Translations under genes and position numbers: made by a program
Notes under the pieces: generated by a model
The model's database searches: none
What the model was told of the DNA's origin: nothing
Seen by the model: the letters and a program-made list of their open reading frames with translations, nothing else
NCBI GenBank assembly: GCA_005804885.1
Contig: SYOX01000381.1
Location: forward strand, 1-64,000
Direction: 5' to 3'
Source of the DNA: Pseudomonadota bacterium
GTDB taxonomy: Bacteria; Myxococcota_A; Bradymonadia; Bradymonadales; GCA-2716585
Length of the DNA: 64,000 bases
In this document: piece after piece, positions 1 through 64,000 of the stretch
How the letters are laid out: every line of letters begins with the position of its first letter
Position numbering within the stretch: position 1 is the first letter of the stretch

Positions 1-155
1 CCAGTCCGCCGCTGTGGCCATGCCGTTGAGCACGGGCGGCACGCCGCCGCTGGCGACGTAGAAGTCCTGGGTCGAGCGCGCCCTGGACCAGATCGCGACC
101 CCGATGTAGAGCGCGAAGGAGAGTCCGACCATCACGAAGGTCCACGCCTGGACGT

Positions 156-159
<4 letters not shown>
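1..159 (-). CDS. Sodium:solute symporter large subunit, VC_2705 type (partial, N-terminus only)
   Basis: The first 53 residues are visible before the gene runs off the left edge. They begin MNVQAWTFVMVGLSFALY and continue into a first transmembrane helix, then an IWSRA-STQDFYVASGG loop and NGMATAADW. This is the typical start of the large subunit of the two-component Na+/solute symporters (SSS family, VC_2705 subfamily), which import acetate-like organic acids. The start ATG overlaps the stop of the small-subunit gene by 4 bp (ATGA), the usual arrangement for this pair. The substrate cannot be told from this fragment. Confidence 0.88.
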
Positions 160-473
<314 letters not shown>

Positions 474-534
474 CACCCCCTCCCGGCCCAGGTCCGCGTA
501 CCCCAGGCAGGATCGCCCCAGGCCCGAGGCGATG

Positions 535-1506
535 TCAAAGATCGGGGTCGTCGCCCACCTTGACGGCGCGCTGGAAGAGGACGAAGGCGACGAGGCCGAC
601 GACGACGGCCCACCACAAGGTCGCCAGCCGCGTCAGGATGGTGGCCGCCGAGGCGACCGCCTCCTGGTCGACCATCCCGAAGAGCTGGAGGGCCGAGATC
701 ATGCCCGCCTCGGTGACGCCGAGGCCGCCGGGCAGGAAGGACACCGCGCCGAGGATGGTGGTCATGGCGTAGACGAAGGTGCCGCCTGCCAGATCGATGT
801 CCACCGCGGCGCCCGAGCCCTCGAAGCCCCGCACGATCAGCACGAAGGCCACGCACTCCATCCCCCACGAGAGCGCCGACAGGGCCGTCGTCCCCGCCAG
901 CGTGGCCGGCGAGAGCAGCCTGCGGGTCGAGCCGTAGGCCTCGCGCAGCTTCGGGACCGCGCGCGAGACGAGGGGCAGCGCGCCCAGCAGGACGAAGCCG
1001 CGCTCGACGACCGAGGGGAGCGAGACCAGCGCGAGGCCGAGCGCGACGGCGGCGCCGGTGGCGATCAGCGCCCCCGCGCCGTACTGGTAGGTCCCGACGC
1101 CCGTGGCGGCCAGGATGATGAGGGCCAGCAGATCCGTGAGCCGCTCGGCCAGCACCACCGGCGCGGTGCGCGCCACCGGGACCCCGTCGCTCTGCCGCAG
1201 CAGAACGCTCTTGAGCACCTCGCCGAGCTTGCCGGGCGTGATCGACATGACGAAGCCGGCCAGGAAGATGAGCAGCGACCGCCCGAGGGGCACCCGGACG
1301 TCGATCCGACGCAGGAAGATCTCCCATTTCGCGAAGCGCAGCGCGTAGTTGAGGCAGGTCAGCCCGAGCGCGGCGGCGAAGGTCGGCCAGGCGTAGCCGG
1401 CCAGGGCGTCGCCGAGCGCGTTGAGGTCCGCGTAGAGGGCCACCAGGGCGTAGACGGCGACGCCGGCCAGGACCCCGAGGATGATCTTGCGCTCAAGGTG
1501 CTTCAC
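535..1506 (-). CDS. Flippase-like integral membrane protein (LPG_synthase_TM/UPF0104 family)
   Basis: This 323-residue polytopic protein has about eight hydrophobic segments. It carries the family signatures of the lysylphosphatidylglycerol-synthase membrane domain: ALRFAKWEIFLRRI near residue 55, then SITPGKLGEVLKSVLL with LAERLTDLLAL, and FLPGGLGVTEAGM near residue 255. Members without a catalytic tRNA-dependent domain are thought to move lipids or glycolipids across the membrane or assist polysaccharide synthesis. The gene starts at GTG and overlaps the end of the glycosyltransferase gene by 4 bp, so the two are probably translated together. A role in moving the glycolipid made by its neighbour is inference. 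Confidence 0.85.
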   Translation of the reverse strand: MKHLERKIILGVLAGVAVYALVALYADLNALGDALAGYAWPTFAAALGLTCLNYALRFAKWEIFLRRIDVRVPLGRSLLIFLAGFVMSITPGKLGEVLKSVLLRQSDGVPVARTAPVVLAERLTDLLALIILAATGVGTYQYGAGALIATGAAVALGLALVSLPSVVERGFVLLGALPLVSRAVPKLREAYGSTRRLLSPATLAGTTALSALSWGMECVAFVLIVRGFEGSGAAVDIDLAGGTFVYAMTTILGAVSFLPGGLGVTEAGMISALQLFGMVDQEAVASAATILTRLATLWWAVVVGLVAFVLFQRAVKVGDDPDL

Positions 1507-2231
1507 GAGCGCCCGTCGAGCTTCTCCATCAGGAGGTGGCCGCGGAATTTGACGACCTCGGCGCCGACGCGCGCGATCCGACGCACCCCGAGCACCTTGG
1601 AGTGGCCGGCCCGCCGCGCCTTGACCTCGACCGGGACGCTGCGCACGTCCAGGCCAGCGCGGATCGCGCGCACGGGCAGCTCCAGGTTGACGAAGAAGGT
1701 CTCGCTCTTGAGCGGCAAGGTCTTGAGCAGCTCCCGCTTGAACATGTAGACCCCGTCCATCGGGCGCTGGGTGCCCAGGAAGGCGTTCATGCAGTAGCGC
1801 AGCCCCTTGCTCAGGACCATCCTGAAGTTGCCGTCGACGGCGCGGCGCTGGGTGTAGTAGCCCACGGCCATGTCGGCGCCGTCGAGGATGCCGGGCAGGA
1901 GCTTGATGAGCTCGCTGACGGTGACCTGCCCGTCCGCGGGCAGGATCGAGATGTACTCCATCCTCGCGGCCGAGAAGCCCGTCTTGACCGCCGCGCCGAT
2001 GCCCCGGTTGGTGCCGTGGCTCATCGGCGAGATCCGGGGGTTGTCCGCGGCCAGGGCCTCGATCACCGCCCCGGTGTCGTCGCGGCTGCCGTCGTCGACG
2101 AGGACCAGCTGGTAGTCGTCGATCCCGACGCCACGGGCCGCGTCGAGCGCTTCGAGGGTCTCTCGGGCCACGGGGCCGATGTTCTCGGCCTCGTTGTAGG
2201 CGAACATGACGACGGTCAGGCGGATGCCCAT
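1503..2231 (-). CDS. Family 2 glycosyltransferase (polyprenyl-phosphate sugar synthase-like)
   Basis: This 242-residue GT-A fold enzyme has an N-terminal VVMFAYNEAENI nucleotide-binding start, VLVDDGSRDDT (the donor-binding Asp pair) and GIGAAVKTGFSAA, as in dolichol-phosphate mannose synthase and DPM1-like transferases. The usual DADGQ metal-binding motif appears as PADGQ, with one Asp replaced. No C-terminal membrane helices are present, so it probably works at the membrane surface. It lies between an acyltransferase and a flippase-like protein, which suggests glycolipid or lipid-linked sugar synthesis. I start it at the ATG at 2231, where homology begins; the frame stays open further upstream but that part looks non-coding. 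Confidence 0.85.
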   Translation of the reverse strand: MGIRLTVVMFAYNEAENIGPVARETLEALDAARGVGIDDYQLVLVDDGSRDDTGAVIEALAADNPRISPMSHGTNRGIGAAVKTGFSAARMEYISILPADGQVTVSELIKLLPGILDGADMAVGYYTQRRAVDGNFRMVLSKGLRYCMNAFLGTQRPMDGVYMFKRELLKTLPLKSETFFVNLELPVRAIRAGLDVRSVPVEVKARRAGHSKVLGVRRIARVGAEVVKFRGHLLMEKLDGRS

Positions 2232-2256
2232 GTTGCTCCGAGGGTGGTCCTTGAGG

Positions 2257-2811
2257 TCAGCGCTCGGGCCGCAGGCGCAGCACCCTGGCGGGCACCCCCG
2301 CGATGACCGAGTAATCGGGAAAGTGGCCCTTGACGACGGCGCCGGCGCCGACCTGGACGCCGCGGCCCAGGCGCGCGCCGGGCAGCACCGTCGATCCGAC
2401 CCCGAGATCGCAGTCGTCGCCGATGACGACGGGCTCGAACTCAATGGGCGAGTGCAGGATGGGCAGCCCTCGGCCCGCCTCGACGTGGGCGCTGGTGATG
2501 ATCCGCACCCCCGGCCCGACGCCGACATTGCGGCCCAGGACCAGCCCTCCGGCTGAATGGAAGAAGCATTGCTGCCCGATCCAGGTCCCCGCGCCGATCT
2601 CCATCAGGTTCTTGTAATAACCCTTGAGGATCGTCTGGTGGCCGACGTAGACGCAGTCGCCGATCTCGATGTTCTCAGGGTGGAAGACCATCACGCCGCG
2701 CTCAAGGACGACGTCTGAGCCCAGGCGCCTGAACTGCTCAGGGCTGAACTCGCCGTCGCCGTGGCTGCGCGGCGGCCGAGGCGGGCTCATGGGTTCTTGA
2801 GGGTCTGACAC
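2257..2811 (-). CDS. Hexapeptide-repeat acyltransferase (left-handed beta-helix)
   Basis: This 184-residue protein shows repeated [LIV]-G-x4 hexapeptides (IEIGDCVYVG, MEIGAGTWIG, VVIGDDCDLGVGSTVLPG, VQVGAGAVV) and ends with the standard YSVIAGVPARVLR cap of the WbbJ/LacA/NodL-type acetyltransferases. A His in ITSAHV is placed like the catalytic His of the family. It probably O- or N-acylates the sugar made by the downstream glycosyltransferase. The gene ends 25 bp before the glycosyltransferase start. The start is uncertain: GTG at 2811 is used here, ATG at 2790 is also possible, and neither has a good ribosome site. Confidence 0.85.
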   Translation of the reverse strand: MSDPQEPMSPPRPPRSHGDGEFSPEQFRRLGSDVVLERGVMVFHPENIEIGDCVYVGHQTILKGYYKNLMEIGAGTWIGQQCFFHSAGGLVLGRNVGVGPGVRIITSAHVEAGRGLPILHSPIEFEPVVIGDDCDLGVGSTVLPGARLGRGVQVGAGAVVKGHFPDYSVIAGVPARVLRLRPER

Positions 2812-2918
2812 GGCCTGACATCCGGGTGAGAGTCGGCCGAACTATAGCCCACCCGCGCGCGGCAGGCCAGATCTGCGCACGCAGACCAGCCCGCCCCCGC
2901 AGCGCGGGAGGCCCTCCC

Positions 2919-3377
2919 TCAGCCCAGCATCGCGAAGTAGGCCTGATCGGTGAAGTCGTCCAGCGGCATGGGCCTGTCTCCAGAGGTCCATACGCCCCCG
3001 ATCTGCACGGCCAGATAGAGGTTGTGGCCGCCGACGAGCAATGGGCGGCGCGCGAGATCCTTCTGGAGCCGCGCCGCCACCAGCGAGGTCTCCTCCGCCG
3101 TCACGCAGCGCAGCAGGATCCCCAGGCAGCCCTCTGCGAACCAACCCACCGTGTCCGTCCCTCGGACCATCCCGGTGGCCGCGCTCGCGAAGCTCGAATG
3201 GAAGGCCTCCCGATCCGCGATCTGGAAGCGCTCGACGTAGATGTCCTCGAACTCCATCCTCAAGATCAGCAGCGCGCAAGGCACGTTGAGCCGCTCTGTG
3301 ACGTTGAGCTGCGCCGACAAGGCCCCGTAGAACCCCTCGGGGTCAAGCAAGCTCTGCATCTGCCGGGTGTCCTTCAT
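2919..3377 (-). CDS. Degenerate GGDEF-like domain protein
   Basis: This soluble protein of about 152 residues follows the layout of a GGDEF domain: an LLDPEGFYGAL start, CALLILRMEFEDI at the first core strand, GTDTVGWFAEGCLGILL where RxGGDEFxxLL should be, then AARLQKDLARR and LAVQIGGV. The GGDEF signature is replaced by AEGCL, so diguanylate cyclase activity is unlikely; it may bind a nucleotide or a partner. I place the start at ATG 3377; the open frame reaches 3509 but the extra N-terminus is low-complexity and Arg-rich. It is transcribed away from the giant gene at 3684. Confidence 0.6.
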   Translation of the reverse strand: MKDTRQMQSLLDPEGFYGALSAQLNVTERLNVPCALLILRMEFEDIYVERFQIADREAFHSSFASAATGMVRGTDTVGWFAEGCLGILLRCVTAEETSLVAARLQKDLARRPLLVGGHNLYLAVQIGGVWTSGDRPMPLDDFTDQAYFAMLG

Positions 3378-3565
3378 GTTCCCATCCTTGCCGTTGACGC
3401 CGACCCTTGGCCGCGTTGCCCTCCGTAGGCCCCTCTCCTTCCTATCGGAGCGCTCGCCGCGAGCTTTAGCCTCCCCACACACACCCACGACCGACGCCAC
3501 GACCGCCACACTGTCGTCCCCCCGTCACACACACCTCGCCGCCGAGACCCTCCACGCGCGAGCCC

Positions 3566-3587
3566 GTCGACCTCGATCGAGGTTGAC
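3566..3587. promoter_or_regulatory. Near-perfect 22-bp palindrome next to a sigma-54 promoter
   Basis: GTCGACCTCGATCGAGGTTGAC is an inverted repeat with a single mismatched pair. It ends 2 bp before the -24 element at 3590. Such a site could bind a dimeric repressor or modulator; sigma-54 activators usually bind further upstream. No particular regulator can be assigned. The rest of the 3378-3683 gap holds the promoter below and C-rich low-complexity sequence. Confidence 0.45.
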
Positions 3588-3589
3588 GG

Positions 3590-3605
3590 TGGCACGCCCC
3601 TTGCC
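3590..3605 (+). promoter_or_regulatory. Sigma-54 (-24/-12) promoter for the giant repeat gene
   Basis: TGGCACGCCCCTTGCC matches the consensus TGGCACG-N4-TTGCW at all but the last base, with GG and GC correctly spaced. Transcription would begin near 3617, giving a leader of about 65 nt before the ATG at 3684. Confidence 0.8.
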
Positions 3606-3683
3606 AAAAGCCTCCCTCGGCACTCAGGATGGAGTTTCGGCTGACCCGCGGGTCAGCCCAGGCAGGGCGACAAGGTCCAGACG

Positions 3684-6600
3684 ATGCAAAGCCCACTTCA
3701 CAGCAAGCGCGAAGCCTCCTTCGCAGCGCGCGCCCTGCTCCCCACGCCTGACCGCGCCGTGCGCCCCCTGCTCACCCTCGGACTGGCCGCCCTGCTCTGG
3801 GCCGCGCTGGCCCCTCCGGCGCACGCCCAGGACCCGACCGACGCCCTCCGCCTCCAACCCCCTTCCCTCTCCAGCACCTCGGCCCGGACCAGCCACGGGG
3901 CGCTCTCCCCCGGCGCCCTCGCCGATCCCACCGGCGACCTCGACGGGATCGAGGGTGGCCCGCCCCTCGATCCAGCGATGGCCGACCCCGAAGGCGGGGG
4001 GTCGTCGGCCCAGCCCTCCACAAGGACGCGCAGGATCATCCGCAACGGCGCGTACATCCTCTATTTTTACGAACACGACCCCGTCGACGACGAGACCCTC
4101 CTGCACATCCTCGGGCTCTTCTGGTATCGCGGAAAGCCGGACTGGAAGCTCTTCATCGCCCTGCCCTTGGGCGCCTACTGGCGCTGGAACGACGACCCCA
4201 ACCGCTGGGGGCTGATCTCCCCCCTGGCGTGGCACGTCCAGGACGACGACTTCACCTACACCGGCGCGTGGCTCTATCATCGATATGAGAGCCGCCAGAC
4301 GCGCTTCTCCACCCTCTTCCCGCTCTACTGGAACCACCAGGATCTGGACCTCGACGAAGACCTCCACATCCTCGGCCCCCTCTTCTACAAGACGAGGCCC
4401 GAGGGCTGGAGCGCGGGGCTGGCGCCGATCTTCTGGATGGGCGGCGGGCCGGAGAGCACCTCATGGACCCTGCTGCCGCTGGTCCACTACGAGGACGACG
4501 CCGAGTCCACCCGCCTCTACTCCCCGGCCTTCCTCCACATCCACGACAAGGAGAGCGACAGCCTCTTCGGCGGCATCCCGGCGCTGATGACCTTCTGGAG
4601 CGGCGACGACTACAGCACCTTCGTGATGCAGTTCCCCTTGCTCTTCAAGTACATCGAGGACGACTTCAGGCTGACCCTGGCGGCGGTGCTGCTCCTCGGC
4701 CTTGAGGCGGACGACTGGCGCTTCGGCTCCGTGCTGCCCTTCTTCTTCGGCTACGAGGACGACGAAGACGACTTCCGGCTGCTCCTGCCGGTCCTCTACG
4801 CGCGGTGGTCGGACAAGCGGAGCGACGATCACTTCGGGATGCTCGGCCCGCTCTACACCTGGCGCGATGGCCAGGAGCACGGCGCCGGCCTGTGGCCGCT
4901 GATCAAGTTCGACCAGGACGACATCACCGGCGACGCCACGACGATGATCCTGCCGATCTACTACGCCAGCGACGAGGGCGAGGTGCAGCACCGCTACTTC
5001 CTGCCCTTCCTCTACGGGAGCAGCTTCTTTGACGAGGAGCACCACTGGACCACCCTCGGGCCGCTCTACACCATCGACGACGGCCAGGACCACTACCACG
5101 GCCTCGCGCCCTTCGTGCACGTCCACCAGAACGAGGAGCAGCAGGAGGAGCTGACCATCGTGGCGCCCCTGTACGGGGCCTACGACGACCCTCAGACGCA
5201 CATCCGGCTGCTCGTCCCGCTGCTCTACTTCCGCCACGAAGATCTGGCCCTGGACACCCACCTGATCATCGCCGGCCCCTCCTGGTACAACCGGAGCGTC
5301 GACGACCTCTCCTACGGCGTCGCGCCCTTCTACATCCACTGGGAGAGCGAGGCGCTTGAGCGGGAGTTCACCCTCATCCCTGGGCTCTACTACAACAACG
5401 AGGGGCCGGGGTGGTCGACGACCTTCGTAGGGCCGGCCTTCCATAAGCAGGACGCCGATGGCTCGATGACCGGCGTGCTGCCCCTTGGCCTGTGGCACGA
5501 GGACGACCTGACGCAGACCAGGACGCTTGCGCTGGCGCCGGGGCTCTACTGGTCGGAGGGGCCGGAGCGCAAGCGGATCTTGATCGGGCCGGCCTGGAGC
5601 TTCAGAGACGGGGAGACGAAGAGCGACGGGCTCTTCCCCATCGTGGCGCGGCACGAGGAGGCCGACGGCAGCGGCTTCTTCTTCATGCCGGGCTTCCTCG
5701 ATCTGAGGGTCACCGGGGAGGACGGGTGGGACTTCACCTGGCTGCTGTCGGGCTTCCGGTACAAGAGCCGGGACGGGGTCCGGACGACCATGGTGGCGCC
5801 GCTCTTCCTGGAGACGAGCGACGAGCGAACGGGCGACTACTGGGCGCTGGCGGCGCCGTGGATCTATTTAAGTGGAAATACGCGCACTTACGAGCGCTTC
5901 ATCTTCGCGCCGCCCTTCTTCTACGACCGCGATCTGGACGAGACGGACTGGCTGCTCTTCCCGCTGGCCTTCGGGCACGACGACCGGGAGCTGTCCTATT
6001 GGCTGGCTGGGCCGCTGGCCTTCAAGTACGAAGAGAAGGCGCCCGGCGGCGGCAAGCTGCTGCTCGGCCCGCTGCTCTTCGGGCAGTACACCCGGGGCCT
6101 GAACCCGGATCTGGGGACGCCGGAGGCCCTGCAGGGCGAGCCGGCGACGGACATGGGCTGGCTGGGGCCCTTTGTGTGGAGCGACACCCGCGAGCGGCGC
6201 TTCAGGATGCTCTTCCCCTTGCTCCTGGACTGGAAGGACTTCGAGCACGACGAGAGCTTCATGGCCTTCTTCCCGCTCTACTTCCAGTGGAAGCAGCAGG
6301 TGGAGGGGATCCAGCGCAGGCTGGACGCCTACGTGCCGCTCTATGTCCGCTACAGCGAGCTGATGCCCGACGGCACCGAGGAGTCCTTCCACGGCCTCGG
6401 GCCGCTCTTCGCCTACAGCGGCAGGAGCGGTTACGGGCTTGGGGCCTTCCCCCTCTTCTGGCACGACCGGAGCACGGCGGAGGCCGGCGAATCGGGGCAC
6501 GACATCGTCTTCCCGCTGGTGTGGCACTTCTTCAACGAGGGAGAGGGGACCCGCTCGGTGGTGGCCGGGCCGGTGTACAGCTTCAAGGAGCCGGGGGAGC

Positions 6601-8717
6601 AGAGCTACGGCGTGATCCCGCTCTGGTTCCACAAGACGGCCTGGTCGGAGGCCGGCGAGCAGGGCTATGACGCGGTCTTTCCCTTGTACTGGTATGGGTT
6701 TGGGAGGGACGAGGCGGGTCAGGAGGCGGCGACGCTGCTGACGCCGGCGGGCTTCTATCGGCGCGAGGGGGAGAGCCGCTACGGGCTGGTGCTCAACTAC
6801 TACTTCTCGCGGGAGGGGGAGGAGGCCACCGACTTCCTCTTCCCCCTGGTCTACAGCCACCGCGATGAGACGGAGGACACGCTCTTCGTGGCGCCGCTCT
6901 ACTATCACACGGAGACGCCCTCGTACTCGGCGCGGCTGCTCGCGCCGCTCTACTTTCACGCGGAGGACAGGATCGAGGATACGGAGGTGACGCTCCTCTT
7001 CCCCTACCTGGGGACGAAGACGCCCGAGTCCGAGATCGACATGGTCCTGCCGCTCTTCTTTCAGGAGCGGACCCGCGACGGGGATCTCTTCCGGCTCATC
7101 GCGCCGCTCTACCTCCAGTTGGAGGACGGGGTGACGGGATCGCAGTTCGTGGCGGCCGGGCCGATCTGGTATTCCGGAGATGGGGCGGGGGGTTACGACA
7201 CGGGGGCCTTCCCCTTGCTGTGGTGGGGGGAGAGCGCCGACGGGAAAGACGGCTACTTCGTGGGGGCGCCCTTGTTCTGGCGCTTCACCCTGAACGGCGG
7301 GCAGGACACGTGGACGGTGCTGACGCCCTTGTGGCACCACGAGGACGAGGAGGGCAGCGCGGCGGGCTTGTTCCCGCTGGCGTGGTGGGGCGAGGGGGCC
7401 GACGGGGTCGACGGCCACTCGGTGCTGGCGCCGGTGTGGTGGCGCTTCGTGTCGGGGGGCGGGCGAGATCGGTGGACGGTGTTGACGCCCTTGTGGCACC
7501 ACGCGGACGAGGAGGGGGCGACGTCGGCGGGCTTGTTCCCGCTCTACTGGTGGAGGGAGGAGGCCAACGGGGTCGACGGCCACTCGGTCTTCTTCCCGGT
7601 GTGGTGGCGCTTCGTGTCGGACCAGGGGGCGGATCAGTGGACCTCGCTGGGGCCGCTGTGGCTTCACGACCACCCGGAGGGCTGGTCGGCGGGGCTCTTC
7701 CCGCTGGCCTTCGCGCAGCGCGACGGCGAGGACACGAGGATGGGGGTTTTCCCCTTTTATTACAGCAATGTGGAGGACGTGCAGACGACGGTGGCCTTCC
7801 CGCTCTACTTCGGCAGGCGGTGGGACGATGGGGCGGGGAGCTTCGACACGATCCTGGGGCTCTACTGGGGCTGGGAGGACAAGGAGGAGGAGGTCAGCGG
7901 GCAGCTCCTGGGGCCGCTCTACCACTTTGAGGACGGCGAAGCGAGCACGACGGGGCTCTTCCCGCTGGCGAACTGGAGCCACGATCCCGAGGAGGGGGAC
8001 ACGGGCTGGCTGCTGCCGGTGGCCTATTACGATCGGTCGGCCGACGGCGCGGACATGCGGGTGGTGGCCGGGCCGGCCTTCTACGATCGGGACGAGGAGG
8101 GGACGGACTGGGGTCTGGCGCCGCTCTTCTGGAGCTTCGAGCGTGAGGCGGCCAGCGGCAGCATGCTCCTGCCGGCCTACTTCTACGAGGGGAGAGACGA
8201 GGGGCACACCTTCATCAGCCCGGTGGCGTACTCGAGGCGGGAGGGGGAGGTGTGGAACGCCTGGTCGCTGCTCTACGCCGGCGGGGGCGACGCCATGGGG
8301 AGCTGGCATACGGTGTTGCCGCTCTTCTACGGGCGGCGCAGCAACGACGGGTCGAGCTTTGACATCGCCCTGCCCTTCTACCTCAACTTCAAGCAGCCTG
8401 GGGGCCGGTCCGGCGGGACGGTGCTCTTCCCGCTCTACTGGAACTTCTACAACGAGGATTCGGGGAGCGACGCGACGGTGCTCTTCCCGCTCTACTGGCA
8501 TTTCCTCAATGACAAGAGGGAGTTGACGTTGCTCCTGCCCTGGTTCCATTCCCAGCGCAAGGACATCGACCGGGTCACGCACGGGCTGGTGCCGCTCTAC
8601 TATTACAGTCGGGATCCGAGCGGCTACACCTTCCAGCTCATGGGCGGTATCTTCGGGGTTGACCACACGAGGGCGGAGGACAAGACCGACTATCAGCTGC
8701 TGTGGATACCCTTCTGA
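3684..8717 (+). CDS. Giant secreted aromatic-repeat protein (LFPLYW-type repeats)
   Basis: This 1677-residue protein has an N-terminal signal peptide: a hydrophobic stretch at about residues 29-44, with likely cleavage after AHA near residue 48. From about residue 115 to the C-terminus it is made of some 65-70 short repeats of about 20-25 residues. The core is hydrophobic-x-P-L-aromatic-aromatic (for example LFPLYW, GPLYTW, LLPVLYA), followed by an acidic turn such as YEDDEDD or HEDEEG. The alternation of aromatic strands and acidic turns suggests a chain of beta-hairpins, either an outer-membrane barrel-like structure or a beta-solenoid; some units resemble the PFYWN strands of LptD. I know no named family for it. 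It ends abruptly with YQLLWIPF. The gene is monocistronic, with a sigma-54 promoter upstream. Confidence 0.85.
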   Translation: MQSPLHSKREASFAARALLPTPDRAVRPLLTLGLAALLWAALAPPAHAQDPTDALRLQPPSLSSTSARTSHGALSPGALADPTGDLDGIEGGPPLDPAMADPEGGGSSAQPSTRTRRIIRNGAYILYFYEHDPVDDETLLHILGLFWYRGKPDWKLFIALPLGAYWRWNDDPNRWGLISPLAWHVQDDDFTYTGAWLYHRYESRQTRFSTLFPLYWNHQDLDLDEDLHILGPLFYKTRPEGWSAGLAPIFWMGGGPESTSWTLLPLVHYEDDAESTRLYSPAFLHIHDKESDSLFGGIPALMTFWSGDDYSTFVMQFPLLFKYIEDDFRLTLAAVLLLGLEADDWRFGSVLPFFFGYEDDEDDFRLLLPVLYARWSDKRSDDHFGMLGPLYTWRDGQEHGAGLWPLIKFDQDDITGDATTMILPIYYASDEGEVQHRYFLPFLYGSSFFDEEHHWTTLGPLYTIDDGQDHYHGLAPFVHVHQNEEQQEELTIVAPLYGAYDDPQTHIRLLVPLLYFRHEDLALDTHLIIAGPSWYNRSVDDLSYGVAPFYIHWESEALEREFTLIPGLYYNNEGPGWSTTFVGPAFHKQDADGSMTGVLPLGLWHEDDLTQTRTLALAPGLYWSEGPERKRILIGPAWSFRDGETKSDGLFPIVARHEEADGSGFFFMPGFLDLRVTGEDGWDFTWLLSGFRYKSRDGVRTTMVAPLFLETSDERTGDYWALAAPWIYLSGNTRTYERFIFAPPFFYDRDLDETDWLLFPLAFGHDDRELSYWLAGPLAFKYEEKAPGGGKLLLGPLLFGQYTRGLNPDLGTPEALQGEPATDMGWLGPFVWSDTRERRFRMLFPLLLDWKDFEHDESFMAFFPLYFQWKQQVEGIQRRLDAYVPLYVRYSELMPDGTEESFHGLGPLFAYSGRSGYGLGAFPLFWHDRSTAEAGESGHDIVFPLVWHFFNEGEGTRSVVAGPVYSFKEPGEQSYGVIPLWFHKTAWSEAGEQGYDAVFPLYWYGFGRDEAGQEAATLLTPAGFYRREGESRYGLVLNYYFSREGEEATDFLFPLVYSHRDETEDTLFVAPLYYHTETPSYSARLLAPLYFHAEDRIEDTEVTLLFPYLGTKTPESEIDMVLPLFFQERTRDGDLFRLIAPLYLQLEDGVTGSQFVAAGPIWYSGDGAGGYDTGAFPLLWWGESADGKDGYFVGAPLFWRFTLNGGQDTWTVLTPLWHHEDEEGSAAGLFPLAWWGEGADGVDGHSVLAPVWWRFVSGGGRDRWTVLTPLWHHADEEGATSAGLFPLYWWREEANGVDGHSVFFPVWWRFVSDQGADQWTSLGPLWLHDHPEGWSAGLFPLAFAQRDGEDTRMGVFPFYYSNVEDVQTTVAFPLYFGRRWDDGAGSFDTILGLYWGWEDKEEEVSGQLLGPLYHFEDGEASTTGLFPLANWSHDPEEGDTGWLLPVAYYDRSADGADMRVVAGPAFYDRDEEGTDWGLAPLFWSFEREAASGSMLLPAYFYEGRDEGHTFISPVAYSRREGEVWNAWSLLYAGGGDAMGSWHTVLPLFYGRRSNDGSSFDIALPFYLNFKQPGGRSGGTVLFPLYWNFYNEDSGSDATVLFPLYWHFLNDKRELTLLLPWFHSQRKDIDRVTHGLVPLYYYSRDPSGYTFQLMGGIFGVDHTRAEDKTDYQLLWIPF

Positions 8718-8736
8718 GGGTCGGCTTCGAGGGGGG

Positions 8737-8816
8737 GGGGATTCCTGGGCGGTGGCCCGGTCGTGGTGGAGAGGGCGGGGATTCTTGGGCGATGGCGCGG
8801 CCGTGGTAGAAAGGGG
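8737..8816. repeat. Tandem duplication of a 40-bp unit in the intergenic gap
   Basis: Two head-to-tail copies (8737-8776 and 8777-8816) begin GGGGATTCYTGGGCGRTGGC and differ at a few positions. A run of ten G precedes the first copy. They lie between the giant gene and the beta-propeller gene; no hairpin terminator is obvious. Confidence 0.75.
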
Positions 8817-8842
8817 TGAGAAGGTAGCCGCGCGGAGGGAGC

Positions 8843-9763
8843 ATGGGCCTGAGCGAGAAGAAGTTTCAGCGGATGAACGTCCCCTCGGGCAAGCGGGTCA
8901 CGGCCGGGCTGGGCGTGCACGCGCACCCGGCGCTGTCGCCGAAGGGGCGCTGGATGGCGTGGGCGGCCGAGGGCGGAGGGGACGTCCACATCTACGTCGG
9001 CGACAGGCAGGGGCGGCTCGGGCGGCAGATCAGCGGCGGCCACGGGGTCCACGCGCGAGCGGCCTGGTCCCCGGATGGCCGCACGATCGCCTACGGGCTG
9101 CGCAAGACCGAGCAGGGGCGCTGGCAGATCTGGCTTGGCGACAGGATCGACGCCGCGCTGACGCGGGTCCTGCTCAGCAGCACGCGCTTCAACTACCAGT
9201 TCCCGGCCTTCAGCCCGGAGGGCGGCAGCCTCGTCTTCTCCTCGACGCAGGGCTCGTCCGACGACACCTACAACCTCTGGCGCGTCGATCTGTCCACCGG
9301 CGAGAAGGAGCAGCTGACCGAGGCCGCCGGCCGCAATGACATGCTGCCGCGCTTTGATCCTTCGGGCCAGCGGCTGATCTTCAGCGCGGCGCCGGCCGGG
9401 GATCTGGCCGCGACGCACCTCTACAGCCTGGATCTCGAGTCGCGGGGCGAGGAGAGGCTCACGGGCGGCAAGAAAGCCATGGAGGACGCGATCCTGGTCG
9501 ACAGCCGCGTGGCCATCTGCACCCGGCGCGGCAAGAAGGGGCCCTCGCTCGTCGCGCTGGATCTGGAGCGCGGGGCGACGCTGATGCTGGTCGAGGACGC
9601 CCGCCACCCCACCGCGCGGGTGGACGCCGATGGGATCGTCGAGCTGGCCTGGACGGGCTCGGCGGGCGTGCCTGGGATCTACAGAGGGGAGCTGGCAGAC
9701 TTCAAGGCCGAGCGGAGCGCGCGCCCCGTCGCGAGCGATCTGGAGAAGCAAGCGCGATCATGA
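8843..9763 (+). CDS. TolB/WD40-like beta-propeller protein
   Basis: This 306-residue protein contains several PD40/WD40-like blades: HPALSPKGRWMAWAA, RAAWSPDGRTIAYGL, FPAFSPEGGSLVFSS and LPRFDPSGQRLIFSA. Each is followed by a strand ending in an IWLGD- or LWRVD-type motif, as in TolB and the DPP-IV N-terminal propeller. No signal peptide is visible, so it is probably cytoplasmic. A GGAGG ribosome site lies just upstream of the ATG. The gene overlaps the following membrane-protein gene by 4 bp. A scaffold or sensor role is usual for such propellers, but the partner is unknown. Confidence 0.8.
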   Translation: MGLSEKKFQRMNVPSGKRVTAGLGVHAHPALSPKGRWMAWAAEGGGDVHIYVGDRQGRLGRQISGGHGVHARAAWSPDGRTIAYGLRKTEQGRWQIWLGDRIDAALTRVLLSSTRFNYQFPAFSPEGGSLVFSSTQGSSDDTYNLWRVDLSTGEKEQLTEAAGRNDMLPRFDPSGQRLIFSAAPAGDLAATHLYSLDLESRGEERLTGGKKAMEDAILVDSRVAICTRRGKKGPSLVALDLERGATLMLVEDARHPTARVDADGIVELAWTGSAGVPGIYRGELADFKAERSARPVASDLEKQARS

Positions 9764-10182
9764 GAGCAGCTCAGGGAGATGGCCTCTGGGGGCCGGTCGC
9801 CGCCCTCTGGCAGAAGTCGGGGCGCGCGCTGATGGTGCTGTCGATCGGCCACCAGCTTTTTGCCGCGATGGTGTGGGCGACGGGCCAACACCGCCTGCTC
9901 TACCTCGGCCAGCGCGCCCCGGAGGGCGTCGAGGGGCTCGATGAGGCGGCGATGCTGTGGTTCCTGCTCTCCGGGGTGCTCTTCTTCATGGTCGGTGCGG
10001 TGATGGACTGGGGGATCCGCGCGTCGGGTGAGCCGCCGCCGCCGTGGTTCTCGATCTTCGTCGTGGTGTTCAGCGCCGTCATGGTGATCCTGATGCCGCT
10101 GTCGGGCTTCTGGGCGGGCCTGGCGCTGGGGCTGGTCCTGCTGCGCGCGGCGCTCGGGCGAGCGCGCTCGCCGCGCAGTTGA
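9760..10182 (+). CDS. Small membrane protein of unknown function, four TM helices
   Basis: This 140-residue protein has four hydrophobic segments (about residues 23-42, 63-83, 96-112 and 115-131) separated by short loops, and a basic C-terminus. The start ATG overlaps the stop of the propeller gene (ATGA), so the two are probably co-translated and may act together. I do not recognise the family with confidence. Confidence 0.75.
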   Translation: MRAAQGDGLWGPVAALWQKSGRALMVLSIGHQLFAAMVWATGQHRLLYLGQRAPEGVEGLDEAAMLWFLLSGVLFFMVGAVMDWGIRASGEPPPPWFSIFVVVFSAVMVILMPLSGFWAGLALGLVLLRAALGRARSPRS

Positions 10183-10249
10183 GGATGGGTCGGAATGCGC
10201 CCGTGCTGCGGCAGGTTCTGAGGCCGTGGATCGACCCGCAGGAGGAGCC

Positions 10250-10651
10250 ATGAGCCAGAATCTGCCGCCCGCCCCCTACCGGCCTCAGCCCCTGGCCCCC
10301 CACGAAGAGAACAACTGGGCGATGGCGAGCCACCTGAGCACGCTGGCCGGCCACCTCGTGCCCTTCGGCCACATCCTTGGGCCGCTGGCGATCTGGCTGA
10401 TGAAGAAGGACCAGTCGGCCAAGGTCGAGCTTCACGCCCGAGAGGCGATCAACTTCCAGATCACGATGACGCTCGGCATGGTCGTGGGCCTGCTGCTCTC
10501 CGTCGTGCTGATCGGCATCCCCATCCTGATCGGGCTCTACATCTTTGATCTGGTCGTGACCATCCAGGCCACGATGAAGGCCAAGGACGGGCTCCACTTC
10601 GACTACCCCATGACGATCCGCTTCATCCCCTCTCCCCACGGCTCGCCCTGA
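10250..10651 (+). CDS. DUF4870 family membrane protein
   Basis: This 133-residue protein has a Pro-rich N-terminus, then NNWAMASHLSTLAGHLVPFG, LGPLAIWLMKKDQS and HAREAINFQITM, followed by a two-helix hydrophobic hairpin. These are the diagnostic blocks of DUF4870 (Tic20-like) proteins. The family is widespread and of unknown function. I start it at ATG 10250, preceded by GGAGGAG. Its 3' end overlaps the convergent HEAT-repeat gene by 29 bp. Confidence 0.88.
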   Translation: MSQNLPPAPYRPQPLAPHEENNWAMASHLSTLAGHLVPFGHILGPLAIWLMKKDQSAKVELHAREAINFQITMTLGMVVGLLLSVVLIGIPILIGLYIFDLVVTIQATMKAKDGLHFDYPMTIRFIPSPHGSP

Positions 10652-12083
10652 ACTCAGGCAGCAGATCCTTGGTGCGGCGCTGGGCGTCGAGCACCTCGGA
10701 GAGCCGTATCGGGTGGTCGCGGGGGATCCTGGCTCGAAGGAACCGAAGCCCAGCGGGCAGCTGGCCGCCGTGGTGCTGACCCGGGGTCCTTGAGAGCCCG
10801 GCCAGGAAGCCGTGGACGAGCTCCAGCGCGGTGGTGTTCGATCCCCACGACCACCCGGCGCCGCCGTCGACGCGGACCTCCAGGTTCTCGACGGGGACGT
10901 CGTGCGCCACGCACCACCCCCACCCCCAGCGCACCGCCTCGACGAAGGCCGGCAGCCTTGATCGGTTGAAGCGGCGGGACTGGGCCCTCTTCTCGACCGT
11001 CTTGAGCACCTGGGTGAACCAGGGTTCGTGGGCGCCGGTCAGCAGCAGGTGGATGGGCAGGAGCGCCCCGGGCGCGTCGGGCAGGTTCAGCGCGTCAAAG
11101 GCCGAGCCCTTCGGCCAGCACGCGGGCCTGATCTTGGCCTCGACGTCCCAGCCGGCGACCCCGTGCTCGACCAGATAGTCGATGCCCAGGTCGAGCCCCC
11201 TGCCCTCGCGCAAGCGCTCAAGAACATTGCAGATCCTGGCGACCGCCACGGGCGCGGCCCCCTCGTAGACGAGGGCGCGCAGCTCAGAGAGCGCCTCGCT
11301 GACGCCCAGCGACGCGGCGGGATCGTAGGTGCCCTGGTCCGCGCCGCTGAGTTGGGCCGCCAGGCCCCTCATGATCGGATCGCACGAGGCCCGCGCCTCG
11401 GTCAGCGCGGCCCGCGCGACCCCGGAGCGCTCCGAGGCCAGCGCCGCCTCGATCCAGGGCACCGCGGCGGCGTCGGCCAGCAGGCTCAGGCACCGCGCGG
11501 CCCCGACCCGCTCGTGGGCCCTGGGCGACTCCAACAGGGCCCTCAGGCGCCCCGACGACTCGGGGCAGGTCGCCGCGATGTGCCTCGCCGCCTGATCCTG
11601 CACCCCCGTGGCGGTGTCGGCGAGCATGTGAAGGTCGAGATCGATCCCGTGCCCGCCCTTGGCGCACGACCACCGGTAGATCGCGAGGCGGTGTTCGTGG
11701 CGCTCCTCGCCCAGCACGTGGCGGATCTGCGCCTGCAGGTCCTCCTTGAAGATCTTCGAGAGCAGGTCGAGCCGCTCGCTCGCGCTCTTCGTCGAGGGCA
11801 GGCCGAGGCCCTCCAGGCCAAGCGCGATCGCCATGGGCGAGCCCTTGTTGGCGCCCAGCGTCGTCCACCAGACCCTGTCGACGGTGTGGATTCTCCACGG
11901 CATCGACTGGCCGGTCCAATGGTAGACCTCGCGCAGGAAGGGCAAGCCCTCCCCGAGCCATCTCTCCCACTCGCCGCTCCAGTCACTCTGGAGCGCCAAT
12001 CTCATGGTCTTCTGGAGGTCGTCCGGATAGTGGCTGATCTTCAGCCAGGCGCTCAGGGCCTCTCGGGCGACAAAAAATGTCAC
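10623..12083 (-). CDS. HEAT-like repeat protein of unknown function
   Basis: This 486-residue soluble protein has a middle part (about residues 150-240) of Ala/Leu-rich helical pairs, such as RLRALLESPRAHERVGAARC and AVPWIEAALASERSGVARA, typical of HEAT repeats. The N-terminal part is rich in Trp. No catalytic motif is visible. The gene starts at GTG four bases after the upstream membrane-protein gene, so it is probably co-transcribed with it. Its last 29 bp overlap the end of the convergent DUF4870 gene. Confidence 0.7.
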   Translation of the reverse strand: MTFFVAREALSAWLKISHYPDDLQKTMRLALQSDWSGEWERWLGEGLPFLREVYHWTGQSMPWRIHTVDRVWWTTLGANKGSPMAIALGLEGLGLPSTKSASERLDLLSKIFKEDLQAQIRHVLGEERHEHRLAIYRWSCAKGGHGIDLDLHMLADTATGVQDQAARHIAATCPESSGRLRALLESPRAHERVGAARCLSLLADAAAVPWIEAALASERSGVARAALTEARASCDPIMRGLAAQLSGADQGTYDPAASLGVSEALSELRALVYEGAAPVAVARICNVLERLREGRGLDLGIDYLVEHGVAGWDVEAKIRPACWPKGSAFDALNLPDAPGALLPIHLLLTGAHEPWFTQVLKTVEKRAQSRRFNRSRLPAFVEAVRWGWGWCVAHDVPVENLEVRVDGGAGWSWGSNTTALELVHGFLAGLSRTPGQHHGGQLPAGLRFLRARIPRDHPIRLSEVLDAQRRTKDLLPEFRASRGERG

Positions 12084-12087
12084 GGCC

Positions 12088-12501
12088 TCACCCCTGGCCT
12101 CGGGCCACCTCCTCGAACAACTCGCGGACCGGATCCTTGAGCAGGTGCATGATGGTGAAGGCGCCCAGGAGCGAGCCGAGGGGCATGAACATGCACGCGA
12201 CGCCTGCCGCGACGAGGCAGAGGGTGCGGCGGCGGGCTCGGCGCAGGCAGAGCCCCGCGCAGGCCATCAGGATCGCCTTGGTCCATCCAAGCCCCATGAC
12301 CAGCAGGCCGACCCCCAGGAAGATCCCGCCGAAGAGCTCCGGAGGCGGCCCGTCGGCCGCGCTCGGCGGCGGCGAGAAGAGGAAGAAGGCCCCGACGATC
12401 ACATGGACGATCGGGATGGTCGCAAAGATGGCTGTCATGCCGGCGTACACGAAGTGAAGGACGGAGAGCGTTCGCAGATGATCAAGCGCCTGGTTCTGCA
12501 T
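12088..12501 (-). CDS. Conserved small membrane protein, probably four TM helices
   Basis: This 137-residue protein opens with DHLRTLSVLHFVYAGMTAIF followed by IPIVHVIVGAFF, a pattern shared by a family of small uncharacterised membrane proteins in myxobacteria and planctomycetes. A second pair of helices follows, separated by an Arg-rich loop (CLRRARRRTLC). A good ribosome site (GGAGG) precedes the ATG at 12501. It is the first gene of a two-gene minus-strand unit and diverges from the giant gene at 12764. Confidence 0.8.
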   Translation of the reverse strand: MQNQALDHLRTLSVLHFVYAGMTAIFATIPIVHVIVGAFFLFSPPPSAADGPPPELFGGIFLGVGLLVMGLGWTKAILMACAGLCLRRARRRTLCLVAAGVACMFMPLGSLLGAFTIMHLLKDPVRELFEEVARGQG

Positions 12502-12763
12502 TGGACCTCCTCGGGTGCGGGGCGTGCGAGCGCGCCGGAGACCCTTCTTTGGGGATGGCGGCGAGCGCAAGCAAGCGCAAGACAAGCATAAGATATGCTG
12601 GTCCGCTCTTTGCACTCTTCAAGGCAAGGAGCTTTTTATCCAAGGGTTGAAGCGGCAATGGCTACTCATCTTCAACCTCGACACCATCATGGTGACAACA
12701 TTCGTTGTCAAAAACATGGCAAAGGGTCGCAAAAATTGTCACCGGATCCAGGAGCAGGAAGTC
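12502..12763. promoter_or_regulatory. AT-richer divergent regulatory region with inverted repeats
   Basis: This gap is visibly richer in A and T than the rest of the window and separates divergent genes. It holds a perfect inverted repeat TGACAAC-ATTC-GTTGTCA at 12693-12710, with a further TTGTCACC at 12736-12743 that mirrors GGTGACAA at 12691-12698. A second short palindrome, GCATA-AGA-TATGC, is at 12586-12598. The repeated TGACAA half-sites look like an operator for the giant gene downstream. No clear -35/-10 or -24/-12 promoter could be placed. Confidence 0.5.
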
Positions 12764-15700
12764 ATGAGGACACAACAGGTCATCAATCCCCGCGAGACTA
12801 GAAACTCACTTGGGGGAGAGTTCGCCGAGTGGATGCGGCGATCTCCCGCGTTGGGGTTGGGTTTGGCCACGATCTTGATGGCCGCAGGGCCGGCCCAGGC
12901 GGCCCCGCCGGTGGCGCAGACCCAGAACGTGTCGACGAACGAGAACCAGACGGTCAACATCACGTTGACGGGCTCGGACGCGGATGGGGACTCGCTGCGC
13001 TTCGGCATCACCGACCAGCCGGACCGCGGCTCGCTGTCGTTCAACTTCATCTCGGGGTGCACCAAGCTCCAGGCCTTCAACTACAACCCCAACGCTGACA
13101 ACGACGACGGCAGCTGCCGCTACACGTCGTGCCGCCAGATCAAGCTGGCAGATCCCAACGCCACCACGGGCAACTACACCATCGATCCGGACGGCACTGG
13201 CTCCTTCGGCGCGCTGACGGTCCACTGCGACATGACGACGGACGGCGGTGGCTACACCATGCTCAACGTCGACAGCGGCATCAACACCTTCCGCAGCACG
13301 GACCACAACTCGTGCAGGGCGATGGGCCTCAACATGGTGGTGCCGAGGACGAAGGAGCACTGGCGCTCGCTGCTCAACCGCTACGGCACCTCGTACTTCA
13401 ACACCATCCCCGGCATCTCCAAGCCCTCCAGCGGCGGCAACTACACCGGCTTCGCCATGCGCTCCGGCTCGGTGCCCGACTGGCGGGCCCTCGACGGCGG
13501 CTCGTGGTTCATTCGCGACTCGCCCTACAGCGAGCCCAACGGCGACTACGAGGCCAACTGCTGGCTGTTGATGTACAACTTCGACGTCAACAACATCCAG
13601 TTCAACGACGGCACCTGCTCCTACTCCACGTCGCGCTACATCTGCTCCACCAACGACAAGGCCGGAGTGGAGAACCTCGGCGGAGTCGCCTCCTGCGCGA
13701 CGATCAAGCTCAATGACCCCAACGCCGCCAGCGGCAACTACACCCTCACCACCTCGACCGGCGCCCGGGTCACGGCCTTCTGCGACATGACGACGGACGG
13801 CGGCGGCTACACGATGGTGCCTGTGGACAGCGGCATCCGCACCTCCCGCAGCACGGACAACGACTCGTGCAAGGCGATGGGGCTCAACATGGTGGTGCCG
13901 AGGACGAAGGAGCACTGGCGCTCGCTGCTCAACCGCTTCGGCACCTCGTACTTCAACACCATCCCCGGCATCTCCAAGCCCGGCGGCGGCGGCAACTACA
14001 CCGGCTTCGCCATGCGCTCCGGCTCGGTGCCCGACTGGCGGGCCCTCGACGGCGGCTCGTGGTTCATGCGCGACTCGCCCTACAGCGAGCCCAACGGCGA
14101 CTACGACGGCAACTGCTGGCTGTTGATGTACAACTTCGACGTCAACAACATCCAGTTCAACGACGGCGGCTGCTCCTACTCCACCACCCGCTACATCTGC
14201 TCCACCAACGACAAGGACGGGCCGCTGGTCCGGGACACGGGGCTGCGCACCTGCCAGGAGATCCTCAGGGCCAACCCCAGCGCCCCCTCCGGCAACTACA
14301 CCCTCCGCCCGAAGCAGGGCGTCACCGTGTCGGCCTACTGCGACATGAGCACCGACGGCGGCGGCTACACGGCGGTGGCGATCGACGACGGCATCCGCAC
14401 CTTCCGCAGCACCGACAACGACTCCTGCAAGGCCCTCGGTCTGGACATGGTCATCCCCCGCACCAAGGCCCACTTCAACAGCCTGCTGAGCCGCTTCGGC
14501 ACGTCCTACTTCGGCACCGTCCCGGGCATCTCCAAGCCCACCAACGGCGGGAACTACACCAACTTCACCATGAACTCCAAGGCGGGTATCATCGACTGGC
14601 GCGCCACCGACAACGGCCAATGGTGGCTGCGCGACACCCCCTACAGCGAGCCCAACGGCGACTACACCGCCAACTGCTGGCTGTCGATGTACCACTTTGA
14701 CATCAACGATCTGCGCTACAACGACGGCAACTGCTCCTACTCCACCACCCGCTACATCTGCTCCTCCAACGACAAGAAGGGCTTTGAGCAGATCAGCGCA
14801 CAGCGCCGAACCTGCGCGACGATCAAGCAGGGTGACCCCAACGCCGTCAGCGGCAACTACACCATCACCACCTCGACCGGCGCCCAGGTCACGGCCTTCT
14901 GCGACATGACGACGGACGGCGGCGGCTACACGATGGTGCCTGTGGACAGCGGCATCAACACCTTCCGCAGCACGGACAACGACTCGTGCAAGGCGATGGG
15001 TCTCAACATGGTGGTGCCTCGGACCAAGGAGCACTGGCGCTCGATGCTCAACCGCTTCGGCCAGTCCTACTTCAACACCATCCCCGGCATCTCCAAGCCC
15101 GGCGGCGGCGGCAACTACACCAGCTTCGCCATGCGCTCCGGCTCGGTGCCCGACTGGCGGGCCCTCGACGGCGGCTCGTGGTTCATGCGCGACACCCCCT
15201 ACAGCGAGCCCAACGGCGACTACGACGGCAACTGCTGGCTGCTGCAGTACGACTGGAACGTGGACAACATCCGCTTCAACGACGGCGGCTGCTCCTACTC
15301 CACGTCGCGCTACATCTGCTCCACCAACGACAAGGACGGGCCCCTGCGTCCCCCGGTCAGCTTCCGCTCCTGCGCCGAGATCAAGCGCGCCACCCCCAAC
15401 GCCGCCACCGGCAACTACACCATCGTGACCGAGACCGGCCGCGCGGTGACGGCCTACTGCGACATGACGACGGACGGCGGCGGCTACACGATGGTGCCGG
15501 TGGACAGCGGCATTCGCACCTCCCGCGTCAGCGACATGGACTCCTGCCGTGAGATGGGCCTCCAGATGATCGTCCCGCGCACCAGGGCGCACTGGGTGTC
15601 GATGCTGGGCCGCTTCGGCCAGTCCTACTTCAACACCATCCCCGGCATCTCCAAGCCCTTCGACGGCGGCAACTACACCGGCTTCGCCATGAAGTCCGGC

Positions 15701-18700
15701 TCGGTGCCCGACTGGCGGGCCATCGACGGCGGCTCGTGGTTCATGCGCAACTCGCCCTACAGCGAGCCCAACGGCGACTACAGCCAGAACTGCTGGCTGC
15801 TTCAGTACCACTGGGACGTGGACAACATCCAGTACAACGACGGCGGCTGCTCCTACTCCACCGCCCGGTACCTCTGCTCCACCAACGACAAGGACGGCGA
15901 CATCACGCTGCCGAAGTCGTGCATGGCCATCAAGCTGCTCAACCCCAACGCCGCCAGCGGCAACTACGACATCAACCCCGGCCGCGGCCGCCTCACCGTC
16001 CACTGCGACATGACCACCGACGGCGGTGGTTACACCATGCTCAACATCGACAGCGGCATCACCACCTCCCGCATCACCGACCGCGACACCTGCAAGGACC
16101 TCGGCATGCAGATGGTGGTGCCGAGGACGAAGGAGCACTGGCGCTCGCTGCTGAGCCGCTACGGCACCTCCTACTTCAACACCATCCCCGCCATCGCCAA
16201 GCCCCACAGCGGCGGCAACTACACCGGCTTCGCGATGAAGTTCGGCTCGGTGCCTGACTGGCAGGCCATCGACCTCGGCTCGTGGTTCATGCGCGACTCG
16301 CCCTTCGGCGAGCCCAACGGTGATTACACCGAGAACTGCTGGCTGCTTCAGTACAACTGGGATGTGAACAACATCCAGTTCAACGACGCCAACTGCGCCT
16401 ACTCCACGTCGCGCTACATCTGCTCCACCAACGACAAGGATCCGGACCCCAACTTCCAGCGCTTCCAGAACCAGACCCGCCCGCCGGCGAGGACCTCGAT
16501 CTCCGGCACCTACACGCCGGCCAATGGCTACTTTGGCACCGACTTCTTCGACTTCCGCGTCACCGATCCCGGCGGTGAGACCTCCACCGCCCGCGTCAAC
16601 ATCACGGTCATCTCCGTCAACGTGGCCCCCGTGGCCCAGAACCAGTCCGTCTCCGTCGCCGAGGACGGCACCCTCAACATCACCCTCGTCGCCACCGATG
16701 GCGACGGCGACAGCCTCACCTACACCCTCCTGACCAACCCCGGCCAGGGCACCCTGACGGGCACGGCGCCCAACCTCACCTACCGCCCGGCGGCCAACTT
16801 CAACGGCTCGGATTCGCTTACGTTCCGGGTCAACGACGGCACGGTCAACTCCAACACCGCCACCGTCTCCATCACCGTCACCCCCGTCAACGACACCCCC
16901 GTCGCCAACGCCCAGAGCGTGACCACGAACGAGGACACCCCCGTCACCATCACGCTGACCGGCTCGGACATCGACGGCAACACGCTGACCTACTCGCTCG
17001 TGTCCAACCCCACCCGTGGCGCGATCTCCTGCACGGGCGCGGTCTGCACCTACACGCCGACGGCCAACCTCAACGGCGCGGATTCGTTCATCTTCCGGGT
17101 CAACGACGGCACCGTCTTCTCCGCCAACGCCACCGTCTCCGTCACCGTCAACGCCGTCAACGACACCCCCGTCGCCAACAACGGCACGGCGGTCGTCAAC
17201 GAGGACAGCTCCGTCGGCATCGTCCTGACCGGCTCGGACGTCGACGGCAACACGCTGACCTACACGGTCGTGACCAACCCGACGCGCGGCACCCTGAGCG
17301 GCACCGTGCCCAACCTGACCTACACGCCGACGGCCAACCTCAACGGCGCGGATTCGTTCACCTTCCGGGTCAACGACGGCACGGTCAACTCCGCCAACGC
17401 CACCGTCTCCATCACCATCAACCCGGTCAACGACGTCCCCGTCGCCAACGTCCAGAGCGTGACCACGAACGAGGACACCTCCCGCAGCATCACGCTGACC
17501 GGCTCGGACATCGACGGCAACACGCTGACCTACTCGCTCGTGTCCAACCCGTCTCAAGGCGCCCTGTCCTGCACGGGCCCCGCCTGCACCTACACCCCGA
17601 ATCTCAACTACAACGGCGCGGATTCGTTCATCTTCCGGGTCCACGACGGCACCGTCTTCTCCGCCAACGCCACCGTCTCCATCACCGTCACCTCCGTCAA
17701 TGACGCCCCCGTGGCCAACGCCGCCAACGTCTCGACCAACGAGGACACCTCCGTGGCGATCGTCCTGACCGCCACCGACGCCGACGGCAACGCCCTGACC
17801 TTCACCGTGACCACGCAACCTCTGCGCGGCACCCTGACGGGCACGGCGCCCAACCTCGTCTACCGACCCAACACCAACTTCAACGGCGCCGACTCGCTCA
17901 GCTTCAAGGTCAACGACGGCACCATCGACTCGGCCATCGTGAACGTCTCGATCACCGTCAACCCCGTCAACGACGCCCCGGTCGCCGACACCCGTGCCCT
18001 CCAGACCAACGAGGATACGCCGCTGACCCTGACCCTGACCGGCTCGGACGTCGACACTGGCACCACGCTGACCTTCGCCACCCTGACCACCCCCAGCAAC
18101 GGCACCCTGACCTGCACGGGCGCCGCCTGCACCTACCGCCCCGCGGCCAACTTCAACGGCGACGACTCCTTCCTCTTCAGGGTCAACGACGGCGCGCTGA
18201 ACTCGGCGCCCGCCGCCATCACCATCACCGTCAACGCCGTCAACGACCAGCCCGTCGCGGCCACCCAGAACGTCACGACCAACGAGGACACGGCTCGCAA
18301 CATCGTCCTGACCGGCACGGACGTCGACGGCAACCCTCTGACCTTCGAGGTCATGAGCAACCCGACGCGCGGCGCCCTCTCGGGCACGGCGCCCAACCTG
18401 ACCTACACGCCGACGGCCAACGCCAACGGCGCGGATTCGTTCGCCTTCCGGGTCAACGACGGCACGGTCAACTCCACCATCGCCGTGGTCAACATCACCA
18501 TCACGCCCGTCAACGACGCCCCGGTCGCCCAGCCTCGCAACCTGTCCACCGACGAGAACATCGCCGTCAGCCTCACGCTGACCGCCACGGACGTCGACGG
18601 CGACGCGCTGACCTTCTCGGTCACCCGCGATCCCGCCAACGGGCGGCTCTCGGGCGTCGCGCCCAACCTGACCTACACGCCCAACAACGGCTTCCTGGGC

Positions 18701-20461
18701 GTCGACACCTTCAACTTCCGCGCCTTTGACGGGGGGCTCGACAACGAGGCGACGGTCACCGTCACCGTCCGCAACCCCGGTCTGGAGCCGCCGGCCCTCA
18801 CCATCGACACCGCGAGCCTCTGGTTCGGCGCCGGGCAGACCCTGCAGGCCCGCATGACCGATGGCCGCTGCCAGACCCCCCCCACCGTCGCCGTCACCCC
18901 CACGAGCATTACGCTGGCCGTGACCAACCTCCAGAACGGCGGCTGGCAGCTCACCTCGCCCGTCCTGCCCCAGGGCACCTACAACGCCTCGATCACCGTC
19001 ACCAGCCGGTGCAGTGACAGGACCACGGTCGCCACGCGGGTCTTCGGCGTCGACACCACGCGCCCGGACATCGTCTACGGCGAGCTCCCCCAGAACGGCG
19101 TCAACCCCAACGACATCACCACCTGGCCCATCAAGTCCCTGCTTGAGGAGCTTCCCATCAACAGCCTGCTGCGCGACCCCCTCAGCGGCGTCGCCTCGGC
19201 CTCGACCACGCTCTTCGCCCTGGATCGCAACAACCAGTCCTTTGCGCTCCACAGCGGCAACTTCACCACGCGCACCGGCGCGCCCCCGACGGGCCTGACG
19301 GTCACGACCGCCTCGCTCTGCTCCAACGTCCAGCACTGCAACAACGGCCGCCTGCGCCTTGAGCCCCTCGAAGGCGACCGCTTCATGCTCAGGATCCAGC
19401 TCACCGACGTGGCCGGCAACGTCCGCGTGTCCGACTTCCTCTTCCGCGTTGCGCGCTTGCGGCCCAGCATCGTGGCCTGGAGGGAGGCGCTCGTCGCCCT
19501 GACGAGCAACAACACCCAGGCCAACAACGCGCGCCTGGCCGCCATCGCCAAGCTCGACATCGCGCTGGAGGGCTTCGACAACAACTACATCGGCAACATG
19601 GTCCTCACCCTGGAGGACGCCGAGGCGCTCAGCCGCGTCGCGCGCGCCTTCGACACCCGAGTCGACACCCGCCCGCAGGCCCTGCTGGTGGCCAACCTCA
19701 CCCACCGCTTCTTCGTCGAGGAGCTGAAGATCGTCGAGAACGAGTTTGGCCTGCTCGGACCCGTGCAGACCGCAGACACCCACCTCGACCTGGCGCGCGG
19801 CCACATCGACATCGAGGCCAGCGGCGACGCGCTGCTCTCGTGCGCCAACGCCTACTTCTACATGGAGATGCCGCGCATGCCGGAGATCGTCGAGAACTTC
19901 GGGACCACGCGCTCGCTCATCAACCAGATCATCGGCGAGATGGACACCTACATCACCCACAACCCCGTCCTGGCCGGCCGCACCCAGGTCGCCGTGGCCC
20001 GCACCGAGTTGAGCATCGTGCGCGACTTCATCGTCCGGGTTGTCACCAACGGCGACACCTCCCTGAGCGACCTTGAGCACCTGCGCCTCCTGCTCGGGCT
20101 GGCCAATGTCGCCCAGCAGATCAAGGTCGTCGAGGAGGCCGGCGTCTGGGTGCGCAACTGGCAGTGGGGCCTGACGCAGATCGTCCACCTCTACGCCGAC
20201 CGCGGTCTGCGCAACACGCGCTCCCGCCTTGGCCTCTTCAGCCCCATGCTGACCGAGGGTGAGAATCAGCTGGCCCGCGCCGTGGTGCACCGCGGTCGCC
20301 AGGAGGCGGACGACTACATGACGCTGCTGATCAACTCGCGTTGCGTCATGATCGGGCTCTACAATCTGGTCTTCGAGCCCAACGAGGCCATTCCCACGGC
20401 CTGCTGCGCTGACATGCTCCGCTACAGAGGCATCGACAGCCGCGTTCCCATCTGCCAGTAG
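12764..20461 (+). CDS. Giant exported protein: six fibrinogen-like domains nested in tandem-95 repeats
   Basis: This 2565-residue protein has a long signal peptide with likely cleavage after AQA near residue 47. A tandem-95 Ig-like repeat starts at about residue 48 (VSTNENQTVNITLTGSDADG) but is interrupted near residue 93. The insert carries a GCTKLQAFNYNPNADNDDGS module, then six fibrinogen-C-like domains of about 186 residues starting near residues 123, 311, 496, 683, 869 and 1052. Each has CDMTTDGGGYT, NGDYxxNCW and CSYSTxRYICS. The broken repeat resumes at GTYTPANGYFGTDFFDFRV (about residue 1247). Eight full 90-residue repeats follow (about 1286-2006), then a C-terminal module of about 560 residues shared with the next gene. 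It is probably a cell-surface adhesin or carbohydrate binder. The ATG has AGGAGC upstream. Confidence 0.88.
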   Translation: MRTQQVINPRETRNSLGGEFAEWMRRSPALGLGLATILMAAGPAQAAPPVAQTQNVSTNENQTVNITLTGSDADGDSLRFGITDQPDRGSLSFNFISGCTKLQAFNYNPNADNDDGSCRYTSCRQIKLADPNATTGNYTIDPDGTGSFGALTVHCDMTTDGGGYTMLNVDSGINTFRSTDHNSCRAMGLNMVVPRTKEHWRSLLNRYGTSYFNTIPGISKPSSGGNYTGFAMRSGSVPDWRALDGGSWFIRDSPYSEPNGDYEANCWLLMYNFDVNNIQFNDGTCSYSTSRYICSTNDKAGVENLGGVASCATIKLNDPNAASGNYTLTTSTGARVTAFCDMTTDGGGYTMVPVDSGIRTSRSTDNDSCKAMGLNMVVPRTKEHWRSLLNRFGTSYFNTIPGISKPGGGGNYTGFAMRSGSVPDWRALDGGSWFMRDSPYSEPNGDYDGNCWLLMYNFDVNNIQFNDGGCSYSTTRYICSTNDKDGPLVRDTGLRTCQEILRANPSAPSGNYTLRPKQGVTVSAYCDMSTDGGGYTAVAIDDGIRTFRSTDNDSCKALGLDMVIPRTKAHFNSLLSRFGTSYFGTVPGISKPTNGGNYTNFTMNSKAGIIDWRATDNGQWWLRDTPYSEPNGDYTANCWLSMYHFDINDLRYNDGNCSYSTTRYICSSNDKKGFEQISAQRRTCATIKQGDPNAVSGNYTITTSTGAQVTAFCDMTTDGGGYTMVPVDSGINTFRSTDNDSCKAMGLNMVVPRTKEHWRSMLNRFGQSYFNTIPGISKPGGGGNYTSFAMRSGSVPDWRALDGGSWFMRDTPYSEPNGDYDGNCWLLQYDWNVDNIRFNDGGCSYSTSRYICSTNDKDGPLRPPVSFRSCAEIKRATPNAATGNYTIVTETGRAVTAYCDMTTDGGGYTMVPVDSGIRTSRVSDMDSCREMGLQMIVPRTRAHWVSMLGRFGQSYFNTIPGISKPFDGGNYTGFAMKSGSVPDWRAIDGGSWFMRNSPYSEPNGDYSQNCWLLQYHWDVDNIQYNDGGCSYSTARYLCSTNDKDGDITLPKSCMAIKLLNPNAASGNYDINPGRGRLTVHCDMTTDGGGYTMLNIDSGITTSRITDRDTCKDLGMQMVVPRTKEHWRSLLSRYGTSYFNTIPAIAKPHSGGNYTGFAMKFGSVPDWQAIDLGSWFMRDSPFGEPNGDYTENCWLLQYNWDVNNIQFNDANCAYSTSRYICSTNDKDPDPNFQRFQNQTRPPARTSISGTYTPANGYFGTDFFDFRVTDPGGETSTARVNITVISVNVAPVAQNQSVSVAEDGTLNITLVATDGDGDSLTYTLLTNPGQGTLTGTAPNLTYRPAANFNGSDSLTFRVNDGTVNSNTATVSITVTPVNDTPVANAQSVTTNEDTPVTITLTGSDIDGNTLTYSLVSNPTRGAISCTGAVCTYTPTANLNGADSFIFRVNDGTVFSANATVSVTVNAVNDTPVANNGTAVVNEDSSVGIVLTGSDVDGNTLTYTVVTNPTRGTLSGTVPNLTYTPTANLNGADSFTFRVNDGTVNSANATVSITINPVNDVPVANVQSVTTNEDTSRSITLTGSDIDGNTLTYSLVSNPSQGALSCTGPACTYTPNLNYNGADSFIFRVHDGTVFSANATVSITVTSVNDAPVANAANVSTNEDTSVAIVLTATDADGNALTFTVTTQPLRGTLTGTAPNLVYRPNTNFNGADSLSFKVNDGTIDSAIVNVSITVNPVNDAPVADTRALQTNEDTPLTLTLTGSDVDTGTTLTFATLTTPSNGTLTCTGAACTYRPAANFNGDDSFLFRVNDGALNSAPAAITITVNAVNDQPVAATQNVTTNEDTARNIVLTGTDVDGNPLTFEVMSNPTRGALSGTAPNLTYTPTANANGADSFAFRVNDGTVNSTIAVVNITITPVNDAPVAQPRNLSTDENIAVSLTLTATDVDGDALTFSVTRDPANGRLSGVAPNLTYTPNNGFLGVDTFNFRAFDGGLDNEATVTVTVRNPGLEPPALTIDTASLWFGAGQTLQARMTDGRCQTPPTVAVTPTSITLAVTNLQNGGWQLTSPVLPQGTYNASITVTSRCSDRTTVATRVFGVDTTRPDIVYGELPQNGVNPNDITTWPIKSLLEELPINSLLRDPLSGVASASTTLFALDRNNQSFALHSGNFTTRTGAPPTGLTVTTASLCSNVQHCNNGRLRLEPLEGDRFMLRIQLTDVAGNVRVSDFLFRVARLRPSIVAWREALVALTSNNTQANNARLAAIAKLDIALEGFDNNYIGNMVLTLEDAEALSRVARAFDTRVDTRPQALLVANLTHRFFVEELKIVENEFGLLGPVQTADTHLDLARGHIDIEASGDALLSCANAYFYMEMPRMPEIVENFGTTRSLINQIIGEMDTYITHNPVLAGRTQVAVARTELSIVRDFIVRVVTNGDTSLSDLEHLRLLLGLANVAQQIKVVEEAGVWVRNWQWGLTQIVHLYADRGLRNTRSRLGLFSPMLTEGENQLARAVVHRGRQEADDYMTLLINSRCVMIGLYNLVFEPNEAIPTACCADMLRYRGIDSRVPICQ
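13131..16440 (+). repeat. Array of six fibrinogen-like domain repeats (about 560 bp each)
   Basis: The six units start near 13131, 13696, 14250, 14811, 15370 and 15919. Long blocks are identical or nearly so at DNA level, for example ATGGTGGTGCCGAGGACGAA in units 1, 2 and 6, and TTCAACACCATCCCCGGCAT in units 1, 2, 4 and 5. This points to recent duplication or gene conversion. Confidence 0.85.
16620..18780 (+). repeat. Eight 270-bp tandem-95 repeat units
   Basis: The period is about 270 bp (90 residues), with recurring blocks such as GGCGCGGATTCGTTC and TTCCGGGTCAACGACGGCAC. Alternate units carry a CTGxxC loop, a likely disulfide, where the others have GTAPN. Units 2, 4 and 6 have the CTGxxC form. 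Confidence 0.85.
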
Positions 20462-20616
20462 CTCCGGAGCGAGAGCCCTTGCGCGGACTCAGCAAACCGG
20501 CCATCATGTCTCCAACAGGCAACATACAGCCGCAGGCGACGTCATCTCCTTATCAAGAGTTGACGCCGCCTGCGCGCCGTACCTACTTTCCACCCTCCTA
20601 TTCATCAGGAGCTCAT

Positions 20617-23600
20617 ATGATGCGCTCGCTAACCTCTCTCTGTGGCCTCGTCGCCCTGCTCGCCCTTCTGGCTTGCGAAGCACCCTCGGCCACGGATGAA
20701 CCCGGCCTGCGGCGCGTCAACCAGCCCGGACAGCCCAACAACCCGCCCACCGTCAACTTCCAGGAGATCTCCACGGCGCTCAACACCCCCGTGGCCTTCA
20801 GGCTGACCGGCGCAGATCCCGACGGCGACGCCTTGATCTTCACGGTGCTCCGGCAGCCCTCCAACGGGCGAATCACGGGCACCTCCCCGAACCTGACCTA
20901 CACCCCCAACAACGGCTTCAACGGCATCGACTCGATCGACTTCATCGCCAGCGACGGCCTGCTCAACTCCAGCGCCTCCACGATCAACTTCCTCGTCGGC
21001 AACCTCCCCCCGACCGGCTTCAACCAGCGGCTCGTGGTCGACGTCAACACCCCCCGCGCCTTCACCCTTGAGGGCTCCGACCCCAACGGATCGGCGCTGA
21101 CCTTCGCCGTCGTCACCCCTCCGCGCAACGGGCGACTCACGGGCACGGCCCCGAACCTGACCTACACCCCCAACAACAACTACACCGGCCCGGACACCTT
21201 CACCTTCACCGTCAACGACGGCGCCCTGACCTCCCCAGCGGCCATTGTCTCCATCGGCGTCGGCGGGGTCTTCAACCAGGCCCCGCTGGCCCTCTTCCAG
21301 TCCGTCTCCACCGAGCCTGGCACCCCGGCGGCCTTCACCCTCCAGGGCATCGATCCCGACGGCGACACGCTGACCTTCACGGTGGTCCGGCAGCCCTCCA
21401 ACGGGCGAATCACGGGCACCCCCCCGAACCTGACCTACACCCCCAACAACGGCTTCATCGGCCAGGACTCGATCGACTTCACCGCCAGCGACGGGCTCCT
21501 CAGCTCGGAGGTGTCCTCGGTCATCTTCATCGTCGGCGATCTCCCCCCCCAGGCCTTTGACTTGGATCTGTCCACGCGCGCCAACACCCCGCTCACCGTC
21601 ACGCTGGGCGGCCTCGACCCCAACGGCTCTGCGCTGACCTTCCAAGTCCTCACCCAGCCAGAGAACGGCGACCTCTCGGGCGTCGCCCCCAACCTGACCT
21701 ACACCCCCGACAACGGCTTCAACGGCCTGGACACCTTCACCTACACCGTCAACGACGGCCGGTCGACCTCGCCCCCAGCCAAGGTCAACATTACCATCGG
21801 CGAGACGGGCTTCGCGCCGACCGCCAACCCCCAGGCCCTCACCATCGACGTCGGCGCCTCGACCCCGATCACCCTGACCGGCTCCGATCCCGAGGAGCAG
21901 GCGCTGACCTTCGAAGTCCTCACGCAGCCCACCGGCGGACAGCTCACGGGCACGGCCCCGAACCTGACCTACACCCCCAACCAGGGCTTCGAGGGCCTTG
22001 ATGAGTTCACCTTCCGGGTCTTTGACGGCGTGTTGCGCTCTCCGAGCGCCACCGTCACGATCACGGTCGGCACCCTGAACCTCACGCCGGTCGCCTTCCC
22101 CCAGGCCCTGACGACGGCGCCCGGCACCCCGCTGGCCTTCAGGCTCGGCGGCACCGACCCCGAGGGCGCACCCCTGACCTTCGCCGTGGTCGCCGCGCCC
22201 CAGCGCGGCCAGCTCTCGGGCACGGCCCCGAACCTGACCTACACCCCCAACCAGGGCTTCGAGGGCGAGGATCGCCTCATCTTCACCGTCAACGACGGCC
22301 AGCTCACCTCAGCACGCGCCACCATCACCTTCGCCGTCGGGATCTTCAACACGCCCCCCGTCGCGCTGCCCCAGAGCATCTCGACCGAGGTGAACACGCC
22401 CGTCGCGATCACCCTGGGCGCCTCCGACGAGGACGGCGACGCGCTGACCTTCGAAGTCTTCTCCAACCCCACCGGCGGCATCCTCTCGGGCGTGGCCCCG
22501 AACCTGACCTACACCCCCAACAACGGCTTCGTCGGCGCGGACATCTTCACCTTCAGAGTGAGCGACGGTGAGGATTTTTCTCCGTTCGTATCCGTACTTG
22601 TGCGAGTGGGCGTCGATAACCTGCTCCCCGAGGCGCTCTCCCAGGCGCTGATCACCAACAGGAACACCCCGGTCGCCATCACGCTGTCGGGCAGCGACCC
22701 CGAGGGCTCACCTCTGACCTTCGCCGTGGTCGGCGCGCCCCAGAGCGGCCAGCTTGCGGGCACGGCCCCAAACCTGACCTACACCCCCAACCAGGGCTTC
22801 GAGGGCAACGACGTCTTCACCTTCCGGGTCAACGACGGCCTGGACAACTCCGCCCCCGCCTCCGTCCTGATCACGGTGGGAAGGCTCAACCAGGCGCCCT
22901 TCGCCAACGATCAAGAGCTGGCCACCCCCCAGGACACCCCCCTGGCCTTGACCCTCGACGGGGCCGACCCCGACGGCGGCCCGATCACGATCCAGATCAT
23001 CGATCGGCCCACGCGGGGCGCGCTCTCGGGCACGGCCCCGAACCTGGTCTACACCCCCAACAACGGCTTCAACGGCATCGACTCCTTCACCTGGCAGGCC
23101 TCCGACGGCCAGGCGCTCTCGGGGATCGCCACGGTCGAGATCACCGTCGGCGTGCCCAACGAGCTCCCCGTGGCCTTGTCCCGCGACGTCGTCACCAACC
23201 AGGGCACCCCCGTCTCGATCGTGCTGACGGGCCAGGACCCCGAGGGCGCGCTGCTGACCTTCATCGTGACCCGCTCTCCGGACAACGGTCGGCTGGCGGG
23301 CGCTGCCCCGAACCTGGTCTACACCCCCAACGGCGGCTTCACCGGCGTCGACACCTTTGACTTTGTCGTTGATGACGGCGAGGACGAGTCCCCCACGGCC
23401 ACCATCTTCATCTTCATCGGCGTCAACCCGCCTCCCCAGGCCCAGCTCCAGCAGCTCAGGCTCAACGAGGACGCCTCCATTGCCATCACCCTGCGCGCCA
23501 CGGACCCCGACGGCGGGCCGCTCTCCTTCCAGATCGTCGACCAGCCCGACAGCGGCCAGCTCACCGGCCAGCCGCCCAACCTCGTCTATCGCCCCAATCA

Positions 23601-26600
23601 GGACTTCTTCGGGATTGACTCCTTCGACTTCAAGGCCAACGACGGCGTCAACGACTCCAACACGGCCTCGGTCATCCTCATCGTCGCGGGCATCAACGAC
23701 CCCCCCAAGGCCGACGACCTGACCCTGACCACCAACGAGGAGGCCCCCGCCACCTTCTCGCTGCCGGCCATCGACCCCGACGGCGACCTGCTCCTCTTCG
23801 AAGTCCTTGACGCGCCGCTCAACGGCCAGCTCATCGGCGTTCCGCCCAACCTCACCTACGTCCCCAATCCGAACTTTGCCGGCACGGACGACCTGACCTG
23901 GCGCGCCTCCGACGGCCAGGAGGACTCCGAGGTGGCGACCGTCACCTTCAACGTCGTCAACGGCAACGACCCCCCCACGGCCACCGCTCAGGACGTCCGC
24001 ACGGCGGAGGACACGCCGCTGGCCATCACGCTGCGCGGCACCGACCTCGACGGCGACAACCTCGGCTTCATCGTCTTGACGCAGCCCACGCGGGGCGCGC
24101 TCTCGGGCACGGCCCCGAACCTGACCTACACCCCCAACCGCAACACCAGCGGCGCCGACAGCTTCACCTTCCGCGCCAACGACGGGCGCGCGCTCTCGGC
24201 GACCGCCACCATCCGGATCACCGTCGACGCCGTCAACGACCCACCGGAGGCCTTCGACGGCCTCGCCAGGACCCCCGCCAACGCCCCCGTCGCCGTCACC
24301 TTGCGCGGCCAGGACGAGGAGGGATCTGCCCTGACCTTCGCCATCGCCCGCGCGCCTGCCAGCGGTCGCATCACCGGCACGGCGCCCAACGTCACCTACA
24401 CGCCCAACAACGGCTTCGAGGGCGACGACACCTTCACCTTCACCGTCAACGACGGCGCCCTGACCTCCCCTCCGGCCACGATCTTCGTGCGCGTCGATCC
24501 CCCCAACAACCCCAACTCCGCCCCCGTCGCCCAGAACCTGACCTTCAACGGGCAGGAGGACACCCCGCTGCCCTTTACGCTCATCGCCCAGGACGCCGAC
24601 GACGATCTGCTGCTCTTCGAACTCCTCACCCTCCCCAACCGGGGCACGGTCGAGGGCGCCCCGCCAGCCCTCGTCTACACGCCGCCGGCCGAGTTCGCCG
24701 GCCAGGTCACGCTGACGTGGCGCGCCAACGACGGCCTGGCGACCTCCAACACCGCCACCGTCACCCTGAACATCGCCCCTGCGAACGACCCGCCCTCGGT
24801 CTTTGATCAGCTCATCAACACCAACGAGCGCCTGCCTGTCACCTTCGCCCTCCTCGGCGAGGACCCCGAAGGCGACGCGCTCACCTTCGAAATCCTCACC
24901 CAACCTCGCAAGGGCACCCTGAGCGGCCAGATCCCGAACCTGACCTACACCCCCAACAGCGACTCCACCGGCGAGGACACCCTCACCTTCCGGGCCTCGG
25001 ACGGCCGGGTCAACTCCGCGACGGGCACCATCCGCTTCTTCATCGCGCCCATCAACGACCCGCCCACCGCCGACAACCTCGCCGTCCGAACGGACGAGGA
25101 CACCCCCGTCAGCTTCACCCTGACCGCCGACGACCCCGAAACCCCCCAGGCGCTCGTCTTCGTCCTGGCCTCGAACCCGACCCTCGGGCGTCTCTCGGGC
25201 GCGGTCCCGAACCTGACCTACACCCCCAACCTCAACGCCAGCGGCACCGACCGCTTCACCTTCCTCGTCAACGACGGCCAGTTCAACTCCAACATCGCCA
25301 CCGTCAACATCACCATCACCGGCATCAACGACCCGCCGATCGCGCGCGACCTCGAGGCCACCACCGAGGTCAACACCCCAGTCTCCCTCACGCTGGTCTT
25401 CTCCGACGAGGACGATCAGAACCTCACCGTCCGGATCACCGACGCCCCCGACCACGGCGCCCTCACCGGCACCGCGCCCAATCTCACCTACACGCCCGAG
25501 GAAGGCTTCGGCGGCGAGGACACCTTCGTCTTCTCGGTCAGCGACGGGCGCGCCACGGCCACCGGCAATGTGCGGATCTTCGTCAACAACCAGGATCTGC
25601 CGCCGCCCGTCGTCACCCTCCAGACCCCGATCCGATGGTTTGACGATCAGGCGCGACTTGTCGCCACCGTCACCGACTCCACCTGCAACAGCACGCCGAC
25701 CGCCTCCGCGAGCCCGGACAACATCCAGGTGGGGGTCGCCGAGGAGGCCGAGGGCCGCTGGCGCGTCCAGTCGCAGCTCCTGCCCGAGGGCCTTCACGCC
25801 ATCAACCTCACCGTCACGAGCCGGTGCTCTGGGCGCCGCGGCAACGCCAGCGCCGTCTTCGGCATCGACGCCACGCCCCCCACCCTCAACGCCCCCTCCA
25901 TCTCACAAGATGGCGTCGTTGTTGGCGATCCGGCCACCTGGCCCGCCTTCTCCCCCGACGCCCGGATCAACCTCTCGGCCCTGCTGCGCGACCCCCTGAG
26001 CGGGCTCGCCCGCGTGAACGCCGCCCTCGTCAACCTGGACGACCAGCGCTCCACGCCCACCCTCGACCTCGACCTCGACGCCCGCCTCGGCCAGCCCCCC
26101 GCCGGCCCCCGATCCCAGACCCTCTCCCTGTGCGCCAACCCCGCCCTCTGCGACGACGGAAGCCTCGATCTGGCCCGGATCGGCGCCCAGGACGGCGACC
26201 TCTTCGCGCTCCGGATCCAGGTCCGCGACGTGGCCGGCAACCTCCTGACCCAGGAGCTCCTCCTGCGCGTCGGCCTGCTGCGCCCCGCCATCGTCGCCTG
26301 GCGGCAGGCCCTGGCCGCCCTCTCCTCCGACATCCCCGCCGCCGATGCCCTCATCGACGGCGCCCTCATCAAGCTCGACCTCGCCCTCCAGGGCGTCGAC
26401 CGCGACCAGCTCGGCAACACCCTGCTCGCCCTCGAAGACGCCTACGGCTTGAGCGCCGACGCCCGCTTCCTCGACTCCGACCTGGCCGACACCGACCCGC
26501 TCGCGCTTGAGATCGTCGCCCTCGGCCACGCCCTCTTCGAAGCCACCCTCGGCGATCTGCGCCGCGACCTCGGCCCACGCCCCGAGTTCAACCCCGCCGG

Positions 26601-27300
26601 CGTCGCCCTCGATCTGGCCCGCGCCCAGATGGAGCTCGAACTCCCCGGCGACGCCCTGCTCGCCCTGGCCAACGCCTTCTTCTGGATCGAGCGCGGGCAG
26701 CGCCAGCCCCGCGCCGCCTCCTTCGCCGACGCGCTGGGCCTCCTGGACCGCCTCATCGGCGACACCGGCGACTACATCGGCCTCAACCCGCCCCTGACGG
26801 GCCGCACCGGGCTCATCGCGGTCAGAGCCGATCTCATCGCCGCCCGCGCCGACCTCGGCGCCATCTCCGCGCGAGGCCCCGTCGCCCTGGACGACGCCGC
26901 CCACCTCCAGCTGGCGATGACGCTGGCCGACGCCGCCCGCGACCTCAAGGCCCTCGAAGAGCAAGCCATCTGGGTCCGCGGCCACATCCTCACGCTGGCC
27001 TTGATCGAGATCATCGTCCAAGGGCACAACTTCGAGCGCTTCGGCAACCTCATCGGCGTCGATCACCCCGTCGTCCTCCTCGGAATCGGGCAGATCGATG
27101 CCGCCGTCACGCTGGCCGAAGGCGAGCTTGTTGAAGATCTCTTCGAGACCGCCATCTTCAGCAGCCAGTGCCTCCTGATCGCCCTGGAGTCCATCTTCGA
27201 CCCCCGCGGGCCGGCCCCTCCCCTGACCTGCTGCGACGACCTGCTGGTCGCCGAGGACCTCGACAGAGACGTCGTTGTCCCGAGGGCCTGCACGCCCTGA
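20617..27300 (+). CDS. Giant lipoprotein of 18 tandem-95 repeats with shared C-terminal module
   Basis: This 2227-residue protein starts MMRSLTSLCGLVALLALLAC, a lipoprotein signal with lipobox LLAC at residue 20. Eighteen repeats of about 90 residues follow (residues 40 to about 1660), each with the tandem-95 pattern DPDGDxLTFxV, GxLxGTAPNLTYTPN, FxVNDG and a closing strand. The last part (about 1662-2227) is homologous to the C-terminal module of the preceding giant. Shared marks include TSRCS, LLRDPLSG, LRIQxxDVAGN, LRPxIVAWRxAL, GDALLxxANAxF and a terminal CC pair. It is probably an outer-membrane-anchored surface stalk. GGAG lies 5 bp before the first ATG and 8 bp before a second ATG at 20620. 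It may share a transcript with the upstream giant (155-bp gap). Confidence 0.88.
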   Translation: MMRSLTSLCGLVALLALLACEAPSATDEPGLRRVNQPGQPNNPPTVNFQEISTALNTPVAFRLTGADPDGDALIFTVLRQPSNGRITGTSPNLTYTPNNGFNGIDSIDFIASDGLLNSSASTINFLVGNLPPTGFNQRLVVDVNTPRAFTLEGSDPNGSALTFAVVTPPRNGRLTGTAPNLTYTPNNNYTGPDTFTFTVNDGALTSPAAIVSIGVGGVFNQAPLALFQSVSTEPGTPAAFTLQGIDPDGDTLTFTVVRQPSNGRITGTPPNLTYTPNNGFIGQDSIDFTASDGLLSSEVSSVIFIVGDLPPQAFDLDLSTRANTPLTVTLGGLDPNGSALTFQVLTQPENGDLSGVAPNLTYTPDNGFNGLDTFTYTVNDGRSTSPPAKVNITIGETGFAPTANPQALTIDVGASTPITLTGSDPEEQALTFEVLTQPTGGQLTGTAPNLTYTPNQGFEGLDEFTFRVFDGVLRSPSATVTITVGTLNLTPVAFPQALTTAPGTPLAFRLGGTDPEGAPLTFAVVAAPQRGQLSGTAPNLTYTPNQGFEGEDRLIFTVNDGQLTSARATITFAVGIFNTPPVALPQSISTEVNTPVAITLGASDEDGDALTFEVFSNPTGGILSGVAPNLTYTPNNGFVGADIFTFRVSDGEDFSPFVSVLVRVGVDNLLPEALSQALITNRNTPVAITLSGSDPEGSPLTFAVVGAPQSGQLAGTAPNLTYTPNQGFEGNDVFTFRVNDGLDNSAPASVLITVGRLNQAPFANDQELATPQDTPLALTLDGADPDGGPITIQIIDRPTRGALSGTAPNLVYTPNNGFNGIDSFTWQASDGQALSGIATVEITVGVPNELPVALSRDVVTNQGTPVSIVLTGQDPEGALLTFIVTRSPDNGRLAGAAPNLVYTPNGGFTGVDTFDFVVDDGEDESPTATIFIFIGVNPPPQAQLQQLRLNEDASIAITLRATDPDGGPLSFQIVDQPDSGQLTGQPPNLVYRPNQDFFGIDSFDFKANDGVNDSNTASVILIVAGINDPPKADDLTLTTNEEAPATFSLPAIDPDGDLLLFEVLDAPLNGQLIGVPPNLTYVPNPNFAGTDDLTWRASDGQEDSEVATVTFNVVNGNDPPTATAQDVRTAEDTPLAITLRGTDLDGDNLGFIVLTQPTRGALSGTAPNLTYTPNRNTSGADSFTFRANDGRALSATATIRITVDAVNDPPEAFDGLARTPANAPVAVTLRGQDEEGSALTFAIARAPASGRITGTAPNVTYTPNNGFEGDDTFTFTVNDGALTSPPATIFVRVDPPNNPNSAPVAQNLTFNGQEDTPLPFTLIAQDADDDLLLFELLTLPNRGTVEGAPPALVYTPPAEFAGQVTLTWRANDGLATSNTATVTLNIAPANDPPSVFDQLINTNERLPVTFALLGEDPEGDALTFEILTQPRKGTLSGQIPNLTYTPNSDSTGEDTLTFRASDGRVNSATGTIRFFIAPINDPPTADNLAVRTDEDTPVSFTLTADDPETPQALVFVLASNPTLGRLSGAVPNLTYTPNLNASGTDRFTFLVNDGQFNSNIATVNITITGINDPPIARDLEATTEVNTPVSLTLVFSDEDDQNLTVRITDAPDHGALTGTAPNLTYTPEEGFGGEDTFVFSVSDGRATATGNVRIFVNNQDLPPPVVTLQTPIRWFDDQARLVATVTDSTCNSTPTASASPDNIQVGVAEEAEGRWRVQSQLLPEGLHAINLTVTSRCSGRRGNASAVFGIDATPPTLNAPSISQDGVVVGDPATWPAFSPDARINLSALLRDPLSGLARVNAALVNLDDQRSTPTLDLDLDARLGQPPAGPRSQTLSLCANPALCDDGSLDLARIGAQDGDLFALRIQVRDVAGNLLTQELLLRVGLLRPAIVAWRQALAALSSDIPAADALIDGALIKLDLALQGVDRDQLGNTLLALEDAYGLSADARFLDSDLADTDPLALEIVALGHALFEATLGDLRRDLGPRPEFNPAGVALDLARAQMELELPGDALLALANAFFWIERGQRQPRAASFADALGLLDRLIGDTGDYIGLNPPLTGRTGLIAVRADLIAARADLGAISARGPVALDDAAHLQLAMTLADAARDLKALEEQAIWVRGHILTLALIEIIVQGHNFERFGNLIGVDHPVVLLGIGQIDAAVTLAEGELVEDLFETAIFSSQCLLIALESIFDPRGPAPPLTCCDDLLVAEDLDRDVVVPRACTP
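20740..25600 (+). repeat. Eighteen 270-bp tandem-95 repeat units
   Basis: The period is close to 270 bp. A strongly conserved core, AACCTGACCTACACCCCCAA, recurs in most units, whereas flanking parts vary more. The array occupies most of the giant lipoprotein gene. Confidence 0.85.
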
Positions 27301-27396
27301 CGAAGGGGGGGACTGACCGCTCCAGGGACGCGAGCGAGCCTGGGGCGAGCGGGGACACTGTTCAGACACCGCTCCACACCCTTGAGGGACCCCGAC

Positions 27397-27873
27397 ATGC
27401 ACCCGAACCAGGAGCTCCTGAAGCGCTTCTACACGGCCTTCCAGAAGCGCGATCACGCCGGCATGGCCGCCTGCTACCACCCCGAGATCGAGTTCTCCGA
27501 CCCGGTCTTCAAGGATCTCAAGGGCTTCAAGGCCGGCGCGATGTGGCACATGCTCTGCGAGCGGGGCAAGGATCTGGTCATCGAGTTCTCCGACCTCAGC
27601 GCCGACGACACCACTGGCCGTGCCCACTGGGAGGCCCACTACACCTTCAGCGTCACCGGCCAGAAGGTCCACAACCGCATCGACGCCTCCTTCGAGTTCA
27701 AGGACGGCAAGATCATCCGGCACACCGACGACTTCAACCTGACCGCCTGGGCCGGCATGGCCCTCGGCCTCAAGGGCAAGCTGCTCGGCTGGGCGCCCCC
27801 CGTCCAGAACGCCATCCGCAAGAACGCCCTCGGCGGCCTCGACCAGTTCATCGCCAGGAACAACCTCTCCTGA
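27397..27873 (+). CDS. NTF2-like/SnoaL-like protein
   Basis: This 158-residue protein has the SnoaL/NTF2-like layout: ELLKRFYTAFQKRDHAGMAA in the first helix, CYHPEIEFSDPVF, then the strands HWEAHYTFS, VHNRIDASFEFKDGKI and RHTDDFN. Such cone-shaped proteins are isomerase-like enzymes or ligand binders; the reaction here cannot be deduced. No signal peptide is present. The ATG at 27397 has GAGGG upstream; an in-frame TTG five codons earlier is less likely. It follows the giant lipoprotein gene by 96 bp. Confidence 0.88.
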   Translation: MHPNQELLKRFYTAFQKRDHAGMAACYHPEIEFSDPVFKDLKGFKAGAMWHMLCERGKDLVIEFSDLSADDTTGRAHWEAHYTFSVTGQKVHNRIDASFEFKDGKIIRHTDDFNLTAWAGMALGLKGKLLGWAPPVQNAIRKNALGGLDQFIARNNLS

Positions 27874-27967
27874 CTCCCCCACCCGCTGGCCGCGCCGGAC
27901 CACGGCGCGGCCCACCACGGCGGCCCGAAGCGCCGCCCCAACCCCCGCTGAGGAAACGCGAGGCACC

Positions 27968-28768
27968 TTGGATCTCAAAGCCCTGCTCGAAACCCTCCGC
28001 GCCTTGTATCACGACCCCCTCGACGATGAGATCGCCGCCCTCCCTCGCCAGCGGCCCGGCCGCATCTCCGGCTCCGCCCGCGATCTCCTCGACGCCCTCT
28101 CCCAATGGCCCCACGCCAGGCTCCCCGAGGTCGCCCTCGACGCGCTGCAAGCCCTCCTGACGACCTCGGGCCACGCCGCCCTCTGGACTCGACAACTCAA
28201 GGATCTCGGCTACATCTTGACCGACGTCGTCCTGACCGACCCCCTCGATCCCGACGGAGACGTCGACCGAGGCGACGCCAGGAGCCGCGCCCTCCCCTTC
28301 CGCCGCGATCTCGCCGCTCAGATCCCGCTCACCGAGCAGGCCCTGATCTGCGCCATCGAGTTCGCGCGCGGCACCCTCGAAGCCCGCGGCGAGGAGGCCG
28401 CCCGGCTCGTAAAGCGAGCGCTCGGCTCACGCGGCCTCTACCTCTCCACCGACGAGCTGAGCGTCTCCGTCACCTCCAACGCCGACGAGGGCGAGGCGAC
28501 CGAAGACCTCCAGAGCTGGTTCAGGGACTGGTTCTTGCGCGACGGCCGACCCGAGCACCTCGAGATCATCTGCGTGGTCACCCCGCCCGCCATGGAGACT
28601 CGCCGCGTCGTCCTCCACGAGGACACCGCCATCGAGCTGATCTTCGATCTCAGGATCGCGCGCGAGGGCGACGGCGTCGTGATCGGCCCCGTCCAACTCC
28701 AGGACTGGGACGTGGACAACTACGTCGAAGAGGTCACCGAAGACGACGTTGGCTTCTATTACGACTGA
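27968..28768 (+). CDS. Hypothetical protein with acidic C-terminus
   Basis: This 266-residue soluble protein has no motif I recognise. The first 60 residues are helical (LKALLETLRALYHDPL). The middle contains ICAIEFARGTLEARGEEAAR, and the C-terminal half looks like beta strands ending in an acidic tail (NYVEEVTEDDVGFYYD). The start codon is probably TTG at 27968 with GAGG upstream. Codon use matches the neighbours, so it is likely a real gene, but its role is unknown. It is followed by the repeat-rich gap at 28769-29205. Confidence 0.65.
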   Translation: MDLKALLETLRALYHDPLDDEIAALPRQRPGRISGSARDLLDALSQWPHARLPEVALDALQALLTTSGHAALWTRQLKDLGYILTDVVLTDPLDPDGDVDRGDARSRALPFRRDLAAQIPLTEQALICAIEFARGTLEARGEEAARLVKRALGSRGLYLSTDELSVSVTSNADEGEATEDLQSWFRDWFLRDGRPEHLEIICVVTPPAMETRRVVLHEDTAIELIFDLRIAREGDGVVIGPVQLQDWDVDNYVEEVTEDDVGFYYD

Positions 28769-28788
28769 CCTCCTCGCACTCCAGCCCC

Positions 28789-28888
28789 ACACTCCACCCC
28801 CTGTCCCCCGTGAGCCACTGGCTCCCGAAGGGCACTGCCCTCGCTGCGCAAGGAGGGGGAACGCTCGGATTACGGGCACGGTGGTTCG
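28789..28888 (+). repeat. Palindromic intergenic repeat, copy A (diverged core)
   Basis: It begins CACTCCACCCCCTGTCCCCC and ends TTACGGGCACGGTGGTTCG, like copies B and C. Its centre is different and longer, with an additional CAAGGAGGGGGAACGCTCG segment. It directly abuts copy B in the same orientation. Confidence 0.75.
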
Positions 28889-28957
28889 CACTCCACCCCC
28901 TGTCCCCCTCCTCGTGGAACGAGGAGGGGGGACGCTCGTATTACGGGTGGTGGTGGA
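28889..28957 (+). repeat. Palindromic intergenic repeat, copy B
   Basis: It starts with CACTCCACCCCCTGTC, followed by a perfect 12-bp stem (CCCCCTCCTCGT at 28904-28915 and its complement at 28919-28930) around a GGA loop, then GACGCTCGTATTACGGG. The right end diverges into TGGTGGTGG. Confidence 0.8.
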
Positions 28958-29035
28958 TCGAATCCCGCCCCGGCGACATCACGACCCGCCCCAGGCGGCC
29001 AGCGATCCCGGCAATGGCTCTTGCGGCCCGCCCCC

Positions 29036-29106
29036 CGAACCACCGTGCCCGTAATTCAAGCGTCCCCCCTCCTCGTGGAACGAGGAGGGGGACAGGGGGT
29101 GGAGTG
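29036..29106 (-). repeat. Palindromic intergenic repeat, copy C (inverted)
   Basis: This is the reverse complement of the unit seen in A and B. It begins CGAACCACCGTGCCCGTAAT, holds the same 12-bp stem (29065-29076 with 29080-29091, GGA loop) and ends GACAGGGGGTGGAGTG. B and C together form a large inverted pair of the kind seen in MITE- or REP-like elements. The 78-bp spacer between B and C holds nothing recognisable. Confidence 0.8.
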
Positions 29107-29205
29107 TGCCAACCTGCCCGACCCCTTGCGGGCGCTCGTCGACCTTGCCGGGTCGGATCGGGGCGTGGTATCTCCATGTGAGCGGACACTCACCTTGGGG
29201 GGATC

Positions 29206-30072
29206 ATGGGCGGCGACAAGGCGATAATCACATGCGCGCTGACGGGGGTCTTGACGGACCCGGCGCAGCACCCGGTGCCGGTGACGCCGGCGCAGATGGC
29301 GGCCGAGGCGCGGCGGGCCCACGACGCGGGGGCCTCGGTGATGCACGTCCACTTCAGGCGGCAGGAGCCTGGGATGGGGCGCTTGCCGTCGTGGGATCCG
29401 GACGTGGCCGAGGCGATCTGCGCGGCGATCCGGGCCGAGGTGCCGGAGGTGATCCTGAACCTGACGACGGGGGTGATGGGCGACGACATCAGCGGGCCGA
29501 TGGCGTGCCTGGAGCGGGTCAAGCCGGAGATGGCGGCGATGAACGCCGGCTCGCTCAACTACCTGCGGACCCGCAAGGGGGGCGCGTGGGCGTGGCCGCC
29601 GATGCTCTTTGACAACAGCGTCGAGAAGATCGGGCGGACGCTCAAGGTGATGGACGCGCTGGAGGTCGTGCCGGAGTGCGAGTGCTTCGACACGGGGATC
29701 GTGCGCTCGGTGGGGATGTTCCAGGAGGTCGGTATCCTCAAGGCGCCCTCGCACATCTCGCTGGTGATGGGAGTCGCCAGCGGGATGCCGGCCCGCGCGG
29801 ATCTGCTGCCCATCCTGGTCGACGAGATGCCTGCCGGGAGCCGGTGGCAGTCCATCGTGATCGGTCGCCAGGAGGTCTGGCCTGTTCATGCGCGCACGGC
29901 GGAGCTGGGCGGGCATCTCAGGACGGGGGTCGAGGACACCTTCTATCTGCCGGACGGGGCGCACGTGGACGGCAACGGGCCGCTCATCGAGGCGCTGGCG
30001 AGGGTGGCGCGGGAGGCGGGCCGCGAGCCGGCCACCTGCGCCGAGGCCCGAGCGATGATCCTGGGGCACTGA
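29206..30072 (+). CDS. BKACE-family beta-keto acid cleavage enzyme (DUF849)
   Basis: This 288-residue protein belongs to the family of 3-keto-5-aminohexanoate cleavage enzyme. These are TIM-barrel, Zn-dependent enzymes that condense a beta-keto acid with acetyl-CoA and release acetoacetate. Visible marks are AIITCALTG at the N-terminus, the metal-binding HVH pair at H47/H49 (GASVMHVHFR), NLTTG, and GHLRTGVEDTFYLPDG, with the conserved Glu, near residue 240. The length fits the family. The true substrate varies within the family and is unknown here. The stop codon shares one base with the next start, so the HD-domain gene is probably co-translated. Confidence 0.92.
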   Translation: MGGDKAIITCALTGVLTDPAQHPVPVTPAQMAAEARRAHDAGASVMHVHFRRQEPGMGRLPSWDPDVAEAICAAIRAEVPEVILNLTTGVMGDDISGPMACLERVKPEMAAMNAGSLNYLRTRKGGAWAWPPMLFDNSVEKIGRTLKVMDALEVVPECECFDTGIVRSVGMFQEVGILKAPSHISLVMGVASGMPARADLLPILVDEMPAGSRWQSIVIGRQEVWPVHARTAELGGHLRTGVEDTFYLPDGAHVDGNGPLIEALARVAREAGREPATCAEARAMILGH

Positions 30073-31472
30073 TGGCGGCGCGAATCCCTGAGCTCGGCCA
30101 GGGGGCCGGGCAGGTCCATGTGCGGCTGCCGCCGACCACCAGCGTGCCGATGACGCCGCGCACGATGGCGATCGTCGATCACCCGGCCTTCCAGCGGCTG
30201 CGCCAGGTCACCCAGCTCGGCCCGACCCACATGGTCTACCCCGGCGCGGTCCACACGCGCTTTGAGCACTCGCTGGGGGTCTTCTTCACCGCCGGCCAGT
30301 ACCTCAACCACCTGCTCGAAGTGCCGGCCTTCGCCGAGCGGGTCGACGAGGCGGACCTGCTGACGGTCCTGGCCGCCGCGCTCCTGCACGACATCGGGCA
30401 TTACCCGATGGCCCACTCGCTCGAGGCGCTGCACCTCAAGGGCAACGACACGCCGAGGCACGAGGACATCGCCGCCGACATCATCCGAGGCGATCTGCCC
30501 CGGTGGCGCGGGGATCGGAGCCTGGCCGAGATCCTGTCGGAGCAATGGGGGATCGATCCTGAGCGGGTGATCGCCTTCATCGCGCGGCCGAGGGGCAGCC
30601 ACGGGCGGGACGTGGACGCGCTGCTGGCCTCGATCATCTCCTCGGGGATCGACGCGGACAAGATGGACTACCTGGGCCGCGACAGCCTCCACATGGGGGT
30701 CCCCTACGGGCGCAACTACGACCGCCAGCGGCTGCTCGACAGCCTGACGGTGGCCGAGGACGGGCGCTCCATCGCGGTGACGGCCAAGGGGCGTACCCCC
30801 GCGGAGATATTCATCTTTTGCCGCTACACGATGTTCTCGGAGGCCTACTGGCACCACACCGTCCGCTCGGTCAGCGCCATGGTGGAGGCCTCCATGGCCG
30901 ACCTCCAGCGCTGCGGCGTGCTGCCCGACGACAGGCTCCAGCTCGTCGACGACCTGCTCGGCCGCGCCGACGCCGCCATGCTCGACTGGCTCATGTCGCT
31001 GGCCCCGGCCGACAGCGACGCGCGCCGCATCCTCGGCGGCATGACCGGCCACCGCCGCGCCCTCTACAAGCGGGTCGTGACCTTGAGCCGGCTCTTCGAC
31101 GAGCCGCGCACGACCGCCGCCTACGAGCACCTCATGGGCCTGGACAGCGCGGGCCTGCGGCAAGTCACCGAGGCGCTGCGGCGGGCCGTTCGGGAGGATC
31201 TCGGGATCGACATCCCCGAGGGCGGCCTCGTCATCGACACGCCCCCTCGGGACAAGGATCACTTCGAGGACGTCGAGGTCGCCTTCCCGGCGCTGGCCGG
31301 CCACCGCAGGCGGCGGCTGACGGACATCAGCGCCGTCGTCCGCGCGATCTCAGGCGACTTCCTCAAGGTGGTCAAGAAGGTGCGCGTCTTCGTCGCGCCG
31401 GAGTTCGCCGAAGGCCTGCGATCCCGCCAGGATCGCCTTGAGGAGATCTTCCTCGGCGCGATCCTCCCCTGA
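30072..31472 (+). CDS. HD-domain phosphohydrolase (SAMHD1/dNTPase-like)
   Basis: This 466-residue protein starts with a stretch typical of SAMHD1-like hydrolases: HPAFQRLRQVTQLGP, then VHTRFEHSLGVF, the HD pair in LLHDIGHYPMAHSLE, and DADKMDYLGRD carrying the distal metal-binding Asp. These four parts make up the H...HD...D metal site. Relatives hydrolyse dNTPs or other phosphate esters in the cytoplasm. The C-terminal half is helical and poorly conserved. Its translational coupling to a BKACE enzyme is not an arrangement I know. The start ATG overlaps the preceding stop (TGATG). Confidence 0.88.
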   Translation: MAARIPELGQGAGQVHVRLPPTTSVPMTPRTMAIVDHPAFQRLRQVTQLGPTHMVYPGAVHTRFEHSLGVFFTAGQYLNHLLEVPAFAERVDEADLLTVLAAALLHDIGHYPMAHSLEALHLKGNDTPRHEDIAADIIRGDLPRWRGDRSLAEILSEQWGIDPERVIAFIARPRGSHGRDVDALLASIISSGIDADKMDYLGRDSLHMGVPYGRNYDRQRLLDSLTVAEDGRSIAVTAKGRTPAEIFIFCRYTMFSEAYWHHTVRSVSAMVEASMADLQRCGVLPDDRLQLVDDLLGRADAAMLDWLMSLAPADSDARRILGGMTGHRRALYKRVVTLSRLFDEPRTTAAYEHLMGLDSAGLRQVTEALRRAVREDLGIDIPEGGLVIDTPPRDKDHFEDVEVAFPALAGHRRRRLTDISAVVRAISGDFLKVVKKVRVFVAPEFAEGLRSRQDRLEEIFLGAILP

Positions 31473-31565
31473 TCCCTCCGACCGGCACATCGACCAGGAC
31501 GCTCCAGCCGCGGCGAAGCACATCAAGATGCCAACTCGCCGATCTCGACAGGATCGCTGGCGAGG

Positions 31566-32309
31566 TTACTGGCGCTGGTATGCGCCGTCGAGGGGGACGA
31601 GCTGATCGCCGATGAGGGTGAAGTCGCCGCGCAGGTCGCCGGAGAGGGTGAAGGTCGCGCCATCGTCGGCGGCCACCCAGGTCAGCGTGCCGTCCTCGAC
31701 GACGGGGGGCTCGGCGGCGCCGTCTGGGCCGCCGCGCTCGGTGGAGGTCCGCACGGCGCCGCGGCCCGTGGCGTCGAAGGTCACGGCGCGCTCGGTGTGC
31801 GAGGAGAGGATGAGCTCGCCGCCGGCCCCCGCCGTCTCGACGGTCCTGCTCGTCTCCCAGGCCCCCTCGATCCCGGCCCCCGAAGCCTCCCCGACGCGGG
31901 CGAGGACGCCGCTGATGACGAGGCGGTCGGCGTCGACGAAGATGGCCTCGGTGCTGCGGCCGGCGGCGTGGGTCTGGACGAGGGTGTGAGGGCGGTCGAG
32001 CGCCCACGCTCCCTCCTGGACGAAGGGCGTGGCGCCGAAGTCCTGCTCGACGCGGTAGGCGCCGTCGGCCTGGAAGGTCGCGGTGACGGGCGAGACGGGA
32101 TCTTCAATGAGCCACTGGCCGACCAGGAGCGCCCGCTCGCCGGGCGGCGCGGCCCCCTCCCCTTCCTCGCCGCAGCCGAGGGTCGCGGCGCCGATCGCGG
32201 CGAGCGCGAGGGCGAGGGCGAGGCGGCGCTGAAGGGCGCGGTCGAGGGTGAGGGGGGCCCTGGGCGGTGCCGAGGCCAGCGGGGCGCGGGCATGAAGGGG
32301 GAGGATCAC
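31566..32309 (-). CDS. Lipoprotein with beta-rich, lipocalin-like body
   Basis: This 247-residue protein has a basic N-terminus, the hydrophobic run LALALALAAIGAATLGC with lipobox TLGC near residue 46, and an EEGEG linker. The body has alternating beta motifs (LVGQWLIEDPVSPVTATFQA, GAYRVEQDF, GAWALDRPHTLV, DGTLTWVAADDGATFTLSG), similar to small lipocalin-like proteins that begin with GxW. No function is assignable. It overlaps the end of the adenosine deaminase gene by 4 bp, so the two probably share a transcript. Confidence 0.7.
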   Translation of the reverse strand: MILPLHARAPLASAPPRAPLTLDRALQRRLALALALAAIGAATLGCGEEGEGAAPPGERALLVGQWLIEDPVSPVTATFQADGAYRVEQDFGATPFVQEGAWALDRPHTLVQTHAAGRSTEAIFVDADRLVISGVLARVGEASGAGIEGAWETSRTVETAGAGGELILSSHTERAVTFDATGRGAVRTSTERGGPDGAAEPPVVEDGTLTWVAADDGATFTLSGDLRGDFTLIGDQLVPLDGAYQRQ

Positions 32310-33592
32310 GCGGAGTGCTCCTTGACGATCCCGAAGGTGCGCTCGACGGACTCATAATAGTCAATGATGCCGCGGACATAGTTGCGTTTTTCGAGGTAGG
32401 AGCCGGGGAAGAAGGAGCGCTTGAAGCCGTAGATGATGCAGTGCTTGAGGTCGTTGGCCGAGAGGCCGAAGTGCTTGACGGCCAGCATGAGCTCAGCGGT
32501 CATCGTGGTGTTGGAGACGAGGCGGTTGTCGGTGCAGAAGGTGGCGGAGAGCTTGTGGCGGAGCATCTCGCCGAAGGCGTGGTGGTCGATGCTCTTGAGG
32601 TTGGGGTTGGTCTGGAGGTTGCTGGTGATGCAGACCTCGATGGTGATGCGGCGGTCGGCGATGTACTCGCTGAGTTCTTGAATGTAGGCCTGCTTGTCCC
32701 GGATGGAGCGGTCGCCGATGGTCCACGGGCTGAAGAGGTTGAAGCCGTGGCCGATGCGGTCGGCATGAAGATCCGTAATGGCCTGGAAGATCGACTCCGG
32801 GCCGTAGGCCTCGCCGGCATGAACGGTCTTCTTGAGGAAGTGCTTGTGGGCGTAGGCGTAGGCCTGGGTGTGGTCCTCGGCGGGGTAGCCGTCCTCGCGG
32901 CCGGCCAGATCGAAGCCGACGATGGGCAGGCCGTACTCGCGCTTGATGCCGACGGTGGCCCGGGCCAGCTCCAGCGAGGCCATCCCGTAGATGGAGCGCT
33001 CGGGGGCGTAGGGGTGGACCTTCATCATGCTGGCGTAATACTTCGAGAAGTGCTCGTTGAAGTAGCGCATGGCGCAGACGATGATGCCGTACTCGAAGCC
33101 GGGCTCCTGGCCGGTGCGGACGGCGTCGGTGCGGTTGAACTCGTCCTTGGCGCGCTTGAAGCCGCGGTGGACGGAGAGCAGCACGCGCTCGATGTCCAGG
33201 TCCGGGTGCATGTGGAGCTGGGGCGCGAAGCGGGGCTCGATGTACCGGACGCCCTCGTTGATGTTGTCCCAGGCCAGCTCATAGGCCACCTGCTCAAGAG
33301 CCTCCTCGTCCTGGAGGACGGCGCAGGTGAAGGCAAAGCCGTGGAGGTATTCGGCCAGGCTCGTGTAGCGCTCCTTGAAGACGGTGTCCTTGAGGCCCTC
33401 CTCGGTGAAGGAGGGCAAGGTCACCTTTCGGTCCTTGGCCAGCTCGATGAGGGTGCCAAGCCGGAGGGATCCGTCGATGTGGACGTGCAGATCGGTCTTG
33501 GGCAGGGCGGCGATGAACTCTTCGGTGATGGGTTGGTTCACGTTGCGCTCGTCGTTGAGGTTCCGGGTGGGTGTGCGGCGCCGAAGGGTCAC
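32306..33592 (-). CDS. add: Adenosine deaminase
   Basis: This 428-residue member of the adenosine/AMP deaminase family converts adenosine to inosine in purine salvage. Visible active-site parts are KTDLHVHIDGSL with the Zn ligands H36 and H38, the substrate loop YIEPRFAPQLH, TVHAGEAYGPES with a Zn-ligand His and the catalytic Glu, DRIGHG, CITSNLQTN, and TDNRL where family members have the final Zn-binding Asp. It is longer than E. coli Add (333 residues), with insertions in the middle. The start is taken at GTG 33592; a GTG at the VNQPIT position is an alternative. Confidence 0.9.
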   Translation of the reverse strand: MTLRRRTPTRNLNDERNVNQPITEEFIAALPKTDLHVHIDGSLRLGTLIELAKDRKVTLPSFTEEGLKDTVFKERYTSLAEYLHGFAFTCAVLQDEEALEQVAYELAWDNINEGVRYIEPRFAPQLHMHPDLDIERVLLSVHRGFKRAKDEFNRTDAVRTGQEPGFEYGIIVCAMRYFNEHFSKYYASMMKVHPYAPERSIYGMASLELARATVGIKREYGLPIVGFDLAGREDGYPAEDHTQAYAYAHKHFLKKTVHAGEAYGPESIFQAITDLHADRIGHGFNLFSPWTIGDRSIRDKQAYIQELSEYIADRRITIEVCITSNLQTNPNLKSIDHHAFGEMLRHKLSATFCTDNRLVSNTTMTAELMLAVKHFGLSANDLKHCIIYGFKRSFFPGSYLEKRNYVRGIIDYYESVERTFGIVKEHSA

Positions 33593-33675
33593 CCGCGATC
33601 ACCATCATAGAAGATGCGCCCGAGGCCGCACAAGGCGCACGGCGAGGGCGCGCAGGGTTGAGGCGCGCAGGAGGG

Positions 33676-34785
33676 CTATCCGTCCTCGTTGGTCTGGGGT
33701 TGGAGGAGCGACATCTGAGGATCGCGGGGCGCGCGGCGGAGCTTGTCGCGAGGGTCGACGCGGGTCGCCTCGGCGCGTGGAGCCTCAACGCGGGTCGTCT
33801 CGGCACGGGTCGTCTCGGCACGGGTCGCCTCGACACGTCGCGCTTCGGCGCGGGGGGTCTCGGCGCGGGACGCCTCGGCACGGGACGCCTCAGCACGGGA
33901 CGCCTCAGCGCGGGACGCCTCGGCGCGGGACGCCTCAGCGCGGAGCGGAGGCCGGTGGTGCTCGGGAGGGGGCGCCTCGGTCTCGGGGGGCGGATCAAGG
34001 GGCGGCAGCCCCTCGGGTGGCGAGCCGTGGACCCAGGCGACCTGTCGGATGCGGCTGATGCGAAAGACTCTGTCGTCCTGGCGCTTGTGGCAGTAGGCGT
34101 GGAGGTATTTTTCGGCCTCCATGCGCAGGGGGGTCACCTTTCGGCGGGTCAGCTCGACGCGGCCGCCGGTGAAGTACTGCAGGATGACGTCGCGGCGCAG
34201 CGCGATGGCCTTTTCGAGGGTGACCATGACGCCGTGGTTGGGGGCGCTCTGGTCTTCGTCGTGGGAGGGGGTCGCCTCGGCCATGCCTGGGTCGATGCTC
34301 TGCCCGAGCCACTCGAAGATCTCGTAGGCTTCGACCTCGATGGCCATGGCCTCCTGGTGATCGAAGCCGGCCAGGAGTCGATCAAGGGGCTCGCGCAGCG
34401 CTCGGGCGGGCACCTGGGCGCCGCCGTGTCGGCGGATCTGCTCCAGGACGAGGCAGGCCAGGGCGAGCGCGCCGCGCTCGTCGGCGGGATCGGACCTGAA
34501 GGCGGCGAAGCTGGTCTTGAAGCGCAGGGCGTCTTCGTGGGTGGCGCGGCCGGGGGCCTCCTTGAGACGCTCGGTGACTCTCCCGCGGATGGTGGGGATG
34601 GAGGCCGCGGTGGCGGGGATCTCGGCGCTGTCGGTGTGCGCGGGATCCTTGGGGGCAAGGGCAATGTTGCGAATGGCCTGGCGAGTCAGGTCGCTGCCCG
34701 GCAGGCGGACCATCGGAGGATCGTCGAAGTCCGATGAGGCGTCGTCGGCGTGGGAGGTCACATTGGGGGTCTTGGGGTCTCTCAT
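33676..34785 (-). CDS. WYL-domain protein with pentapeptide repeat tail
   Basis: This is a 369-residue protein. A helical region (about 80-180) precedes a WYL-like domain at about 195-255, with LEKAIALRRDVILQYFTGG, RRKVTPLRMEAEKYLHAYCH and RVFRISRIRQVAWV. WYL domains sense ligands or nucleic acids and are usually attached to an N-terminal DNA-binding HTH; none is obvious here. The C-terminal 70 or so residues are a run of RAEAS/RAETT pentapeptides, highly charged and probably extended or helical. A transcriptional or stress-response regulator is possible. Confidence 0.75.
   Translation of the reverse strand: MRDPKTPNVTSHADDASSDFDDPPMVRLPGSDLTRQAIRNIALAPKDPAHTDSAEIPATAASIPTIRGRVTERLKEAPGRATHEDALRFKTSFAAFRSDPADERGALALACLVLEQIRRHGGAQVPARALREPLDRLLAGFDHQEAMAIEVEAYEIFEWLGQSIDPGMAEATPSHDEDQSAPNHGVMVTLEKAIALRRDVILQYFTGGRVELTRRKVTPLRMEAEKYLHAYCHKRQDDRVFRISRIRQVAWVHGSPPEGLPPLDPPPETEAPPPEHHRPPLRAEASRAEASRAEASRAEASRAEASRAETPRAEARRVEATRAETTRAETTRVEAPRAEATRVDPRDKLRRAPRDPQMSLLQPQTNEDG
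33755..33945 (-). repeat. 15-bp minisatellite inside the WYL gene
   Basis: About 13 tandem copies of a 15-bp unit read CGGGACGCCTCAGCG-like on the plus strand and encode RAEAS-type pentapeptides in frame. Copies near 33860-33940 are the most uniform, while those near 33760-33850 are more diverged. Copy-number change would keep the reading frame. Confidence 0.85.
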
Positions 34786-34839
34786 GGGTGGGCAAGTCCA
34801 GGTGGGGGGAAGGCCACCGCGCGTCCTTTCTCGGTGAAG

Positions 34840-35586
34840 TTAATACCTCACCTGAGGATCAGCAAGCCAACCCGCGCCACCAGGGGATGGAGCGCCTCCG
34901 AAGCGCCGCCCGCCCTGTCGAATGCGCTCGTCGATGCCCAGGAGCTCGTTGATGATGTCGAGGGCGTACTCGCCGGCGGCCAGGGTCACCTCGAAGCCGA
35001 CGACCCAGCCGAAGGTGTCGCCGGCGAAGGTGCGGTTGACGCCGTCGGCGCGCAGGGCACGGATGTCGGCGGGCTCATTCCAGCGGTCCAGGGTCAGGGC
35101 GACGGCGAAGGCGCCGGTGCGGTAGTAGGTCAGGGCGCCGCCGAAGAAGCCGCCGGCGTCGCCGTCGAGGTCGGCGGTGCCGGCGCGGGCCCAGAGATCG
35201 AGGCTGTGGCGGTGAGGGATGAGGCCGGGGTAGCCGATCCGGCCCTCTCTGAACTCCCAGAGGGTCAGGGCGGGGACGTCGAGGCGCAGGAGGCGGCGCT
35301 CGACGTAGCTCTTGTCCTGGATGGTGGGATCGAGCCGCTGGTCGGGGGTCAGGCCGACGAGGGGCTCGTGGGTGACCATCTCAAGGCTGGTGACGACGCG
35401 GGCGACCCTGAAGTCAAAGGCGGTGCCGATGATGAAGGCGCGCCGGTCGAGGCTCAGATCGACGGTGCCGTCGTCGACGGGGTTGGTGAGGCTGCTGGCG
35501 CCCAGGGTGCCCGCATTGCCGGCCATGATGCAGCCAGGGGCGAGGGCGCCGAGCGCGAGGGTCCACAGGACGAGCCGGCGGCGCAC
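34840..35586 (-). CDS. Putative lipoprotein, beta-rich
   Basis: From a GTG start at 35586 this gives a 248-residue protein beginning MRRRLVLWTLALGALAPGC, a compact lipoprotein signal with lipobox APGC. The body (DLSLDRRAFIIGTAFDFRVA, SLDLWARAGTADLDGDAGG, GGALTYYRTGAFAVALTLD) looks like beta strands of a small barrel or sandwich. The frame is open up to 35817 but that extension is low-complexity and overlaps the OmpA-like gene; a TTG at 35664 is another possible start. No function can be named. Confidence 0.65.
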   Translation of the reverse strand: MRRRLVLWTLALGALAPGCIMAGNAGTLGASSLTNPVDDGTVDLSLDRRAFIIGTAFDFRVARVVTSLEMVTHEPLVGLTPDQRLDPTIQDKSYVERRLLRLDVPALTLWEFREGRIGYPGLIPHRHSLDLWARAGTADLDGDAGGFFGGALTYYRTGAFAVALTLDRWNEPADIRALRADGVNRTFAGDTFGWVVGFEVTLAAGEYALDIINELLGIDERIRQGGRRFGGAPSPGGAGWLADPQVRY

Positions 35587-35746
35587 GCAGGCGAGCCCTG
35601 GAGGCCCGTCGTGAGGAGCGTCTAGACGGAGGGGATGAGAGCGTGGTGATGTGGGCGTAATCAAGGCCTTGGCCCCTCGCTGACGTCCGGCGGCAGGGTC
35701 AGGATAGGGGCAAAGGGGGCGCGGCACCAGAAAGGGGGTCGGCGGG

Positions 35747-36928
35747 CTACTTGTAGAGGAAGATGATCTCGACGCGGTTGTTGCGCAGGCGCTCCTTGCC
35801 GCGGTTCTCGAAGGCAAGCTGGGTGTTGCCGTAGCCGGCCGTCTGCATGCGGCCTGCGGGGATGCTGCGCTGGAGGAAGAAGTCGCGGACGACCTGGGCC
35901 CTGCTCTGCGACAGGGTCATGTTGCGGGTGGCATTGCCGGCCTTCTCGGTGTGTCCGGCGATCATGAGCTGGTAGTCGGGGAAGTCCTTGGCGAGCTTGT
36001 CGACGACGTCGAGCAGGAACATCCTGTTGGGGTCGATGGCGTCCTTGTTGGTCTTGAAGAGCTCGTCGACGGTGATGACCATGCCGCGGCCGTCGATCTT
36101 GACCAGATCGCGGAAGGTGGAGTGGGCCTGTTCGAAGAGCTTCTTGTTGGTGTCGTCGCGCTTGACGGTGTCCTGCTCGGCCTTGAAGGAGGGCAGCGCC
36201 TCCTCGATGGCCTTGGCGAAGAGGAGCTGGGCCTCGACGGCGTCCTGGGCGGCGCGGTCAAAGTCCTTGTTGGTCATGAAGCGCTCGGCGGCCTTGAGCG
36301 CGTTGTTGGCCTTGTTGAAGCTCCCTGGGGCGAAGGTGTCGGCCTTGATGCCCTCGGCCTCGGTGCGGCGGACCTGAGCGGCGGCCAGCGCCTCCTGGGC
36401 GCCGAGCTGCTTCTCCTTCTCGGTGGCGAGCTGTCGCGCCTTCTCGCGCTCGGTCTCGCTCTCGAGCTTGCTGGCGGCCATCTGGCCCTTGAGGGCGATC
36501 TGGTCCTTGAGGACGGTGATGGTCTTGTCGATTTGCTCGCGCTTCTCGTTGTTCTTGTTGCGGACGGTCTGATCGCGGACGTACTTCTCGTTGGCCTGGG
36601 TCATGCGCTCGGTGGCGCGGTTGCGGTCCAGGACGGCCTTGGCCGTGCGGTACTTCATGGTGCCCAGGACGGCGTACTCCTTGACCCGTTCGAGATCCTC
36701 GTCGTCGTAGGCCTCCATGGCGATGACGTGGAACTGCTCGCTGTGGGCCATGACCTCCTTGACCTCGGCGAGCTTGGCCAGCTCCTCGGTGTCCTTGCTC
36801 TGGCGCAGGGCCTCGAAGTCGACGAGCTCCTTGGGCTTGGGCGGCGGCTCGCAGGCCAGGGCCGTGGTCACCAGGGCCGCGAGGCAGGCCCCCATCAGGA
36901 CGCGGGACACCATTTGATTCCAACGCAT
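35747..36928 (-). CDS. OmpA-family lipoprotein with long coiled coil
   Basis: This 393-residue protein has an N-terminal signal ending in LVTTALAC (lipobox ALAC, about residue 26). A long helical, coiled-coil-rich part follows (about 30-250, for example KLESETEREKARQLATEKEK). The C-terminal OmpA-like peptidoglycan-binding domain includes FPDYQLMIAGHTEKAG and LSQSRAQVVRDFFLQRSI, ending with RNNRVEIIFLY. It is probably lipid-anchored to the outer membrane and bound to the cell wall. The ATG at 36928 shares a base with the stop of the upstream gene; GGAGG lies about 11 bp before it, and an in-frame GTG is one codon earlier. Confidence 0.88.
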   Translation of the reverse strand: MRWNQMVSRVLMGACLAALVTTALACEPPPKPKELVDFEALRQSKDTEELAKLAEVKEVMAHSEQFHVIAMEAYDDEDLERVKEYAVLGTMKYRTAKAVLDRNRATERMTQANEKYVRDQTVRNKNNEKREQIDKTITVLKDQIALKGQMAASKLESETEREKARQLATEKEKQLGAQEALAAAQVRRTEAEGIKADTFAPGSFNKANNALKAAERFMTNKDFDRAAQDAVEAQLLFAKAIEEALPSFKAEQDTVKRDDTNKKLFEQAHSTFRDLVKIDGRGMVITVDELFKTNKDAIDPNRMFLLDVVDKLAKDFPDYQLMIAGHTEKAGNATRNMTLSQSRAQVVRDFFLQRSIPAGRMQTAGYGNTQLAFENRGKERLRNNRVEIIFLYK

Positions 36929-37407
36929 CACTTGCTGCCCTCCTTGCTCTTGTCCGAGCCGGCCGTGACCTCTTGCATGAGCTTGCGCTCTTCGAGCTCG
37001 GCCTTCTCCAGGTTGGCCTTGGATTCGAAGGCCTCCTTCTCCATGGCGATGGCGGCCGACTCTCGCTCGAAGGCGGTCTTCTCGACCTTGGCCGTCTCGA
37101 TGACCGCGTCGATCATGGCCAGAGAGATCTCGACCCGGCGCAGGTAGCGCTTGGCGGTCTCCTCCTCCTCCTTGATGATCTGGGCCTGGGCCTCGTTGAT
37201 CCAGAGCTGGGTCAGCTTGATGTCCCCGATGGCCGACTGGAGATCGTTGTCCTTCTTCTCGAGCTCGCCGAGCCGGACGGTGTACTCCTGGACCTTCTCC
37301 TTGAGGTCGGCGATCTCGTCGGCCGACGCCATCGTCGACGCCGACACCGCCACCGCGATGCAGAGCCCCAGGAGGAGGCCGGCGCGGCGTCTGGTTGTCA
37401 TGCTCAT
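36928..37407 (-). CDS. Secreted coiled-coil protein
   Basis: This 159-residue protein has a signal peptide (MSMTTRRRAGLLLGLCIAVA, cleavage after ASA near residue 29). The rest is an almost continuous charged helix (DLKEKVQEYTVRLGELEKKD, then EEEETAKRYLRRVEI and FERESAAIAMEKEAFESKAN). It is probably a periplasmic coiled-coil partner of the OmpA-like lipoprotein encoded directly downstream with a shared stop/start base. It has an AAGGAGA ribosome site and a sigma-70-type promoter just upstream. Confidence 0.8.
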   Translation of the reverse strand: MSMTTRRRAGLLLGLCIAVAVSASTMASADEIADLKEKVQEYTVRLGELEKKDNDLQSAIGDIKLTQLWINEAQAQIIKEEEETAKRYLRRVEISLAMIDAVIETAKVEKTAFERESAAIAMEKEAFESKANLEKAELEERKLMQEVTAGSDKSKEGSK

Positions 37408-37456
37408 GTCTTCATCTCCTTCTTCCCTTGTGCTGCCATCTGCCGAATCCCCCTCC

Positions 37457-37486
37457 CTAATAGCGATTGAGGTCGGGGGCTGTCAA
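37457..37486 (-). promoter_or_regulatory. Sigma-70-type promoter for the coiled-coil/OmpA operon
   Basis: On the minus strand TTGACA (37486-37481) is followed by an 18-bp spacer and TATTAG (37462-37457). Transcription would start near 37450, about 43 nt before the ATG at 37407. Confidence 0.7.
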
Positions 37487-37514
37487 TCGCCTGGGGTTGT
37501 CCCTCCCCGGCGCC

Positions 37515-39752
37515 CTAACCCTCGTAGCGGTGCTTGATGAGGAAGACGATCGCCTCGCGCGCGCTCTCGGCCGTGTAGCCGTGCTTGCTCTGGAGCGCGT
37601 CGAGCGTGACGCGGACCTGCTGGGCCTCTTCGGTCGACATGGACGAGGACGACTCGCCCAGGTGGCTCAAGAGGTTCTGCTTGATGCGCCAGATCTGCTC
37701 TCGGCGCTCCTCGTAGTAGGCCGCGCGCAAGGCCTCGAAATGCCTCGGGAAGATCGCGGGGTAGGACATCGGCTGGCCGGGGTGGTCGATGCTCCAGGCC
37801 GCGATCGAGCCCATGATGTCATTGCGGAAGGCTTCGGCGCTCGAGCCGCCGGCGATGGCGGCCTCGACCTCCTTCATCAGGCCCTCGTCGGGCTCCTCGG
37901 AGCGGCCGGTGGCCCGGTTGTAGAGCTTCTCCTTGCGCAGCCAGTGGGTGACGTGGTCGATGTAGCGCTGGAAGTACTCGCCGTAGCGCGCCTCGTCGAT
38001 GAGCCCCATCGCCGACCGCACGTCCTTGTCGAGCAGGTCGAGGTAGCGCTCGGTGACCACGTCGATGAAGTGCTCGTGGTGGTAGTACTCCCCGTCGGGC
38101 TTGATCTGGAGGAACTGGTAGACGCTCGTCTCGCGCACGAGGCGGCGCAGCTCGTCGAAGATCGCCAGCGGCGACAGGTGCGGGTAGGTCGACAGCTGCG
38201 CGGCCCTCAGGAGCAGCCCCTTCATCTCGCGCGGCGAGGCGCCGTAGCGCCCCTCGTAGACATCGCCGTCGGCGCCGAGGTCCATCATCACGGGCACGGC
38301 GGCCCTGAGGCCGCGGGCCTGATCGGGGCTCAGGCCCTCGGGCACGGCCCCGTCGGCGTAGAGATCGGCCTTCTCCAGCGGGGACAGGTGCTCGATGAGC
38401 CCGCGGACGCCCTCGGGGTGCCGCTCCGGCTCGGGGCGCTTGAGCCGGGTCAGCACCGCCCAGAGCGCCGCGACGTAGGTGCTGTGCGGCGCCATGGGCT
38501 TGCCCATCTCGGTGGCGCTGATCTGCTCCTCGTAGATCCGCTGCTCGACCCTGAAGTCGCGCAGGTAGGGCATGCGGACCAGCTCCAGGCGGGCGTTGAA
38601 GCTGGGGTACTCAGGGCTGCCCTTGAAGGCCGACAGGTAGGTCTCGTTGGCGCTGCCGAGCAGGACGGCGTCGAGGTGGACGTTGGCGTGATCGAGCGAG
38701 ACGGTGGCCTTCTCGCTCGTGGCCAGCAGGTAGCGGTTGTACTCCTGGGGGCGCTTGAGCAGATCGTTGTACTCGACCACCCCCCGGTTGCCGTCGATCA
38801 GATCCCCGACCAGCTCGTGGAGCGTCTGGTTCTGGAGGCTGGCCGGCAAGCTCTGAAGCGACCTGTCCGCGGTCACCTGCCTGGCCCCGGCGTCGACCCT
38901 GAACTGGGGCTCGACCGTCACCGCCCCGATCCTGTAGCGCCGGCTGACGAAGAAGCGCTCGACCTGCACGTGCCGCGTCACGGCCTTGAGGTCGCCCTGG
39001 TAGGCCGTCAACAGCGCCTCGTAGATGCGCTTGGACTTGTGCGAGAGATCCCCGCGCAGGATGTAATCGGAGAGCTTGAAGTCCGCCCCCGCCGGGAGGC
39101 TCTGCTCAAGGAGCCGTCGGCGCGCGCCGGGCTCGATCAAGAATAGCGGGTTGTCCTTGAGCTCGTCGATCAGCTTGGCGTCGACGTCCAGATCGTCGAG
39201 GAAGGCGTAGGTGTCCCGGCTCGACGTCGAGGGCGAGGTCCGCCCTGACCCGCCGAAGCCGATCGACTCCCGCGCGATCTTGTCCGCCGGGAAGATCCAG
39301 TTGAAGCGGTAGAGCGCCCCCTCGTCCGTGTGGCTGTAGGCCTCCAGCGCCCGCTGGACGCAGCCGATCAAGCTGCTCTTGGCCGAGCCGTTGGGGCCGT
39401 GCAGCAGCACCAGCCGCCTTATCCGCCCGTCCTGAACGAAGCTCGTCAAGATCTGGTAGACCGAGGCCTGCGCCTCCTCCTGCCCGATGAGCCGATCCCG
39501 CCCGCCGTCAAAGGGACAATCAAAGAGCTTGTAGTGCTTGCGACGGCCAAGCACCGTCTCGAACTCCTCGACCCCGAAGTGGTCAAAGCAGTCCCGCACA
39601 TACTGCGCCGAGCTGCGCGCAAAGCGCATCGGGTGCTCCATGACCAGCTCGACGAACTGCGTAAAGCTCAGCAGCCGCCGATGCTCCACGAAGCTCTCTC
39701 TGGCCCGCTTCGACAGATCCCCGAGAAAGACGTCGGCCTTCCCGCTCCCCAT
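37515..39752 (-). CDS. prkA: PrkA-family serine protein kinase / AAA+ protein
   Basis: This 745-residue protein opens with a PrkA-type AAA+ domain: RLLSFTQFVELVMEHPMRFA, Walker A in LLHGPNGSAKSSL (about residues 115-125), and IDELKDNPLFLIEP. A later part has ERFFVSRRYRIGAVTVEPQ, GVVEYNDLLKRP and AVLLGSANETYL. The C-terminal region contains GLIEHLSPLEKADLYADG and EYFQRYIDHVTHWLRKEKL, all typical of PrkA/YeaG. Family members act in stress and stationary-phase or sporulation control. It is about 100 residues longer than E. coli YeaG. The usual partners YeaH and SpoVR are not in this window. GGAG lies just before the ATG at 39752; the longer open frame is not needed. Confidence 0.93.
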   Translation of the reverse strand: MGSGKADVFLGDLSKRARESFVEHRRLLSFTQFVELVMEHPMRFARSSAQYVRDCFDHFGVEEFETVLGRRKHYKLFDCPFDGGRDRLIGQEEAQASVYQILTSFVQDGRIRRLVLLHGPNGSAKSSLIGCVQRALEAYSHTDEGALYRFNWIFPADKIARESIGFGGSGRTSPSTSSRDTYAFLDDLDVDAKLIDELKDNPLFLIEPGARRRLLEQSLPAGADFKLSDYILRGDLSHKSKRIYEALLTAYQGDLKAVTRHVQVERFFVSRRYRIGAVTVEPQFRVDAGARQVTADRSLQSLPASLQNQTLHELVGDLIDGNRGVVEYNDLLKRPQEYNRYLLATSEKATVSLDHANVHLDAVLLGSANETYLSAFKGSPEYPSFNARLELVRMPYLRDFRVEQRIYEEQISATEMGKPMAPHSTYVAALWAVLTRLKRPEPERHPEGVRGLIEHLSPLEKADLYADGAVPEGLSPDQARGLRAAVPVMMDLGADGDVYEGRYGASPREMKGLLLRAAQLSTYPHLSPLAIFDELRRLVRETSVYQFLQIKPDGEYYHHEHFIDVVTERYLDLLDKDVRSAMGLIDEARYGEYFQRYIDHVTHWLRKEKLYNRATGRSEEPDEGLMKEVEAAIAGGSSAEAFRNDIMGSIAAWSIDHPGQPMSYPAIFPRHFEALRAAYYEERREQIWRIKQNLLSHLGESSSSMSTEEAQQVRVTLDALQSKHGYTAESAREAIVFLIKHRYEG

Positions 39753-39796
39753 GGCTTCTCCTTGCCCTCTTCGCGCGACCCCGCGCGACGGACTGC

Positions 39797-40303
39797 CTAA
39801 TTCGCGGCGACCTTGATCGACACGTCCTTCTTGAAGAGCTCGCACTTCTCCTCATTGCAGATGCTGAACTTGACGCTGGCCGTCAGCTCGCCCTCCCCCG
39901 CCGCCTTGGCCTCCACCGGGAAGGTCACCGACGCCTTCTCCTTCGACAAGGACCAGGCGTCCTTCTTGAGCGACTCGGCCACCGTCAGGTTCTCGCCGCC
40001 CTTGAGATCCACCGACCACGGGTACATCTCGTTGATCTTGTAGCCCGAGGCCGGCGTGATCGTGATCGCGCCCTCGGCCTTCGATCCCACCGCGACCGTC
40101 ACCGCCGCCGCGTCCAACGTGTAGATGTCCGCCTTCGCACCCTCATCGGGCGCCGCCTTCGAACCCTCGATCGGGGCCTCGGCCTTCGGGGCCTCCACCA
40201 CCGGCTCCGCCGCAGGCTCAGCCGAGTTCGGAGTCTCGCAACCCGCCGTCACGATCAACAACCCCGCGACCAGGGCCAACAACACCACCTCAGTTCGCCT
40301 CAT
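39797..40303 (-). CDS. Lipoprotein with DsbD N-terminal-like domain
   Basis: This 168-residue protein has a signal (MRRTEVVLLALVAGLLIVTA) with lipobox TAGC at about residue 22, then an Ala/Pro/Glu-rich linker to about residue 60. The C-terminal domain has beta motifs (ITITPASGYKINEMYPWSVD) and a two-cysteine strand, FSICNEEKCELF, as in the redox-active alpha domain of DsbD and in related lipoproteins. It may exchange disulfides in the periplasm, but this is inferred from one motif. GGAGGGAG precedes the ATG. The stop is 44 bp before the PrkA start, so co-transcription is likely. Confidence 0.75.
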   Translation of the reverse strand: MRRTEVVLLALVAGLLIVTAGCETPNSAEPAAEPVVEAPKAEAPIEGSKAAPDEGAKADIYTLDAAAVTVAVGSKAEGAITITPASGYKINEMYPWSVDLKGGENLTVAESLKKDAWSLSKEKASVTFPVEAKAAGEGELTASVKFSICNEEKCELFKKDVSIKVAAN

Positions 40304-40492
40304 CTCTCTCCCTCCACGCCGCATGTTGGAAACCTGAACCTCGAAAACCAATCCCACAGACGCCGCGCAGCATACACCCAACCGACACCCACGTCGAAGC
40401 TCTGCGCCCTCCAATCAACATGTCACCAGGGCCGCCCCTGCTTCCCACCTCGCCTGGGGCACCCGCGCCCCCCTCGGAATCAAGGCCGGGGC

Positions 40493-40521
40493 TGGTCAAG
40501 GTCCGGGCCCTCTGGTAATAC
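40493..40521 (+). promoter_or_regulatory. Possible sigma-70-type promoter for the signalling island
   Basis: TGGTCA (40493-40498), a 17-bp spacer and TAATAC (40516-40521), preceded by a TG-like extension, lie about 75 bp before the ATG at 40595. The match is moderate. The rest of the 291-bp divergent gap (40304-40594) shows nothing else clear. Confidence 0.4.
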
Positions 40522-40594
40522 TCCGAGACAGCCACAAAGGGGACGCGCGGCCTCGCCCGGCTCCCCCTCAACCCTCAACCGATCGGCGCCCCAG

Positions 40595-41347
40595 ATGGGA
40601 AAAAAACCTACTATCGACGGCCACTTGCGGCTCGACGAGCAGCGCCACCAGGCGCGCCGCAGGCTGATCATCTCCGGCCTCACCGCCCTCGTCATGATGG
40701 CCTCCGGCGTCGCCCTCGTCGCTGGCCTCAAGCCCGCCGAGCAGGCCGAGGTCGCGGCGCCCGACGAGAGCCAGGCCCCCGACCTCGCCCCCGATCAGGC
40801 GCCTGCCGAGGTCGCAGACGCAAAGCCCGACGAGGATGAGGCCGCCCCCACCGCGCCCGCCGCCGACGTCGAAGAAACACCGCCGCAGGCGATCGCCGAT
40901 CCCGCCGTCGCGGCGGAGAGCGGCGACGCCGCGAAGGGCGACGAGCCAGACGCGGCGCCGGCTTTCGACGATGGCCCCTCGGACGACGGCGCAGCGGCGG
41001 CCCAAGGCGCCGAGGGCCAGTGGTGGCTCGGGATCCACGGCAAGCGGTGCAAGCTGGAGCTTGGGGAGCACAAGAGGCTCATCATGCGCGAGGGCCGGCT
41101 GAACAAGGACGAGTCGACGACCTACGGACCCTTCGCCAACGGCCCCGTCGCCGCCCGCGTGCAAGAGGATCTCAACCCGGAGGTCACCGTCCACCACATC
41201 GGCCTCCACCCCAGGAACCAGCGCCCGAGCCTGGCCTACGTCACCCTCCATCAGCAGGGCAAGGACACCCTGGGCATCCTCCCCCTGCAGATCTCCGGCG
41301 ATCAGCTCACCCTGACGCCTGTCGCCGTCAAGGCCCCCCGCCGATGA
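40595..41347 (+). CDS. Single-pass membrane protein with acidic linker, unknown function
   Basis: This 250-residue protein has a short charged N-terminus, one transmembrane helix at about residues 24-44 (LIISGLTALVMMASGVALVA) and a long Ala/Pro/Asp-rich linker (about 45-140). Its C-terminal domain of about 110 residues starts at QWWLGIHGKRCKLELGEHKR. That domain probably lies in the periplasm and has no motif I recognise. The stop overlaps the start of the zinc-ribbon/FHA gene by 4 bp, so it is part of the signalling operon. Confidence 0.75.
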   Translation: MGKKPTIDGHLRLDEQRHQARRRLIISGLTALVMMASGVALVAGLKPAEQAEVAAPDESQAPDLAPDQAPAEVADAKPDEDEAAPTAPAADVEETPPQAIADPAVAAESGDAAKGDEPDAAPAFDDGPSDDGAAAAQGAEGQWWLGIHGKRCKLELGEHKRLIMREGRLNKDESTTYGPFANGPVAARVQEDLNPEVTVHHIGLHPRNQRPSLAYVTLHQQGKDTLGILPLQISGDQLTLTPVAVKAPRR

Positions 41348-43053
41348 TCGACTGTCCGCGATGTGGCGCGCTCAACGCCAGCGAGCGGAAGCGCTGCGTG
41401 CGCTGTCAGGCCTGGTTGCCCGTCACCTTGCCCAAGGTCGAGCCCAAGGCCAACGCCAAGGAGGGCGCCGGGGAGCCCGAGGTGCCCCTGGACGACGCCG
41501 TCCTCGATTACAGCCAGAGCGACAAGGGCGGCGTCACGCTGGTTCACCGCCCCGAGCCGCAAGCTCCCCTTCGGAACAAGTCCCGCGAGGTCCCCTTCAA
41601 CCTCGATGAGGAGGACATCTTCACCTCCGCCGAGATCTCCGACGACCTCGGCACTCCCTCGGAGTCGCGCCCACAGCGCGCCCCGACGCCTCGCGCGGCG
41701 CTCGAGAAGCCCATCAAGCGGAGGCTGGGAGAGGCGGCGGCCCCGGCATCCGGGAGGACGCCGCCCCCGCTGCCGACCCGGGAGATCGCCACGGTCGTGC
41801 GCAAGATCGCCCGACCTGAGGCGGCTCCACCGCCGGGGGTCGCCGTCGCCTACGTCCCTGGCCGGGGCATCGTCCCCGTCGACGTCAAGGCCGCCGAGGC
41901 GCCGCCCACCGGACAGATCGGGGCGGCGTCGAGCGCGAGGCCGGGATCTCCGTCAGGCTCCGAGCTCAAGGCGCGCGCTTCGACCCCCGCTCCCCCGCCC
42001 CTCCCCGCACAGGGCGCCTCCGACCTCCGCACATCCGAAGCCGCGATGAGGCTCAAGGCCGCGGTCAAGGCCGCGGTCCGCGCGCGCTCGGAGGGGGCGT
42101 TCGATCCGCCAATGGAGGCCCCGACGCTGGTCTCCCCCTACCCCCTGTCTCCCGATCCGGCGCAGGATCTGGGCGAGGTCGTGAAGCTCGGGGCGCTCTT
42201 TGTCATGGGCGATGAGCCCTCGGAGGACGCCCCGGCTGAGGCGACGAGGGAGGCCGCCGTCGAGCGCGACAAGGGAGATGGGCCGCAAGACCCGTCGGCG
42301 GAGGCGGCGATCGAGGCGGCGTTGCAGGGCGCCGGGGCGGGCGCAAAGGCGCGGGGGCCGCGCGTCTTCCTGGCGGGAGACGGCGAGCCGGACGCGGTGA
42401 CCCGGACGGAGGTCGGCGCCATCCTGGTCCAGAGCGCGGCGATCAAGCTGGAGCGCCTCGACGCGGACGGGAGCGTCCACACGGCCCACAGGCTGGAGCA
42501 GGGCCGCCACTTCATCGGTCGAGAGGAGGGAGACATCCTGTTGTCGAGCGACAAGGCCGCGTCACCGTGGCACGCGCAGCTCCTCGTCGCCGGGGGCAAG
42601 GTCTCCATCAAGGACATGGGGTCGCTCAACGGCGTCCACGTGCGGATCGAGGGCGATCGGCGCTTGTCGGACAAGGACTCGATGCTCGTCGGCGGCCAGC
42701 GCTTCATCTTCCGGTCGTCCTGGGATCCGCGCGAGGAGGAGGACACCGTCGAGCTTGGCGGCGCGGGGTACGCGGACCCGACCAGGCTGCTCTTGAAGCG
42801 CGCCGGGGGTGAGGTCGTCGGGGTCTACTTCGTCGGGGAGGGGCTGGCGATAGGGCGAACGCGGGGCGAGCTGGCCTTCGGGGCCGACGAGCGCATGGCG
42901 GACGAGCACGCCGCGATCCGGCGGGTCGAGGGCGGCTTCGTGATCCGATCGCTGAGCGCGCGCGGGGTGATGGTGTCGATCCGCGAGGAGGTGGCGCTGT
43001 CGGACGGGCAGACCTTTCAGCTCGGACGAACGTTGTTCAGGGTCGCGTTGTAG
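41344..43053 (+). CDS. Zinc-ribbon protein with two FHA domains
   Basis: This 569-residue protein begins with a four-Cys zinc ribbon, CPRCGALNASERKRCVRC. A disordered Pro/Ala-rich middle (about 25-350) leads to two FHA-type domains. The first (about 375-460) has HFIGREEGDILLSSD, the His of SPWHAQL and SLNGVHV. The second (about 480-565) has LAIGRTRGELAFG, DEHAAIRR and RGVMVSI. FHA domains bind phosphothreonine, so this protein probably reads the output of the Ser/Thr kinase encoded 125 bp downstream. The first FHA keeps a GRE motif; the second is more diverged (GRT, no SxxH) and may not bind phosphate. Confidence 0.85.
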   Translation: MIDCPRCGALNASERKRCVRCQAWLPVTLPKVEPKANAKEGAGEPEVPLDDAVLDYSQSDKGGVTLVHRPEPQAPLRNKSREVPFNLDEEDIFTSAEISDDLGTPSESRPQRAPTPRAALEKPIKRRLGEAAAPASGRTPPPLPTREIATVVRKIARPEAAPPPGVAVAYVPGRGIVPVDVKAAEAPPTGQIGAASSARPGSPSGSELKARASTPAPPPLPAQGASDLRTSEAAMRLKAAVKAAVRARSEGAFDPPMEAPTLVSPYPLSPDPAQDLGEVVKLGALFVMGDEPSEDAPAEATREAAVERDKGDGPQDPSAEAAIEAALQGAGAGAKARGPRVFLAGDGEPDAVTRTEVGAILVQSAAIKLERLDADGSVHTAHRLEQGRHFIGREEGDILLSSDKAASPWHAQLLVAGGKVSIKDMGSLNGVHVRIEGDRRLSDKDSMLVGGQRFIFRSSWDPREEEDTVELGGAGYADPTRLLLKRAGGEVVGVYFVGEGLAIGRTRGELAFGADERMADEHAAIRRVEGGFVIRSLSARGVMVSIREEVALSDGQTFQLGRTLFRVAL

Positions 43054-43114
43054 GTCCGCAGCGCCGCGATCGCTCTGTCTGCGCGGGCGCCTCGCGGGCT
43101 CGCGGGGCGGCGCC

Positions 43115-43144
43115 TTTACATCGAGCGGCGCGGCTGCCTAGAAT
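43115..43144 (+). promoter_or_regulatory. Sigma-70-type promoter for the Ser/Thr kinase gene
   Basis: TTTACA (43115-43120), an 18-bp spacer and TAGAAT (43139-43144) lie 34 bp before the kinase ATG. This suggests the kinase can be expressed separately from the upstream FHA gene. Confidence 0.6.
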
Positions 43145-43177
43145 CGTCCCATCCAGGGGGCAGGAGCGACCTTCAAG

Positions 43178-45181
43178 ATGTCATACTCGGGCATGATCGG
43201 CGAGCACCTCGGAAGGTACCGTGTCGAGGAGGAGGTCGGCCAGGGCGGCATGTCCGTGGTCTACCGAGGCCGCGACACGGTGCTCCAGCGCCAGGTCGCC
43301 ATCAAGGTCCTGCACCCCCACCTGCAGAACCGGGCCGAGTCCAGGGCGCGCTTTGAGCGCGAGGCGCAGGCCGTCGCCAAGCTCTCCCACCCTAACATAT
43401 TGCAGATATACGACTTTTCTGAAGCAGGCAGCACGCGCAGCTACATCGTCACCGAGTTCATCCGGGGCAAGACGCTGCGGGACTTCATCGACGACCGGCC
43501 GATCGCGCACCCCGAGGTCGCGGCGATGATGGGGGTGCAGCTGTGCGAGGCGGTGCAGCACGCCCACGAGCTGGGGATCATCCACCGGGACATCAAGCCC
43601 GAGAACGTGATGATCTGCGAGGACGGGGTGCTCAAGCTGATGGACTTCGGCATCGCGCAGATCCTGGACGCCCACGCGATGACGATGACGGGGACCCTGC
43701 TGGGCTCGCCGGCGCACATGAGCCCGGAGATGATCGAGGGGCTGCCGCTGGACTTCAGGGCGGACGTCTTCAGCCTCGGGACGCTGCTCTACTTTGCGGC
43801 CACTGGCGAGCTGCCCTTCACGGGGTCCAACCCGCCGCTGGTGCTCAAGGCCATCCTGGAGGGGAACTACACCGAAGCCGAGATGGTCAACCCGCGCGTG
43901 GGGCGGACGCTGTCGAGGATCATCGACCGGTGCCTGGAGCGCGACGCCGAGGATCGCTTCGAATCGATGAGCGCGCTGCGCGACAGCCTCAAGGCCTTCC
44001 TCGATGACTGCAACCTCGGCGAGGTCGACGCGTGGCTGGCGAGCTACCTCGTGGAGGCCAGAGGGACGACCGTGCGGCTGCGTGGGCACCTGCTCGAGGT
44101 GCTGGAGCGTCGAGGCCGGGAGGCGCTCAAGGCCGGGAGGGTGGCGCAGGCGCTGGAGTACTTCAACCGCGTCCTGGCCATCGATCCTGAGCACGAGCAG
44201 GTCCTGCGGCTCATCCGCCGCATCGACATGCGGCGCAAGGTCTACGTCTATGTGGGGGCCGCGGCGATGTTGCTGGTGACGGCCAGCGTCGTCGCCTGGG
44301 CCAGCGCGGACCCCGACGAGCCGCCCGAGCGGCCCACGCCTGCCCCCGTACTCGCCGTCGACACCGCCCAGGTCGAAGACGACGCGCGCTTCCTGGCCGA
44401 CGCCACGGGCCGCCAGAGTCGGAAGTTGACCCGCGATCTGGCCGTCGCGCAGGAGCAGATCAGGGCTCGCGCGGTCGTCGCCGGCCAGCAGCAGGCCACC
44501 TCGCTGCGCGTGAGCGCCGAGTCCGTCGCCCAGGCCATCGCAGCGCCCGACGCCGACGATCCCAGGGCCTCCAACGGGAAGAACGATCCGAAGGGCACCG
44601 CCCGCAAGGACGACAAGGAGGCCTTGGCGAGGGCGGGCGATCCGGCCAAGGACGGGGCGCCGATCGGCGACGCGACGCCGGTCAAGGAGGTCGCGGTTCA
44701 GGAGGAGCTCGTCCTGGTGCGCTTCAGCCTCCAGAACCCCAAGGAGGGCATCAGCGTCGAGGTCAACGGCCAACCCTATACAAACGCTCAACTTTCCAAG
44801 GGGGTCCGCGTGCCTCGCGGCCTGATCAAGTACACCGCCACCCACGCCCTGTGCGAGACCTGGCGGGCCTCGATCCCGGACGGGGGCCGGGATCTGATCA
44901 ACGTCGCCGTCAAGCTCAAGTTCAAGCCCGGCGCGCTCTACGTCGACTCGGGCGAGGATCGCAACGCCTTCGTCCAGATCTACGACATCACCGGGTCGCA
45001 GATCGCCCACGGCCGCTCCCACGCCACGATCAGCGTCCCGATCATCGATCCCGAGAGCGGGCGGCGCAGCTTGAAGGTCAACGTCATCCCGAGCATCGCG
45101 GGCGCGCGGCCAGCGCTGGGTCGACAGGTCATCGTGACGGCGGGCCGCCCCACGCGATTGAGCGTGAACTTGAAGCCCTGA
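43178..45181 (+). CDS. Membrane-anchored Hanks-type Ser/Thr protein kinase
   Basis: This 667-residue protein has an N-terminal kinase domain (about residues 10-275) with all key residues: glycine loop GQGGMSVVYRG, K43 in VAIKV, catalytic HRDIKPEN (D138), DFG at 156-158 and GSPAHMSPE as the activation-segment end. A TPR-like segment follows at about 310-350 (EALKAGRVAQALEYFNRVLA). One transmembrane helix lies at about 355-373, and a periplasmic region of about 290 residues contains PEGA-like strands (ISVEVNGQPYTNAQLSKGVR). It probably phosphorylates cytoplasmic targets in response to an envelope signal. Candidate readers are the FHA proteins encoded on either side. Confidence 0.92.
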   Translation: MSYSGMIGEHLGRYRVEEEVGQGGMSVVYRGRDTVLQRQVAIKVLHPHLQNRAESRARFEREAQAVAKLSHPNILQIYDFSEAGSTRSYIVTEFIRGKTLRDFIDDRPIAHPEVAAMMGVQLCEAVQHAHELGIIHRDIKPENVMICEDGVLKLMDFGIAQILDAHAMTMTGTLLGSPAHMSPEMIEGLPLDFRADVFSLGTLLYFAATGELPFTGSNPPLVLKAILEGNYTEAEMVNPRVGRTLSRIIDRCLERDAEDRFESMSALRDSLKAFLDDCNLGEVDAWLASYLVEARGTTVRLRGHLLEVLERRGREALKAGRVAQALEYFNRVLAIDPEHEQVLRLIRRIDMRRKVYVYVGAAAMLLVTASVVAWASADPDEPPERPTPAPVLAVDTAQVEDDARFLADATGRQSRKLTRDLAVAQEQIRARAVVAGQQQATSLRVSAESVAQAIAAPDADDPRASNGKNDPKGTARKDDKEALARAGDPAKDGAPIGDATPVKEVAVQEELVLVRFSLQNPKEGISVEVNGQPYTNAQLSKGVRVPRGLIKYTATHALCETWRASIPDGGRDLINVAVKLKFKPGALYVDSGEDRNAFVQIYDITGSQIAHGRSHATISVPIIDPESGRRSLKVNVIPSIAGARPALGRQVIVTAGRPTRLSVNLKP

Positions 45182-45186
45182 GCGTG

Positions 45187-45193
45187 CTATAAG
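45187..45193 (+). promoter_or_regulatory. Possible extended -10 element upstream of the TPR gene
   Basis: TGCTATAAG, an extended -10 form, lies about 35 bp before the ATG at 45227. No convincing -35 element is placed correctly, so this is weak support. Confidence 0.3.
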
Positions 45194-45226
45194 TGGCGGC
45201 TCTACGACGACCTGCGTCGAGTCGCA

Positions 45227-46414
45227 ATGGCACAAGCCCCCCGACAACCCGCCCCCCCAGGAGACGGCCGCTTCGCGCCCGCGCTCCCCGCTCTGATCGC
45301 GCTGGCCTTGCTCATCGGCGCGTCGCCCCCGAGCTCTGCGCTGGCCCAGGCGCCGCCCGTGGACGAGGCGCCGGTCGACGCCTCGCCCGAGCCAGAGGCC
45401 GTCGACCCAGACGGCGCCGATCAGGACGACGACGGTCAAGACGACGACGGTCAAGACGACGCCGATCAGGACGACGCCGGGCCTGAAGACCCTGAGCAGG
45501 GCGAGCAGGTCGACGCGGGCGTGGGCGCCGAGGGTGTCGAGGGAGAGCAGGAGGTGGTGGCGGCGATCGACGAGGCGAAGCAGGCCTACGTCGAGGATCG
45601 CTACGACGAGGTGGTCGGGCTGCTTGAGCCGCTGGCCGAGAGCCCCGACCGGGTGCCCGAGGTGCTCAGGTCCGAGGTGTACAGGCTGCTGGGGCTGGCC
45701 TTTCTGTCCATCGAGGCGCCGGATCGCGACAAGGCCGAGGTGTGGTTCGAGGCGCTGCTCAGGCTCCAGCCGGACTTCTTCTTCACCGAGGGGCTGGTGA
45801 GGCAGGACGCCATCGATCTGCTGGAGGAGACGCGGGCGCGGCTGGGCAGGGCCGGCGGAGAGGGGGAGCCGACGATCACGACGATCTACATCCAGAAGGA
45901 GGTCCGCGAGCACCTCTTCTGGGTCGTCTTCATGCCCTTTGGTCTGGGGCAGTTCCAGAACGAGGAGGACGGCAAGGGGGTGTTCCTGGCCTTGACCCAG
46001 GGGCTCTCGCTGGGGATCAACGTGGGCAGCTTCGCCTTCATCGAGACGCAGCTGCGCGGCCCCACGGGCTTCTTCACCGAGGAGGACGCGGCGCTGGCGG
46101 GCAGCCTCCAGACGACGCAGTTCATCACGCTGGGGATCTTCGTGGTGCTGGTGGCGGTGGGGATCGTGGACGCGTGGTACAACTACAGCGACGAGGTGAT
46201 CGAGATCCGCACGCTGCCCGGCCCGCCGGACGAGTTGACGCAGCGCCCCGAAGATCCCATCCTGAGCAGCGCACGACAGACGCCCATGGGCGCGCTGCCC
46301 GAGGCCGGGGCGGGATCGGCGGGCCGCGCCGCGCTCCCGACGGGCGAGGGTGGCGACGCGCTCGGCGCTCTGCCCTCGCCTGTGATGTTGTTTGAGATGG
46401 AGTGGCGCTTCTAG
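45227..46414 (+). CDS. Secreted/membrane TPR-like protein with Asp-rich repeats
   Basis: This 395-residue protein has a signal peptide or anchor (LPALIALALLIGASPPSSAL, cleavage after ALA near residue 40). An acidic low-complexity stretch made of DQDDDGQDDDG repeats comes next. TPR-like helices follow (about 110-200: EEVAAIDEAKQAYVEDRYDE-like, and EVWFEALLRLQPDFFFTEGL), and the C-terminal part has two hydrophobic segments (VFLALTQGLSLGINVGSFAF and FITLGIFVVLVAVGIVDAWY). GxGQFQNxxxxKG preceding a membrane segment recalls DUF5683-like envelope proteins. It sits between the kinase and the sigma-54 activator; its part in signalling is unknown. Confidence 0.75.
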   Translation: MAQAPRQPAPPGDGRFAPALPALIALALLIGASPPSSALAQAPPVDEAPVDASPEPEAVDPDGADQDDDGQDDDGQDDADQDDAGPEDPEQGEQVDAGVGAEGVEGEQEVVAAIDEAKQAYVEDRYDEVVGLLEPLAESPDRVPEVLRSEVYRLLGLAFLSIEAPDRDKAEVWFEALLRLQPDFFFTEGLVRQDAIDLLEETRARLGRAGGEGEPTITTIYIQKEVREHLFWVVFMPFGLGQFQNEEDGKGVFLALTQGLSLGINVGSFAFIETQLRGPTGFFTEEDAALAGSLQTTQFITLGIFVVLVAVGIVDAWYNYSDEVIEIRTLPGPPDELTQRPEDPILSSARQTPMGALPEAGAGSAGRAALPTGEGGDALGALPSPVMLFEMEWRF

Positions 46415-46455
46415 GGCCTCGCGGCCTGCGCCCAAGCCCGAAGAGGTCGCGATCG

Positions 46456-48252
<1,797 letters not shown>

Positions 48253-48367
48253 GCGGACGCTCCGCCCCTCCCTTGCGGGCCTCCACCATGGCAAGGATGT
48301 CACAGGCGCCGCGTGGCGCTCGCCTCCGAAGCCCTCGTCGTCCTCCTGAAGGCGGGAAGTCGACGGG

Positions 48368-48383
48368 TGGCACGGCCGTTGCT
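48368..48383 (+). promoter_or_regulatory. Consensus sigma-54 (-24/-12) promoter
   Basis: TGGCACGGCCGTTGCT matches TGGCACG-N4-TTGCW exactly. It lies 33 bp before the start of the lipoprotein gene at 48417 and directly follows the sigma-54 activator gene, a classic arrangement of activator and target. Confidence 0.88.
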
Positions 48384-48416
48384 AACCCGAGGCCAGGACC
48401 TTGGGGCGAGGTGTCG

Positions 48417-48971
48417 ATGAACGAGCGAGGTCGGCGAGCAGGATCAAGGGCGGGATGGCGCGGGGCGGCCCTGGGGTTGTCGGCGTCGATCCTGGCCGGC
48501 TGCCCCTTCGCCCCGGCGATCCCGGTCGAGGAGAGCCCGCCGAACTTCCCGCCGCTCATCAGCGAGGAGTTCATCGCGCCGGCCTCGTCGACGGTCAACA
48601 TCGTTCGCAGCGCCCCTCAGGTGAACTTTTCGGTCAATCAGATTTTTGACATGAACTCGGATGAGGAGATCGAGATCGTGTGGTTCTCGCCCCACGTCCT
48701 CGGCGGGACGATCCTCCAGACCGAGCTGGCCGGGCCGGATCCCAACAACCGCTCCCTGTTCCGGGGGCTCTTTCACCGCTACACGGGATCGACCTATACG
48801 CTCGATCCTTGCGATCTGCGCTGGTCGGACGATGAGCGGCACACGCTGTCGGTCTTCATCTCGGACGGCAACATCACGGTCCCCGCCGGAGAGCCGCAAG
48901 TCTCCGAGGGGGCCTTTCTGGACGTACACTCGTGGTCGGTCGAGTTCACAGACTCCTGCCCGGATATCTAG
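48417..48971 (+). CDS. Lipoprotein of unknown function under sigma-54 control
   Basis: This 184-residue protein has a twin-Arg-containing basic N-terminus and a signal ending in ALGLSASILAGC (lipobox LAGC, about residue 29). The mature part is beta-rich (TVNIVRSAPQVNFSV, EEIEIVWFSPHVLGGTIL) with three further Cys, one in DPCDLRW and one in DSCPDI among them. No family is recognised. I start it at ATG 48417 with GAGG six bases upstream; the open frame begins earlier, but that would include the promoter and overlap the activator gene. Its last 40 bp overlap the next gene in another frame. Confidence 0.8.
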   Translation: MNERGRRAGSRAGWRGAALGLSASILAGCPFAPAIPVEESPPNFPPLISEEFIAPASSTVNIVRSAPQVNFSVNQIFDMNSDEEIEIVWFSPHVLGGTILQTELAGPDPNNRSLFRGLFHRYTGSTYTLDPCDLRWSDDERHTLSVFISDGNITVPAGEPQVSEGAFLDVHSWSVEFTDSCPDI

Positions 48972-50560
48972 CGCTGGCGATGGCGTCGCTGGCGGGCTGC
49001 GCTCTGGAGTTGCCCGCCGAGGCGCCCGAGGCCGGTATCCAGTTGTGCTTCGTTGAGGGTGACTGCGCCCAGGGCGAGGTCTGCGAGGAGGGGTTTTGCG
49101 TGGTGGAGACGTCGATCCGGGAGCGGGTGGCGATCCAGCTGACGCCCTCGAACACCTCCGACGTGTTGACCGAGCAGTTCCCGGTCGTCGAGCTGACCCA
49201 GGGCAGGCCGCTGCCAGACCTCCAGTTCCAGCGCCCGAAGCTCGTGCGCGGGGTCGTCCTGGCGCTGGGCGCCGACGCGGACAGCCCGCCGCAGCCCATC
49301 AACGCGGAGCTGATCTTCCGGCGCACCGAGCCGGTCATCGCGGGGCTGACGCCCCACTACCAGATCAGCGCCAGGAGGGAGGGGGGCTACCACGCCCTGC
49401 TGCCCAACGGCCTGTACGAGATCACGATCCTGCCCGAGAGCGCCGACATCCCGCCCGAGCAGGTCCGACAGCTGCCGATCACCGCCGACACCCAGTACGA
49501 CGCGACCCTCTCGGGCCGCCAGAACACGATCGAGGTCACGGGCCGCCTCGTCCTGACGGACGTGCGCAACAACAAGGTCAGCCCTGTCGGGGGCGCCCGC
49601 GTCAGCGCCATCGACGCGGGGGACGCGCGCGCCTCGACGCTGGCGACGACCGCCGAGGACGGCACCTTCACCCTGCTGGTGCGCCAGAACGTGGAGGCCG
49701 TCCGGCTCTCCTTCACCCCCCCGAGCGGCAGCTTCCTGATGCCCAGGGTCGTGACCGAGAGCATCGTCCTGACCGGCGCCAGCGTGACGCTGGGCGACCT
49801 GAGCCTGGGCATCTTCCACCTGACCGGCCGGCCCATCCAGGGCATCCTGCTCGACGAGCGCGACCGGCAGCCGGTCGAGGACGTGACGCTGATCTTCCGG
49901 GGTCCGGTCGGCAATGGCACCATCGTGCGGACCTCCCAGTCGGGGGAGATGGGGGCCTTCGCCATCGACCTGCCGCCGGGCGTCTACACCGTCCAGATGA
50001 TCCCGCGCGACGACACCGACTACGCCATCACCGAGGTCACTGGCCTGCGCGTCCCCTCTTCAGGCCCGCCGGGCGGCGCCTTCGAGGGCCTGACGGTCAA
50101 GTCCAAGGCCCTCGTCCGGGGCGTCGCCTGGTCCCCCGACGGCGCCCGCCCCATGCCCGGCGCCGCCGTCCTGATGCGCAGCACTCGGCTGTCGGACGCG
50201 GACGACTTCGAGGGCTCGCGCGTCTTCTCGACGCGCGCAGACGCCAAGGGGCGCTTCGAACTCAAGGTCGATCCGGGGACCTACGACATCACCCTCTCCC
50301 CCACCGATCTGAACGGCCACGCCCGCGCCTTCACCCGCGACATCGAGATCGGCGACGGCGTCAGCGCCATCGACCTCTTCGCCGACCGGGCCAACCTGGC
50401 GCGCGGGCGAGTCATCTCCCCCGACGGCGCCCCGATGGCCGACATCCTCATCGAGATCTACCGCCAGGATCCGCAGCGCGGATCGGTGCTCATCGGCTCG
50501 GGGCTGACCAACGCGGTCGGCGAGTACCGGCTCCTCGTGCCCGCGCTCCGCCTCCAGTAA
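48932..50560 (+). CDS. Lipoprotein with Cys-rich motif and carboxypeptidase-regulatory-like domains
   Basis: This 542-residue protein has a signal with lipobox SLAGC (about residue 23). A short Cys-rich segment follows (CFVEGDCAQGEVCEEGFC), common in myxobacterial lipoproteins. From about residue 75 to the end there are several Ig-like/CarboxypepD_reg modules (PVGGARVSAIDAGD, GTFTLLVRQNVEAVRLSF, FAIDLPPGVYTVQMIP, GRFELKVDPGTYDITLSPT). The start is GTG at 48932, inside the upstream gene. An ATG at 48980 would leave too short a signal. The weak ribosome site and 40-bp overlap suggest translational coupling. Probably a surface or periplasmic lipoprotein made together with its neighbour. Confidence 0.8.
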   Translation: MVGRVHRLLPGYLALAMASLAGCALELPAEAPEAGIQLCFVEGDCAQGEVCEEGFCVVETSIRERVAIQLTPSNTSDVLTEQFPVVELTQGRPLPDLQFQRPKLVRGVVLALGADADSPPQPINAELIFRRTEPVIAGLTPHYQISARREGGYHALLPNGLYEITILPESADIPPEQVRQLPITADTQYDATLSGRQNTIEVTGRLVLTDVRNNKVSPVGGARVSAIDAGDARASTLATTAEDGTFTLLVRQNVEAVRLSFTPPSGSFLMPRVVTESIVLTGASVTLGDLSLGIFHLTGRPIQGILLDERDRQPVEDVTLIFRGPVGNGTIVRTSQSGEMGAFAIDLPPGVYTVQMIPRDDTDYAITEVTGLRVPSSGPPGGAFEGLTVKSKALVRGVAWSPDGARPMPGAAVLMRSTRLSDADDFEGSRVFSTRADAKGRFELKVDPGTYDITLSPTDLNGHARAFTRDIEIGDGVSAIDLFADRANLARGRVISPDGAPMADILIEIYRQDPQRGSVLIGSGLTNAVGEYRLLVPALRLQ

Positions 50561-50650
50561 ATCCCTTTACTTGCTCAAGAATCGGTGATCGACATCGAGG
50601 TCGTGCGCGCCATCGACCCGCGTGGCGGGGCGGGGACGAGGAGTGCCGCG

Positions 50651-51067
50651 CTACTTGAGGCGCTTGTCGAGCTCGGGCAGGAGCTCGGCGCAGCGGGTGC
50701 GCCACTCGGGCAGCGCGGCGGTGCGGGCCTCGGAGGCCGGGGCGTCGAAGAGTTCGAAGGCCCAGCGCTCGCAGTCGGGCTGGCGCAGGTCGCTGGCCAC
50801 GAGGCGGCCGGTCTGCGGATCGTAGACCTGCCCGCTGATGGAGTTCTGGACCACGGTGATGATGATCGGGACGGTCAGCCAGAGGATCAGGATCACGGCG
50901 ACGACGTAGCCGACGGCGCGCACTTTGCGGGCCGTGCCCTTGACGAGCGGGTCGTCGGAGGGCTTGTAATCCATATAGGCCCCCGAGCGCTCCTCCTCGG
51001 GGGGCTGCGCATCGACGCCGTCGCCGTTGACCTCGACGGGATCCTGGGGGGCTTCGGGCTCGGCCAT
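50651..51067 (-). CDS. Small single-pass membrane protein
   Basis: This 138-residue protein has an acidic N-terminus (about 1-45), one transmembrane helix (AVGYVVAVILILWLTVPIII, about 51-70) and a C-terminal domain of about 65 residues (SISGQVYDPQTGRLVASDL) with two Cys. No family is recognised. It lies 22 bp after the coiled-coil/TPR gene on the same strand, so they probably form an operon. Confidence 0.75.
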   Translation of the reverse strand: MAEPEAPQDPVEVNGDGVDAQPPEEERSGAYMDYKPSDDPLVKGTARKVRAVGYVVAVILILWLTVPIIITVVQNSISGQVYDPQTGRLVASDLRQPDCERWAFELFDAPASEARTAALPEWRTRCAELLPELDKRLK

Positions 51068-51089
51068 GGTGCTCGCCTCGCTTGCGCGG

Positions 51090-51992
51090 TCAGGGGATCA
51101 GCGCGCCCTCGGGGGCGACGCCGTCGCGGGTCATCTGCATCACGCGCTTCTGCGCGTCCAGCGAGCGCTCATCGAACTTGAAGCGCTTGGCGTACTCCTC
51201 GTACGCCGTCCTGGCCTCGCCCAGCCGACCGAGCCTGTCGAGCGCCACGGCCAGATGGTAGACGATCTCGTTCTCGTCGTCCTTGTTGTGCTCAAAGGCC
51301 AGCGACTTTCGCAGGTGATCGGCGGCCCCGTCCAGATCCTTGAGGGTGAAGAGGCTCATGCCGAGCTTGTACTCCAGCTCCGGCGTGTAGAAGGTCTTCT
51401 CGACGTGCGCCAGGGACTTGAGGAAGGCGTCGCTGGCCTCCTTGAAGCTGCGCCGCTTGTAGAACTGCGCCCCCTGCTCAAAGGCGGCCTTGGCCAGATC
51501 GCGGTTGATCCGGTCGACCTCCCGCTGGAGCATCTCCACCTCCGATCGGTTGACCAGCTTGCCCCGCACGGCCGGGAAGCGCTCCAGGATCTCCTCCTCC
51601 TTCTTCTCCTCCAGGAGCCGGTAGAGGCTGTAGGCCTCCTCCTCGGCCTCGCGGCGTCGCTCCAGCTCGGCCTCCAGCTCCCCGACTCTGTTCTGGAGGT
51701 CCTGGATGCGGACTTGCGCCCCGACGACGGCCTCCCGCTCGCGGGCCACCTGGGCCTGGAAGGCCAGATAGAGCCCGGCGAAGATCAAGACCGAGAAGAG
51801 GATGTAGGCCACGACCGAGTTGAAGACGTAGCGCTTCTCGTAGAGTTCCTGGCGTTTGCCGATCTGACGCACCTCGGAGCTGAGGTTCTTGATCAGGTTG
51901 TCGGTCTTGATGGTGAGGTTGCGCGACTCGACCAGCTCGGCCTGGAAGCGCTTGAGGGTCTCGGTGAGCTCTTCGATGCTGAGTGAAGACAT
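51090..51992 (-). CDS. Membrane-anchored coiled-coil TPR protein
   Basis: This 300-residue protein has an N-terminal helix (SIEELTETLKRFQAELVESR) and a transmembrane segment at about 60-80 (VAYILFSVLIFAGLYLAFQA). A coiled coil follows (RIQDLQNRVGELEAELERRR), then three to four TPR-like units at about 170-285 (EQGAQFYKRRSFKEASDAFL, YKLGMSLFTLKDLDGAADHL, YHLAVALDRLGRLGEARTAY). It is probably an assembly scaffold at the inner membrane. I start it at ATG 51992 with AGG upstream; the longer frame is low-complexity. Confidence 0.8.
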   Translation of the reverse strand: MSSLSIEELTETLKRFQAELVESRNLTIKTDNLIKNLSSEVRQIGKRQELYEKRYVFNSVVAYILFSVLIFAGLYLAFQAQVAREREAVVGAQVRIQDLQNRVGELEAELERRREAEEEAYSLYRLLEEKKEEEILERFPAVRGKLVNRSEVEMLQREVDRINRDLAKAAFEQGAQFYKRRSFKEASDAFLKSLAHVEKTFYTPELEYKLGMSLFTLKDLDGAADHLRKSLAFEHNKDDENEIVYHLAVALDRLGRLGEARTAYEEYAKRFKFDERSLDAQKRVMQMTRDGVAPEGALIP

Positions 51993-52152
51993 TGGACCTG
52001 AAAGGGGCGAGCCCGCCGCCACTGCGCGGGCCGGTTGTGCCTCGGAGACCCGCCTGGGCGGCTCTCTTGACGCGAAAGCTGGCGCGGGTGCGCCAGGGTG
52101 TACCACGGGCGACACCGCACGACAAGACGTGCGCCGGCGCGCCCTTATCTGT

Positions 52153-52158
52153 TATAGT
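52153..52158 (+). promoter_or_regulatory. Possible -10 element for the MopE-like lipoprotein gene
   Basis: TATAGT, within CTGTTATAGTCC, is a good -10 hexamer 57 bp before the ATG at 52215. No convincing -35 is seen in the GC-rich sequence upstream. Confidence 0.4.
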
Positions 52159-52214
52159 CCTCGCAAGGCGCCGCAAAACTGGACGGCGCGGTCATCAGGG
52201 AGCTCGGGCGAGAT

Positions 52215-54797
52215 ATGATCAAGAAGACCTCCGCGCACGCCTTGTCGCTGGCGCTCTTCGGGGCGCTCGCGCTCCAGGGCGGCTGCCTGCCCGCCTACGA
52301 TCCCGACGATACGGCCTTCAACGGCCAGGGGCCCGGCCGGGTCAACTGCGAGGCCCCCGCCGGCGAGGTCTGCGACGGCCTCGACAACGACTGCGACGGC
52401 CAGATCGACGAGGACTTCCCCCGCCGCGGCGTCCCCTGCGGCATCAACGTCGGCGTCTGCCTCGGCGTGACGATCTGCGAGGCCGGCCAGGAGTCCTGCG
52501 CCCAGGTCCAGGCCCCCGAGGACGAGGACTGCGACGGCCTCGACAACGACTGCGACGGCCTCGTCGACGAGCTGACCGAGACCGACCCGAACAACTGCGG
52601 CGCCTGCGGCGCCGTCTGCCTCGTCGGCGGCGGGCAGGCCGGGTGCCGCGCTGGCGAGTGCGTCGTCGAGGGCTGCGACGCCGGCTTCCTGGACTGCGAC
52701 AGGGATCCGGTCAACGGCTGCGAGACCGACGCCTCCTCCGACCCGACCAACTGCGGCGCCTGCGCCAACATCTGCTCGGCCGAGTTCGCCGAGTCCGTCT
52801 GCCAGAACGCCCAGTGCGTCATCCAGGACTGCCTCGGCGGCCGCACCGACTGCAACGCCGCCCCCATCGACGGCTGCGAGGCCGATCTGAGCGTCGACAC
52901 CCTCAACTGCGGCGTCTGCGGCATGCGCTGCGACTTCCCCAACGCCCTGGCCCGCTGCCAGGAGAACCTCTGCGTCTTCGACGCCTGCCTCAACGGCTTC
53001 GGCGACCGCGACGTCAACCCCGCCAACGGCTGCGAGATCGGCCTCCAGCTCCTCTCCTCTCCCCCCGACCCCCAGCTCGCCAACCTCGCCCGCGGCGGCA
53101 ACATGCTCTTCGGCGCCGCCGACAACCGCCTCATCGGCTACCCGCTCGCCAACGACGGCGCCATCGGCGCCCTGGCCTTCTCCCTGCAGCTCGCCGGCCA
53201 GATCCTCCAGATCGACGCCGCCGGCCCCACCGTCTTCGCCGCCCTGGCCCAGGGCGACATCCAGATCATCGACACCCGCGACCCCGCCAACCCCACGGCG
53301 GTCGGGCTCGTGCCCACCTCCGGCCCCTCGCCTGGCTTCGCCCGCGAGGAGCAGATCCTCTTCGTGGCCGACGGCCGCGATGGCCTGCGCGTCGTCAACG
53401 TCGGCAACTCCAGCGAGCCCATCCAGATCGGCCGCGCGCCCACCCCCAACACCGTCAACCAGGCCTTCCTCTCCGGTGAGCGCCTCATCCTCAACGGCGC
53501 CGGCCGCAGCGACTTCCACCTCTTTGACGTCAGCGACAAGGCCAACCCCGACCTCATCGCCACCTTCGAGGCCCAGGGCCCCTTCGATCAGGCCGTCCTG
53601 AGCGGCGACCTGCTCATCACCGGCCAGTCCGGCCAGAACACCATCCGCCTCTACCGGCAGGACGCCGCCCAGCTCACCTTCCTCGGGCAATCCTCCCTGC
53701 CCGGCCCGCTCGTCTCCATGGATCTGCGCTTCCCCTTCGTCATGGCCGTCGTGCGCGGCCCTGACGGCCGGGTCAACTTCGTCCTCGTCGACATCCGCAG
53801 GCCCCAGCAGCCCACCCTGGCCAACACCTTCGCCGCCCCCGTCCCCAACGAGGCCTCCTCCGCCGTCGTCTCCGGCACCCAGGTCATCATCTCCGGCACC
53901 AGCGGCCTGCAGCGCTTCGAAATCACCGACCTGCGGCGCCCCATCAGCCTCCAGGACCTCGTCCGACCCCAGGACCTGCGCGACATCGACGTCAAGGGCA
54001 CCCGGCTCTTCGTCGCCGCCAACGGCTCCGTCGAGATCCTCGACAACACCGACCCCCAGACCCCTGTCAGAATCGCGAGGCTCGGCGCGGACTTCCGGAA
54101 CATCCACCCCACCGACACGAGCCTCTTCGTGACCTCCGACGCCCAGGGGATCGTCGGCTACCGGCTCAACGGCATCAACGACAACACCCCGCCCTTCATC
54201 ATCATCGAAGGCCCGCGCCCCTCGGCCCTGCTGACCGACGCCACCGGCAACATCATCTACGCCCTGCGCGACTCGATCCTGGAGACCATCAACATCAACG
54301 GCGACATCAACACACGCGGCTTCCTTGAGCTGCCCGGCTCCTGCCGCGCCATGATCCGCCACCAGAGCATCATCTACCTGGCCTGCAACAACGGCCTCGT
54401 CGCCGTCGACCCCCAGACCCCGCCGAACAGCCCCGTCGTCGTCGGGCAGGCCGGCGGCGGCGACCTCTACGCCATCGAGCTCTTCGGCCAGACCGTCTAC
54501 GCCCTGACCGACTCCGAGATCGCCGCCTTCACCGCCCTCTCCCCCGGCACCGTCAACCACGTCGGCTCGGTCGGCCTGGGCATCTCGGGCCTGCGCCACA
54601 TCGCCGGCGCCGGCCCCTACATGATCGTCGGCTCCGGCGCCGAGCTGCGGCTCATCGACCGCGCCAACCTCACCAACGTCGTCCCCGTCGCCATCCGCAC
54701 CCTCGAAGGCGCCGTCGTCGACGCCGCCGCCTCCCCCAACACCTTCTACGCCGGGACCACCCAGGGGGTCTTCCGCCTCAACGTCGAGGCGCCCTGA
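52215..54797 (+). CDS. MopE-like Cys-rich lipoprotein with LVIVD beta-propeller
   Basis: This 860-residue protein has a signal with lipobox LQGGC (about residue 20). Two MopE-type putative metal-binding repeats (VCDGLDNDCDGQIDED and DCDGLDNDCDGLVDE) come next, then three NCGACG-type Cys-rich modules to about residue 280. The rest is a beta-propeller of LVIVD-like repeats: DIQIIDTRDPANPTAVGLV, GLRVVNVGNSSEPIQIG, DFHLFDVSDKANPDLIATF and VEILDNTDPQTPVRIARLG. Such proteins are common surface lipoproteins in myxobacteria and relatives; copper or calcium binding by the CDG motifs is suggested by MopE but not proven here. Its stop shares a base with the next start. Confidence 0.9.
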   Translation: MIKKTSAHALSLALFGALALQGGCLPAYDPDDTAFNGQGPGRVNCEAPAGEVCDGLDNDCDGQIDEDFPRRGVPCGINVGVCLGVTICEAGQESCAQVQAPEDEDCDGLDNDCDGLVDELTETDPNNCGACGAVCLVGGGQAGCRAGECVVEGCDAGFLDCDRDPVNGCETDASSDPTNCGACANICSAEFAESVCQNAQCVIQDCLGGRTDCNAAPIDGCEADLSVDTLNCGVCGMRCDFPNALARCQENLCVFDACLNGFGDRDVNPANGCEIGLQLLSSPPDPQLANLARGGNMLFGAADNRLIGYPLANDGAIGALAFSLQLAGQILQIDAAGPTVFAALAQGDIQIIDTRDPANPTAVGLVPTSGPSPGFAREEQILFVADGRDGLRVVNVGNSSEPIQIGRAPTPNTVNQAFLSGERLILNGAGRSDFHLFDVSDKANPDLIATFEAQGPFDQAVLSGDLLITGQSGQNTIRLYRQDAAQLTFLGQSSLPGPLVSMDLRFPFVMAVVRGPDGRVNFVLVDIRRPQQPTLANTFAAPVPNEASSAVVSGTQVIISGTSGLQRFEITDLRRPISLQDLVRPQDLRDIDVKGTRLFVAANGSVEILDNTDPQTPVRIARLGADFRNIHPTDTSLFVTSDAQGIVGYRLNGINDNTPPFIIIEGPRPSALLTDATGNIIYALRDSILETININGDINTRGFLELPGSCRAMIRHQSIIYLACNNGLVAVDPQTPPNSPVVVGQAGGGDLYAIELFGQTVYALTDSEIAAFTALSPGTVNHVGSVGLGISGLRHIAGAGPYMIVGSGAELRLIDRANLTNVVPVAIRTLEGAVVDAAASPNTFYAGTTQGVFRLNVEAP

Positions 54798-55630
54798 TGA
54801 GCACGACCCCAACCTCCACCCTGGCCGCCGCCCTGGCCGCCGCCCTCCTGCTGATCCTGGCCGCGCCGACCGCCTCGGCGCAGTCCAAAGCCGACACCCA
54901 GCGCGCCGTCAAGCTCGCCGAGGACGCCCGCAACGCCTTCGCCGAGGACCGCTTCGCCGAGGCCGCCGAGCTGCTCAAGCAGGCCTTCGAGATCTACCCC
55001 GAGCCCAACTTCGTCTGGAACATGGCGCGCGCCTACGAGATGGCCGGCCTCGACGACGAGGCCCTGGCCAGCTACCTGCGCTTCAGCACCCTGGAGGTCG
55101 AGGAGCCCGACCGCGAGGCCGCCCTGGAGCGCGCCGCCCGCTTCACCGCCCTGACCACCCTGCCGCCCATCATCCAGGAGGCGCAGGCGAGCGCCGAGCT
55201 CTCCTCCCTGCGCCGCGACAACTCTGCCCTCCGGAGATCCGTGGCCGAGCGCCCCGAGCCCAAGCCCTTGCCCGCCGAGGGCATGTCGCTCTTCGAACTC
55301 GGCGGCTGGTCCTCGGCCGGCCTGGGGGTCGTGGCCCTCGGCGCCGCCTTCACCCTCCACCTGGCCTCCATCGGCACCGTCGAGGAGTACAACAAGACCG
55401 CCGCCCAGGGCCTCGACTCCGGCAAGTACGAGGCCCTGCGCGACACCCTCAACACCCGCGTCGTGACCTCCCGCGTCCTCCTCGGCACCGGGCTCGCCCT
55501 GGCGGCCAGCGGCGGCGTGCTGCTCTACCTCGAATACTTCGCCCAGGAGCCGCCCGCCACCGGCGGGCTGCTGCTCGCCCCCGCGCTGGGGCCTGACACC
55601 GCTGGCGCCCTGATCCAGGGCTCCTTCTGA
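54797..55630 (+). CDS. Secreted TPR protein with C-terminal membrane hairpin
   Basis: This 277-residue protein has a signal peptide (ALAAALLLILAAPTASAQ, cleavage after ASA) and a TPR pair at about 35-105 (ARNAFAEDRFAEAAELLKQA, FVWNMARAYEMAGLDDEALA). Two hydrophobic segments lie near the C-terminus (about 172-193 and 230-252). This layout is common in myxobacterial envelope proteins of unknown function. It is translationally coupled to the MopE-like lipoprotein gene (TGATG), so the two products may act together at the envelope. Confidence 0.8.
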   Translation: MSTTPTSTLAAALAAALLLILAAPTASAQSKADTQRAVKLAEDARNAFAEDRFAEAAELLKQAFEIYPEPNFVWNMARAYEMAGLDDEALASYLRFSTLEVEEPDREAALERAARFTALTTLPPIIQEAQASAELSSLRRDNSALRRSVAERPEPKPLPAEGMSLFELGGWSSAGLGVVALGAAFTLHLASIGTVEEYNKTAAQGLDSGKYEALRDTLNTRVVTSRVLLGTGLALAASGGVLLYLEYFAQEPPATGGLLLAPALGPDTAGALIQGSF

Positions 55631-55643
55631 CCCGGAGAGCCTC

Positions 55644-56471
55644 ATGAGCGCGCTCGACAAGGCCATCGAGGCCTCCCTTGAGGGCATGAACCTGCGCTCC
55701 TCCCGCGAGGGCGCCGCGATCACCGCCACGCGCGGCGCGGGCCTCCAGCGCACCAGCGCGACCCTGAACCTCGACCCGCTTCGCGCCTGGCTCGACGCAC
55801 ACCCCGGCGCCGACCTCAAGCGCGCCACCGGCGCCTTCGCCCGCGGCGTCCACGCCGTCCTGAACGAGCCCCCCAACAGCGACGCCGCCGCCTGGTCCTT
55901 CGTCGAGGCCGCCGGCCGCCTGACCCCCTCGATCGAGTTCGCCACCTTCGAGACCGGCGTCCAGGCCACCGGCTCGGGCCGACCCTGGCTCGTCGACTTC
56001 AGCCCCGACCTGAGCGTCGCCTACACCATCGAGCTCGACCGCGGCACTCGCATGCTGACCTGGGCGCAGTTCCTCCAGTGGGGCGTCACCCCGGACCGCG
56101 TCACCAGCGCCAGCCGCTCGCTGCTCTACTACAAGACCGCCCAGCACGCCCTCGGCGGCGGCTTCGAGCCCGACGCCGCCTCCGGCGGGCAGACCTACAG
56201 CGTCGGCGACGGCATCGGCGCCGCCCGCGCCTTGATCCTCGGCGACCTCGACTACCACAGAGCCCGCCGCGGCATCCTCTTCGCCGTGCCCCACCCCGAC
56301 CTGCTGCTCACCCTCGACCAGCAAACCGACCCAGCCGCCCTGGACCGCTTCAAGGCCGCCGCACAGGCCGCCTACAGCGCCGCCGACTTCCCCCTGAGCC
56401 CCCTGATCTACACCCACGCCGCCTCCGGCGCAGGCGACCACCGCGCTCTGGAGACCCCAGCCTGGGCATGA
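55644..56471 (+). CDS. DUF1444-like protein
   Basis: This 275-residue soluble protein has a middle and C-terminal part (YSVGDGIGAARALILGDLDY, then RGILFAVPHPDLLLTL) that resembles the YtpQ/DUF1444 pattern of a conserved helix followed by a VPN/VPH-D strand. The N-terminal part includes LDAHPGADLKRATGAFARGV. The function of that family is unknown, and the match here is by eye only. The gene overlaps the DUF1285 gene by 4 bp and starts 13 bp after the TPR gene, suggesting an operon. Confidence 0.6.
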   Translation: MSALDKAIEASLEGMNLRSSREGAAITATRGAGLQRTSATLNLDPLRAWLDAHPGADLKRATGAFARGVHAVLNEPPNSDAAAWSFVEAAGRLTPSIEFATFETGVQATGSGRPWLVDFSPDLSVAYTIELDRGTRMLTWAQFLQWGVTPDRVTSASRSLLYYKTAQHALGGGFEPDAASGGQTYSVGDGIGAARALILGDLDYHRARRGILFAVPHPDLLLTLDQQTDPAALDRFKAAAQAAYSAADFPLSPLIYTHAASGAGDHRALETPAWA

Positions 56472-56992
56472 CCGAGCCGACCATCGACCCCACGCTCCCC
56501 GAGGTCGTCCGACGCTTCCTGGCCGCCGGCGCACGCCTGGAGTCCATACGCCTCGACGCCTCGGGCGTCTGGTGGCACGAAGGCGGCCGGGTCGAGAACC
56601 CCCGCGTCGCCGCGCTCTTCTCGCGCAGCGTCAACCGCACGCCGGGCGGCACCTGGGTGCTGGAGATCGCCCCCTTCACCTACCCCATCGAGGTCGAAGA
56701 CACCCCCCTCTTCGTCGAGAAGATCGCCAGCGACCGCGACGACCCCGGCCACCCCGACGAGCGCCTCACCCTGACCCTCTCCGACGCGACCACCGAGGCC
56801 CTGATCCCCGACTCGCTGGCCTACGACGCGCTCCGAGGCATGACCTGCGCGGTCAAGGGCGGCCGCTTCGAAGCCCGCTTCAAGCGCCCCGCCTTCCACG
56901 CCCTGGCCGACCGCCTCGAAGAGATCGAGGGCGGCTTCGCCCTGCGCGTCGCGGGCCGCGCCATCCCCCTCGTGCCGACGCCAACCCCATGA
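56468..56992 (+). CDS. DUF1285 family protein
   Basis: This 174-residue protein has the DUF1285 layout: SIRLDASGVWWHEGGRVENP, AALFSRSVNRTPGGTWVLEI, FTYPIEVEDTPLFVEKI, then the C-terminal half with LDAS-like strands and GRFEARFKRPAFHALAD. The family is cytoplasmic and of unknown function. Both ends overlap neighbouring genes by 4 bp (ATGA), so it is in the middle of a tightly coupled run between the DUF1444-like protein and the esterase lipoprotein. Confidence 0.85.
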   Translation: MTEPTIDPTLPEVVRRFLAAGARLESIRLDASGVWWHEGGRVENPRVAALFSRSVNRTPGGTWVLEIAPFTYPIEVEDTPLFVEKIASDRDDPGHPDERLTLTLSDATTEALIPDSLAYDALRGMTCAVKGGRFEARFKRPAFHALADRLEEIEGGFALRVAGRAIPLVPTPTP

Positions 56993-57990
56993 CATCAAAC
57001 CACTTCCTGATATGCGCCGCCGCCCTCTCTGGCATCCTGGCGACAAGCTGCGGCCACAACGCCCCCTCTCCTCCCCCCTACGATCACACCCGCCCGCTCG
57101 GCCAGGGCCGCTGCGATCCAGCCGGGCCTGGGCCGGGGGTCCACTTCAGGAGCGCGGAGATCGGCGGGCACCTTCGAATCTGGCAGATCCATGTCCCCAA
57201 GGGTGCCAAGGCCGCGTCGCGCGCTCCGGTGGTGATGGCCTTCCACGGCGGCATGGGGACGGCGCAGAGCCTCATGAGCCGCGCGGGCCTGGCCCAGAAG
57301 GCCGAGGAGGCCGGCTTCATCCTCGTCGCACCCGAGGGCACGGGCACCTTCCAGACCTGGAACGCCGGGAACTGCTGCGGATACGCCCGACGAGAGGGCG
57401 TCGACGACGTGCTCTTCGTGCGCCACATGCTCGCGGCGCTGGACGCGGAGTTCTGCGTCGACCCCGACCGCATCTACGCCACCGGGCACTCCAACGGGGC
57501 CATGCTCAGCTACAGGCTCGCCTGCGAGGCCGCCGACCTCGTGGCCGCCATCGCCCCGGTCGGCGGCGCCTCCGGACAGCTCGACAGAGCGCTCGATCCG
57601 CCCGCCGACGCCTACCCCTGCGCGCCGAGCCGGCCCGTCCCCGTCCTCCACATCCACGGCTCGAAGGACGGCTGCTACCGCTTCGACGGCGGCGTCGGCG
57701 ACGGCCCCTCCGGCGTCGACGCCACCTCCGTCCCCGAGACCCTCGCGACCTGGGGCGCCCTCAACGGCTGCGGCGAAGGCCGGGAGATCACTCTGCGCCA
57801 GGGCGCCGCGACCTGCGAGGCCCGGGAGGGCTGCGCCGCGGACACGATCCTGTGCACCATCGACGGCGCGGGCCACGTCTGGCCTGGGCGCAACGACTAC
57901 CCCTCGCTGCGCATCTGCGGCGGCACCACCACCGACGACCTCGACGCCAACGACCTCATGTGGTCCTTCTTCGCATCCCACCCTCGATAA
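56989..57990 (+). CDS. PHB depolymerase/feruloyl esterase-like lipoprotein (LpqC type)
   Basis: This 333-residue alpha/beta hydrolase has a signal ending ILATSC (lipobox near residue 21). The catalytic triad can be placed: nucleophile Ser in ATGHSNGAMLSYRLAC (about residue 167), Asp in IHGSKDGCYRF (about residue 226) and His in DGAGHVWPG (about residue 295). The oxyanion region is VVMAFHGGMGTAQS. Several Cys pairs suggest disulfides, as in secreted polyhydroxybutyrate depolymerases and CE1 esterases. It probably sits on the cell surface or in the periplasm and cleaves ester-linked polymers; the substrate is unknown. ATG 56989 overlaps the preceding stop. Confidence 0.9.
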   Translation: MTSNHFLICAAALSGILATSCGHNAPSPPPYDHTRPLGQGRCDPAGPGPGVHFRSAEIGGHLRIWQIHVPKGAKAASRAPVVMAFHGGMGTAQSLMSRAGLAQKAEEAGFILVAPEGTGTFQTWNAGNCCGYARREGVDDVLFVRHMLAALDAEFCVDPDRIYATGHSNGAMLSYRLACEAADLVAAIAPVGGASGQLDRALDPPADAYPCAPSRPVPVLHIHGSKDGCYRFDGGVGDGPSGVDATSVPETLATWGALNGCGEGREITLRQGAATCEAREGCAADTILCTIDGAGHVWPGRNDYPSLRICGGTTTDDLDANDLMWSFFASHPR

Positions 57991-58095
57991 GCCGATCATC
58001 GAATCCTAGATCCCATCTGCCATTTCACCGTTCAACATGGCCCTGAGCCACAGGCGACGCCCTCGCCTGCGGGCTCGACGGCGCCGCGGCCGAAG

Positions 58096-58111
58096 CGGTA
58101 CGCGCGTTGCA
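58096..58111 (+). promoter_or_regulatory. Sigma-54-like promoter upstream of the PBP1C homologue
   Basis: CGGTACGCGCGTTGCA keeps GG and GC with the correct 10-bp gap and matches TGGCACG-N4-TTGCW at all but two positions. It lies 28 bp before the ATG at 58140. A perfect hairpin-forming repeat, CAGGCGA-CGCCC-TCGCCTG (58051-58069), lies just upstream. Confidence 0.5.
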
Positions 58112-58139
58112 CAAGCCCCGACGAGCGACGGAGGCAGCC

Positions 58140-60359
58140 ATGGAAAAGGCAAGATCGACATGGGCGAGCGCCATGGTCGGCGCGATCAGGATCGGGGCGA
58201 CGGGCGCGCTGGCGATCTCGCTGGTCAGCAGCGCCGCGCTGGCCTGGGTCGTGTCCGCGCCCTTCCCCCTGACGAGGCTCGCGGACACCGGCAAGGGCTC
58301 GACGCTGGTGACCGACCGCAAGGGGGCGCCGCTGCGCGAGCTCCTCGACGGCCACGCGACCCGCTCCGAGTGGATCGACCTCGACCGCGTCTCTCCCTGG
58401 CTCATCAAGGCCACGCTCGCCGGCGAGGATCACCGCTTCTACGAACACCCCGGCGTCGATCCCTGGGCGCTGGCCCGCGCGCTCAAGCTGGCCGGCGAGC
58501 AAGGCCGGATCTACAGCGGCGCCTCCACCCTGACCATGCAGCTCGTGCGCATGACCGAGCCCAGAGGCGCGGCCCGCACCCTGGATTACAAGGCCGAACA
58601 GGCCGCCCTGGCGCTGCGCCTGGAGCGCGCCCTGCCCAAGGACGAGATCCTGATCCAGTACCTCAACCGCCTGCCCTACGGAAACGGCGTGCGCGGCCCC
58701 GAGGCGGCCAGCCGCCTCTACTTCCAGAAGCCCGCCGCCGACCTCTCCCTGGCCGAGGCCGCCCTTCTGGCCGCCCTGCCCCGCTCCCCAGCAGGCTACA
58801 ACCCCTACCGCCACCCTGAGCGCGCCCTCAAGCGCCAGCGACACATCCTCGCCCTGATGCGCGCCCGAGGCGTCATCGACGACGCGCAGCTTGAGCGCGC
58901 GCTGGCCTCCACCCTGACCCTCCACAAGCCCCGGCCCAGCTTCGAAGCGCCGCACTTCGCCACCTGGCTCGGCCTCCAACACCCCGAGATCATTGAAGAT
59001 CGCCCTCAGGTGGTGCGCACCACCCTCGACCTCGACCTCCAGAAGAAGGCCCACGGCGCCGTCCTGACCCGGCTCGACGCGCTGGAGGCCGACGAGGCCG
59101 ATCAAGCCGCCGTCGTCGTGCTGGACAACGCGCGCGGCGAGCTGCTGGCCATGGTCGGCTCACGGAGCTGGCACGACCTGGACGGCCAGGGGCGCTTCAA
59201 CGGCGCGACGGCGCTGCGGCCCTCGGGCTCGATCCTGGCCCCCTTCGTCTCGGCCACCGCCTTCGAACACGGCGCGACGCTGGCCACGGTCCTGCCCGAC
59301 CTGGAGCTGCCGTTGACCCTGCCCGACGGGCGGCGCCTCCTTCTGCGCGACCACGATCGGGGCATACGCGGGCCGCTGCGGCTGCGGCAGGCCATCGCCT
59401 CAAACCTGGAGATCCCGGCCTCGCTGCTCCTGGACGCGCTCGGCAATGAGACGGTGCTGATGCGCCTCCACGCGATGAACCTGCGCACCCTCGATCAGCC
59501 ACACGACCGCTATGGGCTCGTGCGGCCAAGAGGCCTCGGGCGAGCCAGCCTCCTCCAGCTCACGGCGGCCTTCAGCGCCCTGGCCCGAGGCGGCCAGTGG
59601 TCCCCGCCCGCAGCCCTCCTGAGCGTCCGCCACCACGACCGCCCCCTCGACGTGGGCCTCTGGCAGGGCGAGCCCGCCCGGATCTTCTCTCCCGAGGCCG
59701 CCTTCATGGTCACGGACGCCCTGTCTGACGAGGGCGAGCGCCTGGACAAGGGCCACCTCGGCCCCCTGCCCTTCCCCGCCGCCGTCGCCACCGGATCGAG
59801 CGACGGGGGCCAGGACCTGTGGGTCATCGGCTACACCGCGCAGGTCACCGTCGGCGTCTGGGTCGGCCGCTTCGATGGCAGGGGGCGCAAGGCCGGCGAC
59901 GCCGCGGCCCTGGCAGGCCCCATCTTCGAGGAGGTCATGAGCGCGGCCATGGCGCGTCACACCCCGAGGCTCTTCGTGGCCCCGGAGAGCTTCGCGGTCG
60001 TGGACGTCTGCCCGCTCTCCGGCAAGCAGGCCGGCCCCGCCTGCCCCCACAGCGTCGAGGAGATCTTCGCCACCGGCGACGACCCCACCGAGGTCTGCCC
60101 GTGGCACGTCCAGGTCCCCATCGACCGCCGGAACGGCTTCCAGGCCGGCCCCACCTGCCCCGAGGAGCACGTCCTGACCAGGCCCTTCACGCGCCTGCCC
60201 GAGGAGTACCGAGGGTGGGCCGGGCAGCGCCCCTCGCGCCGCCTGCCGCGCGGCCTCTCGCCGCTCTGCCCCGTCACGGGGGAGCCGGACAGGCCCGCCC
60301 CCCTCAACGGCGTCCTGCTCGACGCCGCCGACTTCGAATCGCGAGCCTGGGCGCTCTGA
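58140..60359 (+). CDS. pbpC: PBP1C-like glycosyltransferase with inactive transpeptidase domain
   Basis: This 739-residue protein has an N-terminal membrane anchor (about 9-35) and a GT51 peptidoglycan glycosyltransferase domain (about 60-235). The domain is intact, with the EDHRFYEHPGVD catalytic Glu, GASTLTMQLVR, KAEQAALALRLE with the second Glu, and YLNRLPYGN. The transpeptidase-like domain (about 300-600) has lost its catalytic residues. SxxK reads S364-I-L-A367, the SxN region reads SNLE (421-424), and KTG reads ATG (550-552). The PBP1C C-terminal Cys motifs remain (VCPLSGKQAGPACPHS), but the BiPBP_C domain is missing. It may polymerise glycan strands without cross-linking. GGAGG precedes the ATG. 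Confidence 0.9.
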   Translation: MEKARSTWASAMVGAIRIGATGALAISLVSSAALAWVVSAPFPLTRLADTGKGSTLVTDRKGAPLRELLDGHATRSEWIDLDRVSPWLIKATLAGEDHRFYEHPGVDPWALARALKLAGEQGRIYSGASTLTMQLVRMTEPRGAARTLDYKAEQAALALRLERALPKDEILIQYLNRLPYGNGVRGPEAASRLYFQKPAADLSLAEAALLAALPRSPAGYNPYRHPERALKRQRHILALMRARGVIDDAQLERALASTLTLHKPRPSFEAPHFATWLGLQHPEIIEDRPQVVRTTLDLDLQKKAHGAVLTRLDALEADEADQAAVVVLDNARGELLAMVGSRSWHDLDGQGRFNGATALRPSGSILAPFVSATAFEHGATLATVLPDLELPLTLPDGRRLLLRDHDRGIRGPLRLRQAIASNLEIPASLLLDALGNETVLMRLHAMNLRTLDQPHDRYGLVRPRGLGRASLLQLTAAFSALARGGQWSPPAALLSVRHHDRPLDVGLWQGEPARIFSPEAAFMVTDALSDEGERLDKGHLGPLPFPAAVATGSSDGGQDLWVIGYTAQVTVGVWVGRFDGRGRKAGDAAALAGPIFEEVMSAAMARHTPRLFVAPESFAVVDVCPLSGKQAGPACPHSVEEIFATGDDPTEVCPWHVQVPIDRRNGFQAGPTCPEEHVLTRPFTRLPEEYRGWAGQRPSRRLPRGLSPLCPVTGEPDRPAPLNGVLLDAADFESRAWAL

Positions 60360-60685
60360 GATGCGGCCTTGCGATCCGGCACGGGCCGCACTACCCTTTG
60401 CCGGCGCCCAGATCGGGCGCGGCCCTCGCGACGACGGAGCTGACCCATGCTGATGGTGATTCTGAACTACGCGCTCTCCTGATCCGCCACGTCTGCGCGG
60501 CCGCCCCTGGCGTCCTGCTGCATGACGTGGTTCCGCGTGTTCGGCGCTCCTTGCGCCACCTCAGCGCCACGGCGGCGATGTAACCAACCCATTGATATCG
60601 TGTCACTTTGCCGCCGCGGCATTTCTCTGTTCCGATCTCATCCTGGCGCGCTCGCCAGGGTAGGATCGGGGGTCGTGAGGGCCTC
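60360..60685. other. Intergenic region without a recognised gene
   Basis: No convincing coding region or RNA gene is seen. A short perfect inverted repeat CCTGGCG-CGCT-CGCCAGG lies near 60646-60663, just before the next gene, and could form a hairpin in the leader. Confidence 0.5.
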
Positions 60686-61342
60686 ATGGCAGCCATCAAG
60701 TGCAGCAAGGTGCGGCAGCGCGCCGCGTCATTTTGCGAGGATCACCTCGTCCACCTCCGTCCCCTGAAGGTCGGCAGCCGCAACCGGGAGGAGCGCTTCG
60801 TCTTCCCCGAGGTCGGCGATCTGAAGGGCACCTCCTTTGAGCTCTGCGCCGACGAGGTGAGCTTCGTCAACGGGCTGATCGGGGGTCAGGCCAACCAGGG
60901 GATGCGTCGACACAACCTGTGGCTCTACCGCACCGACCAGCAGCGCAATGCGGGCGACTTCGTGCTCATCGACGTCTCCAGCCCGCCGCGCCGCATCGGG
61001 CCGCTCCAGGTTCCTTGCTGGGACGTCTTCATCCTCGATCTGAAGATGAACGGCAGGTTTCAGCTCGGAGGCAGCGGCGCGGGCTTCCAGCTCAACGACT
61101 GGGAGCGGGCCGCCGAGTCGGCCATCACGACGACGGCCAGGACCCGAGGGGTGCTGCCGGAGCCTCACCAGGGGCTCGGGCTGTGGCATCGCCTCGTGGA
61201 GCCCCGGTGCGTCTGGCGCATCGTCGGCGACAGGCGAGATGTGCTGAGCTTCTTCCGCAACCTGCGCCTCATGAGGCGCCTGAGGCGGCGCGTGGGCGAC
61301 GATCCCAGGACGCTGGAGGGCCTCTTCGAGGCGCTCTGCTGA
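60686..61342 (+). CDS. Conserved-looking hypothetical protein
   Basis: This 218-residue protein begins MAAIKCSKVRQRAASFCEDH. It contains FVFPEVGDLKGTSFELCADE, ANQGMRRHNLWLYRTDQQRN and FVLIDVSSPPRRIGPLQVPC, with a basic helical C-terminus (FFRNLRLMRRLRRRVGDDPR). No signal peptide or membrane segment is present. I do not recognise a family; the well-defined GAGG ribosome site and codon use support a real gene. The 180 bp after it hold no gene. Confidence 0.65.
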   Translation: MAAIKCSKVRQRAASFCEDHLVHLRPLKVGSRNREERFVFPEVGDLKGTSFELCADEVSFVNGLIGGQANQGMRRHNLWLYRTDQQRNAGDFVLIDVSSPPRRIGPLQVPCWDVFILDLKMNGRFQLGGSGAGFQLNDWERAAESAITTTARTRGVLPEPHQGLGLWHRLVEPRCVWRIVGDRRDVLSFFRNLRLMRRLRRRVGDDPRTLEGLFEALC

Positions 61343-61522
61343 GAAGCTGCCCAGGCATGGAAGGGCGAGTTGTGGAGGTCGAAGGCGGTCAGATGGGGGT
61401 CGGACGATGGCTGGCTGGGGCAGCGCCCCGCCGGGCTGAAGCCGAGCCGCAGATGGCTGCTATCGACCCCCACAACGACGGCCTGGAGTCTCCGGGCAGC
61501 TTCTCAGGGCCCGCCTGCGCCC

Positions 61523-61984
61523 TCATGGCGCGACACACTCCCCGCCGAGGGCCTTGCAGCGGCCCTTGGTGGCGCAGATCGCGGAGGCCTCGCACAGCTC
61601 GTCGCTCACCGCCAGGCAGACGCCCTTGCGAGCGACGCAGAGGCCGGCGCTGCGGCACCAGTTGACCCCGAACTCGCCGCGCGCGGTGTCGCAGTCGTCG
61701 TCCGTCAGGGCGCCGACCCTGCACGCGGCCCCGTCAAAGACGCACGCGCCCATCTTCTCGCAGGTGATCTCGGCCAGGATGCAGTCGTCGGGGCCGCTGG
61801 GGAGGCACTGGCCCTCGGGGGACAGGAGGCAGGCGCCGTACTCGACGCAGCCCCGCTCTGGGCACCCCGACGAGCGCCGCGCGAGGCCCTCGTGGTCCGG
61901 CGGGACGATCTCCTGGTTGGGGGCGCAGGAGAGGACGAAGATCGTGGCGAGCGCCGTTGTTGCCAAAAACTTGAAGGAGATCAT
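61523..61984 (-). CDS. Cys-rich lipoprotein
   Basis: This 153-residue protein starts MISFKFLATTALATIFVLSC with lipobox VLSC at residue 20. The mature part has about 16 Cys in spaced pairs (SGCPERGCVEYGACLLS, DDCILAEITCEKMGACVFD, NWCRSAGLCVARKGVCLAV), suggesting several disulfide-bonded loops. Such small Cys-rich lipoproteins are common in myxobacteria-like genomes and have no known function. GGAGG lies seven bases before the ATG at 61984. It diverges from the pirin gene. Confidence 0.8.
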   Translation of the reverse strand: MISFKFLATTALATIFVLSCAPNQEIVPPDHEGLARRSSGCPERGCVEYGACLLSPEGQCLPSGPDDCILAEITCEKMGACVFDGAACRVGALTDDDCDTARGEFGVNWCRSAGLCVARKGVCLAVSDELCEASAICATKGRCKALGGECVAP

Positions 61985-62077
61985 CCACTCGCCTCCGCGC
62001 CCCGCCTTGCCACGGAGGCCGTCGAGCCCTAGGCTCGTCAGAGTGAAGGAACGAGGCCGAGGAGACAAGGGGGCCGG

Positions 62078-62935
62078 ATGATCAACAGGCGCGACATCCT
62101 CAAGCTGGCCGCCGCGGGCGGCGCGGTCGGGGCGCTCGGCGCCATCGCGGGCTGCGAGCGGCCCCAGAGCGGCGGCGCAGCCCCAGGCGAGTCCCCCGAG
62201 GCGTCGGCGGCCGCGCCCGGCCCGGCGACGAGCCCCGATCCCTCCATCGGGGTCAGGAGGGCCGACGATCGCGGCACCTCCGATCGCGGCTGGCTCAAGG
62301 CGCGCTTCTCCTTCTCCTTCTCGGACTACGCCGATCCCCGCTGGAGCTCCTTCGGGCCGCTCAGAGTCATCAACGAGGACCGCATCGCCTCTCAAGGGGG
62401 CTTCCCGCTGCACCCCCACCGCAACATGGAGATCATCACCTACGTCCTCAAAGGCGCCCTGGAGCACAAGGACACCCTGGGCAACAGCGGCACCATCGAG
62501 CCTGGACAGGTGCAGTACATGAGCGCCGGCCAGGGCGTCCGGCACAGCGAGTTCAACACCTCCAGCGACACCACCCACCTCTACCAGATATGGCTGACCC
62601 CCTCCCAGGACGGCGGAGCGCCCGCCTACGGCAGCCGACACTTCGGCGACGAGCGCCACGGCGGCCTTCGCCTCATCGCCTCGCCGGCAGGCCGCGAGGG
62701 CTCCATCGCCATCCGACAGGACGCCGACCTCCACGCCGCCATCCTCAAGCCCGGCGACGAGATCCTGCACGCGCTCGCCCCAGGCCGCCGCTTCTGGCTC
62801 CAGGTCGCGCGCGGCGCCCTCCGCCTCAACGGCCACCACCTCCTGACCGGCGACGGCGCCTTCTCCATCGACACCCCCGGCCTTGAGATCCAAGCCCTGG
62901 AGGGCTGCGAACTCCTCCTCTTCGACATGGCCTGA
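62078..62935 (+). CDS. Exported pirin-family protein (Tat-type, lipoprotein-like)
   Basis: This 285-residue protein begins MINRRDILKLAAAGGAVGAL, a Tat-like signal with a twin Arg, and IAGC can serve as a lipobox at about residue 26. An Ala/Pro/Ser-rich linker follows. The cupin body (about 60-285) is a pirin: FPLHPHRNMEIITYVLKGAL and QGVRHSEFNTS supply the metal ligands H112, H114, H156 and E158, the set seen in the YhhW-type quercetinases. Pirins are nearly always cytoplasmic, so an export signal is unusual; Tat export would fit a protein that acquires its metal in the cytoplasm. The substrate is unknown. Confidence 0.88.
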   Translation: MINRRDILKLAAAGGAVGALGAIAGCERPQSGGAAPGESPEASAAAPGPATSPDPSIGVRRADDRGTSDRGWLKARFSFSFSDYADPRWSSFGPLRVINEDRIASQGGFPLHPHRNMEIITYVLKGALEHKDTLGNSGTIEPGQVQYMSAGQGVRHSEFNTSSDTTHLYQIWLTPSQDGGAPAYGSRHFGDERHGGLRLIASPAGREGSIAIRQDADLHAAILKPGDEILHALAPGRRFWLQVARGALRLNGHHLLTGDGAFSIDTPGLEIQALEGCELLLFDMA

Positions 62936-62984
62936 TCGATCCAAAAAACCCTTTATAATCAAAACTTACCAGGCTGAATCGGCG

Positions 62985-64000
62985 TCAGAATTCGAGGAAG
63001 CGGGCCATCAGCGTCTTCTCGCCGCCGAGATCAAAGGCAACGACGGCCTTGACCCCACCTTCCTTGAGCGCCTTGATCCTCCCGCGCCCGAAGGTCTTGT
63101 GGTGGACCTCGACGCCGACGGCCAGCGCGGGCTCAGAGGGGGGCTCGGGCGCCTCGGGCGGCGCGGCGCCCGCCGCGCGGAGGGCGTGGAGGATCATGCG
63201 GGCGTCGTTGATCCTGTGGACGTCGAGGGCCTCCGTGGCGATCTGCCACGGCGTCCTCCCCATCGGATCGAGCCTCGTCGCCGACGCGCCCGCCTCCAGC
63301 AGCAAGCGCGCGACCTTGTAGCAGCCCCTGGCGCTGGCCCTGTGGAGCGGGGTGCGCCCGTGGGCGTCGAGGGCGTCGGGGTCGGCGCTGGCCTCCAGCA
63401 GCATCGACGCGAAGTCGGGGTCCTTGAGCTCGGCGGCGGCGCTGAGCGCCAACGAGGGGTCTGCGCCGCCCTCGATCAACCGATGGAGGATCGCCATGCG
63501 CTGGTGGCGCTTGTCGTGCGGCGGCCCGGGCGGATCGTAATCGGCCATCCAGAGCGTGGCCTCCATCGCCCTGTCGACGCACTTGCGGTTGTGGGGCAGC
63601 AGCGCCTCGACGCAGGCCAGCGACAACCCCAGCGCCGCCATCTCCAGCGGCATCCTCATCTCGCCGTGCTGCTCCACCCTGGCGAAGGCGTCGGCGCCCG
63701 CGGACAGCAGCGCCCTGAGGACCCCCAGGTGTCCGCCGATCGCGGCCCTCCCGAGCGCCTCCGCGTTGTCGGCGGGCCTGGCCCCCGCCGCGATGAGCTG
63801 CTCGACGACCTCCTTGTTGCCCCACGAGGCCGCCTGGGTCAGCAGGCTCCATTCGTAGGAGCGACCAAACCAGGCGATCTTGGGGCCGCCCCCAGGGCGC
63901 GCCCCGCCGCCGAGCAGCAGCCGGACAAGCTCCGGGCGAGTCGAGGCGTGGTCGATGGGGGCGTAGCCGGCCGCGCAGATCAGGTTCGGGTCGGCCCCGC
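62985..64000 (-). CDS. Ankyrin-repeat protein with PcrA/UvrD-like C-terminal module (5' end missing)
   Basis: The frame is open to the right edge, so the N-terminus is missing; about 338 residues are visible. At least six ankyrin-type repeats can be seen (GADPNLICAAGYAPIDHAST, ASWGNKEVVEQLIAAGARP, AAIGGHLGVLRALLSAGADA, GRTPLHRASARGCYKVARLL, GRTPWQIATEA). An Ala/Pro/Glu linker leads to a C-terminal segment of about 45 residues, VGVEVHHKTFGRGRIKAL then VVAFDLGGEKTLMARF. That segment matches the pattern of the Tudor-like C-terminal domain of UvrD/PcrA helicases, which contacts RNA polymerase. A protein-interaction adaptor is likely. The GTG at 63677 is not the true start. Confidence 0.8.
   Translation of the reverse strand, partial: GADPNLICAAGYAPIDHASTRPELVRLLLGGGARPGGGPKIAWFGRSYEWSLLTQAASWGNKEVVEQLIAAGARPADNAEALGRAAIGGHLGVLRALLSAGADAFARVEQHGEMRMPLEMAALGLSLACVEALLPHNRKCVDRAMEATLWMADYDPPGPPHDKRHQRMAILHRLIEGGADPSLALSAAAELKDPDFASMLLEASADPDALDAHGRTPLHRASARGCYKVARLLLEAGASATRLDPMGRTPWQIATEALDVHRINDARMILHALRAAGAAPPEAPEPPSEPALAVGVEVHHKTFGRGRIKALKEGGVKAVVAFDLGGEKTLMARFLEF

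What the first reader, a model, noticed from the sequence alone, without database searches (positions are those of the whole stretch)
3684..8717. Giant secreted protein built from about 65-70 aromatic LFPLYW-type repeats
Almost the whole 1677-residue protein consists of units of about 20-25 residues with the core hydrophobic-x-P-L-aromatic-aromatic and acidic turns. It matches no named repeat family I know. The pattern looks like consecutive beta-hairpins; some units resemble the PFYWN strands of LptD. It could be an extremely large barrel, a solenoid or an amyloid-like surface fibre.
Basis: partly seen in the sequence, partly recalled or inferred. Interest (0 to 1): 0.85.

Follow-up and report, generated by a model that had tools for sequence, protein, structure and literature searches.

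The report
Giant exported beta-hairpin ribbon protein
This bacterial gene makes a very long exported protein that appears to fold into one continuous ribbon of more than 80 small beta-hairpins, each with a greasy, proline-tipped end, and it is the longest member found of an undescribed protein family spread through the Myxococcota, with distant kin in Leptospira.

Summary
The 1677-aa ORF is a conserved gene, but the array has about 82-84 units of 16-22 aa (mean ~18), not 65-70 of 20-25. Cores: 76 against 17.5 +/- 3.7 in shuffles. Homologues: a 57%-identical ortholog in a sister genome, and profile matches in 78 of 379 phylum genomes. No Pfam model matches. The only named relative is NCBIfam NF047486 (LA_1737_Cterm, function unknown): below cut-off for the window, above it for two relatives.

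Two independent tests give the fold. AlphaFold2 on a ~450-aa relative (pLDDT 87.8) shows 49 short strands, two per unit. Coevolution over 1342 unit pairs shows in-register pairing across the proline and across the acidic turn, and none of the pairing that long membrane-spanning strands would need. So this is an antiparallel meander of short hairpins, one turn FPL-like and greasy, the other acidic. Porin/LptD barrels and propellers do not fit. Structural resemblances are local only (OspA, CPAP TCP domain, YD shells; TM <= 0.31).

Function is inferred: an exported envelope ribbon whose greasy edge is buried in the outer membrane or against another ribbon edge. Novelty: new variant of the hairpin-sheet kind, as an undescribed family.

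The parts
3684..8717 (+). Gene of the 1677-aa hairpin-ribbon protein
   Evidence: ORF with coding-type G+C at codon positions 0.64/0.45/0.93; sister-genome ortholog L012 57% identical
3684..3827 (+). Export signal, cleavage expected after AHA (residue 48); not a lipoprotein (no Cys)
   Evidence: Read from the sequence; the same kind of N-terminus in L012 and in small relatives L094 and L079; no signal-peptide predictor was available
3828..4028 (+). Low-complexity linker, residues 49-115
   Evidence: Sequence; poorly conserved against L012
4029..8714 (+). Array of about 84 hairpin units, residues 116-1677: strand a - hydrophobic x-P-L turn - strand b - acidic turn
   Evidence: count and spacing; unit profile; coevolution; AF2 of residues 821-1677, pLDDT 67.7, short strands throughout
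5019..5231 (+). Residues 446-516, four whole units absent from the sister ortholog
   Evidence: Alignment A2
6087..6158 (+). Insertion loop in one acidic turn (YTRGLNPDLGTPEALQGEPATDMG)
   Evidence: spacing 33; variable against L012
7488..7652 (+). Residues 1269-1323, three whole units absent from the sister ortholog
   Evidence: Alignment A2
8625..8714 (+). C-terminal motif ..GGIFGVDHTRAEDKTDYQLLWIPF, shared through much of the family as GL.GY.R.G....L.L.WIPF
8843..9763 (+). Next gene, PD40 (WD40-like) protein; possible operon partner in this family only
   Evidence: Pfam PF07676 5e-21; a like-sized gene with similar N-terminus follows in L012; an MFS-like gene (by eye) follows instead in L005

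Best explanation
The gene encodes an exported structural protein of the cell envelope. After removal of a signal peptide it folds into one continuous antiparallel beta-ribbon of about 84 hairpins (about 165-170 short strands). Every second turn is a short, length-constant hydrophobic x-P-L turn; the turns between are acidic, polar and variable in length. Residues -3 to +3 around each proline are hydrophobic on both faces, so the ribbon has one greasy proline edge and one polar acidic edge. Inferred: the greasy edge is buried, either in a leaflet of the outer membrane with W/Y/F and R next to it at the interface, or against another proline edge, while the acidic edge faces outwards. At 4.8 A per strand the ribbon would be up to about 80 nm long, so it works as a long surface or periplasmic scaffold or fibre. 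Length evolves by gain and loss of hairpin blocks. Shown by computation: export-type N-terminus, repeat, hairpin pairing, family, block indels. Inferred: location, burial of the proline edge, scaffold role.
For: Repeat and regularity. Orthologs and phylum-wide homologues (profile A1 hits the window at 7.6e-23). AF2 of the compact relative: 49 strands in 448 aa, pLDDT 87.8; window segment: same strand pattern, pLDDT 67.7, 70-86 over long stretches. Coevolution: pairing across Pro 10.3 SD and across the acidic turn 5.8 SD above shuffles, peaking at offset 0; long-strand pairing -4.3 SD. The Pro-turn result holds separately in large (5.1) and small (3.9) members; the acidic-turn result is 4.1 in small members but only 1.9 in large ones. 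Best local structural matches are antiparallel meanders: OspA, CPAP TCP domain, axonemal central-pair proteins, teneurin YD shell. Unit profile: no charge at -2 to +2; hydrophobic 90% at -2 and +2.
Against: Model coordinates could not be inspected; pTM is only 0.44 and 0.31 and all TM-scores are 0.31 or below, so global shape (flat, coiled, folded back, closed ring) is unknown. Coevolution in the window's own family alone is too thin to decide (165 pairs, 1.8 SD at offset 0). No experiment, no localisation data, no functional neighbour in common between lineages. Burial of the proline edge in membrane is inference from composition.
Confidence: 0.6

Rival explanations
1. A giant outer-membrane beta-barrel: each unit is one ~14-residue membrane-spanning strand with the proline in the middle, giving about 84 strands.
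For: Unit length (~18 aa) and a hydrophobic centre with polar ends fit an up-and-down barrel; C-terminal ..LLWIPF ends in Phe.
Against: Pairing a_n:b_n+1 required by this model is absent (-4.3 SD) while hairpin pairing across Pro is strong. AF2 breaks the units into two 5-6 residue strands. No barrel in the top 50 Foldseek matches. Block indels come in odd as well as even numbers of units, which would flip strand direction. Both faces are hydrophobic near the proline.
Confidence: 0.1
2. A hollow shell or cocoon made by a spiralling hairpin sheet, as in YD-repeat proteins (teneurins, Rhs), perhaps enclosing something.
For: Teneurin and Rhs shells are among the best matches of the window segment, and both use ~20-aa hairpin repeats. 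Superunits of 3-4 hairpins starting with GP suggest a regular turn.
Against: TM-scores about 0.1. The repeat continues to the last residue, so there is no C-terminal cargo domain. Small members have only about 25 units and unit numbers vary, which a closed shell would not easily tolerate. No RHS/YD Pfam match.
Confidence: 0.12
3. An adhesive or amyloid-like surface fibre: the ribbons stack by their proline edges or faces into cross-beta fibres in the extracellular matrix.
For: In-register pairing of equivalent positions makes cross-strand residue ladders as in cross-beta sheets; high aromatic content (F+W+Y 18%); the window also codes two very long cadherin/Big repeat surface-type proteins.
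Against: No amyloid family match; usually one locus per genome, unlike many matrix fibres; in Polyangiales-type members the gene is tied to hisS rather than to a secretion system.
Confidence: 0.15
4. A string of beta-propellers, hairpins making blades.
For: DDB1, a three-propeller protein, is a leading local match of the window segment; the next gene is a PD40 protein.
Against: TM <= 0.14; no WD40, PD40 or kelch Pfam match in the ORF; the well-predicted 448-aa model matches no propeller globally; pairing continues from unit to unit.
Confidence: 0.03

Closest known systems
NCBIfam NF047486, LA_1737_Cterm (Leptospira LA_1737 family protein, function unknown)
   Same: Same repeat by profile: window 33.2 bits, L012 47.7, relatives L061 86.1 and L014 60.9 against a cut-off of 60; 17 of 20 small members match at E below 1, best 1.1e-10.
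   Different: Window is below the curated cut-off; the model is 158 positions and the window array is ten times that; no function or paper found.
CPAP/SAS-4 TCP domain (G-box), PDB 4bxr
   Same: Free-standing antiparallel single-layer meander, about 20 strands at about 9 residues per strand, prolines and glycines in the turns (PMC3776556); Foldseek prob 1.00, TMt 0.30.
   Different: Eukaryotic, hydrated on both sides with no hydrophobic core, turns often PDG, intracellular proline-peptide binder; no sequence match.
Borrelia OspA single-layer sheet and its engineered extensions
   Same: Single-layer antiparallel hairpin sheet; prob up to 1.00, TMt 0.16-0.31; a bacterial surface protein.
   Different: Lipoprotein with capping domains, polar central sheet, no proline turns, several-fold fewer strands (own knowledge).
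YD-repeat shells (teneurin, Rhs)
   Same: One hairpin per ~20-aa repeat, long continuous sheet; leading match of the window segment.
   Different: Form a closed shell with other domains; no RHS/YD match and no such domain here; TM about 0.1.
LptD barrel
   Same: A short PFYW-like string.
   Different: Barrel of long strands; no Pfam LptD match; the pairing test speaks against long strands.

Membership tests
NF047486 LA_1737 family | Score at or above the curated cut-off of 60 bits | tested here: not met
   Window 33.2 bits, E 4.5e-8; met by relatives L061 (86.1) and L014 (60.9)
NF047486 LA_1737 family | Homology of the repeat | tested here: met
   Chain of significant matches: window - A1 profile (7.6e-23); 17 of 20 A1 members - NF047486 (best 1.1e-10)
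Single-layer antiparallel hairpin sheets (works like) | Consecutive short antiparallel strands joined by tight turns | tested here: met
   AF2 DSSP and coevolution
Single-layer antiparallel hairpin sheets (works like) | Sheet free on both sides, no second layer | tested here: inconclusive
   Local matches to OspA and TCP only; coordinates not available and pTM low
Outer-membrane beta-barrel / LptD | Long strands, each paired with the next along its whole length | tested here: not met
   a_n:b_n+1 pairing absent, -4.3 SD
Outer-membrane beta-barrel / LptD | Match to a barrel family or fold | tested here: not met
   No Pfam match; no barrel in top 50 PDB matches
YD-repeat (teneurin/Rhs) | Match to the YD/RHS repeat model | tested here: not met
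   No Pfam RHS or YD match
YD-repeat (teneurin/Rhs) | Closed hollow shell | tested here: inconclusive
   Local matches at TM about 0.1; global shape not determined
MORN repeat | Match to the MORN model | tested here: not met
   No Pfam MORN match

The most novel reading that the evidence does not exclude
A new class of envelope protein: an intramolecular cross-beta ribbon up to ~80 nm long whose proline-aromatic edge lies as a continuous keel in one leaflet of the outer membrane, used by Myxococcota and spirochaetes to stiffen, shape or bridge the outer membrane.
Probability: 0.25. Interest if true: 0.85.

Novelty: new variant of a known kind. Interest (0 to 1): 0.6.

Why it matters
Natural proteins made only of an uninterrupted hairpin sheet are very rare (the TCP domain was called unique, PMC3776556; OspA has one in its centre). 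A family of them reaching about 84 hairpins, with a hydrophobic edge, would be a natural model for cross-beta stability and for how a beta protein can lie along a membrane. The family is in about a fifth of sampled Myxococcota genomes, reaches Leptospira by profile, and has neither a Pfam model nor a function. In Polyangiales-type genomes it is tightly linked to hisS, which makes it accessible to genetics.

Tried and rejected
LptD or porin barrel: rejected by coevolution, AF2 and Foldseek. Face-amphipathic apoB-like belt: apoB appears in the matches but hydrophobicity here is banded by distance from the proline, not alternating. Plain mutual information was dominated by unit types and was replaced by direct coupling with offset controls. 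Plasmid records: no match. PDB by sequence: none. Viral contig scan: alignment A3 had no usable conserved stretch. Viral fold library: only weak local matches, several of them tail fibres. LA_1737 in papers: nothing relevant. Giant barrel or single-layer repeat papers for Myxococcota: nothing. Two family scans failed on wrong coordinates of a neighbour and were repeated. A neighbour gene in L047/L072 that looked LptA/LptD-like by eye has no Pfam match. RNA families in the window: none.

Full report
WHAT IS THERE. The ORF at 3684-8717 (+) is a real gene: 1677 codons with G+C of 0.64, 0.45 and 0.93 at the three codon positions. An ortholog in a sister genome (L012) is 57% identical over its length, and its third codon positions differ about twice as often as its second (0.51 against 0.25). 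It starts with an export-type N-terminus and a low-complexity linker; from about residue 116 to the last residue it is a repeat. By a loose motif there are 76 proline cores where composition shuffles give 17.5 +/- 3.7, and 68 of 75 gaps are 15-22 aa where random placement gives 12.3 +/- 3.2. Counting units that lost the proline there are about 82-84 units.

UNIT ANATOMY. Pooling 1966 units from 64 non-redundant homologues: positions -2 and +2 around the proline are 90% hydrophobic, positions -2 to +2 carry practically no charge, +1 is mostly Leu, +3 is W/F/Y, +4 and +6 are often Arg, and the stretch from about +7 to -7 of the next unit is rich in D, G, P, E. Length variation lies in the acidic turn (16 to 22 aa and occasional large insertions). 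A Gly before the proline marks about every third or fourth unit and is then nearly always followed by a 16-aa gap, giving superunits of 3 (52-55 aa) or 4 (71-72 aa). The window differs from its ortholog by just such blocks, 71 and 55 aa.

FOLD. AlphaFold2 on a compact relative (L058, 448 aa, 20 sequences) gives pLDDT 87.8 and 49 short strands, about nine residues per strand, i.e. two strands per unit. On the window's own residues 821-1677 it gives the same pattern at lower confidence (67.7, with 70-86 over long stretches). Coordinates are not exposed by the tool, so topology was tested independently by direct-coupling analysis of neighbouring units. Residue -k couples with +k in the same unit (a hairpin around the proline) 10.3 SD above column shuffles, and +k couples with -k of the next unit (a hairpin around the acidic turn) 5.8 SD above, 10.0 SD for the spacing of 17. 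Both peaks are at offset 0. The pairing needed if each unit were one long strand is absent (-4.3 SD). Split by size, the Pro-turn peak holds in large (5.1) and small (3.9) members; the acidic-turn peak is 4.1 in small members and 1.9 in large ones. For spacing 16 the acidic-turn peak is spread over neighbouring offsets. The window's own family is too small for the test alone.

STRUCTURAL NEIGHBOURS. Foldseek finds only local meander similarity: OspA and its mutants, the CPAP TCP domain, axonemal central-pair proteins, ApoB, teneurins for the small model; teneurins, DDB1, Rhs for the window piece. The TM-scores listed are 0.31 or below, so there is no global match and no barrel or propeller. 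The TCP domain is a free-standing single-layer sheet of about 20 antiparallel strands with no hydrophobic core (PMC3776556). The present repeat has the same pitch but a greasy edge.

FAMILY. No Pfam model above its cut-off matches the window, the repeats of seven large relatives, or the 20 small ones. NCBIfam NF047486 (LA_1737, Leptospira) matches the window at 33 bits, below its cut-off of 60, but passes in L061 (86.1) and L014 (60.9). The A1 profile hits 78 of 379 phylum genomes, the window at 7.6e-23, usually one locus per genome. It was not found in the sampled genomes of the other family of the same order. Named records are Polyangium, Sorangium cellulosum, Labilithrix, Myxococcaceae and other Myxococcota. 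Lengths run from about 540 to 1677 aa; the window's is the longest seen. Other phyla could not be searched.

NEIGHBOURHOOD. In the window the upstream divergent genes include a hexapeptide acyltransferase, a family 2 glycosyltransferase and an LPG_synthase_TM protein, and downstream lie a PD40 protein, DUF6463 and DUF4870; L012 keeps most of this order, judged by eye. In Polyangiales-type members hisS lies directly upstream on the same strand in 45 of 55 loci, most of the rest being cut by the contig end. In five loci with large members, an exported-looking ~190-220-aa protein of unknown family precedes it. No single partner is shared by all lineages, so neighbours do not reveal function.

MECHANISM. 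Shown by computation: export-type N-terminus, continuous short hairpins, a hydrophobic proline edge and a polar acidic edge, growth by whole hairpin blocks. Inferred: such an edge must be buried, in a membrane leaflet or against a second proline edge, and a ribbon of up to about 80 nm (170 strands at 4.8 A) is best explained as a structural element of the envelope. I give the whole explanation 0.6, resting mainly on the ribbon architecture (alone about 0.8); the envelope scaffold role taken alone is about 0.4.

NOVELTY. The kind (single-layer hairpin sheet) is known; the hydrophobic proline-edged repeat, its length and its family are not described in Pfam or in the papers that could be searched.

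Noticed in passing
window 12515-20461 (+): 2648-aa protein with fibrinogen-C/COLFI-like modules in its N-terminal half followed by about ten Big_9/cadherin-like domains; a surface-adhesin look.
   Followed up: partly
window 20479-27300 (+): 2273-aa protein with about 18 Big_9/cadherin-like domains, directly downstream of the former.
   Followed up: partly
L077-L131 (55 loci), e.g. L115:8157-11383: hisS (histidyl-tRNA synthetase) lies directly upstream of the compact family member, same strand, in 45 of 55 loci, in some with a 4-base overlap; reason unknown.
   Followed up: partly
L014:4326-4892, L061:8269-8850(-), L064:4717-5337, L066:3581-4144, L128:6975-7646: Similar-looking ~190-220 aa exported protein (..EVVTLIDNTQVAGRLLHYYDGVLVVETSTGEKLELPRDK..) directly upstream of large members; no Pfam match above cut-off.
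   Followed up: partly
L063 residues 37-56 and similar in L014, L061, L062, L064, L066: Large relatives carry a short Cys-rich EB/Myxo_Cys_RPT-like module between signal peptide and repeats, weak scores.
   Followed up: no
L067 and L071: Large members lie beside genes that look by eye like plsX/fabD fatty-acid synthesis genes in two genera.
   Followed up: no
window 10623-12083 (-): 486-aa protein with no Pfam match.
   Followed up: no

Follow-up and report, generated by a model that had tools for sequence, protein, structure and literature searches.

A tandem array of chimeric lectin-like domains nested within the first tandem-95 repeat of a giant secreted protein from Myxococcota

Results

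The window, a 64,000-nucleotide stretch of DNA (contig SYOX01000381.1 of assembly GCA_005804885.1, order Bradymonadales), contains on its forward strand an uninterrupted open frame of 2648 codons (12515-20461), which encodes a giant secreted protein (12764-20461). Translation likely starts at ATG 12764, which is preceded by a GGAG/GGAAG stretch, or at ATG 12833. The Sec-type signal peptide MRRSPALGLGLATILMAAGPAQA (12833-12901), as read from the sequence, has no lipobox. It is followed by the N-terminal half (46 residues) of a tandem-95 repeat, a cysteine-bounded motif, six lectin-like domains, a linker, the C-terminal half of the same repeat, a stalk of eight intact tandem-95 repeats with GTAPN-type or CTGxxC loops (16622-18781), and a conserved C-terminal region of about 550 residues (18800-20458), which is the probable anchor. 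All of these features lie on the forward strand. The NCBIfam tandem-95 model NF012211 scores the protein at 474.8 bits against a curated cut-off of 90. No RTX repeat family was found among the Pfam or NCBIfam matches of the protein, and with a Sec-type signal peptide at its start it does not classify as an RTX adhesin.

The interruption of the first repeat was assessed with an HMM of the tandem-95 repeat, derived from 40 intact copies in the window and a relative; the split repeat was left out. Searched against the whole protein, the model matched residues 131-176 over HMM positions 1-46 (i-Evalue 1.4e-16) and residues 1330-1369 over positions 45-89 (i-Evalue 2.2e-10), so that an Ig-like repeat is cut within its fold with both complementary halves in place. 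The N-terminal half (12902-13042) holds strands A-D and the C-terminal half (16505-16621, HMM positions ~52-89) strands E-G; every core strand is present once, and none is doubled or lost. Joined in a script, the two halves score 90.3 bits, compared with 54.2 and 35.2 bits separately and 100-118 bits for the intact sister repeats. The 1153-aa gap between them holds the six domains and the cysteine-bounded motif. The break falls after "RGSLS" and before "GTYTP", at the point where sister repeats carry GTAPN or CTGxxC. When the intact repeats were aligned to the uncut protein, all 40 spanned both flanks, opening the gap unaided, in four of five aligner settings, the exception being the fast setting (--retree 2). 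The interruption of repeat 1, with complementary halves, is thus real at the sequence level.

These results bear out an earlier sequence-only reading of this DNA, which had the first repeat break off after RGSLS in the hairpin loop, resume about 1150 residues later and enclose a six-domain array. The interval it gave (12980-16560) misses both ends of the split repeat: the N-terminal half starts at 12902 and the C-terminal half ends at about 16621.

Across all loci fetched, which do not form a census, split tandem-95 repeats were confined to this protein and a long-loop case of 25 residues in genome G144. This genome (locus L210, contig C229; residues 492-600, among others) has a different class of tandem-95 repeat, whose D-E loops reach ~25 residues. 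The D-E loop is therefore naturally variable in length and may be a general insertion point.

The array comprises six domains of about 175-187 aa (13127-13663, 13691-14221, 14249-14782, 14810-15340, 15368-15898 and 15917-16444), as had been proposed, which are 57-87% identical to one another. The dN/dS between copies is 0.6-0.9, a value that is uninterpretable with copies so few and GC-rich. Most other bacteria with the full lectin-like unit have a single copy, which lies in a shorter protein, C-terminally or close to the C-terminal end. The cysteine-bounded motif GCTKLQAFNYNPNADNDDGSC (GCT...YNP...DDGSC, 13055-13117), which is absent from the sequence-only reading, lies in the gap before the six domains and has no Pfam match. 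It may serve as a Cys-braced neck. A return linker (16445-16504), with a short helix predicted at residues 1312-1320, connects the array to the C-terminal half.

The domains had been read as fibrinogen-like, which holds for about one-quarter of each. The NCBIfam model GGGWT_bact (NF040941) matches six stretches with 283.1 bits against a curated cut-off of 30, and the Fibrinogen_C profile (PF00147), which describes a domain of ~220 residues, matches each unit only at profile positions ~11-47 of 221. A whole fibrinogen domain per unit was consequently rejected: the match is confined to the N-terminal ~45 residues and is followed by ~125 residues with a C-type-lectin-like fold. Domain 2 was modelled with AlphaFold using 31 relatives as alignment (pLDDT 94.2), and the top rows of the structure comparison were mostly C-type lectin domains (CTLDs), the rest matching residues 1-42 alone. 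Residues ~14-174 follow the CTLD fold, with Z scores of 7-8.2 over 115-132 residues and a best Z of 8.2 (3.2 A over 124 aa), and residues 1-42 superpose on intelectin/ficolin at 0.8-1.3 A, with 48-52% identity in some rows. A profile search gave the same division, with an intelectin-type lectin at positions 1-48 (2.9e-9) and surfactant protein A at positions 48-142 (0.0018). The Pfam C-type lectin model reported no match at E<=10, HMMER filters being known to drop weak matches. Since structural comparison and sequence profile agree, each inserted unit is, on the model and the profiles, a fusion in which an N-terminal motif of fibrinogen/intelectin type precedes a C-type-lectin-like module. No solved structure with such a fusion was found among the structural matches listed.

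In C-type lectins, the EPN and ND motifs form the core of the classical Ca2+/sugar site. Across 32 sequences, down to ~27-30% identity, E133, P134 and D158 are invariant, N135 is present in 31 and N157 in 29. A further Glu shortly before the next Cys, a canonical Ca2+ ligand of mannose-binding CTLDs, is not conserved in these sequences. The lack of conservation of this fifth ligand leaves room for an array that is correctly nested yet structural or protein-binding, the units being C-type-lectin-like without binding sugar, as is the case for many CTLDs, and a Z of 7-8 speaks for fold rather than function. Against this stand the near-invariance of EPN and ND at such low identity and the other lectin-type heads borne by sister paralogues, and we give the non-sugar reading the smaller share of probability, though not a negligible one. 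The units are probable candidates for sugar-binding lectins, as suggested by conserved residues and modelled fold.

The arrangement recurs in a second genome, G004 (record CALBXO01), from another genus of the same family as the window genome, with both junctions alike. One contig (C147) ends in "...NPGNGSVSCNFAGGCTNAAAYNYNKDADTDN", that is, the N-terminal half followed by the GCT...NYNP...DDGSC motif (C147 end; locus L040, 1-60). The other (C952) starts inside a lectin-like domain, spans seven such domains in all, continues with "...KVCRYTPRQDFYGTDTFRYRVTD", which is the C-terminal half, and then carries further repeats, the C-terminal region and a homologue of the next gene of the window. Relative to the window, the two contig ends lie about seven codons apart; no overlap between them was found, nor were any shared upstream genes. 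The two contigs probably represent one gene, judging from these positions, with at least seven inserted domains. The window and G004 proteins share only ~48% identity over ~2500 aa. G004 also has a single lectin-like unit in a different secreted protein, towards its start (L041, contig C552, residues 129-304 of a 547-aa frame).

A misjoined repeat-rich locus, with a lectin array spliced into a tandem-95 gene during assembly, would produce the same layout, and both assemblies are fragmented: the window genome has 428 contigs and is 83.6% complete and 6.6% contaminated, and the G004 gene breaks between contigs at this very place. Such an artefact is nevertheless highly improbable, given that both junctions were found independently in the second genome, that the frame of 2648 codons is single and unbroken, and that the copies are no more than 57-87% identical to one another.

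Cysteines at model positions 46 and 51 bear on whether the two halves meet. Among intact repeats with both positions, seven have both cysteines, 66 have neither and none has a single one. In the split repeat of G004, C46 ends the N-terminal half and C51 starts the C-terminal half, placing one Cys on either side of the insert, and in the window both are missing. The G004 pair fits a disulfide across the neck and argues that the halves meet, a single case by sequence that is supporting rather than decisive.

An AlphaFold model of uncut residues 148-1347 (1200 aa), with sister repeats as alignment rows, contains the strands directly on either side of the cut. The pLDDT lies at 88-94 over the initial 30 residues and at 91-94 over the final 20, and is ~50 in the array, the flank confidence leaning on the sister-repeat rows. 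Because strands A and G fall outside the model and the alignment rows carry the signal of intact repeats, this confidence is read as supportive only of closure. Structure comparison with this model returned only meaningless matches (Z 2.0-2.3).

Tandem-repeat genes recombine readily, and the two halves could be a recombination scar, in which case they would stem from different events and fold apart or be disordered, and the array would be a linear N-terminal head flanked by half-repeats. The occurrence of the nested arrangement in two genomes only, in one of them broken between two contigs, is in line with a scar, as is the lower score of the C-terminal half (26.5-35 bits) relative to the N-terminal half. 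A scar is hard to reconcile, however, with halves that complement each other to within a few residues and persist in two genera at such low overall identity, with a Cys pair that G004 retains on the two sides of the insert and the window protein has lost on both, and with flanks modelled at high confidence, and we therefore consider it unlikely. Sequence and model together strongly suggest that the two halves of repeat 1 close one sandwich.

Immediately downstream lies a second giant tandem-95 protein (20479-27300, forward strand), which is probably a lipoprotein (LLALLAC). It carries about 18 repeats, which are intact, the first included, and it has no lectin insert. It shares its C-terminal region with the split-repeat protein, and the gene pair is conserved in G004 (C952). 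The ~550-aa C-terminal region occurs in many giant proteins of this genome family (G000: C146, C184, C219; G002: C248, C402, C492, C541, C587, C273; G003: C86; G004: C111, C459, C832) and elsewhere in the phylum sample only distantly. Apart from a weak Big_13 match at its start, it has no counterpart in Pfam. The heads of these paralogues differ and include legume-lectin domains with thrombospondin type 3 repeats, laminin-G/ConA-like domains and Ig repeats. As the C-terminal region recurs under differing heads, including that of the lipoprotein neighbour, the sequences point to a family of surface proteins that share one base and bear interchangeable heads, often of lectin type. One frame of 4347 aa in G002 (L083, contig C587) has tandem-95 repeats at a strict period of ~309 residues with ~220 residues of other sequence between them, an alternating rather than nested layout.

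Discussion

The linkers of the nested array are short, with ~29 residues between strand D and the first domain and ~27 between the final Cys of domain 6 and strand E. A straight six-domain arm would far exceed their reach, and the ends of the array must therefore stay close, as in a closed cluster or loop. The N and C termini of C-type lectin domains are adjacent, which makes a bouquet feasible. The suggestion that the array projects as a side arm from a stalk is for this reason unlikely, as both of its ends return to one neck. Nor does the split repeat sit part-way along a shaft: it comes first after the signal peptide and so would lie at the tip, provided that the C-terminal region is the anchor. 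A closed cluster located at the N-terminal tip is thus the expected shape of the array, a geometry derived from linker lengths and repeat order.

In the mechanism that we propose, repeat 1 at the N-terminal tip is cut in its D-E hairpin loop by the cysteine-bounded motif and the six lectin-like domains, after which the chain re-enters and finishes the sequence of repeat 1, which it would close in space. The stalk would consist of the eight intact repeats, with the C-terminal region as the probable anchor, although the anchoring role is a guess. With one loop for entry and exit, six sites would be held as a closed tip cluster, which would permit avid binding of polysaccharide, probably of the mannose/glucose/GlcNAc type.

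Overall, the protein is probably a secreted, surface-displayed multivalent lectin that follows the split-domain principle, with its lectin array nested in the tip repeat. Less securely, it may represent a kind of adhesin tip not described before, in which six to seven chimeric fibrinogen/C-type-lectin domains make up a closed loop with both ends on one Ig-like repeat and, in the relative, a disulfide across the neck. Such a lectin ring or bouquet could grow or shrink by tandem duplication while leaving the stalk undisturbed.

At this locus, two animal-type lectin motifs are joined in a bacterial protein, which belongs to a family of giant proteins in which one C-terminal region carries interchangeable lectin-type heads. 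Half-repeats of this kind offer a sequence-level handle for locating adhesin heads. A literature search for tandem-95 plus fibrinogen found nothing.

Several known systems share parts of this design. Within the tandem-95 proteins (NCBIfam NF012211; Pfam Big_9, Cadherin_4/5), to which the intact repeats and both halves belong, ordinary members have uninterrupted repeats; their D-E loop varies in length, as in G144, and a comparable insert was absent from the loci fetched. Proteins with the GGGWT_bact motif YCDxxxxGGGW (NF040941) are described by a model of 46 residues, which in the window protein accounts for no more than the opening part of a larger, chimeric lectin-like unit. With animal intelectins and ficolins the unit shares residues 1-42 but lacks the rest of the fibrinogen domain, and with animal C-type lectins it shares the CTLD fold over residues ~14-174, including EPN and ND.

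The closest parallel is found in split-domain RTX adhesins, in which the chain leaves an Ig-like domain mid-fold, forms a projecting ligand-binding domain and then returns to finish the Ig-like fold (PMC12077191, PMC10865825). AhLap of Aeromonas hydrophila (PMC12077191) and FrhA of Vibrio cholerae (PMC10865825) belong to this group, as does MpIBP according to its citation in the AhLap and FrhA papers (PMC12077191, PMC10865825). As in these adhesins, an Ig-like repeat of the window protein is cut mid-fold, takes up an insert and is then completed, here at the level of the protein sequence. Unlike the single domain that split domains of RTX adhesins have been described as projecting, the insert in the window and G004 proteins is a whole array in one loop, consisting of six or seven tandem copies that are candidate ligand binders. 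The host repeat also differs, being of the tandem-95 type, from Myxococcota, and placed N-terminally after a Sec signal in a protein with no RTX repeats among its matches. That the split layout occurs in an unrelated non-RTX protein suggests that the D-E loop is a general docking site for the binding modules of bacterial Ig-like stalks. The split-domain principle is already published, and the window protein is a non-RTX myxobacterial variant of it that carries an array; what sets it apart is that one loop holds six or seven copies in an array, that the host is a tandem-95 repeat and that the lectin unit is chimeric.

Follow-up and report, generated by a model that had tools for sequence, protein, structure and literature searches.

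Class A penicillin-binding proteins (PBPs) are treated as bifunctional, and the reason for the lasting fusion of their glycosyltransferase (GT) and transpeptidase (TP) domains is not settled; the monofunctional glycosyltransferase MtgA has no TP domain. No function in making peptidoglycan is known for PBP1C under standard laboratory conditions (PMC7554673). In E. coli, overproduction of PBP1c restores LdtD-dependent labelling, and the protein was proposed as a source of extra glycosyltransferase activity when needed (PMC6131605), while the pair formed by alpha-2-macroglobulin (A2M) and PBP1C has been proposed to serve in envelope defence and repair (PMC4498604, PMC3328433). A TP-dead form of E. 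coli PBP1b, engineered by the substitution S510A, polymerises lipid II and is a sufficient GT partner of YcbB under ceftriaxone; when beta-lactams are present, it supports growth together with an L,D-transpeptidase (PMC5089857). The open literature that was searched does not describe any class A PBP whose TP is naturally dead.

The protein described here comes from a group of predatory bacteria and is encoded in a stretch of 64,000 nucleotides, which was analysed as a whole and is referred to as the window. It resembles PBP1C/PbpC (E. coli pbpC; TIGR02073) in its domain order, in its GT motifs, including a glutamine in motif 3, and in its TP fold, but it has lost all TP motifs, has no BiPBP_C domain, does not lie beside yfhM/A2M and has a sigma-54-like promoter of its own. 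As with monofunctional glycosyltransferases (MtgA; TIGR02070), it is predicted to polymerise glycan without cross-linking it; unlike MtgA, it retains the whole TP fold. The comparison with PBP1b S510A, whose GT is active without a TP, is similarly one of expected GT activity, but that protein is a laboratory mutant with one residue changed, whereas the present lineage is natural and has changes in three motifs. The protein is a new variant of PBP1C and not a new kind of enzyme.

Domain architecture and the glycosyltransferase half

The open reading frame begins with an ATG at 58140, with GGAGG just 5' of it, and its stop codon ends at 60359, exactly as first annotated. The features of the protein are the following:

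58140..60359, plus strand: TP-dead PBP1C, 739 aa (ORF call, alignments, tree and model)
58140..58256, plus strand: N-terminal membrane-anchor helix, residues 1-39 (helix 2-39 in the model; hydrophobic stretch in the sequence)
58326..58859, plus strand: GT51 peptidoglycan glycosyltransferase domain, motifs intact (Pfam Transgly and motif alignment)
59109..59939, plus strand: TP-fold domain without catalytic motifs, approximately residues 324-600 (Pfam, model and fold match)
59994..60284, plus strand: retained Cys-rich tail (CPLSG...CP...C..H...CP), not followed by BiPBP_C, unlike in the TP-intact paralogues

This protein is a PBP1C-type class A PBP. It has the succession of N-terminal membrane helix, GT51 domain and TP-fold domain that characterizes the class, without the catalytic SxxK, SxN and KTG motifs; its best NCBIfam family is TIGR02073 (PBP_1c), with 426.3 bits, which is below the equivalog cut-off of 494.2, and in the tree it groups with the PBP1C relatives from its taxonomic class. 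The Pfam Transpeptidase match is weak (2.7e-7), and BiPBP_C (PF06832) was not detected by Pfam in this protein or in its two TP-dead orthologues, while it is present in all five TP-intact paralogues tested, although the score of one falls under the Pfam cut-off.

The GT half had been described as intact, and it is: the Pfam Transgly domain matches at 3.2e-54 (183.5 bits), and the motifs EDxxFxxHxG, GxSTxxxQ, the lysine of motif 3 and KxxILxxYLN are all found, with the catalytic E96, EDHRFYEHPG, GASTLTMQ, K151 and K167. From these motifs the domain is predicted to polymerise lipid II. What counts against this is the second glutamate position of motif 3, which is a glutamine in the window protein and in one orthologue (genome G002), as might be expected if the GT were inactive too and the whole protein served as a scaffold or decoy. 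However, because this glutamine is shared by roughly one relative in ten and by E. coli PbpC, it is a trait of many PBP1Cs and alone no sign of inactivation. None of the remaining GT51 motif residues has been lost, and the GT is the best-conserved part of the protein, with 61-65% identity within the TP-dead group. A protein inactive in both halves is quite improbable, and the sequence comparisons favour a working polymerase with a dead TP.

Loss of the transpeptidase motifs

Alignment with the relatives located the three former motifs as follows:

59229..59240, plus strand: former SxxK, S364-I-L-A367
59403..59411, plus strand: former SxN, N422-L-E424
59787..59795, plus strand: former KTG, A550-T-G552

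The preliminary description had read SILA in place of SxxK and ATG in place of KTG, and both readings agree with the alignment and with the predicted fold, in which the former SxxK is carried by the expected helix (363-376) and the former KTG by the expected strand (548-553). Its reading of the SxN region as SNLE stands as regards the loss of the asparagine, but it was one residue out of register with the aligned columns, and the serine of SxN has therefore gone too. Nor are usable motifs hidden in another part of the protein: a scan of all 739 residues found no S..K and no [KRH][ST]G anywhere, and matches to [SY].N fall in the GT domain only, with none in the TP domain.

The residues S364, K367, S422, N424 and K550 are all kept in 148 of 151 aligned relatives, a set in which 79 sequences were sampled across the phylum and further loci belong to many other phyla. 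The only exceptions are the window protein and two orthologues, G003:C83 (MTLA, GRR and LTT) and G002:C305 (SILG, NLE and VTG). Since these three alone deviate, and each does so at all three motifs, the loss is not due to chance and is coordinated, as originally proposed. A sequencing or assembly error was rejected as its cause because the same positions are lost in the orthologues of two further genera. No further TP-dead PBP1C came up in the sequences of the class that were read, in the better-scoring members of the phylum sample or in 80 loci of other genomes.

With the lysines of SxxK and KTG gone, together with both residues of SxN, the protein is predicted to be unable to cross-link peptides, and its acylation by beta-lactams should be negligibly slow; covalent beta-lactam binding is accordingly predicted to be negative from the motif loss. 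The persistence of S364 in the window protein counts to some extent against a dead TP, and one could suppose that this serine, kept in two of the three orthologues, still acts with a different base. We find this hardly credible, for it is a methionine in the G003 orthologue, and the serine and asparagine of SxN and both lysines are missing in all three.

Distribution and origin of the TP-dead lineage

A search for orthologues in 57 genomes of the class retrieved two, 49% and 53% identical to the window protein. Their genomes represent two further genera of its family, which belongs to the order Bradymonadales; the N-terminus of G002:C305 very probably lies on the end of another contig, C529. 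In a maximum-likelihood tree the three TP-dead proteins form one clade with support of 100/99, recovered in all 200 bootstrap trees. The sharing of the losses across a clade, which the preliminary description had proposed to check, is therefore confirmed by three orthologues in a single clade, with the other 148 of 151 sequences intact; separate losses in unrelated genes were rejected on the basis of the same 200 bootstrap trees.

The sister group consists of two TP-intact PBP1Cs, G000:C140 and G002:C648, both located directly 3' of A2M genes in the classic yfhM-pbpC arrangement, as in E. coli. None of the three TP-dead genes directly follows an A2M gene, and no A2M gene was found near any of them, whereas the TP-intact paralogues in the family come after A2M. 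C140, encoded in the same genome as the window protein and its closest sister, is 67% identical to it in the GT and 46% in the TP; both C140 and a second TP-intact paralogue of this genome, C101, have sigma-54-like sites 5' of their operons, as the TP-dead gene does, but unlike it they have SxxK, SxN, KTG and BiPBP_C and directly follow A2M. Tree and gene order together suggest, as the simplest history, that an A2M-linked PBP1C was duplicated and that one copy then lost its TP chemistry and BiPBP_C. The inactivation probably took place in a common ancestor of at least three genera.

Constraint and predicted fold of the transpeptidase domain

Within the TP-dead clade the ratio of TP identity to GT identity is 0.67-0.81, versus 0.85-1.16 for close TP-intact relatives of the family. 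On a fixed tree, the ratio of TP to GT distance is 1.83-2.55 for the three TP-dead pairs, versus 0.43-1.79 for the TP-intact pairs compared, and 2.45 for the mixed pair of the window protein and C140. At the codon level, the TP was analysed by the NG86 method and by differences at each codon position: most change in the TP-dead genes falls at third positions, and GC3 is 0.80-0.94, as in the paralogues. Given these two observations, the TP domain of the clade is relaxed but still coding. The faster evolution of the TP and the loss of the C-terminal domain are what a decaying pseudogene on its way out would show, yet the reading frames are open in three genera at about 50% identity, the codon pattern is that of a coding gene, the GT motifs are intact and the promoter-like site is kept, which makes decay very improbable.

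The TP fold had been predicted to persist, and the AlphaFold model agrees (pLDDT 90.4), with Z of about 39 to solved TP domains; among these, 2v2f aligns with the model over residues 266-645 (Z 39.4, rmsd 2.4). That the domain was kept and not deleted counts against a purely vestigial TP, and it may do something more. One possibility is that the dead TP now serves for binding or regulation, with stem peptides, a partner PBP or A2M as its target, in a module that would gate the GT or recruit other cross-linkers and would be compatible with an active GT. The confidently predicted fold agrees with this, as does the constraint that persists at the codon level although a plain GT could drop the domain, as in monofunctional glycosyltransferases without a TP; moreover, non-catalytic roles of PBPs have been reported (PMC12539705). 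Nevertheless, the TP is clearly under less constraint than the GT, and three sequences are too few for spotting a new conserved pocket, so that we consider such a module unlikely.

This lineage is a natural separation-of-function protein, in which TP chemistry was discarded and the fold kept. It offers a means of testing for a structural or regulatory function of the TP fold, and of finding out if glycan polymerisation can be shielded from beta-lactams.

Sigma-54-like sites upstream of the TP-dead and A2M-PBP1C genes

58096..58111, plus strand: sigma-54 (-24/-12) promoter-like site CGGTACGCGCGTTGCA, its -12 GC ending about 30 bp before the ATG

This site lies in an intergenic gap of about 150 bp; it differs from TGGCACGN4TTGCW at two positions and retains GG and GC. 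Both orthologues are preceded by sites of this class, with two mismatches and 174 bp from the start in G002, and with one mismatch and 127 bp from the start in G003, which bears out the sigma-54-like promoter reported initially. The genome of the window, in addition to the -24/-12 element, has one rpoN match.

It could be argued that these are chance matches and that the gene is constitutive or otherwise controlled, since the consensus is short, the window's own site has two mismatches, and a search for a shared activator-binding motif 5' of eight sigma-54-like sites gave nothing better than shuffles. On the other hand, each of the three orthologues carries a site no more than 175 bp from its start, while such a site occurs in only 0.9-1.75% of random 250-bp windows, a background from which the chance of a site at both orthologues is about 2 in 10,000; and the pattern shows enrichment across the whole genome when no more than one mismatch is allowed (93 versus 28 in the reversed control). 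As far as regulation alone is concerned, chance matches thus seem improbable.

Same-class sites were also observed 5' of five A2M-PBP1C operons of the family:

L132:16381, minus strand: sigma-54-like site of an A2M-PBP1C operon
L128:15877, minus strand: sigma-54-like site of an A2M-PBP1C operon
L131:16134, minus strand: sigma-54-like site of an A2M-PBP1C operon
L140:1271, plus strand: sigma-54-like site of an A2M-PBP1C operon
L127:14914, minus strand: sigma-54-like site of an A2M-PBP1C operon

Three of the five are close to the A2M start, whereas the other two are roughly 570-820 bp upstream, which counts against shared regulation. The sites suggest that the bacterial alpha-2-macroglobulin defence system could be under sigma-54 control in this lineage, and because they recur at A2M-PBP1C operons, we read the TP-dead gene as a putative free-standing member of the same regulon. 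The finding also bears on the role of PBP1C, since this recurrence suggests that in this family PBP1C may be a conditionally induced repair polymerase. A defence and repair role of the A2M-PBP1C pair would suit predators that meet hostile enzymes.

Proposed function

The sequence comparisons support the initial proposal, which was of either a repurposed glycan polymerase or a non-acylated pseudoenzyme, and within it we judge it likely that the protein is a dedicated beta-lactam-blind glycan polymerase, controlled by sigma-54 together with the A2M/PBP1C envelope-repair genes, whose strands are cross-linked by other enzymes. In the mechanism that we infer, its GT would polymerise glycan strands without cross-linking them, and the absence of penicillin binding would leave it untrapped by beta-lactams; separate partners, namely TP-intact PBP1Cs, class B PBPs or L,D-transpeptidases, would cross-link the strands; and the sigma-54 promoter would switch the gene on conditionally, providing extra polymerase capacity for repair during envelope damage. 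The PBP1b S510A precedent indicates that a polymerase that neither cross-links nor is trapped is workable. The genome of the window has 10 matches to YkuD (the L,D-transpeptidase family) and 11 GT51 genes, so that possible cross-linkers and other polymerases are present.

A more speculative version, which we regard as possible although rather doubtful, is that of an inducible, naturally evolved two-domain pseudo-transpeptidase, untrappable by beta-lactams and making emergency glycan that separate enzymes would cross-link, whose TP fold would be a sensor or docking module coupling polymerisation to the A2M/PBP1C defence regulon.

As a separate observation, 11 GT51 genes and 10 YkuD matches make a large cell-wall synthase set for one bacterium.

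Neighbouring genes

60686..61339, plus strand: conserved 218-aa neighbour, found near all three TP-dead PBP1C genes

The relatives of this 218-aa protein are encoded at L126:774-1433 (minus strand), L125:3596-4261 (plus strand) and L203:9304-9888 (plus strand), and beyond the three TP-dead loci a clear copy is present in a single additional genome of the class. It has no Pfam or NCBIfam match, and its AF2 model is poor (pLDDT 56). Its invariant residues, E57, D91, D96, D118-x-K120 and Q135, faintly resemble those of a PD-(D/E)xK nuclease.

On the 5' side of the TP-dead gene there are, in order, genes for an LVIVD/MopE-repeat lipoprotein, a 277-aa protein, a 275-aa protein and a DUF1285-like 174-aa protein (52215-56989 in the window), an order conserved in G002 (L144:1587-6430); the PHB-depolymerase-like esterase that follows in the window (56989-57990) was not found at the G002 locus. 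Further upstream, the region 43193-48383 encodes a Ser/Thr kinase followed by an FHA-GAF-sigma-54 activator (46456-48249), and a perfect sigma-54 site, TGGCACGGCCGTTGCT, is located at 48368, after the activator and before the next gene. The kinase, the activator and this site could possibly form a local signalling unit.
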